Source: a virus
IMG/VR virus record: IMGVR_UViG_3300025133_009669
Location: 1 to 64,000 of that record
Direction: 5' to 3' (one strand)
Length of the DNA: 64,000 nucleotides
Below, piece after piece: positions 1-64,000 of this stretch. The number at the start of each line of letters is the position of its first letter. Within the stretch, counting starts at the first letter, position 1. A program made the translations under genes and the position numbers. The notes beneath the pieces were generated by a model, which was not told the origin of the DNA, searched no databases, and saw nothing but the letters and a program-made list of their open reading frames with translations.

Positions 1-816
1 AGTCTCGGCAGGCCTATAAGCAAAAATGTCTCATATATAGACCAATCTGTTCTAAATCGGAAGAAAGTGGATCTAATTATCGTCAGGAGCGTTGTTGATA
101 AAAAAAGGTATAGCTCCTTAAGGTCTGCATTTCCACAAAATAGACCTCCCGGAATTGCTGTAATTCAAACTCCAAACCCTTTTCCCGTTCCTAAATGGGT
201 AAGGTGTATGGTTTGGAACTCCGAATTTTCAATGAAAAAGTATAAAGGCTTATTTTCCGGAATAAAGCACTTCTATATTCCTCATGGCTTTGATCCGAAT
301 GAGTTTGACTATCTAAATCTTCCAAGGAAGAAGGAAATGCTAGCTGCAGTAAGTGTTTTCAAGAAAAGAGGAAAGGATCTTGGGTTTAAGGAGTGGAGGT
401 GGACCTCTGTTAAGCTCGGAGGCTCTGCCTTGCTTGGACATGGCAATGAAGATCTGAAGGAATCAATCGGATCTTTCTCTCTCGAAAGACTTGTGAAAGA
501 ATTTAACTCTTATTCTGTATTTTTAAATACAACGATTAAAAGTGCAATGCCAAGAACTCGTGGCGAAGCAATGATGTGCGGAACTCCATTGGTTAGCACA
601 GAGAACTATGGAATAGGCAAGTATTTGAAGCATAATAAGAATTGCATGATTGCTAATACAAAAGAAGATATGTATAAATATTGCAGGAGAATTATTCAAT
701 CTCCCGCAATGCAGGAAGACCTTGGGGCTGCAGCCAGAGAGACTGCGCAGAAATATTTTCATATTGATACCTATCTGGAAAGGTGGGATAAAGTGTTTTT
801 GGAGGCTATGAAGTGA
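1..816 (+). CDS. GT4-type glycosyltransferase, 5' partial
   Basis: The reading frame is open through the left edge (no stop in bases 1-66), so the true start lies outside and 271 C-terminal residues are visible. The visible part looks like a GT-B glycosyltransferase: an IPHGFD stretch after the first domain and, near visible residue 185, RTRGEAMMCGTPLVS, the donor-sugar-binding region of family GT4. It should transfer a sugar from a nucleotide donor during surface-glycan assembly in the cytoplasm. A GTG at 67 could be read as a start but has no convincing ribosome binding site and would remove part of the acceptor domain. The stop overlaps the next gene. The acceptor and sugar cannot be told. 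Confidence 0.75.
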   Translation, partial: SLGRPISKNVSYIDQSVLNRKKVDLIIVRSVVDKKRYSSLRSAFPQNRPPGIAVIQTPNPFPVPKWVRCMVWNSEFSMKKYKGLFSGIKHFYIPHGFDPNEFDYLNLPRKKEMLAAVSVFKKRGKDLGFKEWRWTSVKLGGSALLGHGNEDLKESIGSFSLERLVKEFNSYSVFLNTTIKSAMPRTRGEAMMCGTPLVSTENYGIGKYLKHNKNCMIANTKEDMYKYCRRIIQSPAMQEDLGAAARETAQKYFHIDTYLERWDKVFLEAMK

Positions 817-1523
817 AGCGCGGAATGGTCACTATTTGCATAGGGACAGTTGGGAGTCCTACATTTTCAAAGTGCAAAAGAATTATATATAAACATTTTG
901 AGTCTCATCCACGCGTAGACAAAATTATAATTATAAAGAATAAGCAACCTCAGTCTGCTTGGCTAAACGAAATGAGGAAAGCCTGTTCTGATACAGAATG
1001 GTGTCTTCAGGTTGATGAAGATATGTATTTAAATAAAGAGTCTTTAGATGAGCTAGTAAGCTTATATCAAAAAGAAAGCAGAAAGGGTGTTAAGATCTTG
1101 AATGCGTCATCCCTTCTCTATGATATATTTTTAGAAACCAAGATAGGCTCTCTGAAGCTATGGAGCTCCAAGGCCTTGCAGAAGATGGAGTTCAGAGATG
1201 TGCTTGGAGGAGACAGAGATTTCGCAAAAAGAGCCTTTAAAAAGGGGTACTCAAACGTAGAAACTCACTTAGTACTTGGAAAGCATGATTCCGCTCCTAC
1301 TCCAGCTATAGCTTTTTCGAAATATTACGAATATATTCAGAAGATACGAAAATTCTCCGGTGATCATGGAGCAGAAGGATTTCTGAGCTTTCTGAAGGAA
1401 AAATATGAAAAAGATAAAACAAATTATATAAATAAAAAAGCATTTGATGGTGCAAGAAAGGGGATTAAAGACAATATAGCAAACATCAGCAAAAGACCTG
1501 TATTTTGCGAAAAAAATAGCTAG
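813..1523 (+). CDS. GT-A-fold glycosyltransferase-like protein
   Basis: A 236-residue protein starting at GTG; the GGAGG at 801-805, seven bases upstream, supports that start over the ATG at 825. It overlaps the previous gene by four bases, so translation is probably coupled. The first third reads like a GT-A nucleotide-sugar transferase: a TICIGTVGS strand near the N-terminus and WCLQVDEDMYL around residue 70, where DED would be the metal-binding DxD. The second half (LGGDRDFAKRAFKKGY) fits the acceptor side of such enzymes. Family membership is inferred from these motifs only. It sits among other glycosyltransferases, so a role in the same glycan is likely. Confidence 0.6.
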   Translation: MKRGMVTICIGTVGSPTFSKCKRIIYKHFESHPRVDKIIIIKNKQPQSAWLNEMRKACSDTEWCLQVDEDMYLNKESLDELVSLYQKESRKGVKILNASSLLYDIFLETKIGSLKLWSSKALQKMEFRDVLGGDRDFAKRAFKKGYSNVETHLVLGKHDSAPTPAIAFSKYYEYIQKIRKFSGDHGAEGFLSFLKEKYEKDKTNYINKKAFDGARKGIKDNIANISKRPVFCEKNS

Positions 1524-1536
1524 TTGAATTTAAAAA

Positions 1537-2472
1537 ATGACATATAGAATTGGAGTGTTTTCGAGATATAAACAAAAAAGGGATCCCTATCAAGGGTATC
1601 ATGGCTCTCCATGCAAAATTTTCAAGATAATCAATGAGCTAAACTCTTTCTTTGATTTTAAATGCTACTACAATGATTATAGCGAACCTTATGATTTTGC
1701 AATTGTTGACAGAATTACTCCAAGGAGAAGAATTAAATCAAATTATATCTTAGGAATCTTTGAGGCAACGCCAGGAGGAAAGTGGGCTACCGATTACTGC
1801 TCTATCTCTCCTTCGTCTAGAAAGGTTAGAGACGGACAGTTTTTTTTGTTAAATTATTGTCATGGAAAAAAAATAACTCTTAATACTTTGAGTAAAAATA
1901 GATCAAATGGCGTTTATCTAGGCAGACTGGATAGCCCAGCAGAGCTTAAGATAAAGGCCTTAAACAGAGAGAGGTTATCGTTAGATATTTTTCCAATAAA
2001 GTATTGGGATGGGAAAAGGGTTCTTCGATTTCACAGACCTCATCCTGAGGCTAAGCGCAATATTGCTTTTTTGAAAAAAAAAATTCCCAAATCAAACATT
2101 CTTTATCCCGTTAGGCATGACAAATTGTGCGACTCTTTGAACAAAGGAGGTTATGCATATGGATTTGTTCCGTCAATATATAGTCTGCAGTCAAAAAGGT
2201 CGCAAATTGAGAGTTCATCGAAATTCTTTGAATATATTGGCGCCGGCATACCAGTCTTGATAGAGAAGAGTGTTCCTGAGGCAAGCATAGTTAGAAAGGC
2301 CCCTTTTCTTGGAGAAATTTTCAGCGGAGAGGCAGATATGATAAGAAAGGCAAGAAAGCTTTCTTCTAATAAATATTCGTATTTAAATATTTTAAAGTTT
2401 TCACAGCGAGAGCACTTCCCAGACTCTCGTGCATTACTTCTTTATAATGAATTTATAAAGGATAGGCTATGA
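1537..2472 (+). CDS. Probable GT-B glycosyltransferase
   Basis: A 311-residue protein of which only the C-terminal half is recognisable: SSKFFEYIGAGIPVLIEKS near residue 230 is the typical phosphate/nucleotide-binding segment of GT-B (GT4-like) enzymes. The N-terminal half does not resemble a family I can name. The ATG at 1537 lacks a clear Shine-Dalgarno sequence, with A-rich sequence just before it. Its stop overlaps the start of the next glycosyltransferase by four bases, as is usual for genes of one operon. Probably acts in assembly of the surface glycan encoded around it. Confidence 0.55.
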   Translation: MTYRIGVFSRYKQKRDPYQGYHGSPCKIFKIINELNSFFDFKCYYNDYSEPYDFAIVDRITPRRRIKSNYILGIFEATPGGKWATDYCSISPSSRKVRDGQFFLLNYCHGKKITLNTLSKNRSNGVYLGRLDSPAELKIKALNRERLSLDIFPIKYWDGKRVLRFHRPHPEAKRNIAFLKKKIPKSNILYPVRHDKLCDSLNKGGYAYGFVPSIYSLQSKRSQIESSSKFFEYIGAGIPVLIEKSVPEASIVRKAPFLGEIFSGEADMIRKARKLSSNKYSYLNILKFSQREHFPDSRALLLYNEFIKDRL

Positions 2473-3296
2473 GGAAAATAGCATTTTCATCTATAAAGGA
2501 TCGTAAGGGGACCTACTCCGGAAAGGTATCTGTCATAATAACCAACTATAAAAAAGAGCCTTATTTGAAGAAGGCAGTCTTGTCATGCTTAGCGCAGACA
2601 TACAAAGATATAGAAATAATTGTTGTAGATGACTGCTCCAACAAGCCCTTAGTTGCAAATATTCTTCGAGAAATAAATAGCGATAAAATAAGGCTGTTAT
2701 ATACTACCAGAAACTATGGGCATTATGCATGTTGCAATTACGCAATAGATCAGGCTAATGGAGATTTTGTTACATTTTTAGGCGGAGATGATATAATTAC
2801 ACGCGATCATATTGCAGGCCTGCTTCTCTCTTTAGAGAAGTATTCTTTGAAGGCTGTCTGCTCAACATACGCTAGATACTCTGCGGATGGAAAAATAGTA
2901 GGAAACAAAGGCAGATTGTGTGAAGCCTCTATTCTTTTTAAAAAAAATAGAGTGATTAAAGATGTTGGCCACTTTCACATGGTAAGATGCGCCGCAGATA
3001 CTGAATATAGAGAACGCATAATTAGGTTTTATGGAAGCAGTCAGGTTGGATTATTATGCAGAGATTCTTATCAGGCCCTGTATTCCGAGGGGTCTTTGAC
3101 AACAAGCCGTAAAACTAAAAGAGGATCGCCAAGTCGAGCAGGATATGTCCAGGCGTTTATGCGCCGCATTAAAGGCTCAAGAAGTAGGGGAGACTTATAT
3201 TTTAATTACAAAAGAGATAAAATGAACTTTCCATTGAAAGCAGAAATAAAAGTAGCCTTCTTTGACAGAAGAACCTTTGGGGAAGTTTTGTTATAG
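2469..3296 (+). CDS. GT2 family glycosyltransferase
   Basis: A 275-residue inverting glycosyltransferase of family 2. The N-terminus shows the standard Rossmann-like start KVSVIITNYKKEPYL, then IEIIVVDDCS and, around residue 100, VTFLGGDDIIT, where GGDD supplies the metal/nucleotide-binding DxD-type acidic pair. The length is typical. The start overlaps the upstream stop (ATGA) and is preceded by an AGGATAGG stretch. It should add a sugar from a nucleotide donor to a glycan or lipid-linked intermediate at the inner face of the membrane. The sugar specificity is not readable. Confidence 0.85.
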   Translation: MRKIAFSSIKDRKGTYSGKVSVIITNYKKEPYLKKAVLSCLAQTYKDIEIIVVDDCSNKPLVANILREINSDKIRLLYTTRNYGHYACCNYAIDQANGDFVTFLGGDDIITRDHIAGLLLSLEKYSLKAVCSTYARYSADGKIVGNKGRLCEASILFKKNRVIKDVGHFHMVRCAADTEYRERIIRFYGSSQVGLLCRDSYQALYSEGSLTTSRKTKRGSPSRAGYVQAFMRRIKGSRSRGDLYFNYKRDKMNFPLKAEIKVAFFDRRTFGEVLL

Positions 3297-3306
3297 ACAT
3301 TTTGAA

Positions 3307-4308
3307 ATGAACTATGAAATAAAGAAAAGAGCCAGTTATATAAAAGAAGATGGAAAATATTCCTGTATATTAGCGTCTTTCCCTCTGAAGACTCCATATG
3401 TTTTGTCATTTAAAACGATAAAGGCTTTTGATACAATTTATGTATTAAAAGAGCACGATGGTATTATCGGGATAGGAGAAGTTACTGCTCTTCCAGGCTA
3501 TTCTGAAGATACTATAGAGAAACTATGGGCCATCCAACAGGGTCTTTTGAGCAAAAGTGAGCCAATCTCGCTTCAGAGCTTGAGCGGTGGATTTAAGACA
3601 GTTGCACTAGAAACCTGCAGAGAGTCATTCGACAGAAGGCTTCTTTATCAGAAACGAGATATAATAGCCAAGTCTGCGCACCTATTAGATCCGCCAATAG
3701 GGATTGATCTTGACGTAATAAAGTTTAAAATTGGGAAGAATTTAACTGCAGACATAGAAAAGATTCGTAATGCTCAAAGTTATAACTATAAGTTTAGAGC
3801 AGATGCAAATCAAGGATATTCTTATTCAGAGGCCAGAGAGATATTGGCAGAAGTATCTGGAGAAAGAGCAGAGTATATCGAGCAACCAATAAGATCAGAG
3901 AATTGGAATGAAATGATAGCTTTGGCGCATGAATATAAAGATATTAGATTTTTGCTTGATGAGTCAGTCTGCTCTATAGCTGACATAGACAGAGTTATTT
4001 CGACCAAGATCATTGATGCTATTAAGCTTAAACTCTTCAAGTGCGGATCTATTAAAAATACACTTGAAATGGCAGAATATGCGCTCAATAGAGGGCTTGA
4101 GGTTGTTCTGGGCAATGGGGTTCAGACTATAGTTGGAGCATATTACGAGTTATTATGTTATAGTGAGCTTCTTGCCTATACTAATTTTAATAAATATTCT
4201 GAGATTAACGGACCTTATAAAGTAAGCGGATTTGCAGATATGAATAAAAATATAATAAATATTCACTCTGAGCAACTTAGGTCCTTTGCCGAAAGTATAA
4301 TTGTTTAA
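3307..4308 (+). CDS. Enolase-superfamily (mandelate racemase/muconate lactonizing/dipeptide epimerase type) enzyme
   Basis: A 333-residue (beta/alpha)7-beta-barrel enzyme of the enolase superfamily. Visible catalytic features, in order, are KFKIGK (KxK-type catalytic lysines), RADANQGYS (first metal-ligand Asp), EYIEQPI (Glu ligand), LLDESVCS (Asp/Glu ligand) and AIKLKLFK (second catalytic lysine). This pattern is that of the muconate lactonizing enzyme subgroup, which includes dipeptide epimerases and o-succinylbenzoate synthases. I chose the ATG at 3307 because an in-frame start at 3262 would lie inside the upstream gene. It is the first of four genes (3307-7457) with small-molecule chemistry unusual for a phage. 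The substrate is unknown. Confidence 0.8.
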   Translation: MNYEIKKRASYIKEDGKYSCILASFPLKTPYVLSFKTIKAFDTIYVLKEHDGIIGIGEVTALPGYSEDTIEKLWAIQQGLLSKSEPISLQSLSGGFKTVALETCRESFDRRLLYQKRDIIAKSAHLLDPPIGIDLDVIKFKIGKNLTADIEKIRNAQSYNYKFRADANQGYSYSEAREILAEVSGERAEYIEQPIRSENWNEMIALAHEYKDIRFLLDESVCSIADIDRVISTKIIDAIKLKLFKCGSIKNTLEMAEYALNRGLEVVLGNGVQTIVGAYYELLCYSELLAYTNFNKYSEINGPYKVSGFADMNKNIINIHSEQLRSFAESIIV

Positions 4309-4320
4309 CGGAGCATTGAA

Positions 4321-5778
4321 ATGAGTGAGAAGCCAAACGTTTTAGTTATTTGCGCTAGCATAAGATCTTCTGGAAAGAAAGGATCTGAAATAATCAGTTT
4401 AGTAAGCAAAGAGGAGTCTGCAGCGAAAGTCCTCGAGGCTTATAGAGCTCTAGATAAGCGGGCTCTATCTAAATATTGTAACTCAGAAATTATGTCTGGA
4501 ATAGCAATGGCTGCCGCCAAAAGTGCAGGGGCTGATGTAGATTACTTCTCCCTAAGAAGACTGTTTAAGGTTGACGATGCTTTAAGGATTCCAAAGGATA
4601 AATCTGTAGGACTTGATGACGAGATGTTCTATATAGATACCACTAGTATAAAAAAGGATGTTTTGAGCAATCTTATCAAGAAGGTTGAGCGGGCAGATTC
4701 TATTATCTTAGCATCACCCGTATACTTTGGAGACAGATCTTCTATCGCAGATCATTTCCTAAAGCTTTTACATGATCGGGATTTGATTAAAGGTAAAGCT
4801 TTTTCCACAATAAGTATCGGAGCAAAAAGAAATGGAGGCCAGGAAACTGCAAATGTTTATGCCCTATATGATGCGATATCTATGGGAGGATTAGGGCTTG
4901 GTAATGGGCCAAAAACCTCTCAGTATGGAGGAACTTGCGTCGGCGGCGATCGCGGAGATATTCTTGATGATGATTACGGAATAGAAACAACTATAGGCAC
5001 AGGCCGTCGCAGCGCTCAAGTTGCAAATATATTAAGGCTATCAAGGGGGCTTTCTGACGTGAAGGCTCCATTGGCAAAGATTGGTGTTATCATTATGGCA
5101 GATAACGCAAATAAAGATATACAGAAAAAGACAGAAGATGCCCTATCTAGACTTGAATCATCCTCTGTAAAATTTGAAATAGTAAACCTTATTGATCACA
5201 AGGTTGAAAAATGCTTAGGATGTAATATTTGCCCATACCCTCCTATGGTTAATATCGGCTCCAAAGGAAAAACTTCACTCGGAAAGACTGATTATTCTTG
5301 CATAATTGACAATGGAAGAGACTCTGTTGAAGTAGTTAGAGAGAGCTTAAAGGAGATGAAGGGGCTTATTGTAGTTGGAGTTAGTGACGACAAAGTCGAT
5401 AACCTAGTAGATCAGTATCAGTCTTTTACAGAAAGAACAAGATTTATAAGAAGAAACAATTTTGAATGGATGAATACAGTATTTACATCACTTGTGTTTA
5501 AAGAGGTTGGCTCTTCGCGGGATAATCTGTTTGGACTACGATCTACAACCTCCTACCTTAGGCATAATACTATGGCAACTTCCCCAAGTACTATTTTGGC
5601 ACTAAATGGGGCAGAGATTAGCTTTCCAATGGACAGTCTTAATGAATTTTTAAAAACAGTATCTTCTTTATCCCGGGCCAGAGAGCTTACCGACCCTGTT
5701 GACATAAGCTACGTAGCAGGAGGAACCGGAGGCTATACAGATACGAGGCTTGATCACACGACCTCTCGTAGGAAATAA
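4321..5778 (+). CDS. Tandem flavodoxin-like/iron-sulfur flavoprotein
   Basis: A 485-residue protein made of two flavodoxin-fold halves. Half one (about 1-240) begins LVICASIRSSG, has ADSIILASPVYFGDRSS for the FMN-binding loops and a GGQETA segment, as in NADPH-dependent FMN reductases. Half two (about 250-485) begins IGVIIMADNANK and has VEKCLGCNICPYPP, the cysteine loop that binds an iron-sulfur cluster in archaeal/clostridial iron-sulfur flavoproteins. It should carry electrons with FMN and Fe-S. GGAG upstream supports ATG 4321. The gene ends two bases before the ATP-grasp gene. A two-domain version of this family on a phage is unusual; the redox partner is unknown. Confidence 0.75.
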   Translation: MSEKPNVLVICASIRSSGKKGSEIISLVSKEESAAKVLEAYRALDKRALSKYCNSEIMSGIAMAAAKSAGADVDYFSLRRLFKVDDALRIPKDKSVGLDDEMFYIDTTSIKKDVLSNLIKKVERADSIILASPVYFGDRSSIADHFLKLLHDRDLIKGKAFSTISIGAKRNGGQETANVYALYDAISMGGLGLGNGPKTSQYGGTCVGGDRGDILDDDYGIETTIGTGRRSAQVANILRLSRGLSDVKAPLAKIGVIIMADNANKDIQKKTEDALSRLESSSVKFEIVNLIDHKVEKCLGCNICPYPPMVNIGSKGKTSLGKTDYSCIIDNGRDSVEVVRESLKEMKGLIVVGVSDDKVDNLVDQYQSFTERTRFIRRNNFEWMNTVFTSLVFKEVGSSRDNLFGLRSTTSYLRHNTMATSPSTILALNGAEISFPMDSLNEFLKTVSSLSRARELTDPVDISYVAGGTGGYTDTRLDHTTSRRK

Positions 5779-5779
5779 G

Positions 5780-6835
5780 ATGAGACCAATAAGAATTTTG
5801 GTGACATCGTCCGGATCGCCTGGAACAACTACATTGGTTCGAAAGCTAAGAGGAGTCTCAGAAAGAGAGGTATCTGTTGTTGCGGTAGACATGAATAATG
5901 AAGCAGGAGGGAGATTCTTAGCCGATGCCTTTTACCCTATCCCGCCAGCTTGTGATGAAAAGCTATACATTCAATCTATTATAGACATTTTGATAAAAGA
6001 AAAAATAGATGTTTTCTTTCCAGTATCTGACGCCGAAGTGCCAATTGTTGCTAGAAATAAAAAGTATATTTCTAGCAAAAGTGGTGCTAAAATCATAATA
6101 AATAATTATGAAGCGATTCTCTCCTCGGGCAATAAGCACACTTTGTACGAAACTTTAATTTCTCGAACAGATGTCCAGGTTCCTAGATATTACTTTCCGA
6201 GCAATCTAGATGAATTTATTTCCTGTGCAAAGTTACTGGGCTTTCCTGACAAAAAAGTTTGCTTCAAGCCTCCTGTGTCTAAGGGGTCTCGTGGATTTCG
6301 CATATTAATCGATTCAGTAAATAGGCGAGATTTGCTCCTAAACTATAAGCCCAATTCTCTATATATGTCCATGGAAGAGTTTGTATCTATTTTTAAAAAT
6401 GAAAAATTTCCAGATTTATTGATAATGGAATTTTTAGATGGGAAGCATTATGATGCGATGGTCCTTGGCAATGGGGAGAGGTCCTTGTTAACTACCATAA
6501 AAATAAGAGAAGATACTCGATGGGGAACCATAGTAAAGGGGGAGGTTGTTAGGAATCAATCTATTGCTAAAGCTTGCACCCAAATAGTGAAAGAATTTGG
6601 CCTTATATATAACAATAGTATTCAGTTTATTGAAGATAAAGTAATCGAGGTTAACCCGAGGACTTCAACGTATATTTATGACAAAGACTTTAACGAGCCA
6701 TACTTTTCTGTTAAAAAGATATTGGGAGAGTTGACTGATTCTGAAATAGAAAAAATGTCAGACGAGATTCCTTATGGGAAACGTATCTGTCGGTATATGG
6801 ATCAGGTTTCATTTTGGAATGATGATGTTCTTTGA
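5780..6835 (+). CDS. ATP-grasp domain ligase (carbamoyl-phosphate-synthase-like)
   Basis: A 351-residue ATP-grasp protein. The N-terminus RILVTSSGSPGTTTL is a Rossmann-like pre-ATP-grasp domain. GFPDKKVCFKPPVSKGSRGF (residues about 155-175) is the phosphate-binding lysine and glycine loop, and IMEFLDGKHYDAMVL plus VIEVNPRTST provide the Mg-ATP-binding Glu/Asn residues. Such enzymes join a carboxylate to an amine or thiol through an acyl phosphate. The ATG at 5780 follows TAGGAAAT and the preceding stop directly. Its neighbours (flavoprotein upstream, PIG-L deacetylase downstream) suggest it modifies a sugar or small peptide in the same pathway. The substrate cannot be read. Confidence 0.75.
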   Translation: MRPIRILVTSSGSPGTTTLVRKLRGVSEREVSVVAVDMNNEAGGRFLADAFYPIPPACDEKLYIQSIIDILIKEKIDVFFPVSDAEVPIVARNKKYISSKSGAKIIINNYEAILSSGNKHTLYETLISRTDVQVPRYYFPSNLDEFISCAKLLGFPDKKVCFKPPVSKGSRGFRILIDSVNRRDLLLNYKPNSLYMSMEEFVSIFKNEKFPDLLIMEFLDGKHYDAMVLGNGERSLLTTIKIREDTRWGTIVKGEVVRNQSIAKACTQIVKEFGLIYNNSIQFIEDKVIEVNPRTSTYIYDKDFNEPYFSVKKILGELTDSEIEKMSDEIPYGKRICRYMDQVSFWNDDVL

Positions 6836-7457
6836 GGGCAAAAAAATACTGATACTTTCTCCGCATACTGACGATGGAGAGATTGGAGCCGGAGGGTTTA
6901 TTTCTAAGTTTTCAAAATGCAACGAAGTGTTTCACGCTTCGTTCAGCTTTGCAAAAGACTCTATTCCAAGCTCATTTCCAGAGAACTCTACTGAGATGGA
7001 GTTCTCTCTTGCTGCAAATATTCTCAGTATTCCAAAGAAAAATAGAATAAACTTTGACTATAAAGTCAGAAGATTTTTGTCAAAAAGACAAGAAATATTA
7101 GACGATATTATTTATCTAAAGAAATTTATCAATCCAGACTTAGTGCTGACTCCTAGTAGCTCTGACACCCATCAGGATCATGAAGTCATCTATAAAGAAG
7201 GATTTCGAGCATTTAAGAACAGTACTGTTCTTGGATATGAGATGATGGCGAACAATAGAGGGTTTCTTCCGGGAGTTTTTGTGGAGCTAAGCGACGAAGC
7301 TTTCTCTGAAAAAATAGAAGCTATTTCTCAATATAAAAGTCAGTTATTCAAAATGCCTAATCTTATTTCTATAATTTCTGCAGGAGCAATATGCAGAGGC
7401 TCTCAAGTCAATCGACAATATGCAGAGGCTTTCGAGGCAATAAGATTAGTAATATAA
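6825..7457 (+). CDS. PIG-L/LmbE family deacetylase
   Basis: A 210-residue zinc-dependent de-N-acetylase-like protein. ILILSPHTDDGEIGAGG at the N-terminus contains the family's PHxDD metal and catalytic motif, and SSDTHQDHEVIYKEGF holds the third zinc ligand in HxxH form. LmbE/PIG-L enzymes remove N-acetyl groups from GlcNAc-containing substrates. Three in-frame ATGs stand in a row at 6819-6827; the last is best spaced from the GGA at 6816. The gene overlaps the ATP-grasp gene by eleven bases. It may prepare an amino sugar for ligation or methylation by its neighbours; this role is inferred. Confidence 0.85.
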   Translation: MFFEGKKILILSPHTDDGEIGAGGFISKFSKCNEVFHASFSFAKDSIPSSFPENSTEMEFSLAANILSIPKKNRINFDYKVRRFLSKRQEILDDIIYLKKFINPDLVLTPSSSDTHQDHEVIYKEGFRAFKNSTVLGYEMMANNRGFLPGVFVELSDEAFSEKIEAISQYKSQLFKMPNLISIISAGAICRGSQVNRQYAEAFEAIRLVI

Positions 7458-7472
7458 TTAAAAAAGGAAATA

Positions 7473-8252
7473 ATGCGTTTTTTTAATAAAAATTCAAAAG
7501 TTGTTTGCGTTGTAGCCGTCCACAAGAGATTCGAGGTTAGCGTCGAGACAATAAGACTTCTAAACGCTCAAACCCATCAGATAGAAGTCGTTGTGGTCGG
7601 CGCAAAGCCGGAGAGATCTCTTATTGCAAAAAATGTAGACTGCCATTTTTTGCGATTCTCGAATGATAAATTAGGAAAAAAATGGCAGGCAGGCCTTAGC
7701 TTCGCAAGAAAGCTTTCTCCAGACGCAGTTATGATATGTGGCTCAGATTCATGGCTTACCCGAAATTGGGTCGAAAAAATGCTTCCCAACTTGAATAACG
7801 CCGATGTTGTTGGCAAAAATATATTTTATACTTGCAATGCCATTTATAATAGGCCATTAAGCATAATAAAAAGAACATATGCAAATAATAACAATTTACC
7901 TGCCGGAAGTGGAAGAATTATATCTGCAGATATCCTTAATAAGATCGATTGGAAAATGTTCCCTCCCGACAGAAATAAGGGGCTAGATACGGCTTGTTAT
8001 CAGACGATAACGGCGGCCAACGGTGTTTATTCTGTATTCAACGACGATGATGAGGCTAATATTCTTGGTATTAAGTCGCACTGGGATGTCATTACTAGCT
8101 ATAGCCGTCTAAAGACTTCTAAAAATTTAAGAGAATTAAAATTCAATGAAAAGTGTGAAAGCTGGATCGAAAGGAATTACCCAGGAGGTGTGAAGATAAT
8201 TAAAAATCTAAGTATCATATCTCATGACAGACTGCAACGAAATTCTGAATAA
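7473..8252 (+). CDS. GT-A/GT2-like glycosyltransferase
   Basis: A 259-residue protein whose start VVCVVAVHKRFEVSVETIR and later AVMICGSDSWLTRNW (around residue 90) follow the order of a GT2 Rossmann strand and acidic nucleotide-binding motif, with GSDS in place of the usual DxD. The DDDEAN segment near residue 190 could be the catalytic acidic site. The AAGGAAAT before ATG 7473 is a good ribosome binding site. Assignment to glycosyltransferases is likely but the motif match is looser than for the genes at 2469 and 19219. Confidence 0.6.
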   Translation: MRFFNKNSKVVCVVAVHKRFEVSVETIRLLNAQTHQIEVVVVGAKPERSLIAKNVDCHFLRFSNDKLGKKWQAGLSFARKLSPDAVMICGSDSWLTRNWVEKMLPNLNNADVVGKNIFYTCNAIYNRPLSIIKRTYANNNNLPAGSGRIISADILNKIDWKMFPPDRNKGLDTACYQTITAANGVYSVFNDDDEANILGIKSHWDVITSYSRLKTSKNLRELKFNEKCESWIERNYPGGVKIIKNLSIISHDRLQRNSE

Positions 8253-8269
8253 TACAAGGAGAGCATAAG

Positions 8270-8890
8270 ATGACTGCCAGAGAGAGCAAGGATCGAGAGT
8301 ATTACGAAAATGTTATGACTTTTAGCAATCCTAAGTCAATTAATCGATATTACGAAGGAAGTTATGCCAAGCGAAATGACTTGCTGTTCAATCTGATGAA
8401 GGACTATCTTCCATCTAGCCTGCGAGTTATTGATATTGCCTCTGGGAGCTGTCAGATGGCCACAAATTTCATTGATCTTGATTCGTTAGACTCATATTGT
8501 TGGAATGATTTTAACAGAAATGTTATAAAAGATGTTGAGGTAAGGATTCAGGAAGGGTATCTTGGAAAAAATAGCAATTTATTATCTGTGCATGGATTTG
8601 ATGCAGAGGACTTGACTGCTTACAAGGATTTATTGGCCGCGTCTAATCTTATGATTGGAGTTAGCATGGAACATATTCAGCATGATGTAGAAATTATCTC
8701 GGAACTTAACAGCGGGACCTTGGTCGGGCTTTGCTCTCCAAACTTTGGAGGAAAATCCCACGTAAGAAGCTTTGACAGTATGGAGGATTTTATAAAAAGA
8801 TATAATTCGCTAATTTCAGTTAAAGATACATCTCGTGTAATTTTGAAGAATGGAAAGGAAAAATTCTTATTATTTGGAGAAAGACTCTAA
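8270..8890 (+). CDS. Class I SAM-dependent methyltransferase-like protein
   Basis: A 206-residue protein. SLRVIDIASGSCQMATNFI near residue 50 resembles motif I (VLDIGSGxG) of class I methyltransferases, followed by YCWNDFN, an acidic position at the end of strand 2. Motif I is imperfect (ASGSCQ), so activity is not certain. AAGGAGAG ahead of the ATG is a good ribosome binding site. It overlaps by one base the next gene, which is also a methyltransferase, so the two may act on the same glycan. Confidence 0.6.
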   Translation: MTARESKDREYYENVMTFSNPKSINRYYEGSYAKRNDLLFNLMKDYLPSSLRVIDIASGSCQMATNFIDLDSLDSYCWNDFNRNVIKDVEVRIQEGYLGKNSNLLSVHGFDAEDLTAYKDLLAASNLMIGVSMEHIQHDVEIISELNSGTLVGLCSPNFGGKSHVRSFDSMEDFIKRYNSLISVKDTSRVILKNGKEKFLLFGERL

Positions 8891-9471
8891 TGTCACTGGA
8901 CGCAAAAAGACTCAATCGACTTTACGAGCGAGGATGGTATGACTACCTGTGCTCAGATGAGTTCGAGGAGGTGTATCGACATATCTCTTCTCAGTTTATT
9001 TCACATAAGGCAAAAAATATTCTTGACATAGGCTGTTGGAATGGGATGTTCTACAGGGCATTGGATAGGATGGGCTATGATCACAACTATTTCGGATTTG
9101 ATTTATGCAGCAGTGCCATAAAGGATGCGAAAAAGTGGCATCAAAATGAAAGGGTGCGCTTTTCAACATATGACTGGAATGGAGAGCCCATTGAGGGCGA
9201 ATTTGACGCATTATATTTTGGCGGAGTGCTTTACTACATAGAAGACAAGCTTTCCTTTGTAAATAAATATATACAAAATTATAAACCCGATATCGTTATA
9301 ATTCAGGACCTTCAGCAAACTGACTTGTCATGTTTTGATGAGGAATATACTACAAAAACAAAAACATTCAATATTGATATAGCCGTAAATGAGGCAAGAA
9401 GAAAGCGACAGGTTAAGGTTTTTGAGACAAAGCTAGGTGGGCAAAACGAATATGAAAGTACCACTATTTGA
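8890..9471 (+). CDS. Class I SAM-dependent methyltransferase
   Basis: A 193-residue methyltransferase. NILDIGCWNGMFYRALD (about residues 38-54) is a clear SAM-binding motif I, followed by YFGFDLCSSAI (motif II acidic residue) and FDALYFGGVLYYIED, matching motif IV in the order expected. The length is short but covers the fold. ATG overlaps the upstream TAA. It probably methylates a sugar or sugar-linked group in the glycan pathway. Its 3' end runs 20 bases into the aminotransferase gene. Confidence 0.75.
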   Translation: MSLDAKRLNRLYERGWYDYLCSDEFEEVYRHISSQFISHKAKNILDIGCWNGMFYRALDRMGYDHNYFGFDLCSSAIKDAKKWHQNERVRFSTYDWNGEPIEGEFDALYFGGVLYYIEDKLSFVNKYIQNYKPDIVIIQDLQQTDLSCFDEEYTTKTKTFNIDIAVNEARRKRQVKVFETKLGGQNEYESTTI

Positions 9472-10528
9472 TCTGAGCAGAGTTTTGAGCCCGTACAAGT
9501 TAGATTTGCTGAAGGCAGCAGAAGCGGTCATAAATAAATCTGATTTTATAATGGGAGATAGTGTTTCATTATTTGAGTTAAATTTTAAAAAAAATATTGG
9601 GTCAAAATATTGTGCTGGAGTATCTAGCGGTACAGATGCAATATTGTCAATATTTATGGCGCTTGACCTCCCTCCTGGGAGCGAAATAATCGTTCCGTCT
9701 TTTACATTTGTTGCCTCAGCGACTTCTATTTTGAGGGCTGGCTATAAGCCGATATTCGCAGACATAGGGAGGGAATCCTATCTTACAAATCTTGAAGAGA
9801 TTAAAAAAGTTTGGACTGAGCGAACACGAGGAGTTCTGTTCGTACACTTATTTGGAGAATATGCAGATTTATCTGATATCAAAAAGCATTGCGACACAAA
9901 TAATGCCTATTTAATTGAAGATTGTGCTCAATCTTTTGGATCAAGATCTGCACATCAAGGTCTAGCCTCTGCCTTTAGCTTTTTTCCTGCAAAAAACTTA
10001 GGGTGCCTTGGAGATGGAGGAGCGGTAACTACTGACGATAAAGATCTTTTTCAAAAAATAAAAGCAATCAGAACTCACGGAAGCATCATAAAGTATGAAT
10101 ATACGCTAATCGGCGGAAATTTTAGGTTAGATACAATGCAGGCTGCATTTTTAAATGTTCTCTTGGAAAATTCAGATGTATGGATAAGCAAAAGAAAAGA
10201 AAACGCAAACTATTACAACGAAAAACTAAAGGGGATTAAAGGCTTATCTTTGCCTCCTATTGCCAGTGACCACGCATGGAATCAGTATACAATAAAAACA
10301 GGAAATAGAAATGGACTGCTTAGATCTCTGCGATCTAAAAATATTGGAGCTGCCGTTTACTATCCGAGTCCAGTTCATAAATCTGTCATTTTCAACGATG
10401 AAAGAGAACTGCCAAATACAGCTCTTGCTTGCAAAGAAGTTCTCTCCATTCCAATTTATCCGGGTCTTCAAATAGATGAGAGGGCATATGTAGCTGATAG
10501 CATAATTGAGTTTTACAATGAAAAATAG
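9452..10528 (+). CDS. wbpE: DegT/DnrJ/EryC1 sugar aminotransferase (WbpE-like)
   Basis: A 358-residue PLP-dependent sugar aminotransferase. It opens MKVPLFDLSR, has YCAGVSSGTDAI (PLP phosphate site), YLIEDCAQSFGS (Asp that binds the PLP nitrogen) and FFPAKNLGCLGDGG, whose Lys forms the internal aldimine. In the known Pseudomonas/Bordetella pathway WbpE converts UDP-3-keto-GlcNAcA to UDP-3-amino-GlcNAcA with glutamate. The neighbouring wbpB, wbpD and wbpA-like genes support this assignment over other DegT enzymes. The ATG at 9452 gives the usual N-terminus; an in-frame GTG lies 15 bases earlier. Confidence 0.85.
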   Translation: MKVPLFDLSRVLSPYKLDLLKAAEAVINKSDFIMGDSVSLFELNFKKNIGSKYCAGVSSGTDAILSIFMALDLPPGSEIIVPSFTFVASATSILRAGYKPIFADIGRESYLTNLEEIKKVWTERTRGVLFVHLFGEYADLSDIKKHCDTNNAYLIEDCAQSFGSRSAHQGLASAFSFFPAKNLGCLGDGGAVTTDDKDLFQKIKAIRTHGSIIKYEYTLIGGNFRLDTMQAAFLNVLLENSDVWISKRKENANYYNEKLKGIKGLSLPPIASDHAWNQYTIKTGNRNGLLRSLRSKNIGAAVYYPSPVHKSVIFNDERELPNTALACKEVLSIPIYPGLQIDERAYVADSIIEFYNEK

Positions 10529-11009
10529 GCATCAAGTCAACGTCAATGTTATTGGAATTGGAATGCCAAGGACTGGAACCACAAGTTTGTCGGCGGCCCT
10601 CGAGATCCTCGGCTATTCGGGCACACACTTCTGTAAGGTCAATGATATAGAGCGGAAAAGTAGCGCAGGTGGCCATAAGTCTTACATTGTGGACAATTCT
10701 TATTACTCAATTCTAGAAGAAATTGTCAGTTGCAATACTGAGTCTAAGTTCATATTGACAGACCGAAAGCAAAAAGAGTGGAGAGACTCTGTAGGCTCAT
10801 TCGATGCAAAAATAGAAAAAGAAATTACAGAATATAAAAAAGAATGCATCTCTCTTTTTTCAAAAAATTCTGCCGAAGATAATTTGCTTATTCTAAACGT
10901 AATAGACGGAACATCAAATGAGTGTTGGGCTTTATTATGCGCTTTTCTTGGAGAAAAAGTCCCGGACGTTAGCTTTCCATCAATAAATCAGAATAAAGGA
11001 GGATTATGA
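10518..11009 (+). CDS. Sulfotransferase-like protein
   Basis: A 163-residue protein beginning with [20 protein letters not shown], the 5'-phosphosulfate-binding loop of PAPS-dependent sulfotransferases (PRTGTTSL). The following Cys/His region and a conserved-looking [14 protein letters not shown] fit the family's second part, but the protein is only about half to two thirds of the usual length, so it may be a minimal or degraded version. Start ATG 10518 overlaps the aminotransferase end. AGGAGG for the next gene lies in its last codons. It would place sulfate on the glycan if active. Confidence 0.65.
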
Positions 11010-11407
11010 GTTTGATTCACAAAACTGCGAATATCTATGAGACGGCAGTAATTGGAGAACATTCAAAGGTAGGAGCCTTTGCAGAGATAGGGAGGGACGT
11101 TACTATTGGAGAAAGATGTTCAATTGGATGCTCTGCCTTTATTCCAGAAAATGTTATTGTAAAGGATAATGTTTTTATTGGACCGCATGTTGTATTCACT
11201 AATGATAAAAATGCACCTTCAAATGGCGCTTGGAGAGGCCTTCCGCCTACAGTGGTTGAGTCTGGAGTTTCAATTGGGGCAAATGCGACAATCTTGCCAA
11301 ATTTAATTCTAGGGAAAAATTGCAAAATAGGTGCTGGAGCAGTTGTTACAAAGGATGTGCCGGAGGGTGATATTGTTGTTGGTAATCCTGCAAAAAGCAT
11401 AAGATAA
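11006..11407 (+). CDS. wbpD: Left-handed beta-helix N-acyltransferase (WbpD-like)
   Basis: A 133-residue hexapeptide-repeat acetyltransferase. Repeats of the isoleucine-patch type run through the protein ([49 protein letters not shown]), ending [10 protein letters not shown]. In the UDP-diacetamido-uronate pathway WbpD acetylates the new 3-amino group using acetyl-CoA. It is shorter than usual (bacterial WbpD is near 190 residues): the C-terminal extension is missing. A perfect AGGAGG precedes the ATG. Its place between wbpE and wbpB supports the name; another sugar O- or N-acetyltransferase is possible. Confidence 0.8.
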
Positions 11408-11433
11408 TTACTATTTTTTAAACATTAATTGTT

Positions 11434-12342
11434 ATGAATAAAAAATTTGCCTTAATCGGCGCAGCAGGCTATATAGCCCCCAGGCATATGCGCGCAATCA
11501 AAGAAAATAATGGAGATCTAATTGCGGCAGTTGATCCGAACGATTCAGTAGGGATCATCGACTCATATTTTCCTGATTCAGCATTTTTTACAGAAATAGA
11601 ACGATTCGATCGACATGTTTATAAGTCGTTAAAGACAAATAATAAGATTGACTACTTCAGTATATGCTCTCCAAATTATTTGCATGATGCTCACATCAGA
11701 ATGGCCCTAAGAAATGAGGCTCATGCCATATGCGAAAAGCCCTTGATCTTAAGCCCTGATAACATTAAGTATTTGAAGCAATTAGAAGATAGTACTGGAA
11801 AGAAGATATATACCGTTTTGCAGCTGAGGTATCACGATAAAATTATTGCGTTAAAGAAGCTATATGGAAATATTTCTAATCGTGTAGAAGTCGACTTAAG
11901 ATACATCACGTCAAGGGGCTCTTGGTATAACCATTCTTGGAAAGGCGATGAAAATAAGTCTGGAGGTCTTGCCGCAAATATAGGCATACATTTTTTTGAT
12001 ATGCTTATATGGATTTTTGGAGATCCAATTTCAAATGAAGTTTTAAGAAAGGATTCGTCATCAATCAGCGGAGTTTTGACATTAAAAAATGCAAGGGTCA
12101 AATGGTTCTTGAGCGTTGATCGATCAGAGTTGCCAAGCGGGCACTGGGACTCCGGAAGGTCATCATTTAGAAGTCTAACGGTAGATAAAAAAGAGGTTGA
12201 ATTCAGTAACGGATTCACGGATCTGCACACAGTTGCTTATAGAAATATTTTAAATAATAATGGATTTGGAGTAGATGACGCCTATACATCTTTATGTATA
12301 GCTAGAGATGTATCTTTTGGAGTTGGAATCTATAAATATTAG
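11434..12342 (+). CDS. wbpB: UDP-N-acetyl-glucuronate 3-dehydrogenase (WbpB/WlbA-like)
   Basis: A 302-residue Gfo/Idh/MocA oxidoreductase. FALIGAAGYIAPRHMRAIK is both a nucleotide-binding loop and a diagnostic WlbA/WbpB start; DSVGIIDSYFPDS and SICSPNYLHDAHIRMAL are also characteristic, and AICEKPLIL holds the catalytic-region lysine of the EKP motif. It oxidises C3 of UDP-GlcNAcA with NAD, providing the keto group for the WbpE aminotransferase. Length is close to the known enzymes. The last codons include TATAAATA by chance of Ile-Tyr-Lys-Tyr. Confidence 0.88.
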   Translation: MNKKFALIGAAGYIAPRHMRAIKENNGDLIAAVDPNDSVGIIDSYFPDSAFFTEIERFDRHVYKSLKTNNKIDYFSICSPNYLHDAHIRMALRNEAHAICEKPLILSPDNIKYLKQLEDSTGKKIYTVLQLRYHDKIIALKKLYGNISNRVEVDLRYITSRGSWYNHSWKGDENKSGGLAANIGIHFFDMLIWIFGDPISNEVLRKDSSSISGVLTLKNARVKWFLSVDRSELPSGHWDSGRSSFRSLTVDKKEVEFSNGFTDLHTVAYRNILNNNGFGVDDAYTSLCIARDVSFGVGIYKY

Positions 12343-12352
12343 GAAGAGTAGT

Positions 12353-13165
12353 ATGGTCATCGCACAAATAGGAAACGGATTCGTAGGAAGCGCATTGCAT
12401 AGATCTTTTAGAAAGAGAGGATCTGATACTTCTATTTACGATAAATATCAAAAATTAGGCTCTATAGAAGATGTCCTGTCCTCAGATATCTTATTTATGT
12501 GCCTTCCAACTCCCTATGTAGACGGATATGGATTTGACTTAAGCGCATTGACTGAAAATTTAAAGCTTTTATCTCAAAGAAATTACAAGGGCCTTATAGT
12601 TATAAAGAGCACAATTGAGCCGGGAACTACTGAGCGGCTCAACTCTCAACATGACAATCTTCTACTTTCTCATAATCCTGAGTTTTTGACTGCAAGAACT
12701 GCTTTTGAAGATTTTGACAGCCAAAAGCATATTGTACTTGGAATTACCAATAAAACAAGGAAGAACGGCATCGAACTATTTGACAGTCTGAATAAACTTT
12801 ATGAAAAGTTATATCCAGATGCAGAAATCTCTATCTGTAAGTCAGAAGAGTCTGAGGCCATGAAGCTTTTCTGCAATAATTTTTATGCAATGAAAGTCCA
12901 AATTTTTAATGAGTTTTATTATTTGTCGCAAAAAGTTGGGATAGATTTTGAAAATGTTAAAGAAATGATGTTTAAAAACGATTGGATCAATCCAATGCAT
13001 ACAACCATTCCAGGCCCAGATGGAAAGCCTTCCTATGGAGGGCTATGCTTCGTTAAAGATACAAATGCTTTAAGCCATATGATGAAGACAATCGGAACAC
13101 CCGGCGATGTCCTTGACGCCTGCATAAAAGAGCGAAATAAGATGAGGGAGTTTAATCTAAAATGA
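12353..13165 (+). CDS. UDP-sugar 6-dehydrogenase, short form (WbpA-like)
   Basis: A 270-residue NAD-dependent nucleotide-sugar dehydrogenase. It has the N-terminal nucleotide loop QIGNGFVGSAL, the LFMCLPTP and IKSTIEPGTTE segments, LSHNPEFLTAR and YGGLCFVKDTNAL with the catalytic cysteine. Full enzymes of this family have 390-440 residues; this one ends after the central helical domain and lacks the C-terminal UDP-binding domain. By context it would oxidise UDP-GlcNAc to UDP-GlcNAcA, the first step of the diacetamido-uronate route. Start ATG 12353 follows AGGAAGAG; an in-frame earlier start at 12308 would overlap wbpB. Whether the short form is active is unclear. Confidence 0.8.
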   Translation: MVIAQIGNGFVGSALHRSFRKRGSDTSIYDKYQKLGSIEDVLSSDILFMCLPTPYVDGYGFDLSALTENLKLLSQRNYKGLIVIKSTIEPGTTERLNSQHDNLLLSHNPEFLTARTAFEDFDSQKHIVLGITNKTRKNGIELFDSLNKLYEKLYPDAEISICKSEESEAMKLFCNNFYAMKVQIFNEFYYLSQKVGIDFENVKEMMFKNDWINPMHTTIPGPDGKPSYGGLCFVKDTNALSHMMKTIGTPGDVLDACIKERNKMREFNLK

Positions 13166-14091
13166 GCAAAGTGGTAGTAACAGGATCTGCCGGGTTTATT
13201 GGAGGCCACCTTACAGACAGGCTTCTTCGGCTTGGGATAGAGGTATTGGGTATTGATAATATGTCAAGCGGGCTTGAGTCAACCCGAAAGCTTCACTTGA
13301 CTGACCGTAACTTTAGATCAGAAGAAATTGACATTGGAAGTTCTGATATTTCAACTATTTTTGAAAATTTTAAACCAGAGTATGTATTTCATTTGGCTGC
13401 GAAGCCCGGCGTTACACCCTCTGTGGAAAATCCAACATTTTCTGACCTCAATAATATTAATGGAACAGTAAATCTCTTAGAGGCTGCAAAAAATGCTGGA
13501 GTAAAGAGGTTTATTTTCTCCTCTTCTTCCTCAATATATGGAGGCTCTACAGACCTTCCTACGAAAGAGGCCCTTCCTGCCAACCCGAAGTCTCCTTACG
13601 CCCTGCAGAAGCTAACCGGAGAGAAGTATTGCGAGATGTTTTCAAAGCTATACGCTATGGACACAGCCTCTCTGAGATACTTCAATGTATTTGGTCCAAG
13701 GCAAAGATCTGACTCTGCTTATGCCGCAGTTATTGCTGCATTTTGTGATGCAGAGAAGAAAGGCGTAGCTCCCGTGATTTTTGGCAGTGGAGAACAGTTT
13801 CGGGACTTTTGTTACGTAGAGAATGTTGTCGATGCTAATATAGAGGCTGCGTTAGCAGAATCTCCACTAAGAGGGGAAGTTTTCAATGTTGGCTGTGGCG
13901 GAAGAATAACTGTAAATGAATTATGTGAAAAAATATGTTCCATAAGCCCAACCTACAAAGAGAAACGGGCCGGAGATGTCTTCTGTTCTCAAGCAGATAT
14001 TTCGAAAGCAAGGGCGTATCTTGGATACAATGCAAGGCATTCTTTCGAAGAAGGGATAAAAAAGACCCTAAGCTGGCACCTTGATAGCTAA
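13162..14091 (+). CDS. NAD-dependent nucleotide-sugar epimerase/dehydratase
   Basis: A 309-residue extended short-chain dehydrogenase. VVVTGSAGFIGGHLTDRLL is the NAD-binding GxxGxxG loop, VFHLAAKPGV follows, FSSSSSIYGG holds the catalytic Ser and SPYALQKLTGEKYC the YxxxK pair. LRYFNVFGPRQR and FRDFCYVENV are typical of GalE/WbpP-like UDP-hexose 4-epimerases. It would interconvert C4 epimers of a UDP-sugar. ATG overlaps the upstream stop and the next gene begins right after its TAA, so it is part of the same operon. Confidence 0.85.
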   Translation: MSKVVVTGSAGFIGGHLTDRLLRLGIEVLGIDNMSSGLESTRKLHLTDRNFRSEEIDIGSSDISTIFENFKPEYVFHLAAKPGVTPSVENPTFSDLNNINGTVNLLEAAKNAGVKRFIFSSSSSIYGGSTDLPTKEALPANPKSPYALQKLTGEKYCEMFSKLYAMDTASLRYFNVFGPRQRSDSAYAAVIAAFCDAEKKGVAPVIFGSGEQFRDFCYVENVVDANIEAALAESPLRGEVFNVGCGGRITVNELCEKICSISPTYKEKRAGDVFCSQADISKARAYLGYNARHSFEEGIKKTLSWHLDS

Positions 14092-15909
14092 ATGTGCGGA
14101 ATCTTTGGTACAGTCGGAAGCAGCGATGCTTACGAAGAAATAAAAGAAGGACTAGAAAGACTTTCTTACAGAGGCTATGACTCTGCTGGAATAGCTATTC
14201 TTGATGAAGATTTTACCATTGAAAAGACCAAGGGGCATCCAGAAAATCTCCCAGATGGGCCTATCGGAAGCAGAGTCGGCATCGGGCATGACAGGTGGGC
14301 TACACACTCTCTTCCTACCAAAGAAAATGCTCATCCTTATTTGTCAAATGACAATAGCATTGCCTTAGTTCATAATGGAATTATAGAGAACTATTCAGAA
14401 GTTCAGAGCTTCCTTCGATCAAATGGTTTTTGTTTTAAAACAAAAACTGATACAGAGGTTCTTCCGAATCTTATTCAGCACTTCTTATCTCAAGACAAAA
14501 CCATGCAATCTGCCATCATCAATATGACGAAAGCCATACGTGGCGCTTATGCTATTGCTTTTTTGCATAAAAATCATCCTGAGAAAATCTTCGTAGTAAG
14601 ACATGGATCTCCAATTTGTATTGGACGAGGAGGCAGCACTCATTATATATCTTCAGATACAAACTCTTTTCCCAAAGGAATAGAAGAAGTTATTACCTTG
14701 GAAGATGATCGCTTTGCGATTATCACCCCTGATTCTGTTAAACTGAAAACATTTAAAGGCGGAAACAAAAAGCCTAAATGGGAAACCTCTATCAGTGATG
14801 ATGAAATTTACAATTTAGGTAAATACTCCACATATATGGAAAAGGAAATAAGCGAACAACCTATATATCTGAAAAACGCCATTAATGGTAGAGTAATCCA
14901 GAATCCTCCAGATATTCGTATCGCAGGAATCTCAGACTATCTTGATAAGATTATTGAAGCCGACGAAGTGGTTTTCGTCGGCTGCGGATCTGCCTTTTAT
15001 GCCTCCCAAATTGCAGCAAGAGCAATGGAAGACATAGGGGGAGTTAGGTCTCGAGCCTTAAGCGCTGGAGAGCTTCAATACGACAATCCCATTATAACTC
15101 AAAAGACTGTTTTGATTGCTGTCTCTCAATCTGGCGAAACTGCAGATACGATTGGGTGTATAAAACTCTATAAAGATCGCGGAGCAACAACCTTAGGGAT
15201 AGTAAATGTTGTAAATTCATCGATATCTAGGCTTGTAGACGCAGGGATATACATTAGAGCTGGACAAGAGACAAGCGTTGCATCTACAAAGGCTCTGACA
15301 AATCAGGTTTTCAATCTTTTAATGATAGCTTATGCAGTGGGAGGCAAGAATGGTTTATCACGTTCTGATTATCTGTCTTTCATTTTAGAGTCAAAGGAAA
15401 TGCCGAAACTAATCAAGAAGGTTAACGGCTTAACTACAAGTTATAAGGAAATAGCGAAAGAGCACTCGGGCTCTCAAAGCATGATCTGTATAGGAAGAGG
15501 ACTTCTAGAGACCATTGCGTATGAGGCTGCTCTAAAAATCAAAGAAATTAGCTATATTCATGCGGAAGGCTATTCTGCATCAGAACTAAAACATGGGCCT
15601 CTAGCTCTAATCTCTCCAGAGGTCCCTACAGTCGCGTTCATACAGTCTGGGCTGCTTGGGCATAAGGCGCTATCAAATCTACACGAAATTGCTTCTCGTG
15701 GCGGCCTGTTAATCGTGGTAGGCCCTCCTGGCAGTCAGCCTTTAGATATTCCTAGTTTGTTTATTGAAATACCAGAAGTCACCAACAAATATCTTAATTC
15801 CATGCTTCATCTTGTTGCAGCTCAAAATATAGCATATTTCTTGGCAAGGAAATTGGGTCGAAAAGTTGACCGGCCGCGGAATTTATCAAAAATTATTTCT
15901 GTAGAATAG
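14092..15909 (+). CDS. glmS: Glutamine-fructose-6-phosphate aminotransferase
   Basis: A full-length 605-residue GlmS. It starts MCGIFGTVG with the N-terminal nucleophile Cys2 of the glutaminase domain; YRGYDSAGIA and HNGIIENYSE are family signatures. Two SIS domains follow (VGCGSAFYAS, AVSQSGETADT; IGRGLLETIAYEAALKIKE) and the end KVDRPRNLSKIISVE is the usual C-terminus. It makes glucosamine-6-phosphate, the precursor of UDP-GlcNAc, so here it feeds the amino-sugar pathway encoded just upstream. The ATG directly follows the upstream stop, with GCACCTTG a weak site; translational coupling is likely. A phage-borne GlmS is uncommon. Confidence 0.95.
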   Translation: MCGIFGTVGSSDAYEEIKEGLERLSYRGYDSAGIAILDEDFTIEKTKGHPENLPDGPIGSRVGIGHDRWATHSLPTKENAHPYLSNDNSIALVHNGIIENYSEVQSFLRSNGFCFKTKTDTEVLPNLIQHFLSQDKTMQSAIINMTKAIRGAYAIAFLHKNHPEKIFVVRHGSPICIGRGGSTHYISSDTNSFPKGIEEVITLEDDRFAIITPDSVKLKTFKGGNKKPKWETSISDDEIYNLGKYSTYMEKEISEQPIYLKNAINGRVIQNPPDIRIAGISDYLDKIIEADEVVFVGCGSAFYASQIAARAMEDIGGVRSRALSAGELQYDNPIITQKTVLIAVSQSGETADTIGCIKLYKDRGATTLGIVNVVNSSISRLVDAGIYIRAGQETSVASTKALTNQVFNLLMIAYAVGGKNGLSRSDYLSFILESKEMPKLIKKVNGLTTSYKEIAKEHSGSQSMICIGRGLLETIAYEAALKIKEISYIHAEGYSASELKHGPLALISPEVPTVAFIQSGLLGHKALSNLHEIASRGGLLIVVGPPGSQPLDIPSLFIEIPEVTNKYLNSMLHLVAAQNIAYFLARKLGRKVDRPRNLSKIISVE

Positions 15910-15927
15910 ATATTCTCTAGGAGTAAA

Positions 15928-15946
15928 ATCTAGGAGCACCCTAGAT
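15928..15946 (+). promoter_or_regulatory. Small hairpin upstream of the GDP-mannose dehydratase gene
   Basis: ATCTAGG (15928-15934) and CCTAGAT (15940-15946) form a perfect 7-base inverted repeat with a 5-base loop in the 60-base gap between glmS and the next gene. No T-run follows, so it is not a classical terminator. It could be a processing or stability element; function is inferred only. Confidence 0.4.
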
Positions 15947-15970
15947 AGACGGGGTTCTGTGGAGATGAAG

Positions 15971-16969
15971 ATGAGAGAAAACGCACTAGGGCCTACGGCT
16001 ATCATAACAGGAGTTGCAGGACAGGATGGATCGTATTTAGCAGAGTTTCTGCTGGAGAAAGGATACAGAGTTGTAGGCCTTGCAAGGCGTCATGCTTCTG
16101 TTAAGGAGTATACTAACATCAAAGATTTGCTTGTCAACAAAAACTTTAAACTTTTTGAAGGCGACATTACAGATACAACGTTAATATCCAGAATTCTTCA
16201 TGATTATAAGCCGCATGAGTTTTATGCCCTTGCGGCAATGAGCCACGTTGGTCAATCATTCCGAGAGCCTCTTGCCACATTTGATGTGAATGCCAGGGCC
16301 ATTATTGGTCAGCTAGAAATGATAAGGCAATATTCGCCTTATACGAGAGTATATTTCGCCGGAACTTCAGAGCTTTTCGGAGGGATCTCCTGCCCAGAAA
16401 CAGGGTATACCGAAGAGTCTCCTTTTCACCCCAGATCTCCCTATGGAGTGGCTAAGCTGGCTGCATATTGGGCTACAGTCAACTACAGAGAGGCGTATGG
16501 GATGTTCGCGGTAAACGGAATTCTGCACAATCACTGCTCACCCCGAAGAGGTTATGACTTCGCAACCAGAAAGATAACCAGAGGAGTTGCGAAAGTTAAA
16601 CTTGGCCTTGAGAGTACTCTTAAGATGGGAAATCTAGATGCCTTTAGGGACGAGGGTCACTCCAAAGACTTTTGTAGAGCTATGTGGATGATGCTGCAGG
16701 CGGAAGCTCCTGAGGATTATCTTGTAGCAACAGGCGAGGGAGCAACTATCAGAGAGATGTTGGAATATGTCTGCTCTTTGGCCGGCTTGGATATAGATGA
16801 TGTTTACGAGAGAGATGAGCGTTTTATGCGACCATCAGAAGTTCCATTTTTACTTGGAAACCCTGCAAAGATAAAAAGGGACCTGGGATGGGAGCCTCAA
16901 ATTTCTTGGAAGGAAACTCTGAAAGAAATGTATGAGAATGATTTGCTCCAGTTGACGCAAAATTCATAA
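15971..16969 (+). CDS. gmd: GDP-mannose 4,6-dehydratase
   Basis: A 332-residue short-chain dehydrogenase of the GMD type. IITGVAGQDGSYLAEFLL is the NADP-binding loop in its GMD-specific form; FAGTSELFG, SPYGVAKLAAYW (YxxxK), NHCSPRRGYDF and LGNLDAFRDEGHSKDF follow the order seen in bacterial GMD enzymes (my text gives the phage spelling). It converts GDP-mannose to GDP-4-keto-6-deoxymannose, precursor of fucose, rhamnose and perosamine. ATG 15971 is six bases after GGAG; an in-frame GTG at 15959 and ATG at 15965 are less well placed. No GDP-fucose synthase is visible in the window, so the keto sugar must be used by a host or outside gene. Confidence 0.9.
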   Translation: MRENALGPTAIITGVAGQDGSYLAEFLLEKGYRVVGLARRHASVKEYTNIKDLLVNKNFKLFEGDITDTTLISRILHDYKPHEFYALAAMSHVGQSFREPLATFDVNARAIIGQLEMIRQYSPYTRVYFAGTSELFGGISCPETGYTEESPFHPRSPYGVAKLAAYWATVNYREAYGMFAVNGILHNHCSPRRGYDFATRKITRGVAKVKLGLESTLKMGNLDAFRDEGHSKDFCRAMWMMLQAEAPEDYLVATGEGATIREMLEYVCSLAGLDIDDVYERDERFMRPSEVPFLLGNPAKIKRDLGWEPQISWKETLKEMYENDLLQLTQNS

Positions 16970-16994
16970 TCACACAATATAAATGATTACTAAT

Positions 16995-17020
16995 ATTAAC
17001 TCCTTCTTTTAGGAGTTAAT
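16995..17020 (+). promoter_or_regulatory. 10-base perfect hairpin before the cupin gene
   Basis: ATTAACTCCT (16995-17004) and AGGAGTTAAT (17011-17020) are perfect inverted repeats around a 6-base loop TCTTTT. The hairpin stands between gmd and the cupin gene, just before the GAGGAG ribosome binding site at 17023-17028. Lack of a trailing T-run argues against an intrinsic terminator; it may be an RNA processing or stability element. The right arm itself contains AGGAG, which the stem would hide. Confidence 0.5.
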
Positions 17021-17035
17021 ACGAGGAGACAAGGC

Positions 17036-17467
17036 TTGGACAATTTAGAGAGAATCGAGAAGCCTTGGGGCTATGAGGTTATATGGGGCAAGAGCGCATC
17101 TTCTGATGGATATATTGGAAAGCTCCTCTTCATAGATGCCGGAGAAAGGCTTTCTATGCAATTTCACGAGATAAAGGAAGAGACAATTTTGGTAAAAACT
17201 GGAACTCTTTATATACAGACGGTAGGAAAGGCATCCGGAAATAATGATTTCTCTGAGCTTATGAAATCCGCTATAGAAGAGATTGTTTTGCGCCCTGGGG
17301 ATGTGATACACATCCCTCCATTCACAACTCATAGGTTTATTGCAAAAGAAGAGAATGTTGAGCTAATAGAGGTCAGCACCTGTTTTTTAAATGATGTAGT
17401 CAGAATCGAAGATGATTATGGAAGGTCCGATGAGAGCATTGATGAGGACCTTTGGGACGATTGCTAA
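17036..17467 (+). CDS. Cupin, mannose-6-phosphate isomerase type
   Basis: A 143-residue single-domain cupin. ERIEKPWGYEVIWG, AGERLSMQFHEIKEE, LRPGDVIHIPPFTTHRFIA and VELIEVST match the type II phosphomannose isomerase domain found at the C-terminus of ManC. The metal ligands would be the His/Glu of QFHEIKEE and the His of TTHRF. It would interconvert fructose-6-P and mannose-6-P, on the way to the GDP-mannose used by the gene upstream. The start is TTG at 17036, supported by GAGGAG eight bases upstream. No GDP-mannose pyrophosphorylase is present in the window. Confidence 0.8.
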   Translation: MDNLERIEKPWGYEVIWGKSASSDGYIGKLLFIDAGERLSMQFHEIKEETILVKTGTLYIQTVGKASGNNDFSELMKSAIEEIVLRPGDVIHIPPFTTHRFIAKEENVELIEVSTCFLNDVVRIEDDYGRSDESIDEDLWDDC

Positions 17468-17820
17468 ACTTTTCTTTCTAACGCTCTTAGGCTTTTCTTT
17501 GTAGATCTATTTTTCGAAGTTTCCCTCAGAGATCTTAAGCGCTTTTTTATTTTATCTAAAAAATCACCATTATAATCTTCGTTGCTCTTAAAATAAGCAG
17601 GCACTTTTATCTCTGCCTCTTTTGTGCCAAGAATACTTGCTCTTGCAAACAGATGCGGATTATTTTCAATAAAACTATAAAGAGTTTTTAGTTCATCTTC
17701 GCTCATTTCGCTTAATAGAGATTTTCCGGTTATTTCCATGCTTATGGACATAAAAGAAGGATCATAATCCCATGCAATATTCATGGTTTCGGCCAGATGA
17801 ATAACGTTTTCTTTTAGCAT
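17464..17820 (-). CDS. Hypothetical protein (minus strand)
   Basis: A 118-residue charged, mainly helical protein read leftward, one of only three genes on this strand. It starts MLKENVIHLAETMN and ends with a basic tail (KKRLRSLRETSKN... RALERKV). No motif is recognised. A weak GGAA lies before the ATG. It converges with the cupin gene (four-base overlap at the stops) and diverges from the membrane-protein gene, so the 56-base gap at 17821-17876 must hold promoters if they are separately expressed. It marks the edge between the sugar cassette and the following region. Confidence 0.6.
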   Translation of the reverse strand: MLKENVIHLAETMNIAWDYDPSFMSISMEITGKSLLSEMSEDELKTLYSFIENNPHLFARASILGTKEAEIKVPAYFKSNEDYNGDFLDKIKKRLRSLRETSKNRSTKKSLRALERKV

Positions 17821-17876
17821 AATATTTCCATATCTATTTTTAAATAATAATAGTTCGCTAGGAAGGCTCGGGATTA

Positions 17877-18269
17877 ATGACTAATCACTTATTATTGGCT
17901 ATATTCTACTTGGTTATGGCCAACTCCTTGGCATGGTTTCAGGTGAACTTACAGTTCATATCTGAATGGTGGTACAATCGTCCACTTTTTACAATAATTT
18001 CTCTGTCGTTACCAACCACATTCTTTTTTTATTACGGCTGGAGATATTTGGTGGAATTTTACAATCAAGAAGTTTGGACAGCCAGAGTTGTGTCCTTCTC
18101 TATAAGCATTCTTTTATTCTGGATCTTTTCTTCAATTTTTAAATTGCAGCCTATAAATTTAAAAACTGGAATTTGTATAATGCTTTCATTCGCAATAATT
18201 TTAGTTCAGTCATATTGGCCGGACAGCAATCAGGCAATAGAGGTTGTGGATAAAGTTATCAAAAATTAA
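17877..18269 (+). CDS. Small integral membrane protein
   Basis: A 130-residue protein with about four hydrophobic segments: LLLAIFYLVMANSLAW (near 5-20), FTIISLSLPTTFFFYYGW (37-55), VVSFSISILLFWIFSSIF (70-88) and TGICIMLSFAIILVQ (95-112). The QVNLQFI segment lies between the first two. I recall similar small four-helix proteins in marine T4-like phages, but no function is known to me. Its stop overlaps the ATG of the next glycosyltransferase by one base. It may associate with the glycosyltransferases at the membrane; this is inference from position. Confidence 0.7.
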   Translation: MTNHLLLAIFYLVMANSLAWFQVNLQFISEWWYNRPLFTIISLSLPTTFFFYYGWRYLVEFYNQEVWTARVVSFSISILLFWIFSSIFKLQPINLKTGICIMLSFAIILVQSYWPDSNQAIEVVDKVIKN

Positions 18270-19219
18270 TGAAAATAACATTTATAGGGTTTAATCTTGG
18301 CCCAACAAGAGCATTTACAAATGGTCCTGGGATGTCTTTTTATAACTTCTTAACCGCAATACAAGAAGATGTCGAGATAGACGTTTTTACGGTGCTCCCT
18401 GTTGAGGAGAAGATAGGTGGAATAAATTTTTTCTCAATAAATGACACCGCGCAGCTGGCAGGATCAATTGGCTCCTCAGAGGTTCTTCATCATTGGAGCG
18501 GAATTGATAGAAGGTTCGTAAAAATTATAAATGCTGCAAGTTTATTGGGAAAGAAGATAGTTTGTGGCCCAAATGTTCTAGACACAGTGCAAATCGAGAA
18601 AGAGAAGAGCTATCTTTTTGGCTCAGATATAAGTCTTTTTCTGACGACAAACGATAAGCTTAAACATGCTTTGTCCCATCAACACGCAATTCCAATATCT
18701 AAAATAAAAAGCTTTATAGTTGGCCCCGACTTAGATCTATGGAGTCCGGCTGAAAACAGAGGCTCTGGTGGCATATTATGGAAGGGCAATTGCAACCATG
18801 AGGTTAAGGACGTAGATTTCGGCCTAAGGCTGCGAGATGCTTTGCCTCAATATAAGTTCATGTTCCTAGGGCATCCCGCTCCGTATAAATACGAGGAACA
18901 TATTTCTGTGGCCAAAACGGCCAGGGTGTATATAAATACATCGATGTCAGAAACGAAATCCCAAACGCTTATGGAAAGTTGGGCATCTGGAGTCCCGTCA
19001 GTAACACATCCTAAGATTTACTTGCATGGCGTAAATTACAAGACGGGAATTATTACGAATAAAACCATCGCAGATTATGCGGAGGCAATCTGCGAAATTA
19101 TGGAGGACAAAGTTTTGTATTCAGTTCTCTCCGATGGAGCGCTCTCTTACGCCAGAGAGCACCTCTCGAAAGAAGTTATAAGGGCAAGATATTTCTCCCT
19201 ATTAGAAGGCAAGCTATAA
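18269..19219 (+). CDS. GT4-like glycosyltransferase
   Basis: A 316-residue GT-B protein. NGPGMSFYNFLTAI near the N-terminus resembles the glycine-rich acceptor loop of GT4 enzymes, and INTSMSETKSQTLMESWASG (about 225-245) plus VPSVTHPKIY hold the donor-binding Glu region (E-x7-E). The length is slightly short for the family. Start ATG overlaps the upstream stop TAA and the end overlaps the next ATG by one base, so the three genes 17877-19926 form a tight unit. Sugar and acceptor are unknown. Confidence 0.75.
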   Translation: MKITFIGFNLGPTRAFTNGPGMSFYNFLTAIQEDVEIDVFTVLPVEEKIGGINFFSINDTAQLAGSIGSSEVLHHWSGIDRRFVKIINAASLLGKKIVCGPNVLDTVQIEKEKSYLFGSDISLFLTTNDKLKHALSHQHAIPISKIKSFIVGPDLDLWSPAENRGSGGILWKGNCNHEVKDVDFGLRLRDALPQYKFMFLGHPAPYKYEEHISVAKTARVYINTSMSETKSQTLMESWASGVPSVTHPKIYLHGVNYKTGIITNKTIADYAEAICEIMEDKVLYSVLSDGALSYAREHLSKEVIRARYFSLLEGKL

Positions 19220-19926
19220 TGCTTGTGGATATTATTATTCCGGCGTACAACCCTGGCCCCTATCTGCTTGACGCGCTGAAAAGCTGTACTCGTCAAAAAT
19301 ACAATAATTATACAGTCACTGTGATCGATGACAATTCGACCGAAGATGTAAAGTCAATTGTCGATAAATTTGCGGGATTCAATTATATCAGAAATAATGA
19401 AAACTTGGGCCCTGCAGGCGCTCGCAATGTAGGGATAAGGAATACCAGCGGAGACCTTATCAGTCTTCTGGATGCAGATGACCTGATGCACCCGGACAAG
19501 CTTAAACTCTCAGTAAAAGAGTTTAAGGATCAAGAAGTTGGTCTTGTTTGTGGGAACTATCAGATCCTGGTAAACAGGAAGAGGCTCCTAAGGCCTTTCT
19601 ATAGGAAGCCGGTTAAGATTGACCGCGATGTTTTGATGACGCAAAACTTTGTAGCGTCAGGGTCGACTACCTTTCGACGCACTCTGATCGAAGAAATCGG
19701 AGGGTTTGATGAGCGGTTCTGGATCTCCGAGGATTACGCTTGTTGGATAAGGATGTCTGAGATCTCTAAAATAAAATATATTCATGAAATACTATATTAT
19801 TATGCGGTATCCCCTGGGAATGACTCATTGACGCAGAGGGCAGATATTCAGAAAGATCACGAAAAGAATATAGAGATGATTAGACGAGAATCCAGAGAGA
19901 GAATGAGGATTACAAATGGGTCTTGA
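19219..19926 (+). CDS. GT2 family glycosyltransferase
   Basis: A 235-residue GT2 enzyme with textbook motifs: VDIIIPAYNPGPYLLDALK at the N-terminus, VTVIDDNSTED, GPAGARNVGIRNTSGD, and ISLLDADDLMHPDKL, where DADD is the DxD metal site. GGFDERFWISEDYACWIRM (around 165-185) holds the catalytic-base ED motif. It transfers one sugar to a growing glycan. It overlaps the next gene by eleven bases. Confidence 0.92.
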   Translation: MLVDIIIPAYNPGPYLLDALKSCTRQKYNNYTVTVIDDNSTEDVKSIVDKFAGFNYIRNNENLGPAGARNVGIRNTSGDLISLLDADDLMHPDKLKLSVKEFKDQEVGLVCGNYQILVNRKRLLRPFYRKPVKIDRDVLMTQNFVASGSTTFRRTLIEEIGGFDERFWISEDYACWIRMSEISKIKYIHEILYYYAVSPGNDSLTQRADIQKDHEKNIEMIRRESRERMRITNGS

Positions 19927-22318
19927 TTACAAGAATAAGAACATTCTTATAAAAACGTATCTTTCTGAATCTGGACTGTTTTATCTTGGAAAATCTCTCG
20001 GCAAGCATTTAGAGCGCCATAATAACGTAGTCTTTATGGCTAAGGAAAAATACAAAAAAGATGATCGCGGAATGTTTCGCCGCTTTTATCCCACGCCCTA
20101 TGATGAGGCAGCTTTAGACGGACTGAGTATCGTAAAGGTTAATGCGCGAGACTCAATAGAAGGCCAGGTTCTAAAGGCAATAAAAACACATCGTATAGAT
20201 GTAATTATTTCGTTAGAAACATTCATGAGAAAAGCTCAGTGGGTTCGTAAGGCAAGGATGGCCGGAGTCATCGTATGCGACGTTCCAATGCCAGAGTGGA
20301 CAAGCAAACAGTTTATCGAAAATAATTCTTATTCAATTTTTAATAAAATCCTTTGTCTTACAGAGACTTCATTAAAGGTTTTCTCAAAATACAAGACGGC
20401 TGAGCGATATGAGTGGGATTACGTAGATCGGGAATTGTTCCGTCCCAAAACAACTAAGGCATCGCTTCCAGCACTGACTTTTTATCACCCTGGAGCCTTA
20501 AATCCTGGGTTTTCTCAGAAAAATACAACTCAAGTTTTAGAGGCATTTTCTTCATTCTCTGAGAAGACAAAGGGGGATTATCAGCTGTTGGTAACAGGAA
20601 GGCTTGACGAAAAACAAGCAAATATAGTTAATAAATGCAAGAAAATCATACTAATACCAGAAGTATTAGATAGAGAGAAAGTTGCTGAGTTATATGATGA
20701 ATCCCATTGCCTGATAATCCCCTCTACGAGAGAGGGTCTTGGGCTTAGCTTTTATGAAGCCAAGGCTATGGGGTGCGAAATTATTACTGTAGATGCAGAC
20801 CCGATGAACAAGCACGCGAATTACCTTTCAAAGGTTTTATCGTATAATAAGAATGAAAGTCCCGTTCCATTTGCTGTGACTTCCTCCGAGAATATCGAAG
20901 AACAAATAACGAAATATTATAAGGATCATAAGATGAAAGAGAAAAAGACCCAAGAAGAAATTGAGCATGAAAATAATCAATTACTAGAGGCCTTTGAGGC
21001 TCAGACTGAAGACGCGAGCCCTCAGCCAGATGGTATGGACCCTGCTGTTTTGGCTAAGCTAAAAAGCAAAATGAGCTCTACAACACCCAGCTTGGAGGAA
21101 GAAGTGGATATTGTTAATCAGAGAAAAGTAAGCATAGAGCTTGCTGTAATTGGAGTTGGACAGGCTGGCTCACGAATCGCAGAGGTATTTCACCAGAAAG
21201 GATATGATGTCGGCGTCATTAATACTTCTGAACAAGATCTTGAGTTCATTGATGTTGCGCCAGGACAAAAGCTACTGCTAGAAGGTAGTCTCGGTGGAAC
21301 AGGTAAGGATCTAGATCTCGGAAGAGAGATTTTTGCAGAAAGCGCTGGTCAAATTTCTCCTTTTATTGAGGATGTAATTAGCGGAAACAATATGGCTTAC
21401 CTCGCAATCTCGGGCGGCGGCGGCTCAGGCAGCAGTTCCGTTGATACCCTAGTTCCCATGCTTTACGAGACTGGACTTCCGGTTGGCGTGATATATGTAC
21501 TTCCGAAGGCGACCGAAGATGCGCAATCAAAGAAGAACTCAATAGAAACTCTGTCTAGGCTGGCCAAGCTAACTGCGGATAATATGGTTTCCAACTTAAT
21601 CGTTGTTGATAACGCTAGAATTGAGCAGATTTATGCAAATCTCAGTCAGGCCGACTTCTGGGAGGCCTCAAACAATGCAATTGTAGAGCCGTTACATATT
21701 TTTAACTCACTAACATCTACTGCATCAAGATTTACTTCGTTAGATCCAAGTGATTTCGGAAGAATTATTTCATGTGGAGATTGCTCTATATACGGGGTAA
21801 TGTCAGTTGATGACTATATGGAAGAAACTGCTTTAGCAGAAGCTGTCATTGAGAGTTTGAACTCAAATATGTTGGCATCTGGCTTTGATATTTCGCAAAC
21901 ACGAGCTGGCGGAGTAATCATTACGGGTCCAGAAGAAGTTCTTCGAAAGATTCCAGCGCTAAATATTAATTACTGCTTCCATATGATATCTGAACAAACG
22001 AATGGAGCATCAGTTTATCAGGGTGTTTATGCGGTAGACTCTGACGAAGATTGCGTCAAGATCTATAGCTGGTTTGCCGGGTTAGGCCTTCCTAAGGATC
22101 GCGTTGAAAACCTGAAGAAAGAAAGCATGGAGCATGCTGCCGTAGCCACAGAGAAAGAGAGAAATCGCGCATCGGCAATGACTCTTGATCTTGGTGATGA
22201 CAAGGTGAATACTGTTGCCGAAGAAGTTACGAGGAAAATCCAGAAAAAGAAGTCAAGCTTCAGCCGCCTACAGCGAGGATCAAGGCCTTCTCTTATAGAT
22301 AAAAGAAGGAAGGGTTAA
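19916..22318 (+). CDS. Fusion of GT4 glycosyltransferase and FtsZ/tubulin-like GTPase
   Basis: An 800-residue open frame in two unlike parts. Residues 1-339 are a near complete GT4 enzyme: ESGLFYLGKSLG near the N-terminus and PSTREGLGLSFYEAKAMG with the E-x7-E donor motif. After a charged linker (340-405), residues 406-800 look like the FtsZ/tubulin superfamily: VIGVGQAGSRIAEVF (413 on), in the style of CetZ/TubZ first strands, LGGTGKDLDLGR, and ISGGGGSGSSSVDTL near 499 as a variant of the GGGTGSG signature. Both parts appear intact. An internal ATG at 20933 (residue 340) has AAGGAT seven bases upstream, so a free tubulin-like protein could also be made. A lost stop codon between two older genes is the simplest explanation. 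Confidence 0.75.
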   Translation: MGLDYKNKNILIKTYLSESGLFYLGKSLGKHLERHNNVVFMAKEKYKKDDRGMFRRFYPTPYDEAALDGLSIVKVNARDSIEGQVLKAIKTHRIDVIISLETFMRKAQWVRKARMAGVIVCDVPMPEWTSKQFIENNSYSIFNKILCLTETSLKVFSKYKTAERYEWDYVDRELFRPKTTKASLPALTFYHPGALNPGFSQKNTTQVLEAFSSFSEKTKGDYQLLVTGRLDEKQANIVNKCKKIILIPEVLDREKVAELYDESHCLIIPSTREGLGLSFYEAKAMGCEIITVDADPMNKHANYLSKVLSYNKNESPVPFAVTSSENIEEQITKYYKDHKMKEKKTQEEIEHENNQLLEAFEAQTEDASPQPDGMDPAVLAKLKSKMSSTTPSLEEEVDIVNQRKVSIELAVIGVGQAGSRIAEVFHQKGYDVGVINTSEQDLEFIDVAPGQKLLLEGSLGGTGKDLDLGREIFAESAGQISPFIEDVISGNNMAYLAISGGGGSGSSSVDTLVPMLYETGLPVGVIYVLPKATEDAQSKKNSIETLSRLAKLTADNMVSNLIVVDNARIEQIYANLSQADFWEASNNAIVEPLHIFNSLTSTASRFTSLDPSDFGRIISCGDCSIYGVMSVDDYMEETALAEAVIESLNSNMLASGFDISQTRAGGVIITGPEEVLRKIPALNINYCFHMISEQTNGASVYQGVYAVDSDEDCVKIYSWFAGLGLPKDRVENLKKESMEHAAVATEKERNRASAMTLDLGDDKVNTVAEEVTRKIQKKKSSFSRLQRGSRPSLIDKRRKG
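20921..20935 (+). promoter_or_regulatory. Possible internal ribosome binding site and ATG for the tubulin-like part
   Basis: AAGGAT at 20921-20926, then seven bases, then ATG at 20933, in frame with the 19916 gene at residue 340, exactly at the junction between the glycosyltransferase and the linker of the FtsZ/tubulin-like part. Quality equals that of many real starts in this window. It would give a 461-residue protein. Confidence 0.45.
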
Positions 22319-22319
22319 C

Positions 22320-23225
22320 ATGGCGATTGACAAGGTTTTTTACAATAGATCTAGCGCGAACTCTTTGGGATGGGAGCCGAGTTGGTTTGGAGCAGAGCAT
22401 TTTGATGAAGACCTTACTTCTAAGGTAAGAAAGTGGCAGCGAGCCAGAGGCTTAGTGGCAGATGGTCTCGTTGGTCCAACTACTTATCGAAGGATTTGGA
22501 CTGAGCGAGAAGAAGAGAGCAATCATCGTCCTATGGAAATTTCGCGTTCTAGCGAAGAGAGCTTTATTGTTCATAATGGTCGGCATATTCCGATAAAATG
22601 GAACAAGGTTATTCGCTGGGATCAGCCAAACGGATTGAGGTCTAATAAGGGCAACTATTATGATTACTCCGGAAAGCCTGATCGAAAGCCTACTTTTTTC
22701 ATAAATCATTGGGATGTATGTCTGTCTTCGGAATCTTGCGCCAAAGTTCTAAATAAAAGAGGTATCTCTGTTCACTTCTGTATCGATAATGACGGCACAA
22801 TCTATCAGCTTTTAGACACTCAGCATGGAGCATGGCACGCAGGAAGCACAGAGGCAAACAAGCGCTCTATTGGAGTTGAGATAAGCAACGCTTATTATCC
22901 CAAATACCAGTCTTGGTATGTGAAGAATGGATTTGGAGAAAGACCCATCAAGAGCGGGGCGCAAGTTCATGGAGGAACATTAGGTGATTTCACATGGTTT
23001 TATCCAGAGCAGATAGCTGCACTAAAGGCTCTTTGGTCAGCAGTCAGTTCGGGACTAGATATCCCATTAGAGTACCCTAAGGATAGCTCTGGAGCCCTGA
23101 GCACAACGGTTCATGAGGAATGTCGAAAGGCAACCTTCCGTGGATTCTGCAACCATTATGATCTGAGCAAGAGAAAGATAGATTGCGCAGGCCTTCTTAT
23201 TGATGAACTAATTGAAGATCTTTGA
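22320..23225 (+). CDS. N-acetylmuramoyl-L-alanine amidase with peptidoglycan-binding domain
   Basis: A 301-residue endolysin-type enzyme. Residues about 20-60 (EDLTSKVRKWQRARGLVADG, VGPTTYRRIW) form a PG_binding_1 domain. The catalytic amidase_2 domain (about 120-300) has zinc ligands H130 (FFINHWDV), H279 (CNHYDLS) and C289 or D288 near KIDCAG, plus E188 in IGVEISNAY. It cuts the bond between MurNAc and L-Ala in peptidoglycan. There is no signal peptide, so release would need a holin, or it acts from the virion. It begins two bases after the preceding stop. A 54-base gap follows. Confidence 0.92.
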   Translation: MAIDKVFYNRSSANSLGWEPSWFGAEHFDEDLTSKVRKWQRARGLVADGLVGPTTYRRIWTEREEESNHRPMEISRSSEESFIVHNGRHIPIKWNKVIRWDQPNGLRSNKGNYYDYSGKPDRKPTFFINHWDVCLSSESCAKVLNKRGISVHFCIDNDGTIYQLLDTQHGAWHAGSTEANKRSIGVEISNAYYPKYQSWYVKNGFGERPIKSGAQVHGGTLGDFTWFYPEQIAALKALWSAVSSGLDIPLEYPKDSSGALSTTVHEECRKATFRGFCNHYDLSKRKIDCAGLLIDELIEDL

Positions 23226-23279
23226 TCTTAATTGATTTTATGGCCATAGCGCAAGGCGCGGCTATATTCAGTAGCGAAC

Positions 23280-25652
23280 ATGATAGATCTCATATTAAAT
23301 AATATAGACTGTGAAATCCGAGGAGCCATAGACTCTAAGGACGTTAAGGCTTTGGATAAGATCATGAGTTATGATCATCCCGGTTATGCCTTTATGAAAG
23401 GGGCCAGAGGTGGGTATGGAAGCGGCGGCGCTCATGGAGGTTGGGATGGGAAAGTAAGGCTTCTGACGAAAGCCGGAAGATTTCCGATCGGGCTTCTGAG
23501 TATGGCTGAAGCTTTTTTTAAAGAGCATAAGATTGAGTATAAAGTCAAAGATTTAAGGTCAAAGATAAAATATGGACCTGAGATCCCGTTGGTGGTTGGA
23601 GATAAATTTGAAGCCAGAGATTATCAGGATAAGGCGATTGTTAAGGCTTATAAAGCTGGAAGCGGAATTATAAAAATGGCCACAGGCTGTCATGCAAAAG
23701 GAACTAAGGTTCTTATGTATGATGGGTCAACGAAGAAAGTAGAAGATATAGTCCCCGGAGATCAGGTTATGGGCCCTGATTCGAAGCCTAGGGCCGTGCT
23801 AGAGCTTTGTCGCGGTAGAGATAGGATGGTAAAAATAATACCCACAAAAGGGCAGCCCTTTACTATCAATCAAGAGCATATACTATCCTTAAAGCGAACT
23901 AAGAGAAAAGCTGGGGATAAGTTCGCCGGAAATATAGAGGATATAAGCTTCTCTGACTGGGAGAAGCTAACTCCCTATGGAAAGCATATTAGAAAGCTAT
24001 ATAGAGTTGGCATAGAATTTCCTAAAAAAGATTTACCTATAGAGCCATATTTTCTGGGATTATCTCTGGAAAATGGAGATCTTGATTTATCTACAGGCAC
24101 TACTCCTGGGAGTAAGTTTATACCGAATAAATACAAGACCTCAAATCGAGAAGATAGACTTCAAGTATTGGCAGGCCTTATAGACGCAGGCGGCCATTAT
24201 AATGGAAGGATTTATGATTATGCATCTAAATCTAAAGAATTAGTTAATGACATAGCATTTATATCAAGAAGCCTAGGTTTAGCTGCATACATAACAAAGC
24301 AGGACAAAATTTGTATGAGCAATGACGTTGCAGGGCGTTATAGGGTAACGATTTCTGGAGATCTAGACATTATTCCCTGCAGGTTGCCCAGAAAAATTGC
24401 AAATCCAAGAAGGCAGAAGAAAAATGTATTAGTTACTGGCTTCAAGTATGAGGAGGCTGGCGAGGATGACTACTTTGGATTCAAAGTAGATTCCGATAAT
24501 AGGTATTTGCTGGAAGACTTTACCGTTACTCATAATTCTGGAAAAAGCTTTACAATTGCTTCGTTAGTCGCAAAATATAATATACCAACTGTAGTTTACG
24601 TTATTGGAATCGAACTTCTTTATCAAATGAAAGAAACAATTGAGGCCTCTTATGGAATAGAGTGCGGAATTGTTGGCGGTGGAGAATGTGACACATCAAA
24701 GGCGGTAACTATTATGACTATTTGGTCTGCTGCCGCTGCATTTAATAAGAAGATTAAGATAACAGATAACGATACAACTGGAGACTCCAAAAAGCATACA
24801 GATAAGCTTAACAAAGAGATGGTTAGGAAGCGAGTTCAAGAAGCTCAGCTTTTCATCTTTGATGAATGCCAATATGCAGCATCAGAAACTCTTCAGTTTC
24901 TTCATAAGGCTAGCGTGTCCGCAAGACATAGGTTCTTGTTCTCGGGAACGCCCTGGAGAGATACTGGCGATGATATTCTGATCGAAGCAGTTTCAGGCCC
25001 CAGGATAGTTGACGTTAGCGCTACCTTTTTGATCGAAAAGGGATATCTCGTTCAGCCAAAGATTTACTTTTTAGACGTACCAGTGATGAGAGGAGTAGGC
25101 AAGACTTACCATGATGTCTATAAGAATTACGTTGTAGAAAATGAAGATAGAAATGATCTAATTATAAAAGCAGCAAAGCAGTTAGTGAGGCAGGGCAAGA
25201 AGGTGCTCATTCTTGTTGTTCGTGTAGGTCACGGAAATATTCTTTTAGAGAAGCTGCAAGATGATTTCCGGATAAAGTTTTTAGATGGAACAAAGTCCTC
25301 AAAGCTAAGGATGGAGTCGATAGAGGAGATGAAGGCCGGCAAGCTCGACATAATGATAGCCTCCAAGATCTTCGATCAGGGGGTTGACATTCCAGATCTT
25401 GACGCCTTAATTCTTGCCGGCTCAGGAAAGTCCTCTGGTCGGGCCTTGCAGAGGATTGGTCGAGTAATTAGAAAAGCGGATGGAAAGAAAAAGGCCATTG
25501 TTGTTGAGTTTTTTGATAACTGTAAGTACTTAAGAGATCATTCTGAAGCAAGAATAAAAGTTTATAGAAGCGAATCAGGATTTGATATTAAGAGGCAGAA
25601 GAATAAGGCTCCAATGACCTATCCGAAACGTGCCCCAGTAAAATGGGTTTAG
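23280..25652 (+). CDS. uvsW: UvsW-like superfamily 2 helicase with intein
   Basis: A 790-residue precursor; removing the intein (137-419) leaves 507 residues, close to T4 UvsW (503). Residues 1-100 carry an N-terminal domain (GAHGGWDGKVRLL) like the UvsW DNA-binding domain. Walker A is split by the intein: KMATG before, SGKSFTIAS after. The rest has LFIFDECQYAAS (Walker B), FLFSGTPWRDT (motif III), and RALQRIGRVIRK (motif VI). UvsW unwinds branched DNA and R-loops and helps the switch from origin to recombination-dependent replication. Splicing is obligatory because the P-loop is interrupted. It heads the replication block. No strong ribosome binding site is seen before ATG 23280. Confidence 0.9.
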   Translation: MIDLILNNIDCEIRGAIDSKDVKALDKIMSYDHPGYAFMKGARGGYGSGGAHGGWDGKVRLLTKAGRFPIGLLSMAEAFFKEHKIEYKVKDLRSKIKYGPEIPLVVGDKFEARDYQDKAIVKAYKAGSGIIKMATGCHAKGTKVLMYDGSTKKVEDIVPGDQVMGPDSKPRAVLELCRGRDRMVKIIPTKGQPFTINQEHILSLKRTKRKAGDKFAGNIEDISFSDWEKLTPYGKHIRKLYRVGIEFPKKDLPIEPYFLGLSLENGDLDLSTGTTPGSKFIPNKYKTSNREDRLQVLAGLIDAGGHYNGRIYDYASKSKELVNDIAFISRSLGLAAYITKQDKICMSNDVAGRYRVTISGDLDIIPCRLPRKIANPRRQKKNVLVTGFKYEEAGEDDYFGFKVDSDNRYLLEDFTVTHNSGKSFTIASLVAKYNIPTVVYVIGIELLYQMKETIEASYGIECGIVGGGECDTSKAVTIMTIWSAAAAFNKKIKITDNDTTGDSKKHTDKLNKEMVRKRVQEAQLFIFDECQYAASETLQFLHKASVSARHRFLFSGTPWRDTGDDILIEAVSGPRIVDVSATFLIEKGYLVQPKIYFLDVPVMRGVGKTYHDVYKNYVVENEDRNDLIIKAAKQLVRQGKKVLILVVRVGHGNILLEKLQDDFRIKFLDGTKSSKLRMESIEEMKAGKLDIMIASKIFDQGVDIPDLDALILAGSGKSSGRALQRIGRVIRKADGKKKAIVVEFFDNCKYLRDHSEARIKVYRSESGFDIKRQKNKAPMTYPKRAPVKWV
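23688..24536 (+). mobile_element. Intein in UvsW Walker A motif, with degenerate LAGLIDADG domain
   Basis: A 283-residue intein from Cys137 to Asn419, followed by Ser420. Splicing blocks are visible: CHAKGTKVLMYDG (block A), PFTINQEHIL (block B, T-x-x-H type) and FTVTHN-S at the end with the penultimate His. The homing domain has two LAGLIDADG-like stretches, FLGLSLENGDL and LAGLIDAGGHY. In each, the position of the catalytic acid is changed (N in the first, G in the second), so endonuclease activity is probably lost while splicing residues are kept. Insertion in the P-loop is a common intein site. Confidence 0.9.
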
Positions 25653-25711
25653 CCCTACTGTCTTAGCTGCAAGACAAAATATCTGTAAATTTATAGGTCC
25701 TATCTGATTTT

Positions 25712-25735
25712 TCCCGTATGATATATCCATCGGGA
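25712..25735 (+). promoter_or_regulatory. Hairpin overlapping the ribosome binding site of the 25743 gene
   Basis: TCCCG (25712-25716) pairs with CGGGA (25731-25735); ATG (25718-25720) pairs with CAT (25728-25730), leaving one bulged T. The right arm runs into GGAGGG (25733-25738), the ribosome binding site of the next gene, so folding could limit its translation. It lies in the 90-base gap after uvsW. Only eight pairs, so modest support. Confidence 0.35.
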
Positions 25736-25742
25736 GGGCCCT

Positions 25743-26342
25743 ATGGATCAAGACGAATTTTATCAAAAAATTCCAGAATGGATTTCCAAGCCTAAGGATA
25801 CGTGGAATCACATAACTCTTATGGCGTACTTTTGTCACAAGTATGAAAAAGTACACGGAGTTCGGTTTAGGCTGGTCAGATGGCAATCTGACCCAGGAAA
25901 AGGAAAAGAAAGTAGGGACTTCGCCAAGTTATTCAAAACATTGGCGCCAGAAGGCTATTCTGCACTTCCTGCGTTAAAGAAGAAAGAGATAAGAGCTCAA
26001 ACAAACATCAAGATATATAACTATATAAATTGGATTTTTGATTATAAGTTTAGGCGTGGCGATCGTTCTGTTACAGGAACAAAACTTTTTCTTTTGCCAT
26101 CCATGATTAATGAATTTGAAAGAATGTACTCTACTTTCTTAAAGAAAAAGCAGTCAACAAATAAATTCGAGATTCTTCTAAAATGGGCAAAGCTGGAGAC
26201 TCCGACAATATTTGAGCATCATCAGGTTGAACATCCTGAGGATGTAGGTATGATAAAAACATATGCGGAAAGCTATCATTTGGAAGACGGTTCTGTTGAG
26301 CTTATGTTTTTAGATAAGGCCAAAGGATTAGGTTTAATATGA
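25743..26342 (+). CDS. Hypothetical protein in the replication block
   Basis: A 199-residue protein of mixed charge without a motif I recognise. Notable stretches are ITLMAYFCHKYEKVHG near the N-terminus, YINWIFDYKFRRGDRS in the middle and TKLFLLPSMINEFERMY. A GGAGGG sequence five bases ahead of ATG 25743 is among the strongest ribosome binding sites in the window. It overlaps the Lsm-like gene (ATGA). Its place between the UvsW helicase and the helicase loader suggests a role in replication, possibly as a DNA-binding or accessory factor; this is inference from position. Confidence 0.7.
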   Translation: MDQDEFYQKIPEWISKPKDTWNHITLMAYFCHKYEKVHGVRFRLVRWQSDPGKGKESRDFAKLFKTLAPEGYSALPALKKKEIRAQTNIKIYNYINWIFDYKFRRGDRSVTGTKLFLLPSMINEFERMYSTFLKKKQSTNKFEILLKWAKLETPTIFEHHQVEHPEDVGMIKTYAESYHLEDGSVELMFLDKAKGLGLI

Positions 26343-26785
26343 AGGAAAAGAAAACTCTAGAAAATATGGAGGTGACCCTCTATATGGACGGAGGTTGGGA
26401 AGTCTCTGGAAAGGTGGAAAAGGTAGACCCCGATAAATTTATTATCGAAAGCAATGGCTCTCTCGTTATGGCCTTTAGAGATAAAATCTCATGCTTGGCA
26501 GTCTCTGAAGGACAGAGGGCAGCCAAGCCAGGGCCCGCTGTTCAATTCCAGCAAAAGAAGGACGAGCAACCAGAGGACTTAGAAGGCCCCTTTCCGATGA
26601 ATGGTCTAATGTATGATGAGACCTCTATGTCTATTCCTGCTACTCTTCTTGGCAAGTCTAGGGCTCAATTTGATTCTGATGATGACTTATCTGTCTTTTA
26701 TCCAGGCGGAGCAGGGATCTCTGATTCAAAGGATGGCTCTAGCTCTAATATCTCTTTCGGAATAGAAGATGATTCCGAAGAATAA
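26339..26785 (+). CDS. Lsm/Hfq-fold-like small protein with acidic tail
   Basis: A 148-residue protein. Residues about 10-55 (VTLYMDGGWEVSGKVEKVD, KFIIESNGSLVMAFRDKIS) have the alternating strand pattern of an Sm/Lsm-type beta barrel: a G-W-E-V-S-G first turn followed by a strand ending before an LV-F-R segment. The remainder (60-148) is low in structure, with proline and many Asp/Glu/Ser (DSDDDLS, EDDSEE). Lsm folds bind RNA or DNA ends; the acidic tail could recruit a basic partner. It overlaps both neighbours in the helicase operon. The fold call is by eye and could be a general SH3-like barrel. Confidence 0.55.
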   Translation: MKEKKTLENMEVTLYMDGGWEVSGKVEKVDPDKFIIESNGSLVMAFRDKISCLAVSEGQRAAKPGPAVQFQQKKDEQPEDLEGPFPMNGLMYDETSMSIPATLLGKSRAQFDSDDDLSVFYPGGAGISDSKDGSSSNISFGIEDDSEE

Positions 26786-27446
26786 GCTGGACAGAATAAA
26801 GGAAAAGGTATTGGCGGAATGCGATAGCTGCTCCAGAGAGGGGTGCCCTAGGTGCTTGTCTAAGGCGTCAAGGCTTGACCGATACTATATTGCGGATATT
26901 CCTGTGGAATATTGGTCGCTTTCTTTCAGGGATTTTGCCGGTGATCCGAACTTTAAAGCCTTAATAAAAGAAAAGATGAAGAATATAGACTCCCTATATG
27001 ATTCGGGTAAATCTTTTATGTTCGCTGGAAATCTTGGAACCGGAAAAACGTATACCGCATGTTGCATCTTAAAAAGGGCTGTGAGCACAGGCTATTCTGG
27101 CCTTTATACTACAATGGCAGATGTTGTAGCAAATATGTTATCTCGCGAAATTGATACTTCAAGATATTATGCAGAATTAACTGGAAAGGACTTCTTGGTT
27201 ATTGATGAATTTAGTTCACATTGGATCTTTCCATCAGAAAAAGCAGAGCAACTATTCGGGACTTCAATAGAGTATGTCTTAAGAACTAGGTTTCAAAATC
27301 AGCTACCAACGATACTGTGTACAAACGATAGCGATGTAGACAAGATCTTTGGAGGCTTTAACGCTAAGTCATTTAAATCACTACGCAGTCATCATGTAGA
27401 ATTTTTCGTCGTAGGCGGAAAAGATCATAGGAGAAAGAATGCTTGA
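26769..27446 (+). CDS. DnaC/DnaI-like AAA+ helicase loader
   Basis: A 225-residue AAA+ ATPase. An N-terminal Cys cluster (C18, C21, C26, C29) resembles the zinc-binding head of the DnaI/DnaC-type loaders. Walker A is GNLGTGKTYTAC near residue 87; Walker B is LVIDEFSSHW near 145, and ILCTND matches sensor I. Such loaders open or hold the hexameric replicative helicase and place it on DNA. The next gene is that helicase, with an eight-base overlap, which supports the role strongly. Confidence 0.85.
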   Translation: MIPKNKLDRIKEKVLAECDSCSREGCPRCLSKASRLDRYYIADIPVEYWSLSFRDFAGDPNFKALIKEKMKNIDSLYDSGKSFMFAGNLGTGKTYTACCILKRAVSTGYSGLYTTMADVVANMLSREIDTSRYYAELTGKDFLVIDEFSSHWIFPSEKAEQLFGTSIEYVLRTRFQNQLPTILCTNDSDVDKIFGGFNAKSFKSLRSHHVEFFVVGGKDHRRKNA

Positions 27447-28806
27447 TGCCAAAATTTTAAATTGGATGATGCAAGGTTCCTCCAATTTGAATGACGTATA
27501 TAGAGAAGTTCAGCCAGACCTCCTTAGGTCTATCTTTCTTTCGAAATATAAGGCTAGCTTTATTAGTATTGACGATTATTATTCGAGACATAAAATTCCG
27601 CCTTCTTATACAGTTCTTAAGAAGATCCTTATTAATGAAGGTGAAGATCCGGACATTCTCGATTTTGTCGAAGACAAGGAGTGTCAGGGAAATGAGGTAG
27701 GCTTTTATCTCGATGAGATTAAGCAAAGATATAATAAGTTTTTAATCGCAAAGCTTGCAGAGAAGGCCGAAGAAATAGAGGAGAATGACGAGGGCCTAGA
27801 GGACTTTAATGATGAGCTGAAAAAAACCATCTCTAAGACGGAAAGGCTTTATAAGAGCGATGTTTTTACTCAAGGAGATATAACTGATTCTGTAGGCCAG
27901 AGGATTGACAACTATCTGTATACAAAAGAGAATCCTGATGAGATCAAAGGCTTTCTTTCTGGCTATCAAGAGATAGATGATTATACATGGGGAGTTAAAG
28001 ACTCTGAAATGTTAGTGATAGCTGGAGCGAGCTCATCTGGCAAGTCTATGTTAATGCAGTGTATGGCTGTTAATGCGTGGCTTGGCAGCAACGTTCCATC
28101 CGAAGGAATTGTTGGTCATAATGACGGGAAAGACGTACTTATGATTACTCTTGAGATGAGTAAGAAGCAATATGAGGCGCGAGTAGACGCAAACGTCGCC
28201 AAGGTTAGGCATAGAGGAATTGTCCGAGCGCAATTATCTGCCGAAGAGAAGCTTCGATGGGATAGCTGCCTTGAGTTCCAAAAGAATTATGATAAAAAAT
28301 TCTATATATTGGATATGCCTCGCGGAACTACGATGGGTGAAATTGAAGCAAAATATGAAACGTTGCTTGGCGAATTTACTCCTGATGCAGTATTTATAGA
28401 TTACCTGCAGCTAATGAAACCGACGGTTGGGCAGAAGGGCCAAGACTGGCTGGACGTAGGCCATGTCTCGGAAGAATTGCATGAATTTTGCAGAAAGAAA
28501 AATAAGCCAGTCGTAACTGCTGCTCAGAGGAAGACTGCACAGAAGAAGTCTGGAGGAAAAAGAATTGATGACGTAAATCTTGAAGACTTAGGGCGAAGCA
28601 AGATGATTGGAGATAATGCGGCGATCGTAATGATCATTGCAAATCGAGAAGACGAGCATCTTAGAGAAGACATGGAAATTCATCTAGTAAAGAATAGAGA
28701 TGGAGCAAAGGGAAAGGTTCTTCTGCGAAAAGATTTTGCAAGATCCCGCATAGAAGCACTTCCTGATAATTGGACAGAGAGCTTTGGCGAGGAAAATGAA
28801 CTCTAA
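27439..28806 (+). CDS. DnaB-type (gp41-like) replicative helicase
   Basis: A 455-residue RecA-fold hexameric helicase. An N-terminal helical domain (1-130) precedes a linker and the ATPase domain: Walker A VIAGASSSGKSMLMQ near 196-203, DVLMITLEMSKKQYEARV (motif typical of DnaB), DAVFIDYLQLMKP (Walker B and H2), and LGRSKMIGDNAAIVMII near the end. It unwinds DNA 5'-3' ahead of the fork. The start GCTTGATG at 27439 follows AGGAGAAAG. The length is similar to T4 gp41 and to bacterial DnaB. The helicase loader lies directly upstream. Confidence 0.92.
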   Translation: MLDAKILNWMMQGSSNLNDVYREVQPDLLRSIFLSKYKASFISIDDYYSRHKIPPSYTVLKKILINEGEDPDILDFVEDKECQGNEVGFYLDEIKQRYNKFLIAKLAEKAEEIEENDEGLEDFNDELKKTISKTERLYKSDVFTQGDITDSVGQRIDNYLYTKENPDEIKGFLSGYQEIDDYTWGVKDSEMLVIAGASSSGKSMLMQCMAVNAWLGSNVPSEGIVGHNDGKDVLMITLEMSKKQYEARVDANVAKVRHRGIVRAQLSAEEKLRWDSCLEFQKNYDKKFYILDMPRGTTMGEIEAKYETLLGEFTPDAVFIDYLQLMKPTVGQKGQDWLDVGHVSEELHEFCRKKNKPVVTAAQRKTAQKKSGGKRIDDVNLEDLGRSKMIGDNAAIVMIIANREDEHLREDMEIHLVKNRDGAKGKVLLRKDFARSRIEALPDNWTESFGEENEL

Positions 28807-29107
28807 TAATAAGATCTTGAAAACATTAAGAAAAGATGACATCGTGGTGATTGAGACTAGCTTAGATATAAGCTATGGAGAGGCCGCAAGATACCTTATA
28901 AGGAAAGTCGATAAAAAGAGTCGATCATTATCGGTTTTATCTTTAGAGCCTTTTTTCTTTGGAAAAGAGCAAGTAGAGGCCCCGGTTCTAATGATGCCTT
29001 TTTCGATGATCAAGAAGATCAAGCACGGAAACAAAAATGATCTCTTGTTCCTGTTTGATCAGATTAAAAATCCGCACATTATGGAGGCAATCAGGGGTCT
29101 TAAATGA
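28796..29107 (+). CDS. Hypothetical small protein
   Basis: A 103-residue protein starting at ATG 28796 inside the last codons of the helicase gene, with GAGGAAA just before it. The sequence alternates basic and hydrophobic residues (VVIETSLDISYGEAARYLI, SRSLSVLSLEPF, MMPFSMIKKIKHG), suggesting a small beta-rich fold. No family recognised. Its stop overlaps the next start (ATGA), so it belongs to the same transcription unit. Confidence 0.7.
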   Translation: MNSNNKILKTLRKDDIVVIETSLDISYGEAARYLIRKVDKKSRSLSVLSLEPFFFGKEQVEAPVLMMPFSMIKKIKHGNKNDLLFLFDQIKNPHIMEAIRGLK

Positions 29108-29289
29108 GAGAGGATAAAGTTGGGCATATAAAGAACATAATGTTTGATGATGAAACGAAAAATATGGAAATAACCCTTATCATAACAGACAATAAGTTTA
29201 AGAAAAAAATTCTGAGAGACTTTTCTCTAGCAGGAAAGCTTAAGTTTGAGGAAGACAAAGTGATCTACATTACTAATATAACGGAATAA
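29104..29289 (+). CDS. Hypothetical small protein
   Basis: A 61-residue protein rich in Lys, Ile and Asp, with two likely beta strands (MEITLIITDNKF; KVIYITNIT). ATGA overlap with the upstream gene. It has no recognisable motif. A four-base gap separates it from the zinc-ribbon gene. Confidence 0.6.
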   Translation: MREDKVGHIKNIMFDDETKNMEITLIITDNKFKKKILRDFSLAGKLKFEEDKVIYITNITE

Positions 29290-29293
29290 ACTA

Positions 29294-29581
29294 ATGGCTA
29301 TCTATAAATATAGATGTAACCTCTGCTCCTCTGTAGAGGTATTTAATATTTCTATAAAAAAATATGCGCAGTTAAGTCAGGAAGACGCTTTTGGCAAGAT
29401 GATTTGCAAGAATTGTAACAAATTATCTGAGTTCACCAGAACCTTTGGGGTCTCTTCTAGTAAGATAGAAAAAGACAGAGAGGAGACGATGAGGCAGATA
29501 AAGGAAGACTCTAGAAGGATTGTTCAGAGTATTAAAAGCGGAAACACAAAAACCATCAGAAATATTTACGGAGAAGAATAA
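29294..29581 (+). CDS. FmdB-like zinc-ribbon protein
   Basis: A 95-residue protein. It begins MAIYKYRCNLCSSVEVF, where CxxC and the Y-x-Y-x-C start match the FmdB/CxxC-ribbon family, and the second pair is MICKNCNKLSEF, giving one zinc ribbon within residues 8-45. A charged helix follows (EETMRQIKEDSRRIVQ). Such small ribbons bind nucleic acid or proteins. It overlaps the PrkA gene by one base. Confidence 0.75.
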   Translation: MAIYKYRCNLCSSVEVFNISIKKYAQLSQEDAFGKMICKNCNKLSEFTRTFGVSSSKIEKDREETMRQIKEDSRRIVQSIKSGNTKTIRNIYGEE

Positions 29582-31500
29582 TGCCGCGGAAGAAAAAGAA
29601 GAGTCTTTTGGAGGCTCTGAGCAGCCACGTTAACGCAGAAAGCGCCTTGGAGTGGGAGGGTACTTTGGCCGAGTATGTGGAGATGATTGTAGAGAGTCCC
29701 AGCCTGCATAGAAGCGCTCACCAGCGAGTTCTCGATATGATTGAGCTTGCTGGAACCGAAAGAAATGAGGATGGACTTATTACTAAGTATAAGTTTTTTG
29801 AGCAAGACTTATTTGGAATTGAAGAGTCTATTTCTGAGATAATGTCATATCTTCGGGCAGCGGCAGCCGGAAGTGAAGTCTCTAGGCGGATCCTTCTTAT
29901 GTACGGCCCCACTTCATCCGGAAAGTCTCAGCTTGCAGTTCTCTTAAAGAAGGGTCTTGAGCATTACTCTAAGACAGACGCAGGAAGGACCTACTGCCTA
30001 ACTGATTCTCCGATGTATGAGGATCCCCTGTGTGCGATTCCAATGGAGTTGCGCCCCAGGTTCAAAGAGGAGTATGGAATTAAGATAGACGGAGTTCTTA
30101 GTCCATACATGGATCTCGTTCTCAGGGAGACTTATGGCGGAGACTTCCTCAAGCTCCCCGTTAAGCGATTCTTTTTCTCAGAACAGTCCCGAGTTGGAAT
30201 CGGAACCTTTGTTCCATCAGATAAGAAGAGCCAAGATATTTCAGAGCTAGTTGGCTCCATGGATCTTAGTAAGATTGGAGAATATGGCTCAGAATCAGAC
30301 CCTAGAGCGTATCGATTCGACGGAGAGCTAAACGTAGCAAATCGAGGTGTTATGGAATTCGTTGAGATGCTCAAGGTAGATCAGAAGTTCCTATATGTGC
30401 TCTTAACTCTTGCGCAAGAAAAGAATATCAAGACTGGCCGCTTCCCATTTATATATGCCGATGAGTTCTTGCTTGCACATAGTAATGAGACCGAGTACAT
30501 GAGGTTCTTGGCAAAGGATGAAATGGAAGCGCTTCATGATAGGATTATTGTTGTCAAGGTTCCTTACAACCTAACTGTTTCAGAGGAAATAAGGATTTAC
30601 GAGAAGCTAATTGGCCAAGCACGGTTTGACGGAGTTCATATTGCACCATATACACTACATTGCGCAGCAATGTTCGCAGTTCTGTCTCGTCTAAAGGATT
30701 CAAAGCATGAAGGTCTAACCAACTTGAGCAAGATGAAGCTTTACGATGGAGAAGATGTAGAGGGATTCTCCAAGGTTGATGTTCCTGTTCTTAAACGAGA
30801 GTTTGATGCGGAAGGTATGACTGGCGTTTCTCCGAGATATGTTATAAACAGAATTTCTTCGATGCTAGCAGAAGAAGGATCTGATTGCGTCACTCCAATC
30901 GACGTGATTAGGGCAATTCGAGATGGCTTTAGCAGCAACCCCAAGCTAGATAGAAAAGAAATCGACAGACTAGAGAACATTCTTACTACAGTTATTGAAG
31001 AATATAGCAAGATGGCTAGAAATGAGGTTCAAAAGGCATTCTTCGTCAACTTTGAAGAAGAAGTTCAGAGTCTGCTTTCAAATTACATGGATCATGTAGG
31101 AGCATATCTTGATAACACTAATCTTCTAGATGATTGGGGTGAGCCGAGCGAACCTAATGAAAGGCTTATGCGCTCAATTGAAGAGAAGGTTGGTATTTCC
31201 GAGACAGGAAAGAAGTCTTTCCGCCAAGAAGTCTACCGTAAGATGCTTCGCTCTGCCTCTGCAGGGGGCAAGGATTACAACTACAAGGATCACGTCAAGC
31301 TTCGTGAGGCTCTGGAGAAGCAGCTCTTCGATGAGAGGCAGGATGTAATTAGGCTAACTGTTAGCACAAGAAACCCCGATGAGGACGAGCTAAAGAAAAT
31401 TAATGTTGTAATAAAGACTCTATGCGATAAGCATGGATACACCGCTAAGAGCGCGAATAAGCTGTTGAGGTACGTAAGCTCATTGATGGCCAGGAACTAA
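29581..31500 (+). CDS. PrkA/YeaG-like serine protein kinase (AAA+)
   Basis: A 639-residue protein, near the 644 of E. coli YeaG. The N-terminal AAA+ part has Walker A LMYGPTSSGKSQLAVLLK (about 106-123); PrkA-type signatures follow (FLKLPVKRFFFSEQSRVGIG, NRGVMEFVEMLKVDQKFLY, SNETEYMRF). The C-terminal PrkA domain (GVSPRYVINRISSML) is present. In bacteria PrkA/YeaG acts with a DUF444 protein and SpoVR in starvation and stationary-phase responses; kinase and recently protease activities have been proposed. Here all three partners follow in order (29581, 31502, 34491), so a transferred operon working as a unit is likely. GGAG ahead of ATG supports the start. Confidence 0.9.
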   Translation: MPRKKKKSLLEALSSHVNAESALEWEGTLAEYVEMIVESPSLHRSAHQRVLDMIELAGTERNEDGLITKYKFFEQDLFGIEESISEIMSYLRAAAAGSEVSRRILLMYGPTSSGKSQLAVLLKKGLEHYSKTDAGRTYCLTDSPMYEDPLCAIPMELRPRFKEEYGIKIDGVLSPYMDLVLRETYGGDFLKLPVKRFFFSEQSRVGIGTFVPSDKKSQDISELVGSMDLSKIGEYGSESDPRAYRFDGELNVANRGVMEFVEMLKVDQKFLYVLLTLAQEKNIKTGRFPFIYADEFLLAHSNETEYMRFLAKDEMEALHDRIIVVKVPYNLTVSEEIRIYEKLIGQARFDGVHIAPYTLHCAAMFAVLSRLKDSKHEGLTNLSKMKLYDGEDVEGFSKVDVPVLKREFDAEGMTGVSPRYVINRISSMLAEEGSDCVTPIDVIRAIRDGFSSNPKLDRKEIDRLENILTTVIEEYSKMARNEVQKAFFVNFEEEVQSLLSNYMDHVGAYLDNTNLLDDWGEPSEPNERLMRSIEEKVGISETGKKSFRQEVYRKMLRSASAGGKDYNYKDHVKLREALEKQLFDERQDVIRLTVSTRNPDEDELKKINVVIKTLCDKHGYTAKSANKLLRYVSSLMARN

Positions 31501-31501
31501 C

Positions 31502-32689
31502 ATGTCCAAAAAGTCAGGTACAGGCGAAGGCCTGTCAGACATATGGAGGCTTAAGCAAAGAGGAAAGAGAGACTCCGATAGGCATAAAAAGCTTATCAAC
31601 GATGCCATTAGGAAGAACGGAAAGGATCTGATTACAGAATATAATATTATTCAATCAGATGGCGATAAAAAGATTAAAGTTCCAATTCGTTTTTTGGATC
31701 GCTATAAGTTTAAATATGGAAAGCTTAAGGATAGATCTGGAACAGGTCAGGGGCTTGACGTAAATTCTGGGGATAAATACCGAATAAAAAAAGGCAAGAA
31801 AAAGGCCAAAGCAGGAAATAAGGCAGGAGACAAAGAGGGAGAGATTGCTTTTGAGGCAGAAGTTTCTATAGACGAGCTTGTAGATATTCTTTTGGATGAA
31901 CTAAACCTTCCTTGGATGGAGCCGAATAAAAGTTCTGCAATAGAAGTAGAGACGGAAGAGCTAGCCTCTGTGGAAAGAAAGGGTATATATCCAGATTTAG
32001 ATCTAAAGAAAACATTGATCGAAAATCTAAGGCGAAATGCGGCCAAGGGTGACGCCAAAATTGGTGGGATTAATGAAAACGACTTAAGATATAGGTCGTG
32101 GGAGACTAACACAGAATATCATTCAAATGCTGCGGTATATCTTATGATGGATCGAAGCGGCTCTATGAGTGAAGAGAAGCGTTATATAGCCAAGAGCTTT
32201 TACTTTTGGATGGTCCAGTTTCTCAAAAGACGATATAAGAAGATAACCCTGGTTTTTATTGCTCACGACACCAAAGCTCATAAGGTAGAGGAGAAGGACT
32301 TCTTTAACGTTACAAGCGGAGGCGGCACCAAGTGTAGCTCTGCCTTTAAGATGGCGTACGAACATATGGTCGCAAACCATCCTCCTGAGACATATAATAA
32401 CTACGTTTTTGAATTTTCAGACGGAGATAATTTTGGCGTTGACAACCAATTGGTCTTAGAGTATGTAGAGAAGATGCTGCCACTTGTTCGGGCTATAGGC
32501 TATGGTGAAATTATTCCAGATGACGAATACACATGGAGCACTGAAGAGAATCGGCTATCAACTCTTTTAGAAAAAGAGGTAAAGAGAACGAGGTTTGTTT
32601 CTATTCGAGTTACCTCTAGAGATCAGGTTTTTGATGCGCTTAAAATGTTCTTTAATATCGATGGTAAGGCTGTAAAGGCAAAAACATAA
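31502..32689 (+). CDS. YeaH/YhbH (DUF444) VWA-domain protein
   Basis: A 395-residue DUF444 protein, starting one base after the PrkA stop. The N-terminal part has GTGEGLSDIWRLKQRGKRDS, GTGQGLDVN and a Lys-rich stretch (about 95-115), as in YeaH. The von Willebrand A-type domain carries the MIDAS motif LMMDRSGSMSEEKR near residue 217, then TSGGGTKCSSAFK and VFEFSDGDNFG. YeaH homologues partner with YeaG/PrkA. The gene is followed by a 41-base gap and a homing endonuclease gene that separates it from spoVR. Confidence 0.9.
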   Translation: MSKKSGTGEGLSDIWRLKQRGKRDSDRHKKLINDAIRKNGKDLITEYNIIQSDGDKKIKVPIRFLDRYKFKYGKLKDRSGTGQGLDVNSGDKYRIKKGKKKAKAGNKAGDKEGEIAFEAEVSIDELVDILLDELNLPWMEPNKSSAIEVETEELASVERKGIYPDLDLKKTLIENLRRNAAKGDAKIGGINENDLRYRSWETNTEYHSNAAVYLMMDRSGSMSEEKRYIAKSFYFWMVQFLKRRYKKITLVFIAHDTKAHKVEEKDFFNVTSGGGTKCSSAFKMAYEHMVANHPPETYNNYVFEFSDGDNFGVDNQLVLEYVEKMLPLVRAIGYGEIIPDDEYTWSTEENRLSTLLEKEVKRTRFVSIRVTSRDQVFDALKMFFNIDGKAVKAKT

Positions 32690-32730
32690 ATATATAGCGT
32701 TTAATTGTCACGGTTTAGCGGTCTGAATCA

Positions 32731-34494
32731 ATGAAGAAAAAAGAAATAAATCTTGACATTTTACGAAAGCTCTATGTCGATGAGCGACTGTCTTCTGTTA
32801 AAATCGCAAAGAAGATGGATGTATCTTCAACTACGATATTGAAGGCTCTTAAAGACAATGGAATAATTAGACCTCCACTGCTTTGCGACGACAAAGCGTG
32901 GCTTAAGCGTCAATATATAGAGCTCAATAAAAGCTGCAGAACGATATCAGAAGAAAATAATATAAAGAAGCATATTGTTTCTTCGCGCATCAAAAGGTTT
33001 AAGCTGACAAAGAGCAAAGAAGACATTACTGCAGAGGCGAAAAGGGTGCGATCAAAGACAAACTTAGAAAAGTTTGGACATAAAAACCCATTTCAGAACC
33101 AAGGCGTAAAAGATGCTATCCGCGAATCCTTTATGAGCAAATATGGGGTTGACCATCCAATGAAAGACCCTACATACAGAGAGCGGGTAGAGGCCTCAAA
33201 TCTGAAGAGATATGGAGTAAAAACTACACTCTTAGACTCGCAGGTTAAAGTTAAATCTGCAGAGACTAATCTTAAAAAATATGGGACACCAATTCCACAG
33301 CAATCTGACACTGTAAAGAGCAGGACTCGAAAGACTAATTTAGAAGCCTATGGTGTTGAGCACTTTTATCAGAGCGAAGAGTTTAAGGCGTCTGCAGCAG
33401 AAACAAACCTGAAGAGATATGGCGTCAAAAATCCAATGCTCAATGCGGAGGTCAAAAGCAGAGCTCTTGCGAGCAGAGTGAAAGGCAACTCGGCAGAGAC
33501 ATCAGAAGTCTCCGGAGAGAAAGGATCTCACAAACTAATCTTTGGAGTCCCGGCCTTTGTCGTAGCTGAAAAGAATAAAATTCCATATAATACATTTAAT
33601 CAATGGTTGAATAGAAGAATCTTTCCGCTATCCAAAGAAGACCTAGAGGTTTATCTAGAGGGATATAGGAGCAATGATACTTCTATCGAGATGACTCTAT
33701 CAAGGGCCCTAAACCTTCCTCGCCATAATAAAAAGTTTGATAAAAAAAGATATCCAGATTTAAATTATAAGCCGGATTTTAAACTGTCAGATAAAATTGC
33801 GGTCAATGTTGATGGTCTTTATTGGCATTCCGAAAAGTTTAAAGACAAAAGATATCATTTTAAAATGCGGAAAGATTTCGAGAGTCATGGGCTGCATATG
33901 CTGCAGTTCCGCGAAGATGAGATCGACAATAAACTAGAGATTGTAAAATCGATTATAATGGCAAAATCTGGAAAGATTAGCAAAAGGCATTTCGCAAGAA
34001 AACTTAACTTGGTAGAGGTCTCAAATAGTGACGCAAGAGTCTTTCTCGACAAGACTCATTTAAAGGGTCATCTCGACGCAAAGCATATTGGTCTTAAGTC
34101 CGGCAATGATCTTATTATGATCATGTCCTATAAGATTTACTCCTCCAGGCTTAAGATTGAGCGACTGTCTTGTAAACTAAATACCATTGTTACTGGAGGC
34201 TTTTCTAAGCTTCTAAAGTTTTTAGAGAAAAAATTTTCAGATAATATTCGGCATGTAGATTACTGGGTAGATCTCAGATATGGCACAGGTAATTTTTTAA
34301 GTAAGTTAGGGTTTTCCGCTGAGCGAGAAACGCTGGGTTTTGAGTGGACTGATACATATCATGTTCATAATAGACTTAGGTGCGTTGCTAATAATAACGG
34401 GAACGGCAAGACTGAGGCAGAGTCTGGGAAAGAGCTTGGCTGGGTAAAGATTTATGACGCAGGCCAAAGGCTATGGACAAAGGAGCTGAGATGA
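32731..34494 (+). mobile_element. Free-standing homing endonuclease (EDxHD/Vsr-like fold) with modular repeats
   Basis: A 587-residue protein. N-terminal helix-turn-helix: SSVKIAKKMDVSSTTILKAL. From about 110 to 250 come four to five 30-40-residue repeats built on TNLEKFGHKNPFQ, SKYGVDHPMKDP, SNLKRYGVKTTLL and TNLKRYGVKNPML, modules of the type seen in phage homing endonucleases. A C-terminal nuclease domain (about 320-430) has SIEMTLSRAL, NYKPDFKL, VNVDGLYWHSEKF and MLQFREDEI, consistent with the PD-(D/E)xK/EDxHD group. The stop overlaps the SpoVR ATG and its last codons contain the AGGAG for spoVR, so it has inserted cleanly between two genes of one operon. Confidence 0.85.
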
Positions 34495-37082
34495 ACAAGG
34501 TATTGAGCGAAAGAGTTAAGATTCTAGAAAAAGAAGGCCGAGAGCTTGGCCTAGATTTTTATCCAATTATTTATGAGGTGGTGCCGCAGGAGACTATGCT
34601 TGAAATAATGAGCTATGGTCTGCCAACTAGGGCTAGGCATTGGTCCTATGGGCAGTCTTATGAATACCAGAAGATGCAGGGGGAAATGGGGTTCTCCAAG
34701 GTTTATGAGGTCATTCTTAATAACGACCCCTCTTATGCCTTCCTCTTAGACACCAATTCTGATGTAATAAACACTCTTGTGATAGCACACGTACTCGGCC
34801 ACTCACATTTTTTTAAAAATAACTATTTATTCAAGCAAACCGATAATAAAATGGTTTATCACGCTGCCGAGCGGGCGCAAAGGATAGAGGGATACATAGA
34901 AAGATTCGGAATTGATGCGGTCGAGAGAACTATGGATATAGGATTTGCCCTTGATAGGCATATTGACTGGCATAAGGGCGTTCACAGAAAGCTCTATGAG
35001 AAAGAATCGAAGTTCTATAAAGATAGGGAGGTTGATGAGTTTTCAGACTTATTAGATGAAAAAGGTTTTTCGAAAGTGGAGGTAAAACCTGAGAACAAAT
35101 TCCCTCCAGCTCCCGAGTTCGATATATTATGGTTTTTGATTAATTACTCTAAGAGCCTTGAACCGTGGCAGGTCGATGTGCTTGATATCATTAGGAAAGA
35201 GTCATACTATTTTTATCCTCAGTATCTCACAAAGACAATGAATGAAGGACTTGCCTGTGTTACGGGAGATTCCCTAGTATTTACTGAGCAAGGAATTCTT
35301 CCAATGGAAGATCTTGTCAAGGGTGATGCAAAGTTTGTAAATGATAATGAGACTAATAGACTTATTCTTGCCAGAAGTGCTATGGGGGAAAAGCGTTGCA
35401 TAAAGATAACTACAAAGCGTGGTTACGAAATATGTGGTGCAGATAATCATAAAATCCTTTCCAATGGAGAGTGGGTAGAGCTTCAGGACTTGTCGCTAGG
35501 AGATCGTGCAGATCTTGCTGTTGGAGCCCAAATTTGGTCAGAAGAGTATAGAGAAATTATTTATAATAAGAAAAGAAGAGAAAAGACGATAGCTGACGTC
35601 GCGGCTCTTGCCGGAGTATCGTCTGGAACTATTTGCCGAAGACTAAGGGGAAAGAATGTTTTGAATTCAGATCATATAGATTCTTTTATTAAAATTTATA
35701 AGGAAGAAAAGGCAGATCCAGACTTCAGAAGTAATTTAGGAAATATGGGAGAGTTTTCTATTCCAAAAATTGTGGACGAAAAACTAGGCCGCTTCTTAGG
35801 ACTTCTGGTTGGAGATGGCCATATATCTAGGGCGAACAGAAGCTTTGGTCTGACCTCAGGCGATAAAGTCCAAGCTGAAGAGTTTAGAGATTTAGCAAAA
35901 AGCCTGTTCGGCGTAAAGACAAAGATCAAAAAAGATGAGGGAAGATATAGGGCGAACTGCTACTCTGAAGGCGTTTCTAATTTTCTAGAAAATTACATAG
36001 GATGCACGACAGGCGTGTCTGCTAGAAGAAAGAATGTTCCGAAATCTATAATGGAATCTCCAAAGAGCGTAATGTCCGCCTTTATCAGTGGCTTATTCGA
36101 CGCAGACGGATGTGCTCATAAAGGTGGAATAACATTTGTTTCATCCAGCAAATCTATGGTGAAGAATCTTCAAATAATCTTAACTAATTATAATATCATA
36201 TCGAGTAGGAATCTAAGAAAGGACGAGACATATGCTTTGACTATAGGTGGGATTTCAGCAAAAAGATTTTATGACCAGATTGGGTTTGGCCTAACACGAA
36301 AGCAGGAGGTCCTTAAGACCTATATTTTTGATAGAAAGTGGTTTTGCAAAGAGAATTCCTTTGACTCCATATCTAAAATAGAAGAGCTTAAAGAAGTGGT
36401 TTATGATATCTCTGTAGAGAAGACTCATAGGTATTCTTCAAATGGCTTTATAAATCATAACTCACTCACACATGCCGAATTGATGTTTTCAACAGACTGC
36501 ATAAATCATTCTGAGCATCTAAACTTTTGCAAAGTTCACGAAAAAGTTGTTCAGCCTGGAGGGAACAAGCTTAATATCAATCCTTATTTCCTTGGGTTTT
36601 CAATATTTGGAGACATTATAAAGAGGTGGGATGCAAAGAAGGAGGCTGGCGAGTCCGAAATAGGAGGCTGGGAAAAAGTTTTTCAGGTGGTCCAAGATGA
36701 AGACGACATTTCCTTCATCAGAAATTATCTGACAAAAGAGTTGGCGGAAGAGCTAAAATTGTTTACATATGTAGGGATGAAGATGGCCTCGGGTGACGAG
36801 GCGATTCACATCGTCGGAACAGAGCTGGATATAATAAAGGAATCTTTGGTTAAAGACCTTTATCATTATCGGGCCCCCCTAATCTGCATTACGTCTATAG
36901 AAGATGGCGTCTTGCAGTTGCAACATAAGAGCGGAGATATTGGAACTTTAGATTACAAGCACTTGGAAGCTACGCTAGAGTACATCTACGAGGCTTGGGG
37001 CGCTCCGGTAAATATTGAGACGGTAGATTCGAGAGGAAACCCAACCCACTTCACCTATGACGAATTAGGTTTTGGTGGATAA
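34491..37082 (+). CDS. SpoVR family protein (YcgB-like) with intein
   Basis: An 863-residue precursor; removing the intein leaves 461 residues (YcgB about 510). The host part reads like SpoVR: LDFYPIIYEVVPQETM, LPTRARHWSYGQSYEYQKMQ, DTNSDVINTLVIAHVLGHSHFF, then FYPQYLTKTMNEGLA before the intein and SLTHAELMF after it; NPYFLGFSIFGDI and VKDLYHYRAPLICI near the end. ATG 34491 is five bases after AGGAG, better than the in-frame ATG at 34473. SpoVR works with PrkA and DUF444 in stress and sporulation contexts; its molecular action is still unclear. The intein lies after a conserved NEG-A segment. Confidence 0.92.
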   Translation: MNKVLSERVKILEKEGRELGLDFYPIIYEVVPQETMLEIMSYGLPTRARHWSYGQSYEYQKMQGEMGFSKVYEVILNNDPSYAFLLDTNSDVINTLVIAHVLGHSHFFKNNYLFKQTDNKMVYHAAERAQRIEGYIERFGIDAVERTMDIGFALDRHIDWHKGVHRKLYEKESKFYKDREVDEFSDLLDEKGFSKVEVKPENKFPPAPEFDILWFLINYSKSLEPWQVDVLDIIRKESYYFYPQYLTKTMNEGLACVTGDSLVFTEQGILPMEDLVKGDAKFVNDNETNRLILARSAMGEKRCIKITTKRGYEICGADNHKILSNGEWVELQDLSLGDRADLAVGAQIWSEEYREIIYNKKRREKTIADVAALAGVSSGTICRRLRGKNVLNSDHIDSFIKIYKEEKADPDFRSNLGNMGEFSIPKIVDEKLGRFLGLLVGDGHISRANRSFGLTSGDKVQAEEFRDLAKSLFGVKTKIKKDEGRYRANCYSEGVSNFLENYIGCTTGVSARRKNVPKSIMESPKSVMSAFISGLFDADGCAHKGGITFVSSSKSMVKNLQIILTNYNIISSRNLRKDETYALTIGGISAKRFYDQIGFGLTRKQEVLKTYIFDRKWFCKENSFDSISKIEELKEVVYDISVEKTHRYSSNGFINHNSLTHAELMFSTDCINHSEHLNFCKVHEKVVQPGGNKLNINPYFLGFSIFGDIIKRWDAKKEAGESEIGGWEKVFQVVQDEDDISFIRNYLTKELAEELKLFTYVGMKMASGDEAIHIVGTELDIIKESLVKDLYHYRAPLICITSIEDGVLQLQHKSGDIGTLDYKHLEATLEYIYEAWGAPVNIETVDSRGNPTHFTYDELGFGG
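35256..36461 (+). mobile_element. Intein in SpoVR with apparently intact LAGLIDADG endonuclease and helix-turn-helix
   Basis: A 402-residue intein from Cys256 to Asn657 of the precursor (ATG 34491 numbering), followed by Ser658. Blocks: CVTGDSLVFTEQG (A), TTKRGYEICGADNHKIL (B) and NGFINHN-S (end). Inside it are an HTH (IADVAALAGVSSGTICRRL) and two dodecapeptides with their acids preserved, FLGLLVGDGHI and ISGLFDADGCA. The element could therefore still be mobile and specific for intein-free spoVR. Confidence 0.92.
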
Positions 37083-37103
37083 TGAAGTAGACAGGAAGGA
37101 ATA

Positions 37104-37664
37104 ATGACGATAGACGAGCAAACCTCCATGCCACCTGAGCCGCAAAGAAAGTTTTCTTCTGCTGATTTCTCTTTCCAGTTTAATGCTGCGAAGGAATATC
37201 TGAAGGCCGAAAAGAAAATCTTTAAAGTATTATGCGATATCTCCAAGGAGAATAGGGCCAAGCCAAAGAGCTTGGGCATCCTTGTCGTTCTTGGAGTGTT
37301 TGATAGTGCAAATGAACATATAATTCCCGGCATGAGGCAGATAGGAATTAATCCTATTCAGAAATATATCAATATATGCGATGATTCCTTTAAAAAGGAT
37401 ATCGCTACAATATTTCGAGAAGGAGCAGACGGCGCTATTATTATCAATAGAGATGGGCAAGTTATCGGAACCAAAGTCTATCTGGTTGTAGATGATTCTT
37501 CTCTGGAGGTTCCGGATGGCTGCGGAACTAGGCACATTAGTGCTGCGTCATTCTCCACTAGGGAGGACGTGCTTGCCGCCTTTACGCTTTCCGAGGAGAG
37601 TTCAATCGTAAGAAATTGGAAGAAGGGTTCGTTCGTAGAGCAGTATAACCCTGCCGATGAATAA
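37104..37664 (+). CDS. Diadenylate-cyclase (DisA_N/DAC)-like protein
   Basis: A 186-residue protein. From about 100 to 180 it matches the DAC domain of DisA/CdaA: D109-G110-A111 in EGADGAIIIN (DGA motif, metal binding), G141-T-R143-H144-I145 in GCGTRHISAASFS (the GTRHR motif, with the last Arg replaced by Ile), and LSEESSIVR (163 on, like VSEETG). DAC enzymes join two ATP into c-di-AMP. The changed RHR motif could reduce or alter activity, or leave a nucleotide-binding protein. It follows spoVR by 21 bases (ribosome site AGGAAGGAATA) and ends the PrkA-SpoVR operon before a terminator. No membrane helices are seen, so it is soluble. Confidence 0.75.
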   Translation: MTIDEQTSMPPEPQRKFSSADFSFQFNAAKEYLKAEKKIFKVLCDISKENRAKPKSLGILVVLGVFDSANEHIIPGMRQIGINPIQKYINICDDSFKKDIATIFREGADGAIIINRDGQVIGTKVYLVVDDSSLEVPDGCGTRHISAASFSTREDVLAAFTLSEESSIVRNWKKGSFVEQYNPADE

Positions 37665-37851
37665 TAAAAAAAATTTACATTAATAATCAAAGAAAAATTT
37701 AAGGAAAGAATATTTTATTTATATTTTGAAGCAGAAATCTTCTATTTAAAATGCTTTTGTATATATTTGGCCAAGTCCATTTCTGCATATAAAAATGATA
37801 TCAAATACTCTTAATAACAAAATTTTTTACAAATTTAAATAATAGACGAAT
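37665..37851. other. AT-rich intergenic region
   Basis: About 190 AT-rich bases between the DAC-like gene and a terminator, with runs of A and T. I see no open reading frame, tRNA or convincing sigma-70 promoter. A TTGAAG at 37726 has a poor -10 partner. It may hold untranslated 3' sequence of the upstream operon. Confidence 0.6.
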
Positions 37852-37880
37852 AGCCACCATAGTCGGTGGCTTATTTTTTA
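37852..37880 (+). terminator. Intrinsic terminator after the DAC-like gene
   Basis: AGCCACC (37852-37858) and GGTGGCT (37865-37871) form a GC-rich 7-pair stem with a 6-base loop, followed by TATTTTTTA. This is the clearest rho-independent terminator of the window. It separates the PrkA-SpoVR operon from the ribonucleotide reductase genes; 72 bases (37881-37952) remain before the reductase start and should contain its promoter. Confidence 0.85.
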
Positions 37881-37952
37881 TGCAATTAAAGAATCGTTAG
37901 GGCGGGCCACCTTTAACAATTATGGGCTAATGGCCTGCAAGTGGAGAGAAAA

Positions 37953-39566
37953 ATGGAATTGGCGTCAAAAATTTTATCTGATATAACCGTGCATATGAAA
38001 TACGCACGATATCTCGATTCTGAGAACAGGAGAGAGAACTGGGAAGAGCTTATTGCAAGAAGCGAGAATATGCATATTAAGAAGTTCCCCCATTTAAAGG
38101 ATGAAATTAAAAAGGCGTATAAATTCGTATATGATAAGAAAGTTCTTCCGTCGATGCGCGTCCTCCAGTTTGGAGGTAAGCCAATTGAGATTGCGCCAAA
38201 TAGAGCCTATAATTGCGGGTATTTGCCGATTGACGACATTCGGGCTTTCAGCGAAACAATGTTCCTTCTTCTTGGTGGAACAGGAATTGGATACTCTGTT
38301 CAAAAGCACCACGTTGAGCAGCTTCCTGAAATCAGGAAGCCTAATCCGAAAAGAACAAGGCGTTTTTTAATCGCAGACTCTATTGAGGGTTGGGCGGATG
38401 CCGTTAAGGCTTTAGTGAACTCTTATTTCAGAGAGACATCTAAGCTTCGATTTGATTTCTCCGATATTCGTCCTAAGGGCGCAAATCTGGTCACGTCTGG
38501 AGGCAAAGCTCCGGGCCCTCAGCCGCTAAAGGAGTGCTTAGTGAGGCTAGAGGGCATCCTCGATTCAAAAGAGACTGGAGACAGGCTCAGCCCCATAGAA
38601 GTCCATGATATGATGTGTTATATTGCGGATGCTGTTTTGGCTGGAGGCATTAGAAGGGCGGCATTGATTGCTCTGTTTTCTGCGGATGATGAAGAAATGA
38701 TATCTTCAAAGTCAGGAAACTGGTCTGAGGCAAATCCTCAGCGGGGAAGAGCAAACAACTCCGTTGTCTTAATGAGGCATAGAATTAAGAAGGAATACTT
38801 CATGTCTCTCTGGGAGAAGATTAAGGCCTCTGGGGCGGGAGAGCCTGGTTTCTACTTTACAAATGACAAGGACTGGGGTTGTAATCCATGTTGCGAAATT
38901 GGCTTAAAGCCTTTTCAGTTTTGCAATCTTGTTGAAATAAACGCCTCTGATCTAGTCGACCAAGAGGACTTTAACTCTAGAGCCAAAGCTGCGTCATTCA
39001 TCGGAACCCTCCAAGCCAGCTATACAGACTTTCATTATTTGAGGCCAATATGGCAAAGAACAACCGAAAAGGATGCTCTCTTAGGAGTTAGTCTGACGGG
39101 CATTGCAAGCGGAAGAGTATTGGAGTTAGATGCGACATATGCCGCAGGAGTAGTTGGCGAAGAAAACATTCGAGTGGCTAACCTGCTAGGCATAAACCCC
39201 GCAGCAAGAACAACCTGTATCAAGCCTGCTGGCTGTCAAGTTCCATCCTCTGTGATTAGAACTTCAGAGGGAGATATGAGTCTGCATGATATCTTCGCAA
39301 AGAACGGAATTGATTTAAGTGACCATCTAGATGAATATAGAGAGTGGTATGACGTTACTTCTGACATAAAAGTTCCGAATCAAAATGGTGAAATGAATTC
39401 CATAACAAGGTTGTTCGTAAATGGATTCGAAGAGTCTATCCGATTTACAATGGAGGATGGCTCCACTATAGAGTGTACGCCACATCACAAATTCATGATG
39501 GCCGATGGAGAATGGAAGCAGGCAATCGATATTACAGAGGAAGACGACTGGATGCATGTAGGGTAA
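37953..39566 (+). CDS. nrdJ: Class II ribonucleotide reductase, N-terminal part, fused to N-half of split intein
   Basis: A 537-residue protein: reductase residues 1-427 then 110 residues of intein. Reductase features: NRAYNCGYLPI (first redox Cys), a LLLGGTGIGYSVQ segment, NPCCEIGLKPFQFCNLVEIN with the finger-loop Cys and second redox Cys, and TTCIKPAG at the break. The pattern is that of adenosylcobalamin-dependent NrdJ, making deoxyribonucleotides without oxygen. GTG 37941 is in frame but ATG 37953 lies six bases after GGAG. The C-terminal part is encoded separately from 39647. The joined enzyme would have about 620 residues, short of the 739 of the Lactobacillus enzyme. Confidence 0.9.
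   Translation: MELASKILSDITVHMKYARYLDSENRRENWEELIARSENMHIKKFPHLKDEIKKAYKFVYDKKVLPSMRVLQFGGKPIEIAPNRAYNCGYLPIDDIRAFSETMFLLLGGTGIGYSVQKHHVEQLPEIRKPNPKRTRRFLIADSIEGWADAVKALVNSYFRETSKLRFDFSDIRPKGANLVTSGGKAPGPQPLKECLVRLEGILDSKETGDRLSPIEVHDMMCYIADAVLAGGIRRAALIALFSADDEEMISSKSGNWSEANPQRGRANNSVVLMRHRIKKEYFMSLWEKIKASGAGEPGFYFTNDKDWGCNPCCEIGLKPFQFCNLVEINASDLVDQEDFNSRAKAASFIGTLQASYTDFHYLRPIWQRTTEKDALLGVSLTGIASGRVLELDATYAAGVVGEENIRVANLLGINPAARTTCIKPAGCQVPSSVIRTSEGDMSLHDIFAKNGIDLSDHLDEYREWYDVTSDIKVPNQNGEMNSITRLFVNGFEESIRFTMEDGSTIECTPHHKFMMADGEWKQAIDITEEDDWMHVG
39234..39563 (+). mobile_element. Split intein, N-terminal half (IntN) in nrdJ
   Basis: A 110-residue segment starting at Cys (codon 39234) and ending at the TAA. 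Block A is CQVPSSVIRTSEGDMSLH, block B is IECTPHHKFM (T-x-H-H). The end, TEEDDWMHVG, stops where the homing domain would begin in a contiguous intein. The insertion point lies between KPAG and TTSLTLG, a conserved active-site region of ribonucleotide reductases. Confidence 0.92.
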
Positions 39567-39650
39567 TTTGCCATTATAAACATTTGGGATAGCGACTGGC
39601 AAACAAATAGGGATAATGTAAAGCAGATGCTTAAGGACATAATAAAATGA
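39567..39650 (+). pseudogene. C-terminal remnant of a homing endonuclease between the nrdJ halves
   Basis: Directly after the IntN stop and in the same frame, 27 codons run to a TGA at 39648. The peptide includes INIWDSDWQTNRDNVKQ, which matches the usual C-terminal end of Vsr/EDxHD-type phage homing endonucleases (NIWESDW). The TGA overlaps the IntC start (ATGA), and AAGGA at 39633-39637 is the only ribosome binding site for IntC. I infer that a complete endonuclease gene stood here, as described for fractured genes, and was deleted except for the tail needed to start IntC. Short length limits certainty. Confidence 0.65.
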
Positions 39651-39748
39651 AAATAGTAAAAAAAGAAGTAACACAATCATTTACAGTAGATATAGAAGTT
39701 GAGAATACGCCTGTTTACCAGATGGCAAACGGATGCGTTTCTCACAAT
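39647..39748 (+). mobile_element. Split intein, C-terminal half (IntC)
   Basis: 34 residues: a hydrophobic start (MKIVKKEVTQSFTVDIEVEN), block F-like VYQMANGCV and the splice end SHN, with Thr as the +1 residue (codon 39749). The +1 Thr allows splicing. The size matches IntC pieces of known naturally split inteins. Confidence 0.9.
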
Positions 39749-40330
39749 ACTACTTCACTTACACTGGGCACTTCCTCTGGAATTCATGCATGGCATAATG
39801 ATTTTTACATAAGAAGGCTTCGCGTTGGAAAGAACGAGTCTATCTATTCTTATCTTGAGAATAATCATCCAGAGCTTATCGAAGATGAATTCTTTAGACC
39901 GCATGATACTGCCGTGATTTCAGTGCCTCAGAAGGCACCCGCAGGAGCTATTACGCGAAGTGAAACGGCGACTGATCTGCTTGAAAGAGTGAAAAGAATG
40001 ACAGTTGACTGGGTTAATCCCGGCTATCGAAAGGGTCAAAACACGCATAATGTTTCTGCCACAATTACTGTGAAAAATGATGAATGGGATACCGTTGCAG
40101 ATTGGATGTGGGAAAATAGGGACGTGTATAATGGCCTATCTATTCTTCCGCATTCAGAGCATACGTATGTTCAGCCCCCATTCGAAGATTGTACGGAAGA
40201 AGTCTACAATGAGATGATGCACTCTCTAAAAGAAGTGAGAATAGAGAGCGTTTTGGAAGAGACAGATAATACAGATCTTTCGGGAGAGCTGGCCTGCTCA
40301 GGGGGATCGTGTTCGATCTCTTACTTATAG
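39647..40330 (+). CDS. nrdJ: C-half of split intein fused to C-terminal part of class II ribonucleotide reductase
   Basis: A 227-residue protein: IntC (1-34) then the reductase C-terminal part (35-227). The intein ends NGCVSHN before Thr-Thr-Ser-Leu. The reductase part begins TTSLTLGTSSGIHAWH, continues FRPHDTAVISVPQKAPAGA and ends ACSGGSCSISYL, whose C217 and C222 would shuttle reducing equivalents from thioredoxin. Trans-splicing with the 37953 product gives the working enzyme. AAGGA nine bases upstream supports ATG 39647. Confidence 0.92.
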   Translation: MKIVKKEVTQSFTVDIEVENTPVYQMANGCVSHNTTSLTLGTSSGIHAWHNDFYIRRLRVGKNESIYSYLENNHPELIEDEFFRPHDTAVISVPQKAPAGAITRSETATDLLERVKRMTVDWVNPGYRKGQNTHNVSATITVKNDEWDTVADWMWENRDVYNGLSILPHSEHTYVQPPFEDCTEEVYNEMMHSLKEVRIESVLEETDNTDLSGELACSGGSCSISYL

Positions 40331-40354
40331 GGCATAAACCGTAGGGAGCTTGTT

Positions 40355-43057
40355 TTGAGAAAGTTAATTGCGCTAAATAAATGGCTAAAGACTAATGGCC
40401 TGAAGAGAGAATCTCTCTCTATTTCTAGTCTGAATAAGCTATATAAGTATGCTGTCTCAAGAGCAGAGATAGCAGACCTGAAAGACTGGCTAGATGACGA
40501 TTATTCGCAACTAAGTTTCGATGAGCTTTTTAAAGGCAAACTTCGTTTGGTGATTCCGTTTAATACGAAAGAAGATAGGCAGCTCTTGAGCCTTGTCCCT
40601 TTTCTAAAGGAGACTGGATGGCTTCCGGCTGGTAGAGGAAGTTCGTTTAACACGAAGAAAGTTAAGCAGAAAATGCGCAGACCTGATACCGGAGAGGAGT
40701 ATGAAGAAGAAGTTGAAGTTGCAGACCTGAAGATTTCTAAAGAAGAAAAAAGAGTAATTCCCGCTGGCCCAAGAAAGGGCGAAGAAATTACAAGAGAAAA
40801 GATTTTGTCTATTTCTAAGGTTTTATCTGATCCGAAAAATAATGCACCTGTTGGAATGGCGGATTGGTGGAAGGGTAAGCAAACAGAGTATACAAGGGAC
40901 TATAATTGGAAGCAAATTGAGTCCGTCTTTAAAGACGGAGACCTTAAAGCAGAGCATTCGATTATTATATCTAGAGATCCGATTGACGTACTTAGGATGA
41001 GTGACTATGAAAATATACGCTCCTGCCATAGTGAGCATGGATCTTACTTTAATTGTGCAATCTCAGAGTCAAGAGGCAATGGCCTAGTTGCCTATCTGGT
41101 TAAGAGTTCTGATTTAGAAGAAGCCTTGAATCCCCCAAGTCACTGGAGTGAAGATGCGGCGGCGCAAGACGAGCAGCAGAGGGGCATCCAGATAGGAGAT
41201 CTGGATGGACAAGAAATATTCGCAGATAGAGGAAGGGAGGTCTTAGGCGTAACTCCCAAGTCTAGGGTTAGGCTGCGAAAATATGTAGATACAGCTAGAG
41301 ATTATGAGTTTGCCGCTCCAGAAAATAGAACATATGGACCACACCCTCCTGGTTTTATAGATTTAGTTAGAAATTGGGCATGGCAGCAGCAGAAGCACCT
41401 GTTCGAAAATAACGGAGAAATATCCTTGCCCAATCAAGGTAATTTGCAAATGCACGGAGGATCGTATAGAGATACGTATGATGGAGACATATTGAACTCA
41501 TTCTTCGAAGAGGGATGCGATTATGCAGATTATCGTGGAAATGTAACAACTATATCTTCTAACGAAGAAAGCACGTATGAAATGTGGGTTGCTGAAATTG
41601 AAGAAATATTGGAAGATGCCGAGGCTACTCTCGAACATGTCTCTTTTTCATCAGAGGTTGATGATGATGGAGAAGGGAATCCATACTTATATGCACACGC
41701 TTATTTGAGCTATAGCCTTCCTCTTTACGGATGGGAAGAAATATCTATTGAGAATAGGTTTGCTAAAACAAATAATCCGCTTATAAGAGATATCCCGGTT
41801 AGTTACGATTATGATTTTGAAAAATTGTTTGACCATCCGGAAGGTGGGGAAGTTGTTTCAGTAGAGTTAAATGAGAAAACTAAGTCTATAGATATCTCCA
41901 TTGAGTTTTCTTGTGATAGCTGTTATAATCCAGATGATGTAGAGGAGTATTTCGAATATATAAGAGATAGTATTGATTCGAAGTATTTAGAATATGTTGA
42001 GTCAGTTAGAAGGAAACTAGTTGCGGCAGAATATATAGAGGGGCTTGAATTTGATCGAGCAATAATCCGACTTGAAGATATGGAGTTTGAGAACTTTGTA
42101 ATGCTTGATGTAGAAGAGGACGAGTCGGAAATAAAAGTAAATATGAAGCCGAAAGCGACGCTTTTTAAGTTACAAATTCCATATGCCATTAAGAATAGTC
42201 CAGTACCCTTTGAGCCTAAAGACTTTGCAAAAATATTTGATGCAGAAGTTATTTCTACTTGGGTAAAAAGTTTTCGACTGAATAATGTTTCCAAGATTAT
42301 TGGAAGCACGCTAGATAAGCTTGCGGCCCAAGAGAATCAGGACAAATTGCAGCTTCGTTTCGACTTTCTCCCTGAACCTGAAGCCTCTCCTAGTTTGGGG
42401 GCGCTTTTGGATGTAGACAGAATTCTTACGGCTAATCTTTTCTTAGCAGATACGGCCGTCTATGTAGAGCTTTCATTTTCCCTACAAACTTCTCATACGA
42501 ATGATGAAATTTTACTTATAGAAAAGTTCATTAAGGTCTTTGACGAAAACTTTCATTTAATAGGAAGAGCCTTTGAGGACTATTTGGCACAGAGGCTTGC
42601 GAAAGCTGGAGTTGAAGCCAAAGGCATATCAAAGAATTTTTTCTCAGGAGAGCTGGCAAAGCCAATCATAGAGCGTCTAAAAAAATCTTCTACGAATGAC
42701 GTTAGAAGATTAGCCACTTGGATTGAGGCAAATTGGAACGTCTTTAGCAACGCAGAGAAGGATCTTGCTTATAATAAATATCTTCTTCCGACCGAAAGAT
42801 ATGGAGACTATATACACGATCATAACTTGGATTGGCCAAATTCTTGGAACTCAGAAATGCAGAAAAGAAAAGATACTGATATAGGATATAGATGGAATGG
42901 TCTTTCGATGAAAGATGTTTCTTTGCAATCTAATCAGATTATGCCAGAAGAAGAGAGAGAAGGGGGTCTTTCGGAAGATTCACATGTAGATACGCTCGAA
43001 GAAAATTCCGAAGCAGAACAAGACGCAGAGCAGGAAGGCGCCTCAACTATAGTCTAA
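40355..43057 (+). CDS. Large hypothetical protein, 900 residues
   Basis: Starts with TTG, six bases after AGGGAG. Residues 8-30 (NKWLKTNGLKRESLSIS) resemble the N-terminus of the LysM/SleB protein at 44889 (NSLDKRGLYKEADSID). The middle has IRSCHSEHGSYFNCAISES, near residue 230, a conserved-looking Cys/His stretch, followed by NGLVAYLV. From about 400 on it is rich in acidic residues, with a very acidic C-terminus (EEEREGGLSEDSHVDTLEENS region). No enzyme family is recognised. It may be a virion or head-packaged protein; the shared N-terminus would be a targeting or processing signal if real. Confidence 0.75.
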   Translation: MRKLIALNKWLKTNGLKRESLSISSLNKLYKYAVSRAEIADLKDWLDDDYSQLSFDELFKGKLRLVIPFNTKEDRQLLSLVPFLKETGWLPAGRGSSFNTKKVKQKMRRPDTGEEYEEEVEVADLKISKEEKRVIPAGPRKGEEITREKILSISKVLSDPKNNAPVGMADWWKGKQTEYTRDYNWKQIESVFKDGDLKAEHSIIISRDPIDVLRMSDYENIRSCHSEHGSYFNCAISESRGNGLVAYLVKSSDLEEALNPPSHWSEDAAAQDEQQRGIQIGDLDGQEIFADRGREVLGVTPKSRVRLRKYVDTARDYEFAAPENRTYGPHPPGFIDLVRNWAWQQQKHLFENNGEISLPNQGNLQMHGGSYRDTYDGDILNSFFEEGCDYADYRGNVTTISSNEESTYEMWVAEIEEILEDAEATLEHVSFSSEVDDDGEGNPYLYAHAYLSYSLPLYGWEEISIENRFAKTNNPLIRDIPVSYDYDFEKLFDHPEGGEVVSVELNEKTKSIDISIEFSCDSCYNPDDVEEYFEYIRDSIDSKYLEYVESVRRKLVAAEYIEGLEFDRAIIRLEDMEFENFVMLDVEEDESEIKVNMKPKATLFKLQIPYAIKNSPVPFEPKDFAKIFDAEVISTWVKSFRLNNVSKIIGSTLDKLAAQENQDKLQLRFDFLPEPEASPSLGALLDVDRILTANLFLADTAVYVELSFSLQTSHTNDEILLIEKFIKVFDENFHLIGRAFEDYLAQRLAKAGVEAKGISKNFFSGELAKPIIERLKKSSTNDVRRLATWIEANWNVFSNAEKDLAYNKYLLPTERYGDYIHDHNLDWPNSWNSEMQKRKDTDIGYRWNGLSMKDVSLQSNQIMPEEEREGGLSEDSHVDTLEENSEAEQDAEQEGASTIV

Positions 43058-43062
43058 TATAG

Positions 43063-43419
43063 ATGATTACAAAAATCCTAACCGACCGTGTAAATTTCTC
43101 AAATGACGTAAAAGAAGTACGACAGCAATGGTTGTGCGATCTCTTCTTATATATAGGCCTAGATGGATATGAGATGCTTAAAATGCCGAGAGATCAGGCA
43201 ATTGATTATATGTTGGAGAATAACGTCGAGCTTATAGAGTATAAAGGAATAGAGGCCTTGGAGGTTAGATATGAAGGAGAGACGATAGGGGAGTGGGCAG
43301 GGCCCGAATACAGAATAAAAGAAGATCCAAGTGATCAATCTCTTTATTTTGAGGCAACAATAGAGCATTGGTCAATTAAAGAAGATGATATGGACATTAG
43401 TTCAGCGGAGATACCTTGA
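43063..43419 (+). CDS. Hypothetical protein, 118 residues
   Basis: An acidic protein (WLCDLFLYIGLDGYEMLKMP, YEGETIGEWAGPEYRIKED, ATIEHWSIKEDDMD) starting at ATG 43063 six bases after the previous stop. No family recognised. Its stop overlaps the TTG start of the PIN-PhoH gene, and GGAG within its last codons serves that gene, so the two are translationally coupled. Confidence 0.7.
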   Translation: MITKILTDRVNFSNDVKEVRQQWLCDLFLYIGLDGYEMLKMPRDQAIDYMLENNVELIEYKGIEALEVRYEGETIGEWAGPEYRIKEDPSDQSLYFEATIEHWSIKEDDMDISSAEIP

Positions 43420-44705
43420 AGCACAATAAGAAAAATTTCATATTAGATACGTCAGTTTTAGTTTATCATGAAGATTCGATTCATGGATTTCCCAATCAAA
43501 ATGTGATTATTCCCATGGAAGTCTTGGAGGAGATAGACAATCTAAAGTCAAGACATGATGCCGTTGGAAACGCAGCTCGTTATATAAATAGATTTTTGGA
43601 TGGCCTTAGAGGGCTTGGCTCACTAAAGGACGGGGTGACGCTAGAAAATGGAGAGACTATTTTCGTACATGTTGAGTCTGAATATACAAAGCTCCCATCC
43701 TCAATGTCCGAATCTAATGATAATAAGATTATAGCAGTCGCGCTAAGTTTGTCTAAGAAGCTTGAGGATGTTACTCTTATCTCTAGAGATATCAACGTAA
43801 GGGTGAAGTGCGATTCCCTTGGGATTTCCTCTGAAAATTACGAAAAGGAAAAGGCAGTCGTAAACAGAAAAGGTGCATATACTGGCGTAGCGGTAAAGCA
43901 TTTTAGCCCAGAGGAGATTCAAGGCTTTTATGACAAAAAAGAGCTTGAGTATGTGGAAGAAGACTTATATCCTAATGAATTTGTAGTATTGAAAGGAGGG
44001 GCTCAAAGCGCACTTGGTCTACATAAAGACGGCCTAATTAAGCCCCTAGCGCATTCGAAAGGTACTCCATCTGTAAACGGTATTCGCCCAAGAAACAAAG
44101 AGCAGACTTTTGCACTAGAATCTTTGCTTAACCCTAACATACATATGGTCACTCTAACAGGAATTAGTGGCTCTGGAAAGACTATCCTCTCTTCTGCTGC
44201 AGCAGCCCATATGCTTACAAGTGGGATTTATGATAAAATCATAATCTCACGACCAGTTCAATCTCTTAGTTCTGAGATGGGGTTTCTGCCAGGAGACAAA
44301 GAGGAGAAGCTGGCTCCATGGATTCAGCCTATTATTGATAATTTCAAAATTATTTTTAAAAATGGACAAGTATATTTCGATATGCTGCTAGAGACAGGCC
44401 AGCTAGAGATAGAGGCTCTCGCTTATATTCGAGGAAGAAGTCTTCCGAACACTATTTTTATTCTTGATGAGTCTCAAAATATAAGCTATGCTGAAGCCAA
44501 GGCAGTGATTACAAGGATGGGCGAAAATTCAAAACTAATCATGCTAGGAGATGTTGAGCAGATAGACGCGCCGCATTTGGACGCGGCAACCTGCGGCCTA
44601 GGAGCTGTTGTCGAGAAGTTTAAAGACTTTCATCTATCTTCTCATATAACCTTGCTCAAGGGAGAACGAAGCCCGCTAGCTGCGCATGCTGCAAAAATCC
44701 TCTAA
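43416..44705 (+). CDS. PIN-PhoH fusion protein
   Basis: A 429-residue protein with two domains. The PIN RNase-like domain (about 5-140) has FILDTSVLVYHED, VIIPMEVLEEIDNLK and ESNDNKIIAVALSL, giving the acidic cluster of PIN nucleases. The PhoH-type ATPase (about 215-429) has Walker A TLTGISGSGKTILSS, RPVQSLSSEMGFLPGDKEEK and Walker B TIFILDESQNISY. PIN-PhoH proteins (PhoH2) are RNA helicase/RNase candidates. PhoH genes are common in phages, often as host-phosphate-related or RNA-processing genes. The TTG at 43416 is seven bases after GCGGAG. The full length argues for an active enzyme. Confidence 0.9.
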   Translation: MKHNKKNFILDTSVLVYHEDSIHGFPNQNVIIPMEVLEEIDNLKSRHDAVGNAARYINRFLDGLRGLGSLKDGVTLENGETIFVHVESEYTKLPSSMSESNDNKIIAVALSLSKKLEDVTLISRDINVRVKCDSLGISSENYEKEKAVVNRKGAYTGVAVKHFSPEEIQGFYDKKELEYVEEDLYPNEFVVLKGGAQSALGLHKDGLIKPLAHSKGTPSVNGIRPRNKEQTFALESLLNPNIHMVTLTGISGSGKTILSSAAAAHMLTSGIYDKIIISRPVQSLSSEMGFLPGDKEEKLAPWIQPIIDNFKIIFKNGQVYFDMLLETGQLEIEALAYIRGRSLPNTIFILDESQNISYAEAKAVITRMGENSKLIMLGDVEQIDAPHLDAATCGLGAVVEKFKDFHLSSHITLLKGERSPLAAHAAKIL

Positions 44706-44709
44706 TCTT

Positions 44710-44874
44710 ATGAAGGTCTATGACTTCATTTATGATAAGCTGAATAAGAAGAGAAAAAGAAAGAAAAAAAGACCACGCGTTCAGATTCCTCTTCCCAAAT
44801 ATAAGACTCCTAAGGAAGAGCTTAAAAAAGAAGAGAAGAAAAGTGATCGTGGAGTTATTATTATTGACCTATAA
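44710..44874 (+). CDS. Small basic protein
   Basis: A 54-residue, Lys/Arg-rich protein (KLNKKRKRKKKRPRVQIP, KEELKKEEKK) starting at ATG 44710, five bases after the PhoH stop; the same frame is open to 44686. It could bind nucleic acid. The ribosome binding site is poor, so translation may be by reinitiation. No family recognised. Confidence 0.5.
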   Translation: MKVYDFIYDKLNKKRKRKKKRPRVQIPLPKYKTPKEELKKEEKKSDRGVIIIDL

Positions 44875-44888
44875 AGCGTGGAGGAATG

Positions 44889-45635
44889 ATGATTAAGCCA
44901 TTGGTTTTACTTGCGAATAGTTTGGACAAAAGAGGTCTTTATAAAGAGGCAGACAGCATAGATAGAGTTTTGTCTGATTTGAAAGGTCGACATTTGCGCT
45001 CTCACGTTGTTTCTTCGGGAGAGGTTCTAGGGGCAATAGCTGAAAAGTATAAGGTAACTGTAGAGGGAATTATTCAAGCAAATGATCTAGAGTCGGCTGA
45101 CAAAATTGGCATTGGCCAAAAATTAATAATTCCTGATCAAGTTGGATTTTCAGAAGAAAAGCCTTCGCTTCAAGGCGCAGAATATGAAGTTTCTGATGAC
45201 GAAATAGTCGCCGCAACTCTAATGGGAGAAGGGGGATCTATGTACAGCATAGATCTTATGAAGAGGGTTTATACTGTAATTGTCAACAGAAGTAATTACA
45301 GCGGAAAGTCTCATAGAGAGGTCGTTTTGAGTCCGAGACAATTTTCGTATTGGAACAAAGGTGTAGACTCAGAGCGCGTTGCAAAAGAGGTGAATAAGTG
45401 GAAGCTTGGAACCTTGCCAGCAACACAGGCTCGATGGGAAAAAGCTCTCGAAATAGTACGGGGAAACTTAATCGCTCCCGAGGTAGGAAGGTCTGCTTAT
45501 TATCTGAACAAAGACCTAGCAGGAAGTGGCTTTATAGGGCCTAACTGGAAGCTTATTTACAAAGGAGATGCTGGCGATCCGCATTCCTATGGACTAAATG
45601 GACCTCCATGGGATAATCATAAAAAATCTGTTTAG
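44889..45635 (+). CDS. LysM plus SleB-like cell wall hydrolase
   Basis: A 248-residue protein. The N-terminus (ANSLDKRGLYKEADSIDRVL) is a short helical motif also seen, loosely, at 40355. A LysM domain follows (SSGEVLGAIAEKYKVTVEGI, GIGQKLIIPD, about 40-85), which binds peptidoglycan. The catalytic domain (about 100-240) has AATLMGEGGSMYS (catalytic Glu), TVIVNRSNYS and SPRQFSYWN, typical of SleB/hydrolase_2 lytic transglycosylase-like enzymes. ATG 44889 is better spaced from GGAGG than ATG 44886. It is the second wall-cutting enzyme of the window, perhaps virion-borne. Confidence 0.85.
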   Translation: MIKPLVLLANSLDKRGLYKEADSIDRVLSDLKGRHLRSHVVSSGEVLGAIAEKYKVTVEGIIQANDLESADKIGIGQKLIIPDQVGFSEEKPSLQGAEYEVSDDEIVAATLMGEGGSMYSIDLMKRVYTVIVNRSNYSGKSHREVVLSPRQFSYWNKGVDSERVAKEVNKWKLGTLPATQARWEKALEIVRGNLIAPEVGRSAYYLNKDLAGSGFIGPNWKLIYKGDAGDPHSYGLNGPPWDNHKKSV

Positions 45636-45637
45636 TT

Positions 45638-46180
45638 ATGAATAAGAAGTTACAGATTATTAATTGCAAAAGTACTTGCAAAATGTCAAGACAAATACAG
45701 GATAGCAATCACTGTAATAAAAAAGCGTCCATTGTAGACGGAGGAGTCTTTTTTGGCTGCAAAGAGAGCTTGAAGAAAGAGCCTAAAGAGGTAAGGCAGT
45801 TTTTTGCCTGTGATTTATGGAATATGGGCCTTACTGAGAGTTGCGATTCTTGTGAGTTAGAGTGTATAAACAACAAAAATGAAAAAATGAAAGCTGTCTT
45901 GGCTGAAAAGAAAAAATTAGATTTAGTAATTGATAAACTTAAGCCGAATATGATGCTCTATGGAGTGTCTGCAAAGCAAGTAGAGGATATAAGCTCCAAA
46001 TATACAAAGAAGGGAGCTAGCGGAAAGAAGGACAGAATGGGTTCTGAGGCAATTAGGGCTGCAGGATTTGCTAACGAGGCTTTAAAGATGATTCTTAATG
46101 GAAGGCCAATTGATGCTGCATTCTTTTCTTTATATGCAAAGAAAACTTCTGGTAGGCTAAAAAAGCTGAAGAAGAAATAG
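45638..46180 (+). CDS. Cys-rich hypothetical protein
   Basis: A 180-residue protein with Cys pairs spread over the first half (NCKSTCKMS, HCNKK, GCKES, ACDLWNMGLTESCDSCELEC), suggesting metal binding. The C-terminal half is basic and helical (SEAIRAAGFANEALKMIL, then LKKLKKK). It starts two bases after the hydrolase stop. No family recognised. It converges with the protease gene on the other strand. Confidence 0.65.
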   Translation: MNKKLQIINCKSTCKMSRQIQDSNHCNKKASIVDGGVFFGCKESLKKEPKEVRQFFACDLWNMGLTESCDSCELECINNKNEKMKAVLAEKKKLDLVIDKLKPNMMLYGVSAKQVEDISSKYTKKGASGKKDRMGSEAIRAAGFANEALKMILNGRPIDAAFFSLYAKKTSGRLKKLKKK

Positions 46181-46939
46181 TTAGTTTTCTAAGAACAGCT
46201 TGATATCGTTAGCAGATGCGGCAAAGCCTCCGTATTGTGGCAGTGCTCCAAATAAAATTCCGATAACTTCACCATCTAAGGTGAAGATAGGACTTCCGCT
46301 GTGTCCGGGAAGAATCTCTTCTGAGATCATAATGAATTTATTTCCAGATGTTGAGAGCGAAGATAGACTTATTCTGTCTCTGTCGAGAAAAGACGATATA
46401 TAGGTATCTAGTATAATGGGGAAGTCTCCTGCTGGAGCGCCAATTACATAAACTTTTTCAAATAATTGTGGAAAATAAAGATCGTCTATCAGCTTTACAG
46501 GCTTGATGAATCCTCTTGCCTGGATGAGGCACAGATCTAATGCGGGGCTAGTTTTCATGACTCTTAAATCGCTGTTCCCTTCAGACCAATCGATAAGTTT
46601 TTGGCTATAATCCTCAATATGAAGCGTAGAATCTGCAGTTATTTCGTTGCAAAAGTGATCATTGGTCAAAACAAGAGACGAATCAGTAGTTACATCATAA
46701 GCTATAGAGAAGCCTGTGGCAGAAGTCGAAAAAGCTGACTCATCAAATTCTTCTTTTCCAATATGTGTAACTTTTACTACAGAGAGGAGCATCGCTTTCA
46801 TTCTTACGATTGCTGGCTCAGAGTGAGCTGGTTTTTCTTTAACTCTTATCTTAGTGATATTGAAAGTCAAAAGAAATATATTAACTGCTAAAAATAATAG
46901 AAATGAGAAAATAAATGTAGTTTTTAATATTTTTTTCAT
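46181..46939 (-). CDS. Membrane-anchored trypsin-like serine protease
   Basis: A 252-residue protein on the minus strand. ATG at 46939 gives MKKILKTTFIFSFLLFLAVN, an N-terminal signal-anchor helix (about 5-27). The catalytic triad is readable in order: LVLTNDHFCNE (His), ALDLCLIQ (Asp) and EEILPGHSGSPIFTLDG (Ser in GHSGSP), as in S1-type/Trypsin_2 proteases such as DegP. An upstream in-frame start at 47005 would add a Cys-rich leader and is unlikely. The protease domain would face the periplasm. The divergent region 46940-47019 should hold its promoter. Role is unknown; it could cut a host envelope protein or process a virion protein. Confidence 0.85.
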   Translation of the reverse strand: MKKILKTTFIFSFLLFLAVNIFLLTFNITKIRVKEKPAHSEPAIVRMKAMLLSVVKVTHIGKEEFDESAFSTSATGFSIAYDVTTDSSLVLTNDHFCNEITADSTLHIEDYSQKLIDWSEGNSDLRVMKTSPALDLCLIQARGFIKPVKLIDDLYFPQLFEKVYVIGAPAGDFPIILDTYISSFLDRDRISLSSLSTSGNKFIMISEEILPGHSGSPIFTLDGEVIGILFGALPQYGGFAASANDIKLFLEN

Positions 46940-47019
46940 ATTGCACCCAATACATCCGGTAATATTACTATGAATAAAGCACCCAAAGAAATGGGAGATA
47001 GACAATAGTAGGAGTAAAT

Positions 47020-47160
47020 ATGGGCTGTGGATGCGGAAAGAAGATTTCTAGAAGCAGAAAGTCTTCTGTGAAAAAAAAATCAAATAATAAAAAGAAAACA
47101 GTAATCAGAAAGAAAAAAGTTAATAAACTAATTTCAATTCCCGGAACTATAAAGAAGTAG
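47020..47160 (+). CDS. Small basic Cys-starting protein
   Basis: A 46-residue protein beginning MGCGCGKKISRSRKSS, then almost only Lys, Arg, Ser and Asn. TAGGAG six bases ahead of ATG 47020 is a good ribosome binding site. Small proteins starting MGCGC are familiar in large phages, but I know no function. It lies in the space between the divergent protease gene and a convergent small gene. Confidence 0.65.
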   Translation: MGCGCGKKISRSRKSSVKKKSNNKKKTVIRKKKVNKLISIPGTIKK

Positions 47161-47165
47161 CAGCC

Positions 47166-47390
47166 TTAGCAGCCTTCGGCCCCTGTGTGCGGAGCAGAAA
47201 CATAGGCCGCAAATAGATTCTCTTCAGATATGGAACTAATATTAGATGAGTAGTGAATGGTCTTTTGATCTTTTATTAACTCTTCTATAGTATTGTTTAT
47301 CTTCTTTATAAGTTCCTCCTTGTCTTCTTGCGTTATCTCAATAACGCAGTCTAATTGAATTTCTACAAAATACTTATTGCCTGTTTCCAT
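47166..47390 (-). CDS. Small hypothetical protein (minus strand)
   Basis: A 74-residue acidic protein (METGNKYFVEIQLD, IEITQEDKEELIKKINNTIE) with TGGAG six bases ahead of its ATG on the minus strand. It ends with a Cys. No family recognised. It faces the basic 47020 gene tail to tail and the dUTPase gene head to head (gap 47391-47505, which should contain promoters in both directions). Confidence 0.65.
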   Translation of the reverse strand: METGNKYFVEIQLDCVIEITQEDKEELIKKINNTIEELIKDQKTIHYSSNISSISEENLFAAYVSAPHTGAEGC

Positions 47391-47505
47391 AATGGCTCCA
47401 CTAGGTTGTTCTTAAGGTAGCTGAAATATTCATAGAGAAAAAGGTGACAGGGCAAACGCGAGGCCTACCTTGTGCAGGAACCCGCAGAGAATCAGGAGAA
47501 GAAGA

Positions 47506-48021
47506 ATGGCGAACAGAAACGTAAAGATACAACTACTAGAAGACGGAGCAGAAGTTCCTTCGAGAGCGCACTCTACAGACACAGGTTATGACCTGAAGTT
47601 TACGGGGATTCATAAGATAGTTGGTGATGTTATCTTTTTTAAAACAGGAATTTCCCTACAGCCTCCAGGGGGCTACTACTTTGAGGTTGTGCCTCGTAGC
47701 AGTATAGCGAAGTTGCCGTTAGCTATGGCTAACTCAGTAGGAATTATTGATGAAACTTATACTGGAGAAGTTATTGTGCCGGCTAGAGTAATGCACAAGC
47801 ATCCCGATATAGATATGGCATTCTCTCGATTTCCAAATGGAATTGTTAAGATCTTTGGAATTAGGCCCCAAACTATGGACTCTTTGGCGGGGCTTATTCT
47901 CAAGAATAAGCCGAAGCTTTTCCAAGCCATTTTAAGAAAGCGGAATAATTGCAAGTTTATCGTAGAAGAACTCGAAGAGACAGAACGATCAGATGGAGGC
48001 TTTGGCAGCACAGACTCTTAA
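47506..48021 (+). CDS. dut: dUTP diphosphatase
   Basis: A 171-residue trimeric-type dUTPase. Conserved motifs in order: STDTGYDLKF (motif 1), VPRSSIAKLP (2), GIIDETYTGEVIVPARV (3), and ERSDGGFGSTDS (5), the C-terminal arm that closes the site. It hydrolyses dUTP to dUMP, keeping uracil out of phage DNA and providing dUMP for dTMP synthesis. ATG 47506 follows AGGAGA; a 47470 in-frame start adds an Arg-rich leader without support. The divergent minus-strand gene lies upstream. Confidence 0.92.
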   Translation: MANRNVKIQLLEDGAEVPSRAHSTDTGYDLKFTGIHKIVGDVIFFKTGISLQPPGGYYFEVVPRSSIAKLPLAMANSVGIIDETYTGEVIVPARVMHKHPDIDMAFSRFPNGIVKIFGIRPQTMDSLAGLILKNKPKLFQAILRKRNNCKFIVEELEETERSDGGFGSTDS

Positions 48022-48080
48022 GTAGCTAATAAAGTCCATCTATATAGACGCAGCGCCCGAATAGGGCAGGGAGGATTAAG

Positions 48081-48278
48081 ATGGACCCTACTTTTGGTGA
48101 CATAATAGCTTTCTACAGCTATTCAAAGGATAACGAATCTAAATTGTTTATTGAATATATATTGGCAAAATATTTTAATGACAAGTCTTTTTTCATGAAA
48201 ATAAGAGAGGCTCTTCCGTACTTGGAAGAAAATGATAAAGAAATGCTTTTCTCCATCGCAGATAAGGTAGAGCTTTAG
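48081..48278 (+). CDS. Small hypothetical protein
   Basis: A 65-residue acidic protein (FGDIIAFYSYSKDNESKL, ALPYLEENDKEML) with AGGGAGGA before the ATG, a strong ribosome binding site. No family recognised. It is followed by a large hairpin and topA. Confidence 0.6.
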   Translation: MDPTFGDIIAFYSYSKDNESKLFIEYILAKYFNDKSFFMKIREALPYLEENDKEMLFSIADKVEL

Positions 48279-48303
48279 CCTCTCGAAAAAGAGCAAGCGG
48301 ACC

Positions 48304-48347
48304 AACAGAAGAGGATCTGAGTTTTTATTGACAGATCCTCTTCTGTT
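48304..48347 (+). repeat. 16-base perfect inverted repeat upstream of topA
   Basis: AACAGAAGAGGATCTG (48304-48319) and CAGATCCTCTTCTGTT (48332-48347) form a perfect 16-pair stem with a 12-base T-rich loop. No T-run follows the right arm, so it differs from an intrinsic terminator. It lies 29 bases before topA. It could be an RNA-processing site, an end of the preceding transcript or a protein-binding palindrome. Confidence 0.75.
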
Positions 48348-48376
48348 CGTACGTTGTTCTTAACGAAGGAGCGCGT

Positions 48377-51300
48377 ATGCCGTTAGTTTTGATCGAGTCC
48401 CCCAATAAAATTTCAAAGTTGAGGACAATTCTTGGGCCCAATTACACTGTGATGGCTTCTGTAGGCCATATCATGGATCTTTCGAAAAAGAACATGGGAG
48501 TTGACCTCGATACCTTTGAGGCGATTTACAAGGTAAATCTTGATAAGAAAGATATTGCAAAGAATATTAAGGCTGAAGCGAAAAAGCATGAGGTCATTTA
48601 CATTGCTACTGACCCCGATAGAGAGGGTGAGGCTATTGCGTTTCACATAGCCTCCCTTCTGCCGAAAAGGGGCGTTAAGATTCATCGTGTTAGGTTCAAC
48701 GCGATTACCAAAGAGGCCGTCAAAAAGGCCATGAAGAATCCTGAGAAGCTAGATCAGAACCTGTATGATGCTCAGCAAGCTAGACGAATCACGGACAGGC
48801 TGGTGGGCTTCAGGGTCAGCCCTGTCATGTGGAATAAGGGGTTGCGCGGAACGAGTGCCGGCAGAGTTCAGTCTGTTGCCTTAAAATTTGTTGCAGACAG
48901 GGAAAAGGAGATAAAGGCTTTCGTTCCAAAAGAATATTGGACAATAAACGCGGAAACTTCCTCAGGCTTTAGTGCAGATTTCTATGGAATAGATGGAAAG
49001 AACTTTGTTCCATCAAATAAGGTCGAGTCCGATGACGTTACAGATGAGATGAAGTCCAAGAAGACAGACCTTGTTGTAACAGAGTATGTCGCAAAGCAGA
49101 GAACCCGAAAGCCTTACCCCCCGTTCATAACATCTACTATGCAGCAGTCTGCAAGCAACAGCTTAGGCTGGGGGGCGAAGAAGACTATGAGCGTGGCTCA
49201 AAGCCTTTTTGGATACGGCCTGATTACTTACCATCGCTGCTTCCCTGGGCACGTCAGAATCTCAACCAGTGCCGGCATGGTTCCGATTAAAGATATAAAA
49301 CTGGGAGAGATGGTCGACACGTTACGCGGGCCAAGGCCAGTAACGGATATTGTTAAAAATAAAAATAGAGAAATTTACTCGCTACAGACGAAGCATGGAT
49401 ATATGCTGGAGGGGAGTCACAACGAGCCGCTATTAGTAATGGGCGAAGACTTGTCAACATCGTGGGTAAAAATGGAAGACTTGAAGCCGGGAGATCACGT
49501 AGCTTTGGCTAAGAATTTCTCATGGAGTGACGAGCAGCTGTTTGATTATGAGTGCCCATTTGAACGAGAGAGGAGTCAGGTTAACACTCTTACTTGTGCT
49601 ATCTGCGGCCGGGATGATCTAAAAAGCTTATCGCCACATTTAAAGCGTCATCATAAGCTATCTGGCCCCGAATACTTGAAGCAATATGATAAAAAGCTTT
49701 TGGATGTAAGCCTAGTTAATAATTTTAAAATACCGAAAATTATGACAAATGAACTTGCCAGAGTTCTTGGGTATTTGTCATCAGAAGGTACATTTTCCAA
49801 GAATGGAAAAAATATTATTTTTTATAATTCCAATAAAAGCCTGCTTGATGACTTTGCAAATTGCTTTAATAGTCTGTTTGGAACAAGTTATAAACCTTTT
49901 TATGCCTCAAATAAGTTCGAAGCTAATTCTCAAAGAATTTGGAACTTTTTAAACTGGCTGGGGCTGGAGCCAGTGGACGCAAAGAAGAAGCGTGTTCCCC
50001 AGATCATGAATACGGCTCCAAAGTCTTGTGCTATTCAGTTTTTGAAGAGCTATTGGGAGGGCGATGGCTCTTACGATAAGTTCATTACAGACTCACTTTT
50101 GATGGCTAGAGACTTAAAATTGTTACTTCTCAGAATTGGAATCCCAACCGGATTACATATTAGCTGTGACACAAACGGCTTTAGTGCTGGAAATCCGCAG
50201 TATTTGATTCAACTTACTGGATATGTTCGTCGTAACTTTTTTGCTCAAATTCAAATGCCACATTCGGAGGCGAAACGAGATCAGGCTGAGAAAATGCTGC
50301 TCGGGACTACGGATGGCAAATACGAATATCATTGGAGTGACAGGATTCCACATACGAAAGGATTAATTGAGTCTATTTATAGTGAAAATTTTAAAAGCGG
50401 ATGGAGTGGAAGCGATCTCGATAAATATAGGGTGAAAATAGGGATAGACTCCAGGTGGAATAGAAAATATGGAAGCCTACACCGTAATCAAGTTAACGAT
50501 TCAAGCTGGGGCTATATAAACTTCGGAAAGGAGAAAGAACATAACAAACCATCGGGGCTAACTCCTATTCAGTTCATTAAACTTATAGACGAGAATCTCG
50601 GAGATGTAATCTCTAAAACATTAGAAGATGATATTATTTGGGACAAAATAACAAAAGTAAAAACCTCACATTACGAAGATACATGGGATCTGACGGTCGA
50701 AGGCCAACATCATTATGTGGCGGAAGGATTTTATGCACATAACACAGACAGCACGAGGAGTGATCCTCAGAAGATCACAGATCTGAGGGCCAAGATTACG
50801 AAAGATCATGGAAAGAAATATCTTTCGCCATCTGTTATTAAGTATGGGGCAAAATCTGGAGCACAAGACGCGCACGAAGCTATTCGACCTACTTATGACA
50901 AGGCTGTCTCGGCCCTCTCCACAGATGAGAAGAAACTGCTTAGGCTAATCGACAATAGATTTACTGCATCTCAAATGGCTAATGCAAAATTTGACCAAGT
51001 AGCTTTAAAGATGGAATTCAAAGGAAAGGGTCGAGCTTTTAACTTCAAGAAAAATGGTAGCGCGCTCAAGTTTGATGGATTTTTAAAAGTATATGGAGAG
51101 ATCAAAGACGACGTAATTCTTCCATCTCTTGCGGTTGGAGACAAAGTGCCGTGGGATAAGGTTGTATCCGGCCAGCATTTTACCAAGCCGCCGCCGCGCT
51201 TTTCTGATGCATCTATCATCAAACTCCTAGAAAAGGAGGGAGTTGGAAGGCCTAGTACTTACGCCTCTATTTTAGATACCATTCTTAATAGAAAATATGT

Positions 51301-51961
51301 CACGAGAAATAAGAAGGCCCTATGTGCAACAGAAACAGGAATCATGGTGTCAGATTATTTGACGGCGAATTTCTCTAAAATAGTTGATGCTAAATTTACT
51401 TCAAAAATGGAATCAAATTTAGATACCATTGCAACAGGTGGGTTGTCGTATAAAGACTTGCTGAAAGACTTTAATGAGAAGTTAGATGAGCAATTAAAGA
51501 CGGCAAATCAAGCTGGGCCTCCGAAGGCTTTCATTGTAGACGTGGGATGTCCAAAGTGTAAATCAAAGATGACAAAGAAGATATCTAAGTCAGGACCTTT
51601 CCTTTCTTGTCTTACTTGGCCCAAGTGTGATGGAACTGCATCTATAGACGGAAAGCCTAAGGCTGTTGCCGTTGAGACAGGACATAAGTGTCCTGAGTGT
51701 TCAAATATCTTGGTTAAGAGAAAGAGCAAGGCAAAGGGGACGGAATTTTTAGGCTGCAAGACCTTTCCCACATGTAGGTATGCTGCTTCTATCGATTCTG
51801 ATGGAAATCCTGTAAAGAAGTCTGCAAAAGCTCCTCTCAAGAAGACTGGACAAAAGTGTCCTAAATGCAAACAGGGAGATGTAGTTGAGAGGAAGGGTAG
51901 GTACGGCCTCTTCGCCGGCTGCTCCAAATTTCCAAAATGCAAGCAAACTATGAAGATCTAG
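48377..51961 (+). CDS. topA: DNA topoisomerase I (type IA) with intein
   Basis: A 1194-residue precursor; without the intein (288-789) it has 692 residues. The Toprim domain has VLIESPNKISKL and TDPDREGEAIAFH. GTSAGRVQSVALK and the active-site region GLITYHR (Tyr285 in the precursor) come before the intein and TDSTRSDPQK after it, together restoring the family's ITYxRTDS motif. C-terminal zinc ribbons are seen at CPKCKSKM, CPECSNIL and CPKCKQGD. The enzyme relaxes negative supercoils by cutting one strand. Splicing is needed to rebuild the catalytic site. AAGGAGCG supports the start. T4 does not use a type IA enzyme. Confidence 0.95.
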   Translation: MPLVLIESPNKISKLRTILGPNYTVMASVGHIMDLSKKNMGVDLDTFEAIYKVNLDKKDIAKNIKAEAKKHEVIYIATDPDREGEAIAFHIASLLPKRGVKIHRVRFNAITKEAVKKAMKNPEKLDQNLYDAQQARRITDRLVGFRVSPVMWNKGLRGTSAGRVQSVALKFVADREKEIKAFVPKEYWTINAETSSGFSADFYGIDGKNFVPSNKVESDDVTDEMKSKKTDLVVTEYVAKQRTRKPYPPFITSTMQQSASNSLGWGAKKTMSVAQSLFGYGLITYHRCFPGHVRISTSAGMVPIKDIKLGEMVDTLRGPRPVTDIVKNKNREIYSLQTKHGYMLEGSHNEPLLVMGEDLSTSWVKMEDLKPGDHVALAKNFSWSDEQLFDYECPFERERSQVNTLTCAICGRDDLKSLSPHLKRHHKLSGPEYLKQYDKKLLDVSLVNNFKIPKIMTNELARVLGYLSSEGTFSKNGKNIIFYNSNKSLLDDFANCFNSLFGTSYKPFYASNKFEANSQRIWNFLNWLGLEPVDAKKKRVPQIMNTAPKSCAIQFLKSYWEGDGSYDKFITDSLLMARDLKLLLLRIGIPTGLHISCDTNGFSAGNPQYLIQLTGYVRRNFFAQIQMPHSEAKRDQAEKMLLGTTDGKYEYHWSDRIPHTKGLIESIYSENFKSGWSGSDLDKYRVKIGIDSRWNRKYGSLHRNQVNDSSWGYINFGKEKEHNKPSGLTPIQFIKLIDENLGDVISKTLEDDIIWDKITKVKTSHYEDTWDLTVEGQHHYVAEGFYAHNTDSTRSDPQKITDLRAKITKDHGKKYLSPSVIKYGAKSGAQDAHEAIRPTYDKAVSALSTDEKKLLRLIDNRFTASQMANAKFDQVALKMEFKGKGRAFNFKKNGSALKFDGFLKVYGEIKDDVILPSLAVGDKVPWDKVVSGQHFTKPPPRFSDASIIKLLEKEGVGRPSTYASILDTILNRKYVTRNKKALCATETGIMVSDYLTANFSKIVDAKFTSKMESNLDTIATGGLSYKDLLKDFNEKLDEQLKTANQAGPPKAFIVDVGCPKCKSKMTKKISKSGPFLSCLTWPKCDGTASIDGKPKAVAVETGHKCPECSNILVKRKSKAKGTEFLGCKTFPTCRYAASIDSDGNPVKKSAKAPLKKTGQKCPKCKQGDVVERKGRYGLFAGCSKFPKCKQTMKI
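49238..50743 (+). mobile_element. Intein at the topoisomerase I active site
   Basis: A 502-residue intein from Cys288 to Asn789, followed by Thr790. Blocks: CFPGHVRISTSAGM (A), TKHGYMLEGSHNEPL (B), EGFYAHN-T (end). The endonuclease part has ARVLGYLSSEGTF (Glu in place of Asp, seen in other LAGLIDADG enzymes) and LKSYWEGDGSYDK. An extra C2H2-finger-like module, CAICGRDDLKSLSPHLKRHH, stands in the middle (about 406-427). It lies three residues after the catalytic Tyr. Confidence 0.92.
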
Positions 51962-51968
51962 TAATATT

Positions 51969-52012
51969 CGGGCTATATGGTGTGCAAGCATTCCATTGCA
52001 CCATATAACCCG
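51969..52012 (+). promoter_or_regulatory. Hairpin at the ribosome binding site of the HNH endonuclease gene
   Basis: CGGGCTATATGGTG (51969-51982) pairs with CACCATATAACCCG (51999-52012) with one mismatch (C51973 against A52008) and a 16-base loop. The right arm ends at the first G of GGAG (52012-52015), the ribosome binding site of the HNH gene. Control of homing-endonuclease translation by such hairpins is known for T4-like elements; the same role is inferred here. Confidence 0.65.
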
Positions 52013-52020
52013 GAGATATT

Positions 52021-52812
52021 ATGACTAAAAAATGTAGCAAATGTAATATAGATAAGCCATTAACAGAGTTTTCTTTAAGAAAAGAAGTCGGAAAGAAGGG
52101 ATCATATACAAGGCCTAGAGCTGATTGTAAAAAATGTGTGGCGAAGAGATCAAAAGAGTATATTAGGAAAAAGAAAGAAGCGATTATAGCGCGCGGCGGG
52201 CATGATTATAATATAATTTATCAAAATTATTTCAAATGCCCTAAGTGTAATTCAAATAAGTTGGGCAAGTTTTTTTATAAAACACAGGAGCATAAAACTG
52301 GGCTAAGCGTATATTGTAAGTCTTGTGATAAAAAATATGCTCAAGATAGAATGTTTGCAAGGAAGCACGAATACACAGAAGAGCAGTTGGCAATGATAAT
52401 GAGAGAGTGCAAGATCTGCAAGAAGACTAGGCCGCTCGGAGAATACCATAGATCTCATAGTTCAAAATCAGGAAGACGGATCAATTGCAAATTTTGCATA
52501 AATAAAAAAAATCAGAAGAGGAGAAGTTCAAAAAAGGGCCGATTGGGCGTTTATAAAGAGGCGGCAAGAGGTAGGAAAATAGAGTGGAACCTTTCTGATG
52601 AAGAATTCTTTTCGTTTTGGCAGTCGGATTGCTCTTACTGCGGAGATAAGATAGCGACAATAGGAGTTGATCGAGTTGATAACACAAAGGCATATTCTGT
52701 AGATAATGTACGCTCATGCTGTATTGTCTGTAACAGAATGAAAATGGCTATGGGCCTCGATGAGTGGCTCTCTCATATGAGAAAAATAATTAAAAATTCG
52801 GATAAACAATAG
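52021..52812 (+). mobile_element. HNH homing endonuclease
   Basis: A 263-residue protein with several Cys pairs (CSKCNIDKPL, CKKC, CPKCNSN, YCKSCDKKY, ECKICKKTRP, NCKFC) that form zinc-binding DNA-recognition modules, and a C-terminal HNH domain: CSYCGDKIATIGVDRVDN followed by VRSCCIVCNRMK (about 220-250), where the first His is replaced by a GVD context typical of this phage subfamily. It cuts DNA near its own site, moving itself. It stands alone after topA. Mobility by itself is established for the family; its target is unknown. Confidence 0.88.
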
Positions 52813-52916
52813 GATAATCATGCTTAATAACGATGAGCCAAGTCTTTCCTCCCTGAATGAAGGCGGCTATTAAGTGCGGAGAATTAAAATATGCAAATGA
52901 ATACTGAGGAGATAAG

Positions 52917-52994
52917 ATGACCTGGAATCATAGAGTAATTCGGCGCAAAGAGCAAGGGCTTGCTATTCAATTTAAGCTTAAAAATGAAAGCTAA
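52917..52994 (+). CDS. 25-residue short protein or truncated MTWNHRVIRR-type protein
   Basis: A 25-codon frame starting MTWNHRVIRRKEQGL with a strong GAGGAGAT before the ATG. The start closely resembles a widespread small phage/bacterial protein family whose members begin with M-[TS]-W-N-x-R-V and continue for 50-80 residues. Here a stop appears after 25 residues. It is either a short gene or a truncated relic next to the HNH element. Confidence 0.5.
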   Translation: MTWNHRVIRRKEQGLAIQFKLKNES

Positions 52995-53019
52995 AGACAA
53001 GAAACACTAAGGAGCCAAT

Positions 53020-53355
53020 ATGTCAAAAGATAATAATGAAAATTCTACGCAGCAATCATGCCCTCCCGATCTCTTTAAAGAGCCTTTGCTTATAACGGAG
53101 AAGAAGCCTTTATCTACAGGTCTTGAGGACGCGCTGAGAGCAGTTAGGTCGGTCAGGCAGGGAAAGGCGATGGCCTCAAGACAGTGGTCCCTTCTGGTCT
53201 GGCTACTCTCTGATGACTCTAGAGAGATAAGCGATGATGCCTCTCCTTTATTGAGGCAGTTGGTCATAATGGCTAGATCTAAGAATTATCAGGAGATCAC
53301 AGAGATGCTTATCTTTGCAAAAGAATCTGCGAGAAAGGAGCATAAGGAATCATAA
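53020..53355 (+). CDS. Hypothetical protein of accessory cassette
   Basis: A 111-residue protein with AAGGAG upstream of ATG 53020. The N-terminal third is polar; the rest is helical (ASRQWSLLVWLLSDDS, LLRQLVIMARSKNYQEITEM). It opens a block of about 16 small genes in one direction, to 59610. No family recognised. Confidence 0.65.
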   Translation: MSKDNNENSTQQSCPPDLFKEPLLITEKKPLSTGLEDALRAVRSVRQGKAMASRQWSLLVWLLSDDSREISDDASPLLRQLVIMARSKNYQEITEMLIFAKESARKEHKES

Positions 53356-53564
53356 TGCAGGACGAGGGCGAGATAGTTTCAGAGAAGAAGAGCTGGTTTA
53401 ATGCGGATACAGGCAGTCTAACTTTTATAGATTCGTGTCAGTCAGCTTACGATTTACCTCTTATATGGAAAGAGAACGTAATCTGCTATGTTGAGGATGA
53501 AGAAGTTATATATATTAGCGCCGGTCCAGCAGTTTGGAAGCGTGTAACAGAAACACCCTTTTAA
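53355..53564 (+). CDS. Hypothetical small protein
   Basis: A 69-residue protein with strand-like segments (SLTFIDSCQSAYDLPLIW, NVICYVEDEEVIYIS). Starts one base over the upstream stop. No family recognised. Confidence 0.6.
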   Translation: MQDEGEIVSEKKSWFNADTGSLTFIDSCQSAYDLPLIWKENVICYVEDEEVIYISAGPAVWKRVTETPF

Positions 53565-53574
53565 AGGAGAATCA

Positions 53575-53994
53575 ATGAATAATTATAATCATGAGTGGTA
53601 CGAGATGAGTAGTCATCCGGGATGGTTTGAGTGCGAATTTTGTCCGCTTCAAAAGCACGGAGAAGAAGTAAAGAAGGGAGAAGAAATAGTAGATTACTGT
53701 CCTTCGCGACTTCTTACTGCATTAAAATGTTCTGAGGAAAAATCTCGCATATTTGGACCATTAAATAGCACTGCCGATGCCGCCAAGGCTTGGGAGAAGA
53801 AGATAAGAAGAGAGTTAGAAGAAGAAATTGGCATTTGGAAAGAAGCTGGTGAAGATTACCAGAATATGGCTCTTAAATGGCATAATGCTGTGACTCGTGC
53901 AGAAAGAGCCGAAGCCTTGAACGCTTCTCTGCAGCAAGAAATAGAGGCTAAGGTTCAGCATGCCTACACAGCTATAAGGTCTGAGGAGAGCTAA
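53575..53994 (+). CDS. Hypothetical protein with Cys cluster and coiled coil
   Basis: A 139-residue protein. WYEMSSHPGWFECEFCPLQK and VDYCPSRLL suggest a small metal-binding site (about 10-45). The second half (about 70-130) is a long charged helix likely to form a coiled coil (WEKKIRRELEEEIGIW, RAERAEALNASLQQEI). GGAGAA precedes ATG 53575. No family recognised. Confidence 0.65.
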   Translation: MNNYNHEWYEMSSHPGWFECEFCPLQKHGEEVKKGEEIVDYCPSRLLTALKCSEEKSRIFGPLNSTADAAKAWEKKIRRELEEEIGIWKEAGEDYQNMALKWHNAVTRAERAEALNASLQQEIEAKVQHAYTAIRSEES

Positions 53995-54003
53995 ATTTTT
54001 ATT

Positions 54004-54402
54004 ATGCTAGAACTTACAGAAGAAGAAGTCTCTCTCTCAAAAAGGGCTTTGTCTTGCGCCAATTGGCGTTGGAAAATAGGAATGAGAGGCGGAGTTCCTG
54101 GCGACTGGTACCGTGCGTGTGATCAATCAGAAAAGATATATTGGCATGGAGAGACCAATGGAGGATGGACCATTGAGGTTGGTAGTGATTGGATTCCAGA
54201 CTTTAGGGATGCGGCAACGCTAGGCTGCCTATTGGAAATAGTTAGAGAAATTTCTGGAGATCCGTGGCTTTATGTCTATGTTAGGTCTAGAGCAGATGGA
54301 TCGGAGCACGAATGGACGGGCACCGTATGGGATGAGCGCTTTTCCGCCGATAGCGAAGAGGGCGTTCTTGTGAAAATGCTGGAGAGCTTAAATGAGTCGT
54401 AA
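54004..54402 (+). CDS. Hypothetical protein, paralogue of 54854
   Basis: A 132-residue protein with SCANWRWKIGMRGG and SDWIPDFRDAATLGCLLEIV. The second stretch is shared with the gene at 54854 (RWLPDLNDAATIGCLIALA). I recall such W-x-PD-x-x-D-A-A-T-x-GCL proteins as common small proteins of phages and bacteria, function unknown. It has no clear ribosome binding site and overlaps the following gene by eleven bases. Confidence 0.65.
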   Translation: MLELTEEEVSLSKRALSCANWRWKIGMRGGVPGDWYRACDQSEKIYWHGETNGGWTIEVGSDWIPDFRDAATLGCLLEIVREISGDPWLYVYVRSRADGSEHEWTGTVWDERFSADSEEGVLVKMLESLNES

Positions 54403-54850
54403 TCTATGTACATCATCTTGTGAAAGCTGTGGATATACTGTTCGATTGTCAGATATCCGAGGAAAGCCAATAGAGTTTCGGCAATATGGAAAGTATGCTC
54501 CGCAGCTTGGCTGCAGGTTTGATTGCCATTGCGGGGAAGTGTACTTCGCTATTTGGAGGGCCCAAGAACAATTTTGGGGCAGAAAGGCATTGTCTGACGG
54601 GTCTTGGAAGAAGCCAACTCTTGATATCAATGGATATGAATTTGACAATAATGAGCATGGAAAGTTTGCAATTGAGCATGCCAGTCATACGGAGGAGACA
54701 GGGGTTTTTACCATTGATCTTTCTCATTATGCAGCATACAATGATGAGAAGTGCGGCAATTCCTTCCTAGAAGAGCAGATTCTTAATGGAGAAAAGGATC
54801 CACGGCATTTGTGTGTAGATAACGCTCTTGATACACAGCTGGTGTGGTAG
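54392..54850 (+). CDS. Hypothetical zinc-ribbon-like protein
   Basis: A 152-residue protein with CTSSCESCGYTVRLSD and LGCRFDCHCGEVYF, probably one zinc ribbon (about 6-50). The remainder (AIWRAQEQFWGRKALSD, EFDNNEHGKF) is not recognisable. Overlaps the previous gene. Confidence 0.6.
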   Translation: MSRNLCTSSCESCGYTVRLSDIRGKPIEFRQYGKYAPQLGCRFDCHCGEVYFAIWRAQEQFWGRKALSDGSWKKPTLDINGYEFDNNEHGKFAIEHASHTEETGVFTIDLSHYAAYNDEKCGNSFLEEQILNGEKDPRHLCVDNALDTQLVW

Positions 54851-54853
54851 AAG

Positions 54854-55204
54854 GTGGCCAACGAAGAGCTGTCAAAGCGTCTGCTTGCATGTTCACGATT
54901 TCAATGGATACCTGGAATGTTGGGACGAGATGGGCCCGTAACACAACGAATATTTGATTATAAAATTCCTGATAAAGAAAGATGGCTGCCAGACTTAAAC
55001 GATGCAGCTACGATCGGTTGTTTGATAGCCTTGGCCCGCATTATCTATAAGGATAATTCTCTTATAATTGCATCTATTGATTATGGGCCCGGAGGAATTA
55101 TGTGGCAAGCAAGAAAGACTATTGGAGGGGTTTGGCTTAGTGAGCGTCATTATCCCTCAGAGGCAGAGGCTATAGTCGCAATTTTTGAAAATAAAATAAA
55201 ATGA
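54854..55204 (+). CDS. Hypothetical protein, paralogue of 54004
   Basis: A 116-residue protein starting with GTG three bases after the previous stop. FQWIPGMLGRDGPV and RWLPDLNDAATIGCLIALA match the layout of 54004. The second half (GGIMWQARKTIGGVWLSE) differs. Two related copies only one gene apart suggest local duplication or independent gain of the same family. Confidence 0.6.
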   Translation: MANEELSKRLLACSRFQWIPGMLGRDGPVTQRIFDYKIPDKERWLPDLNDAATIGCLIALARIIYKDNSLIIASIDYGPGGIMWQARKTIGGVWLSERHYPSEAEAIVAIFENKIK

Positions 55205-55211
55205 GGTTAAT

Positions 55212-55670
55212 ATGAAAAGAAACAAACCATTATCACCAACCATGAAGCGTAAATTTGAGCGATCAGGATGTGTCTTCAAAGAGCATCCAGACGATGATGA
55301 GCATAGGCAAATCGGAGGAGGAAGCGGCCTCGGACTATGTGGATTCGGGCCGGATGGAGGCTTTATTGCTCCCGAAAGTGACGGCGATTATTTCAGGTGG
55401 CTAGCCAGATCTGGAATATATGCTCCCCTTAGGGCTGACTCTGCTCATAGCTCCGCATCAATAGGCAAGATAGGAATAGGAGAATATGCTGGCAAATGGG
55501 CCGGATGGTCACATCGAGCAAGCTTAATGTTTGGAATAGGTGATCTTTTGTTTGAGGAGAAATATGTTCTTACTGATGAAACTTTATTTCGAAATGCAGG
55601 AGAAGTTGTTATAAAAACGGAAGAGCAAGCAAGACAGGCTGCTTCTAATTTCTCAAAATATGTCTCTTAG
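55212..55670 (+). CDS. Hypothetical protein
   Basis: A 152-residue glycine-rich protein (GGGSGLGLCGFGPDGGFI, GIGEYAGKWAGWSHRASLMF) starting after TGAGGTTAAT. No family recognised. Last in line before the interrupted gene. Confidence 0.6.
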   Translation: MKRNKPLSPTMKRKFERSGCVFKEHPDDDEHRQIGGGSGLGLCGFGPDGGFIAPESDGDYFRWLARSGIYAPLRADSAHSSASIGKIGIGEYAGKWAGWSHRASLMFGIGDLLFEEKYVLTDETLFRNAGEVVIKTEEQARQAASNFSKYVS

Positions 55671-55680
55671 GAATGTCAAT

Positions 55681-56085
55681 ATGAAAAAGGAAACTTTGGA
55701 AGAATTTCGTCAGCGGTTACATAGCGGACATGTTAATACGGACTCTATAATTGAGTAGCTATGGGAGGCTAACAACGTCATTAATACTCTTAGAGATGAG
55801 TCTGTTTTTCTAGAAAAACTAGCTGTGTTTGAGCACAAACAGTGGGCTCATTGGACTAAATATATGTTAAAAACACTAGACCCTCTCTTATCATATGGTC
55901 AAGGCGTTGTTCTTGAGGCAATAAAGCAAGGGCAGAAAGATGAGGACGCTATTTTTGCAATAGATGCGGTAAGACGTTGGTGGAAGCAGATTGACACGCC
56001 TTATTTTAAGCTTTCTGAGAAAGAAAAAGAATCTGATAGAGAATGGGCTCGAAAAGTAATGAATATAGTTGTTCCAATAAATTAA
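55681..56085 (+). pseudogene. Gene with a single in-frame amber codon; EHxxW...DRxWA phage protein
   Basis: One frame runs from ATG 55681 to TAA 56085 with a single TAG at 55756-55758 after 25 codons. Without it, 134 codons encode one protein. The long part has FEHKQWAHWTKYML, VRRWWKQIDTPYFKLSEKE and SDREWARKVM, a pattern (EHxxWxxW ... RW ... L ... K.xDR.WA) known from small phage proteins. Replacement of CAG by TAG (a C-to-T change) would explain it. A GTG at 55825 allows an 86-residue product. Many genes here use TAG as a normal stop, so general recoding is unlikely. Confidence 0.65.
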
Positions 56086-56094
56086 AAAAATTTT

Positions 56095-56433
56095 ATGAAA
56101 ACATTAACAAAAGTACATGAGGAGCAGGCAGAAAAAGAGAGAATTAACCTCGAAGACAGAATGATTGCAAGAAAAAGGCTTTTAGAAAGCTCTGCCTCTA
56201 TACTTCCACTTGAAGGTAGAGTCTCGAATAGACTTATTTATAGAGAACTTTTAAAGAAAAAAATCCATGTTTCTTCTCGTAACATTATGTCCAATGTTGC
56301 TTGTGATAATTGCAAAACAGAACTAGTCTTCAAAAGCCCTGATTCTATCGTTATGAGCTATCCTCCGCGACGATGTGTTGTATGCGTTGGTTGCGGATTT
56401 AGCGGCCATCTGAGGTTGAACGCAAATGTTTAA
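56095..56433 (+). CDS. Hypothetical protein with C-terminal zinc ribbon
   Basis: A 112-residue protein with a basic N-terminal helix (EEQAEKERINLEDRMIARKR) and Cys pairs in the C-terminal third (ACDNCKTEL, CVVCVGCGFSG), a likely zinc ribbon. It overlaps the next gene by eight bases. No family recognised. Confidence 0.65.
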   Translation: MKTLTKVHEEQAEKERINLEDRMIARKRLLESSASILPLEGRVSNRLIYRELLKKKIHVSSRNIMSNVACDNCKTELVFKSPDSIVMSYPPRRCVVCVGCGFSGHLRLNANV

Positions 56434-56905
56434 CAAAATAGAGATGTGGAGAGATGAGGACGAAACTGGAGTCTCTGGAATCGGAAAGGTTGCAGAAGGC
56501 GTAAGGTTTAGCGATGGGAAGATCGCATTAAGATGGCTAACTAGCACTAGCTCTACTTGCCTTTATGACTCTTATGGTGATGTTCTGGCAATTCATGGTC
56601 ACGGAGGGAAAACAAGGTTCATAATATGCGGAACTCCGTGGAAACGCGGAAAGGAAGATGCGATACAAGATGCTGCAGAGAACGCTCCCTTCAACTGCAT
56701 TAGGGGAGGTCGAAAGGCTCCGCCCCCTATTAAAAGAGTAGAGTGGACTCTTCCAGCGTGGATAACAAAGGATGAAGAAGAAGCCTATCTCGCAGGCTAT
56801 GAGGCCGGCTGCATAAGCCTTTACGGAGAAGAATGGGAGACTTGTTCGTGGGAATGGCACAGCACAGTTTCAATAGGAGGTATAACGAATGTCGGACAGA
56901 AATGA
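56426..56905 (+). CDS. Hypothetical protein (WRDEDETGVSG family)
   Basis: A 159-residue protein. MWRDEDETGVSGIGKVAEG, FSDGKIALRWLT and LAIHGHGGKTRF form a small beta-rich N-terminal domain I have seen as a recurring accessory protein in phages and bacteria, without known function. The C-terminal part is rich in Trp and Glu (YGEEWETCSWEWHST). Overlaps the next gene by 17 bases. Confidence 0.65.
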   Translation: MFNKIEMWRDEDETGVSGIGKVAEGVRFSDGKIALRWLTSTSSTCLYDSYGDVLAIHGHGGKTRFIICGTPWKRGKEDAIQDAAENAPFNCIRGGRKAPPPIKRVEWTLPAWITKDEEEAYLAGYEAGCISLYGEEWETCSWEWHSTVSIGGITNVGQK

Positions 56906-57263
56906 CGTAGTGGCTTTGTCTGGAACGATAATTAGCCTTAGAGATTCGCTACGCAAACTAGACGCACATTTGCGCAAAGTTTACATGCTTGGAGCAGAAG
57001 GTTTGGATAAAAATCTGTTGGCCAAAGATCTAGTGAAGGCAGACGGCCTACTTTTGGGGACAGAGACTTCTCTGGAAGGTCACTTAAAAAAAGTAAGAGC
57101 TGTTGAGCTAAGAAAGCAGGCCAAAAGCTTTTATGCTGAAGAAAAGTTTTTGATTGACAAAGGATGCTGTGCCGACCTTGAGTATTGCGATATTGCATCA
57201 ACATGGTTTACGGCAGCTACAGCATTAGAGGTCGAAGCCGATAGACTAGAGGGTAATAAATGA
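56889..57263 (+). CDS. Hypothetical helical protein
   Basis: A 124-residue mainly helical protein (LSGTIISLRDSLRKLDAHLR, GKNLLAKDLVKAD region, VRAVELRKQAKSFYAE) starting inside the previous gene after GGAGG. No family recognised. ATGA overlap with the next gene. Confidence 0.6.
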   Translation: MSDRNDVVALSGTIISLRDSLRKLDAHLRKVYMLGAEGLDKNLLAKDLVKADGLLLGTETSLEGHLKKVRAVELRKQAKSFYAEEKFLIDKGCCADLEYCDIASTWFTAATALEVEADRLEGNK

Positions 57264-57661
57264 ACAAGGAAATTACAAAGTTAATATTAAAACTAAGAAA
57301 GGCTGTAGAAGGAGAAGTCTCTGGCCAGCATCCAATGCTAAATCGTGTGGCTTGGAATAAAGTCGAAGACTCTTTTTCGGCTATGTTTTCTCAGAATCAG
57401 CAAAAATATGGAAGAGATCCTCGCTTAGATCCTATAGGGGCGAAAGTTAGGAAGACTTTGAACGATCGTAATGAGAAAGAGATTATTCTTAACGCTCAGC
57501 GTTCCGAAATAGAAGATGCTCATTTAGCTCTTGATGCAGAAGGAGTTCCTCGCAAGCATCAAGATGACGAGGGAACTCCAATGGGATTCTCTCTTAAGCA
57601 GCGGATCAATCTTCTTCTGGATAGAAAAAGAGAGGAGCATGGGGACAACCTTAAGGAGTAA
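57260..57661 (+). CDS. Hypothetical protein, possibly truncated by a TAA
   Basis: A 133-residue protein. ISKVE... is not recognised; visible stretches are KLRKAVEGEVSGQHPMLN, QRSEIEDAHLALDAEGVP and SLKQRINLLLDRKREEH. The same frame stays open for 45 more codons after its TAA and that extension has the character of coding sequence, so the present stop may be a recent mutation. It overlaps its upstream neighbour (ATGA). Confidence 0.55.
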   Translation: MNKEITKLILKLRKAVEGEVSGQHPMLNRVAWNKVEDSFSAMFSQNQQKYGRDPRLDPIGAKVRKTLNDRNEKEIILNAQRSEIEDAHLALDAEGVPRKHQDDEGTPMGFSLKQRINLLLDRKREEHGDNLKE

Positions 57662-57799
57662 ACGGCAAGAGCCTGTGCAGAAGCGCTGAAAGAAATTGCC
57701 TCTAGATTCAAGACAGATCACTACCTATGGCCATCAGCGGAAGTAGCTGATTGGATATATAAGAAGTCTGAATTCCTCATAAAAAAGGAAGAGAGATGA
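57662..57799 (+). pseudogene. In-frame continuation of 57260 after its TAA
   Basis: 45 codons in the same frame after the TAA at 57659-57661, ending with TGA 57797-57799 that overlaps the next ATG. The peptide ACAEALKEIASRFKTDHYLW and SAEVADWIYKKSEFL looks like a real C-terminal domain and has no start codon of its own. Together with 57260-57658 it would make a protein of 178 residues. A CAA-to-TAA change would explain the break. Confidence 0.5.
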
Positions 57800-58155
57800 C
57801 ATTCGGACAAAAGGAAATAGATGAAATTTATAATTTGCTATCGGAGCTGAACTCTAGTAAATGGGAGCGGGTAGCGGAACGCCTTGCAGATGAAGGTCCT
57901 GATATAATTGCTGCTCTTTTAAATAAGGTTGAGTCTCTAAAAGAAGAGCGGGACGCATGGATGGAGACTGCGAGGCAAGAGTCCAGAAATAGAGATTATT
58001 ACAGAGGCCTTCTTGAGAAAACATCGTCTTATCTTGGCGTAGCTATTTTTACGCAAGATGATAGAGGCATATCCGAGAGCCCTCCTCTCTCCAAAGTTCC
58101 AGAGCTAGTCAAAGATCTCAGTTTGCAGACTGGAGGATTATCAAATGAACGATAA
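57796..58155 (+). CDS. Hypothetical coiled-coil protein
   Basis: A 119-residue protein whose middle is a charged helix (LLNKVESLKEERDAWMET, RQESRNRDYYRGLLEK), of the type common in small phage accessory proteins. AAGGAAGAGAG precedes ATG. It overlaps the next gene by eleven bases. Confidence 0.65.
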   Translation: MTFGQKEIDEIYNLLSELNSSKWERVAERLADEGPDIIAALLNKVESLKEERDAWMETARQESRNRDYYRGLLEKTSSYLGVAIFTQDDRGISESPPLSKVPELVKDLSLQTGGLSNER

Positions 58156-58573
58156 AGATCAATATAGTCTTATGAAAGAATATCTGGAAAGCAATAGGCC
58201 GGAAGAAGAGTTTCCAACTGGAACTCTCATGGGAGGGCCAAGGCATGACTTTGAAAAAGATGAGGTAAGGCGTTTGCGTCTTGAGTTAAAAGATCTTCGT
58301 GCTTCACATTCCTACCTGTGCGATCGCATTAACGAAATAGCAGAAGAGATAGGCCCAAAAGAGTCTGAAGGTATGTACGGGATCTGCAATCTTTTAAATG
58401 GCGCACTAGCGGCCTCTTCTTGGGCACCTTTTCTTGAGCGAAGTGAAAATGACATTAAGGCAGAAGCATTGATGGAAGCCGCTAAAGATGCCGAGCCCAT
58501 GAAAGATGGAGCCGGGATAAATGCAATGATCGATTGGCTTCGCTCTAGGGCGGCAGTAATCAAAAAGGGCTAA
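58145..58573 (+). CDS. Hypothetical coiled-coil protein
   Basis: A 142-residue protein with a coiled-coil stretch (EVRRLRLELKDLRASHSYLC) and a helical C-terminus (AMIDWLRSRAAVIKKG). GGAGG upstream. No family recognised. Confidence 0.65.
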   Translation: MNDKDQYSLMKEYLESNRPEEEFPTGTLMGGPRHDFEKDEVRRLRLELKDLRASHSYLCDRINEIAEEIGPKESEGMYGICNLLNGALAASSWAPFLERSENDIKAEALMEAAKDAEPMKDGAGINAMIDWLRSRAAVIKKG

Positions 58574-58589
58574 GCCCAGAGGAGAGGAT

Positions 58590-59297
58590 ATGAGTGATCT
58601 ATATGGGGGAGAGAGAGTAATCGTTGATGCCTGCAACATATGCGGGGCGCCTATATATGATTTCGCTATATGGTATGGAATTACTCCCCCACCACGTCAA
58701 TATAGCTGCCTCTGCAGAGGCAACAAGTTGGATGTGCAGTTAATGGAATTTCTTCGAAATTCATATCCAAAGAAGGAAAAGCCTCCTATGGCCTGGGAGT
58801 GTTCTCGCTGCAATGCTATTAACGCTCCACATGTAAGCTCTTGCTCTTGCACCGCCTTGGATGATTCCGACCTAGAAAATGGTGACGATGAGGGCTTAGA
58901 TGTAGTTAGATTTAATCATGAATTTCATGATCAAGTTTGCATTCACTGTAATTTATCTGACCTTTGCGAGGAAACAGAGTGCCCGGCGTTGCTAAGAGAT
59001 GAGGTAGAGCGCTTGTTTGACTTCAATGAAAGCGGCTTAATGTGTTCTAAGCATTGGATTCATCCGTCAAAATGTTGTTCTGGATCATACTCAACACGCC
59101 TTGTCAGCCAGGGCCTCTCTGGGAGGCTGGACAAGCTTCAAGGAAAGCTCAATATAGCCAAGCCTTTGCTAGAAGAGATTCAGAAGACACTGAGACTAAT
59201 AGAATCTGGTGTCATCCCTTTTCATAGGGTTCCTCGAAAAACTGCCCCACTATTGCTAGGGCTAATTACTGTTGCCTTAGCGAAAATGGAAGAATAG
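58590..59297 (+). CDS. Multi-zinc-ribbon hypothetical protein
   Basis: A 235-residue protein with several Cys pairs: ACNICGAPIYDF, SCLCRGN, WECSRCNAINAPHVSSCSC and VCIHCNLSDLCEETEC. Probably two or three zinc sites in the first 140 residues; WECSRCNAINAPHVSSC resembles RanBP2-type zinc fingers. The C-terminal part is helical. Starts after GGAGAGGAT. Function unknown. Confidence 0.65.
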   Translation: MSDLYGGERVIVDACNICGAPIYDFAIWYGITPPPRQYSCLCRGNKLDVQLMEFLRNSYPKKEKPPMAWECSRCNAINAPHVSSCSCTALDDSDLENGDDEGLDVVRFNHEFHDQVCIHCNLSDLCEETECPALLRDEVERLFDFNESGLMCSKHWIHPSKCCSGSYSTRLVSQGLSGRLDKLQGKLNIAKPLLEEIQKTLRLIESGVIPFHRVPRKTAPLLLGLITVALAKMEE

Positions 59298-59301
59298 TAA
59301 A

Positions 59302-59610
59302 ATGGCCAGAATATCTGTCTGCAATCGCCATGCAGCCCTTGTCTGTCTGTCGCGCATTAGGCTCTCTTTTAATGGCACAAGCGGTTTTCTGAGGCCTAAT
59401 CAGGTTAGGATTTTGAGCCCCTGTCAGCTTTGCAATAATTCTATTGCAACAGAATATGGTCCGCATGAAAAAGATCCGGACGCTTTGCCGGCGACCTTGA
59501 TGATTTTTGAGCATGGCTTTTTTCAAGATGCTGGAGCTGTTAACAGCCAGATGGATATAATGCAAGACGCAGCTGATTTGGCAAAATCAATTATTTTTAA
59601 AAGATATTAA
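59302..59610 (+). CDS. Hypothetical protein
   Basis: A 102-residue protein with a Cys pair (PCQLCNNSI), a possible ribbon with CNRHAALVC. It closes the small-gene cassette and starts four bases after the previous stop. No family recognised. Confidence 0.5.
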   Translation: MARISVCNRHAALVCLSRIRLSFNGTSGFLRPNQVRILSPCQLCNNSIATEYGPHEKDPDALPATLMIFEHGFFQDAGAVNSQMDIMQDAADLAKSIIFKRY

Positions 59611-59639
59611 TATTTTGTTATAAATCGCAAAGGAATATC

Positions 59640-61907
59640 ATGTTTAAAATTTCATCTGAAAACTCAGAAGAGAGAAGAGCGTACGCTCTTCTTGGCTTTC
59701 TTTCAAAGCTGACGGAAGACTTCGGAAGCTTTGTTTCGCCAAGTGGCAAGAGCGTAAAGATCGCGGATCATATTTATGTCGTCGGAGGAGCAGTTAGAAA
59801 CTACTTAATCAATAAGCCTGTTAAGGATATAGATATAGTTATTGACGCAGTGAATTTGAGTGTTGACGGAAAAAGGCGAGATGCAAAGTGGCTTGCTGAT
59901 TTAATCGTGAAAAATTCTCCAAAAGAAGGCTGTGTAGAGAGAAGTCCTCCGAATAACTTTGGAGTAGAACTTGTTCATGTTAAAGGCGATTGGTTTATAG
60001 ACGGAGTAAATCTTAAAGGCGAGGATATCGAAATTGCTTATGCTAGAACGGAAACGTATAAGCCGGGAGGCTTTAAGCCTGATCATGTAGAGAAAGCTAC
60101 AATAGAAGAAGATTCGCTAAGGCGAGAGTTTACTGTAAACACTTTGTTGTGGAAGTTTTCGGATCTAAAGGAAAAGGGCCCGAGCAAAGAAATCGTAATA
60201 GATCCTCTTGGAGTTGGACTCAGAGATCTAGAGAATAATGTTTTGGATACGCCATTGGATCCCAAGCAAACCTTTAAAGATGACTCTACTCGAATGATGC
60301 GAGTAATGAAGTTTCAGTTTAAATATGGATTCGATGTTGCACCTAGAGTAACAGAAGCTCTCCGATCTAATCCAGAATACATAAGAAACGCAGAACCTAA
60401 CGTCTTGGCCGACTTGCTGAAGAATACCATCTTAAATCAAGACAGATATCTAGATGCCCTCGAAGAGATGAAGAGTAATCTAATCCTTGAGGAAATAGTT
60501 CAGCTCTTAGATGAAAATGAAGCGTTTAGAGCTTCGATTATGAGCTGGATCCATGATAAAAAAGATTTAAACTTCTTATTTGACCTCTTGGATTACGGTC
60601 TGCCCGTTGGTGATAAGATTTCTTTTTTACCGGAAGAAGAGCGGTTTATGTTTAGAACAAATATCAAAGGCCTACCAAAATTTGATCAGTACGAATATTT
60701 GCGAGGACTGAAGAGCCCTGGAAACTTGATTAAAGATAAGTCATTTTTTATGACGCTTTATAACTCCGCAAAAGAGTTAAGTCCAGACTTATCTAGAGCA
60801 GAATTTAATGCAAATTATTATCAACCGGAGGCAAAGAGGGTTCTTCTGAACAAACCAGAAGTAGCCTTCTCTCCGGAGGCCCTCAGAAAAGAGGTAGAGG
60901 ACGCAGTTATGAAAAAGATAGATTTGAATCCGGCCATAAGAGGCGGCTTTGTAGATGTAAGGCTGGATAAGTTGGCAGGCTATCTATACAACATAAAGCA
61001 GGAACAATACGCAAATTCAACTCTTCTTTTAAAGACTTCGGGAACTAACTATGAAGAGGAGTTAAGTAGAATGATTCCGCAGGGCAGTGGAGATATTTAT
61101 GTCTTTGATATGGACGACACCTTGTTCTGGACTCCTGATTGGGCAGACCATGTTGCTTTAAGCGAAGAGAATGTTGCAGTAAGTGTATCAGAAGAGTATC
61201 CAATGATATTCGGAAAGGCAATCAGCCTTATAAATAAGATTAATTCAACTCCAGAAAATTACGTGCGAAAAAATAAAGATGGTACCATTAACGAGTCTTT
61301 GCTAGAAAGAGCAAGGGCATTTCTTCCATTTTCTTTGCGAAAGAAGATTGTCGACATCCCTGTATTAGGCAAAAAAAACCAAACAATATTTGTACTTACC
61401 GCAGGCAATGGAAGCGAGGTCTCTATTAATGATTATAAGGAACTATTTTCATCAAAAAACCAAAAACTTTTTGATATGCGAGCAAAGTATTATCCTAATG
61501 CAGTTGTAATTACTGGTGATCCGAATTTCTACAAAATACCAGAAACACTTGGAACGATTCCAAATGATGAGATTATCCCCATCTATAGAGAGCACGCTGC
61601 GAACTCTTATGTCCTAACTGCAAGAGAGGCCGCGCAGGGGATGTCAGAAGGAGTTATAAGCAGATTAGCCTCTCTGGGGCTTCCTGCTCCGCTAAAAGTT
61701 TTTACAAGACCTGCTGGCATGTCTGGTAGCGAATACAAAGGCTATGTAATAGGTGAGCTCGCAAAGCAGCCTAAAATCACAAGTATAACATTTTACGATG
61801 ACAATAAAAGATATATAAATGGCATCCGCAAGATTTTGAGAGAAAACTATTTCGAATTTGAAGACAAAGTAACTCTAAATCTAGTAAGCATTGAGGCTAA
61901 ACCGTAA
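59640..61907 (+). CDS. tRNA nucleotidyltransferase/poly(A) polymerase-family domain fused to HAD phosphatase
   Basis: A 755-residue protein. Residues 40-330 form a class II nucleotidyltransferase as in CCA-adding enzymes: VVGGAVRNYLINKPVKDIDI (GG-x-VR and D63/D65), EDSLRREFTVNTLLW and FKDDSTRMMRVMKFQFKYGF. A helical part follows. From about 487 a HAD-type phosphatase domain appears: VFDMDDTLFWTPDW (D-x-D-D-T), FVLTAGNGS, SEYKGYVIGEL (Lys) and FYDDNKRYI near 718, all catalytic residues kept. It resembles, in plan, joining of 3'-end phosphatase with 3'-CCA repair. The next gene is a 2H-phosphoesterase-like protein. AAGGAATAT precedes ATG. Confidence 0.8.
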   Translation: MFKISSENSEERRAYALLGFLSKLTEDFGSFVSPSGKSVKIADHIYVVGGAVRNYLINKPVKDIDIVIDAVNLSVDGKRRDAKWLADLIVKNSPKEGCVERSPPNNFGVELVHVKGDWFIDGVNLKGEDIEIAYARTETYKPGGFKPDHVEKATIEEDSLRREFTVNTLLWKFSDLKEKGPSKEIVIDPLGVGLRDLENNVLDTPLDPKQTFKDDSTRMMRVMKFQFKYGFDVAPRVTEALRSNPEYIRNAEPNVLADLLKNTILNQDRYLDALEEMKSNLILEEIVQLLDENEAFRASIMSWIHDKKDLNFLFDLLDYGLPVGDKISFLPEEERFMFRTNIKGLPKFDQYEYLRGLKSPGNLIKDKSFFMTLYNSAKELSPDLSRAEFNANYYQPEAKRVLLNKPEVAFSPEALRKEVEDAVMKKIDLNPAIRGGFVDVRLDKLAGYLYNIKQEQYANSTLLLKTSGTNYEEELSRMIPQGSGDIYVFDMDDTLFWTPDWADHVALSEENVAVSVSEEYPMIFGKAISLINKINSTPENYVRKNKDGTINESLLERARAFLPFSLRKKIVDIPVLGKKNQTIFVLTAGNGSEVSINDYKELFSSKNQKLFDMRAKYYPNAVVITGDPNFYKIPETLGTIPNDEIIPIYREHAANSYVLTAREAAQGMSEGVISRLASLGLPAPLKVFTRPAGMSGSEYKGYVIGELAKQPKITSITFYDDNKRYINGIRKILRENYFEFEDKVTLNLVSIEAKP

Positions 61908-62440
61908 TGATAAAATCACTTAATGAAGTAAAAGATTTCATGAGAAAAGAATCTGTTGAAGAAGAAATGGCCGAAAGAATCGAGCGTCTGATCGAGAAGG
62001 TTTCTTCGAAAAAGAACAGGAAGCCTATTTATATTGCTGCTTTTCTAACAAATGAAGGTCAAAATGATTTGAAAAATTGGTGGGAATCAAACGTAAGAAA
62101 ACCTTTGCACTCAAAATCTTTTATGCACCATATGACAATTAAGCTTAAGCCTTCAATGGAAGAAGTTTTAGCCCTATCTATCGGAGAAGAAGTAGGCCTT
62201 TCGATTGTAGGGTTTGGAGAAGATGAGCAAGGTCAGGCCGTAGCAATATCTACGCATATTCCTGTCGCTGCAAACATTCCGCATATTACTGTCTCTACAG
62301 CAGAAGGTGTAAGTCCAGTTTATTCGAATAAGCTTTTGGAAAATAATTTCAAAGAAATTAGTGGACCAACGCTTATGGCGCGAATAGGATATTGGAATGG
62401 AAAAGAGGCTAAATTCGACTATCCAGAGGTCAACGAGTAG
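61907..62440 (+). CDS. 2H-phosphoesterase-like (tRNA-ligase CPD-type) protein
   Basis: A 177-residue protein. Two H-x-T-x motifs, the mark of 2H phosphoesterases: FMHHMTIKL (H75, T77) and IPHITVSTA (H126, T128). Between them lies a beta-rich region (EEVGLSIVGFGED, AVAISTHIPV), and GVSPVYSNKLL follows the second motif. The family opens 2',3'-cyclic phosphates left by RNA-cutting enzymes, as in the phosphodiesterase domain of fungal tRNA ligase. One-base overlap with the nucleotidyltransferase-HAD gene suggests they act together on damaged RNA. The exact subfamily is not certain. Confidence 0.65.
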   Translation: MIKSLNEVKDFMRKESVEEEMAERIERLIEKVSSKKNRKPIYIAAFLTNEGQNDLKNWWESNVRKPLHSKSFMHHMTIKLKPSMEEVLALSIGEEVGLSIVGFGEDEQGQAVAISTHIPVAANIPHITVSTAEGVSPVYSNKLLENNFKEISGPTLMARIGYWNGKEAKFDYPEVNE

Positions 62441-62452
62441 GGCTGTTGAGTT

Positions 62453-62995
62453 ATGAAGCTCTCTGTCGGCTCAAATCTAAAAGAATTTCTTTTCTTATCT
62501 CTAGAAAACTCCATTCAAGAACAAGAACTGTCTCTTCCTATTGAAATAAGGCATTATATCTTAGAGCTTCTGCTCTCAGTGAAGCTCTGTCTTCCTTTTG
62601 ATGAACTGACTACTTTGTCAGAGACATATCTGGTTGCAAAAAGTAAAAAATATAATTTTCAAAAAATAAATTTTTACAAAAAACTAGGAGACGCAACCAT
62701 AGTCAGAGCAGGACTATTCCCAGAAAGCCTTAATCGTAGCGTAGGGGCTGAATATTATAGAAATATGGGAATTTTAGGATATAAAGAGACATATATATAT
62801 TCGAAAAATAAAATTTATGATAATTTATCAGCGAATTATGATATATGCATTGATGCGATACATGGGATTAATATCCTCTCAATAAAGAATGATGTTATAA
62901 AGCTTTATAACTTTTGGGAGAAAACAAATAGTAGAGCTGCAAAGAAAAGACTTGCAAAATTGGGGCTTGTGAATACGGGGGAGATAATAGAATGA
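62453..62995 (+). CDS. Hypothetical protein
   Basis: A 180-residue protein with an N-terminal helical part (LSLPIEIRHYILELLLS) and a middle (INFYKKLGDATIVRAGLFPE) that reads like an alpha/beta domain, then basic C-terminal helix (RAAKKRLAKLGL). No family recognised. Its TGA overlaps the ATG of an 8-codon mini-frame (62992-63018), whose stop overlaps the start of the next gene. Confidence 0.6.
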   Translation: MKLSVGSNLKEFLFLSLENSIQEQELSLPIEIRHYILELLLSVKLCLPFDELTTLSETYLVAKSKKYNFQKINFYKKLGDATIVRAGLFPESLNRSVGAEYYRNMGILGYKETYIYSKNKIYDNLSANYDICIDAIHGINILSIKNDVIKLYNFWEKTNSRAAKKRLAKLGLVNTGEIIE

Positions 62996-63014
62996 AAAAA
63001 AACGAAAATTCTCA

Positions 63015-63221
63015 ATGAAATTCTTTAAGGAACATCTTGAAGATATTGACGAATCTTATTTTAAGCATATGGTGTATGCTATAAGCTATAGCTTAAACCT
63101 TTTCCTAGCAGGAGCCTGCTGCATGCTTCACGCCTTTTTTCCATTTTTATGTAAAGAAATAACTTCTGACATCATTAGCAGTATAAATGAATCTATAAAA
63201 TATAGGGGAGATGAACAGTAA
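63015..63221 (+). CDS. DUF6356-like small membrane protein
   Basis: A 68-residue protein. KFFKEHLEDIDESYFKHM at the start and LFLAGACCMLHAFFPFLC (about 29-46) as the only hydrophobic segment match the DUF6356 pattern (FxxHPxxxxESYxxH ... AxxHxxxPFL). These are small proteins of bacteria and phages with unknown function. It has no ribosome binding site of its own; translation may depend on the mini-frame just upstream. Confidence 0.75.
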   Translation: MKFFKEHLEDIDESYFKHMVYAISYSLNLFLAGACCMLHAFFPFLCKEITSDIISSINESIKYRGDEQ

Positions 63222-63223
63222 AC

Positions 63224-63793
63224 ATGAATAAACCAAGTACAAATGTTGAGAGCAATGAACAGATATCGCCTCCTAAGTTATTAAACATTGTTTATGGACC
63301 GCATTCTACCTTGAAAACAAAAAGCGCCCCAGTAGAAGACCATGAATTTGGTGAGGCTTTGGATAATTTTACCAAACTTATGCAGATAACAATGGCCAGC
63401 TTAAGTGGCGCAGGGCTGGCCGCAGTTCAGGTTGGTCTTCTTAAAAGAATGTTTGTTGCAAATATTAAAGGCAATGAAATTGTGATGGTCAACCCAGAGA
63501 TTATCGATTCATCAGAAGAAATGGTTGCAACCCAAGAAGGTTGCCTCTCTCTTCCCTTGTATCGTTTTGGAGCTACAAGGCATAAGACTATTACCGTTAA
63601 GTTTCAAGATACATTTGGAAATGAACTTGAAGAAGCCTATTCGGATGAAGAGGCTGTCGTTATTCAGCATGAAATGGAGCATTTAGACGGAATAACCCTT
63701 TTGGATAAAGTAAGCAGGCTTAAGCAGGACATATATAAAAGAAAATTCAAAAAGCTTAAGAAGAGAATGAGCAGGAAGCCTTTGGGCGGGTAA
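63224..63793 (+). CDS. def: Peptide deformylase
   Basis: A 189-residue enzyme with the three family motifs: GAGLAAVQVG (62 on, the G-x-G-L-A-A-x-Q box), EGCLSLP (105-111, metal-ligand C107) and HEMEH (H149-E150-M-E-H153, catalytic Glu and two His). It removes the formyl group from new proteins. Phage-encoded deformylases are known in marine and large phages. The C-terminus is basic (KRKFKKLKKRMSRKP). It starts three bases after the DUF6356-like gene. Confidence 0.95.
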   Translation: MNKPSTNVESNEQISPPKLLNIVYGPHSTLKTKSAPVEDHEFGEALDNFTKLMQITMASLSGAGLAAVQVGLLKRMFVANIKGNEIVMVNPEIIDSSEEMVATQEGCLSLPLYRFGATRHKTITVKFQDTFGNELEEAYSDEEAVVIQHEMEHLDGITLLDKVSRLKQDIYKRKFKKLKKRMSRKPLGG

Positions 63794-63799
63794 GCAAAA

Positions 63800-64000
63800 A
63801 TGTCATTTGATAAATATTCAGACCAACATACCGTAAGAATTGGCGCTGCCACAGCAACATCTCCTGCTGCAGCAGGAGATTATCTTATAAACACGGAAAA
63901 TGATTTAATCTTAGAAGCAAATAACAACCTAACAGTAAGATCTGATGATACAATTGTCATTCAATCTGGAAGCGGCAGCGCCAATCTTACTTCTAATTTA
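63800..64000 (+). CDS. Probable virion/tail structural protein, 3' partial
   Basis: The frame opens at ATG 63800 and is still open at the right edge (67 residues seen). The visible part is rich in Thr, Ser, Asn and Gly with repeating strand segments (YLINTENDLILEANNNLTV, DTIVIQSGSGS), as in phage tail fibre or baseplate proteins. Too little is visible for a family. A poor ribosome binding site (GGGTAAGCAAAA). Confidence 0.55.
   Translation, partial: MSFDKYSDQHTVRIGAATATSPAAAGDYLINTENDLILEANNNLTVRSDDTIVIQSGSGSANLTSNL

Follow-up and report, generated by a model that had tools for sequence, protein, structure and literature searches.

A single phage gene joining a GT4 glycosyltransferase to a TubZ-type tubulin, with a conserved internal start that may also yield free TubZ

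A single open frame in the DNA analysed here, a window of 64,000 nucleotides belonging to a virus record in IMG/VR that is 87,461 bases long, joins a GT4 glycosyltransferase (GT) directly to a tubulin-like protein of the TubZ type (Table 1). Judging from the conservation of this frame and of a start site embedded in it, we think it probable that this one phage gene gives two in-frame products, a GT-TubZ fusion and a free TubZ of 461 aa, and that the fusion co-assembles into filaments. We know of hardly any enzymes fused to tubulin-family filament proteins. The literature and databases searched contained no enzyme-tubulin fusion in viruses, and neither the databases nor the literature on phage tubulin/FtsZ with glycosyltransferase or fusion disclosed one of GT with TubZ. 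Within the reach of these sources the GT-TubZ fusion is unreported, and it is built of known parts. If both products are made, the gene would supply a natural enzyme-loaded cytomotive filament and a direct handle on the role of TubZ in uncultured huge phages.

Table 1. Coordinates of the fusion gene, its parts and its glycan-related neighbours (positions in the window, except for the last three rows, which refer to the contigs named)
Feature	Position	Strand	Remarks
Upstream GT4-like glycosyltransferase, same cassette	18269..19219	+	Pfam match weak and under the cut-off; L009, L023 and L020 have it at the same position
Upstream GT2 glycosyltransferase, 11-nt overlap with the fusion gene start	19219..19926	+	Pfam Glycos_transf_2 3.4e-33
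GT4-TubZ fusion, one open frame, 800 aa	19916..22318	+	Second assembly identical; six other lineages have this frame open too
GT4 glycosyltransferase part, residues 1-339, end ...ITKYYKDHK; EX7E in REGLGLSFYEA	19916..20932	+	AF2 pLDDT mostly 80-95
Internal Shine-Dalgarno TAAGGA, 7 nt ahead of ATG	20920..20925	+	GAGGA or GGAGA in relatives; putative function
Internal start codon ATG (Met340), putative start of free TubZ	20933..20935	+	ATG in 7/7 fused lineages
TubZ, 461 aa if started internally: N-terminal extension that varies, GTPase core, C-terminal tail of basic character	20933..22315	+	
T1 nucleotide-binding loop GVGQAGSR	21152..21175	+	aa 413-420
Tubulin signature loop SGGGGSGSSS	21410..21439	+	aa 499-508
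T7 catalytic loop DPSDF (D..D pair as in FtsZ)	21743..21757	+	Invariant in alignments of 10 and 13
Upstream SDR, example L100	3946-4911		
Upstream SDR, example L082	3980-4951		
Upstream SDR, example L077	4003-4959		

The gene runs on the plus strand from an ATG at 19916 to a stop codon at 22316-22318 as one frame of 800 codons with no internal stop, and the antisense frame of the same region contains dozens of stops. Both halves are recognised by Pfam above the gathering cut-off, Glycos_transf_1 (PF00534, 1e-13) at aa 200-343 and Tubulin (PF00091, 2.3e-10) at aa 409-573. By these matches and its motifs, the first half is a GT4 glycosyltransferase with a GT-B C-terminal domain containing the EX7E motif, which is intact in all 14 GTs of the lineages described below. 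The T1 and T7 loops are likewise intact in the 14 TubZs; the alignments give the conserved loops as GVGQAGSR, GGGG[ST]GSSS and [LM]DPSDF, and GxGQ[AG]G is present in 67/67 distant loci of the TubZ family. An AF2 model of the fusion, built with 21 rows, had a mean pLDDT of 75.7, with values of about 90 in the GT and of 65-85 over most of the TubZ core, and replaced an earlier model of TubZ alone, which was poor (pLDDT 54). The best solved Foldseek matches were TubZ-Bt and B. cereus TubZ, with TM-scores of 0.73-0.78 by target length (0.77-0.78 and an rmsd of 3.5-3.7 angstrom to 4ei7, 0.73 to 3j4s); judged on fold only, FtsZ and CetZ come almost as close as TubZ. The frame, the Pfam matches and the predicted fold thus bear out the preliminary description of this DNA, which had read a GT4 enzyme joined in frame to an FtsZ/tubulin-superfamily protein and had suggested structure prediction as a check.

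That description had also brought up the phage tubulins PhuZ and TubZ, and only the second name stood. In a profile search against all PDB sequences, the best match was the pXO1 TubZ RepX (4ei7, 3.2e-23), followed by archaeal FtsZ (3e-12), and PhuZ was not listed at 0.01. The phiKZ protein (3zbp) reached an E value of 0.26, on which a PhuZ identity was rejected on sequence, and the match to phrog_4733 was faint as well (5.9e-5). The score with the FtsZ equivalog TIGR00065 was 46 against a cut-off of 295. By sequence and fold, the TubZ half is therefore of the TubZ type (plasmid pXO1/RepX) and not PhuZ. On plasmids, its relatives are TubZ-like proteins from Bacillaceae, among others, with 20-30% identity, and the sole match among the INPHARED phages was gp138 of phage G, 24.7% identical over the TubZ half. 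Among the 50 BFVD matches listed, the best viral one was a standalone protein of 452 residues, 42% identical, and no protein with both halves was recognised.

Relatives were collected by IMG/VR scans, using the TubZ half and alignments, and by one GTDB scan. Among them are 14 distinct lineages whose tubZ is immediately preceded by a gene for a GT4 from the same family. The two genes share one frame in seven of these (the window, that is L001, and L002, L003=L008, L004=L005, L006, L007 and L017), overlap by 8-23 nt in another frame in six (L009, L023, L045, L048, L058 and L059), and are separated by 91 nt in L020, so that the search for separate genes in relatives, proposed beforehand, did find them. 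The TubZ parts of the six other fused lineages are 69-88% identical to that of the window. Jumbo-sized contigs of 395, 335, 332 and 317 kb occur among the relatives and a weak terminase match was obtained in 4/8 contigs; a search for the major capsid protein Gp23 gave no match, the controls likewise having none. The group consists of large, uncultured bacterial viruses.

The repeated recovery of the fused frame bears on the doubt, raised in the preliminary description, that a stop codon had simply been lost in the raw data. L009 and L023 differ from L004 by one T within a short T run, as might be expected if two separate genes had been joined by a frameshift or a missing stop in the data. However, a second contig of the window's virus is identical over 13,260 bases, L003/L008 and L004/L005 are pairs that are each sequence-identical and come from two different metagenomes, and the junction sequences of the seven lineages are different and every one is open. 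An assembly artefact is hardly credible on this evidence; the duplicate assemblies and the seven lineages rule out a sequencing slip as the cause of the fused frame, which is conserved and not a product of the reads.

The join itself suggests how TubZ may be made on its own. The window has TATAAGGATCATAAG-ATG at this place, the ATG being at 20933. In all seven fused lineages, GAGGA or AAGGA lies within the last GT codons and the ATG follows 4-7 nt past the purine core. In the alignment this ATG coincides with the true start of TubZ in the 7 unfused lineages, and in the overlapping ones the TubZ-start ATG follows the same tract with a similar spacing. The tract is preserved although the encoded residues vary (YYED, YYKD, YGDI; E, K or G codons), so the conserved element looks like a ribosome-binding site and not like a peptide. 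Where the tract encodes Glu the codon is always GAG, whose share of the Glu codons is only about 45% in most of these genes and 16-30% in others. This bias is a rough estimate, and related lineages are not independent. Of the in-frame ATGs in the window, the one at the junction is preceded by the longest match to a Shine-Dalgarno sequence, 6 nt. Some relatives have further in-frame ATGs that equal or outscore it, and Shine-Dalgarno cores, being short, are common. We also considered whether a promoter within the GT might feed the internal start and rejected this, promoter-like sites within the fusion gene being no more frequent than in shuffles.

The N-terminal motifs ENxxLxxAF and VLxKL, located after the ATG, are common to fused and unfused TubZ, which makes residues 340-405 an extension of TubZ itself and not a linker. 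The tubulin part had been taken to begin at about residue 406; its actual start is residue 340 (nt 20933), some 65 residues further upstream. A free TubZ of 461 aa would be comparable to the standalone homologues, mostly of about 450-480 aa. The lack of a stop separating the halves could also mean a single bifunctional protein, the internal start being unused and all TubZ existing as a self-polymerising fusion of 800 aa. This is very unlikely in view of the conserved internal Shine-Dalgarno and ATG, aligned with the unfused TubZ starts, and a domain of 339 residues on each subunit might moreover hinder multi-stranded filaments. The earlier alternative between a lost stop and a true bifunctional protein was a false choice: the relatives have overlapping genes, and the TubZ start was kept on entering one frame.

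The fusion is best explained as having arisen from adjacent overlapping genes, GT and then TubZ. The ancestral TubZ ribosome-binding site would already have been inside the last GT codons, and small length changes between the Shine-Dalgarno and the ATG would have brought both genes into one frame. The series from separate to overlapping to in-frame genes, with the start kept, would represent a route to fusion without losing the downstream protein. The fusion clade had 47/82 support on TubZ alone and the concatenated tree implies two changes; a single fused clade gave an AU p of 0.197, i.e., the data are compatible with one origin or two. Phage G was tried as outgroup, its branch being too long for rooting the tree.

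Between L007 and L017, dN/dS is about 0.13 in the GT and 0.02 in the TubZ core, so that both halves are under purifying selection. The joining of the halves might nevertheless be a tolerated read-through, in which only free TubZ and the activity of the GT count, the GT having acquired a harmless TubZ tail when overlapping genes came into one frame. The overlap is the common state in the relatives, with a frame that differs between them, and variation at the GT C-terminus is unconstrained. The argument from frame retention is itself weak, since the free stretch from Shine-Dalgarno to ATG comprises only a few nt and the fused frame could persist without selection; by rough hand estimates, with related lineages not independent, the chance that none of the seven lineages has a stop in this stretch is about 40%, and the one length change would keep the frame in about one case in three. 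Against this, the seven lineages keep the frame at a divergence where synonymous sites are saturated or nearly so in the fused pairs compared, including a change of 9 versus 12 nt between fused lineages that preserves it. Even if the read-through were tolerated, each GT molecule would bear the TubZ half. We regard this reading as possible, if rather unlikely; the fused protein might be a by-product that is simply tolerated, or it might be cleaved.

According to the two-product reading that we prefer, ribosomes starting at 19916 would translate the GT4 and run directly into TubZ and, as no stop lies between the halves, every completed GT would carry TubZ. Ribosomes starting from the embedded Shine-Dalgarno and the ATG at 20933 would yield free TubZ, which is probably made too, given that the internal start is conserved. 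By homology, free TubZ would form GTP-driven filaments, and the fusion would enter them through its TubZ half, at a lower ratio than free TubZ. Since the GT would be made only attached to TubZ, co-assembly would put it on the filament, and the glycosyltransferase would thereby be carried on or localised by it. We infer from these steps two products, their co-assembly and a localisation of sugar transfer, and thus a filament tethered to glycan synthesis, as the preliminary description had envisaged.

The genes upstream of the fusion encode GlmS-like, GMD-type SDR, cupin, GT2 and GT4-like proteins, which indicate a glycan cassette. A minus-strand ORF of 118 codons and no known family (17464-17820) lies inside this otherwise plus-strand cassette. 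On the other side, an N-acetylmuramoyl-L-alanine amidase with a peptidoglycan-binding domain (22320-23225) starts one base past the TubZ stop, and it is missing from that position in L009, L020 and L023.

Elsewhere in the window, genes encoding a PrkA kinase, a DUF444 (YeaH-type) protein and SpoVR, normally a bacterial trio, are found close together at 29581-37082 (Pfam 6.5e-116, 1.3e-83 and 5.9e-100), SpoVR having an intein inside. Intein-like/homing-endonuclease domains are present in the UvsW-type helicase (23280-25652), which in L009 and L020 is without the insert, and in SpoVR (34473-37082), a ribonucleotide reductase (37941-39566, below cut-off) and topoisomerase I (48377-51961). A small protein encoded at 26339-26785 has a weak, sub-cut-off Hfq/LSm match (0.0057), with a similar ORF at the same place in L009, L020 and L023, and a phage peptide deformylase is encoded at 63224-63793 (PF01327, 3.8e-40).

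A scan with a broader alignment found 66 further loci, with 36-46% identity and on contigs of up to 481 kb, which together with L057 make a distant survey of 67 loci, not all of them independent. TubZ is standalone in 67/67, and the fused-GT profile matched no neighbour at any of them. An SDR gene is located upstream of tubZ in 65 of the 67, in 45 of them within about 105 nt (examples in Table 1). Three of these SDRs were typed and are RmlB-like, resembling dTDP-glucose 4,6-dehydratase (TIGR01181, E about 1e-103, slightly under the curated cut-off), and some, e.g., that of L075, look degenerate. The genes downstream usually include those for a UvsW-type helicase and a DnaC-like loader. The SDR beside standalone tubZ indicates that a nucleotide-sugar/glycosylation neighbour predates the fusion, and this deep association merits study of its own. 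That a two-product filament steers sugar transfer, and that the tubZ/SDR adjacency reflects a coupling of filament and glycosylation across the huge-phage family, is a tentative extension that we would not rate as likely.

TubZ of Bacillus plasmids (pXO1 RepX 4ei7; TubZ-Bt 2xka/3j4s) has the same fold, the same T1, signature and T7 loops and a long C-terminal tail, at about 20% identity; the GT fusion and an N-terminal extension of 60-100 residues distinguish the phage protein. Since the closest relatives are plasmid TubZ, the phage protein might serve in the partition of a plasmid-like or pseudolysogenic phage genome, as in type III TubZRC systems, the GT being irrelevant. The basic C-terminal tail would fit this role, being the region through which TubZ contacts partner proteins (PMC5322520); such a tail is also present across the wider family, which makes a partner, whether DNA or an adaptor, plausible. 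However, the Pfam scan found no TubR-like gene among the neighbours of the fusion, no iteron-like tubC centromere was seen in the 10 kb covered (17-27 kb of the window), in contrast to the plasmid partition systems, and the fusion would be left unexplained, all of which makes a partition role improbable.

Jumbo-phage glycosyltransferase clusters, in which several GT genes lie beside nucleotide-sugar enzymes (PMC7824862), resemble the window with its upstream GlmS-like, GMD-type SDR, GT2 and GT4 genes; the parts of that source consulted mention no tubulin fusion. PhuZ/phiKZ TubZ of the nucleus-forming jumbo phages is likewise a tubulin of large phages that likely forms filaments, but its sequence similarity is barely detected. 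A search for chimallin (201phi2-1 gp105) in 13 contigs gave no match, with no positive control and an incomplete record for the window. The putative FtsZ-like gp138 of Bacillus phage G, whose identity to the TubZ half is given above, is standalone, and its neighbours, several of them nucleotide-metabolism genes, include no annotated GT.

A functional parallel is offered by lambda gpC/Nu3, in which a protease and a scaffold are encoded in one frame with an internal start. There, an enzyme domain is joined to an assembly domain that internal initiation also yields by itself, so that the enzyme is drawn into the assembly, and an interaction between C and Nu3 has been reported (PMC3224144). The proteins are unrelated, the parallel not being one of homology, and the lambda assembly is a capsid rather than the cytomotive filament that we propose here.
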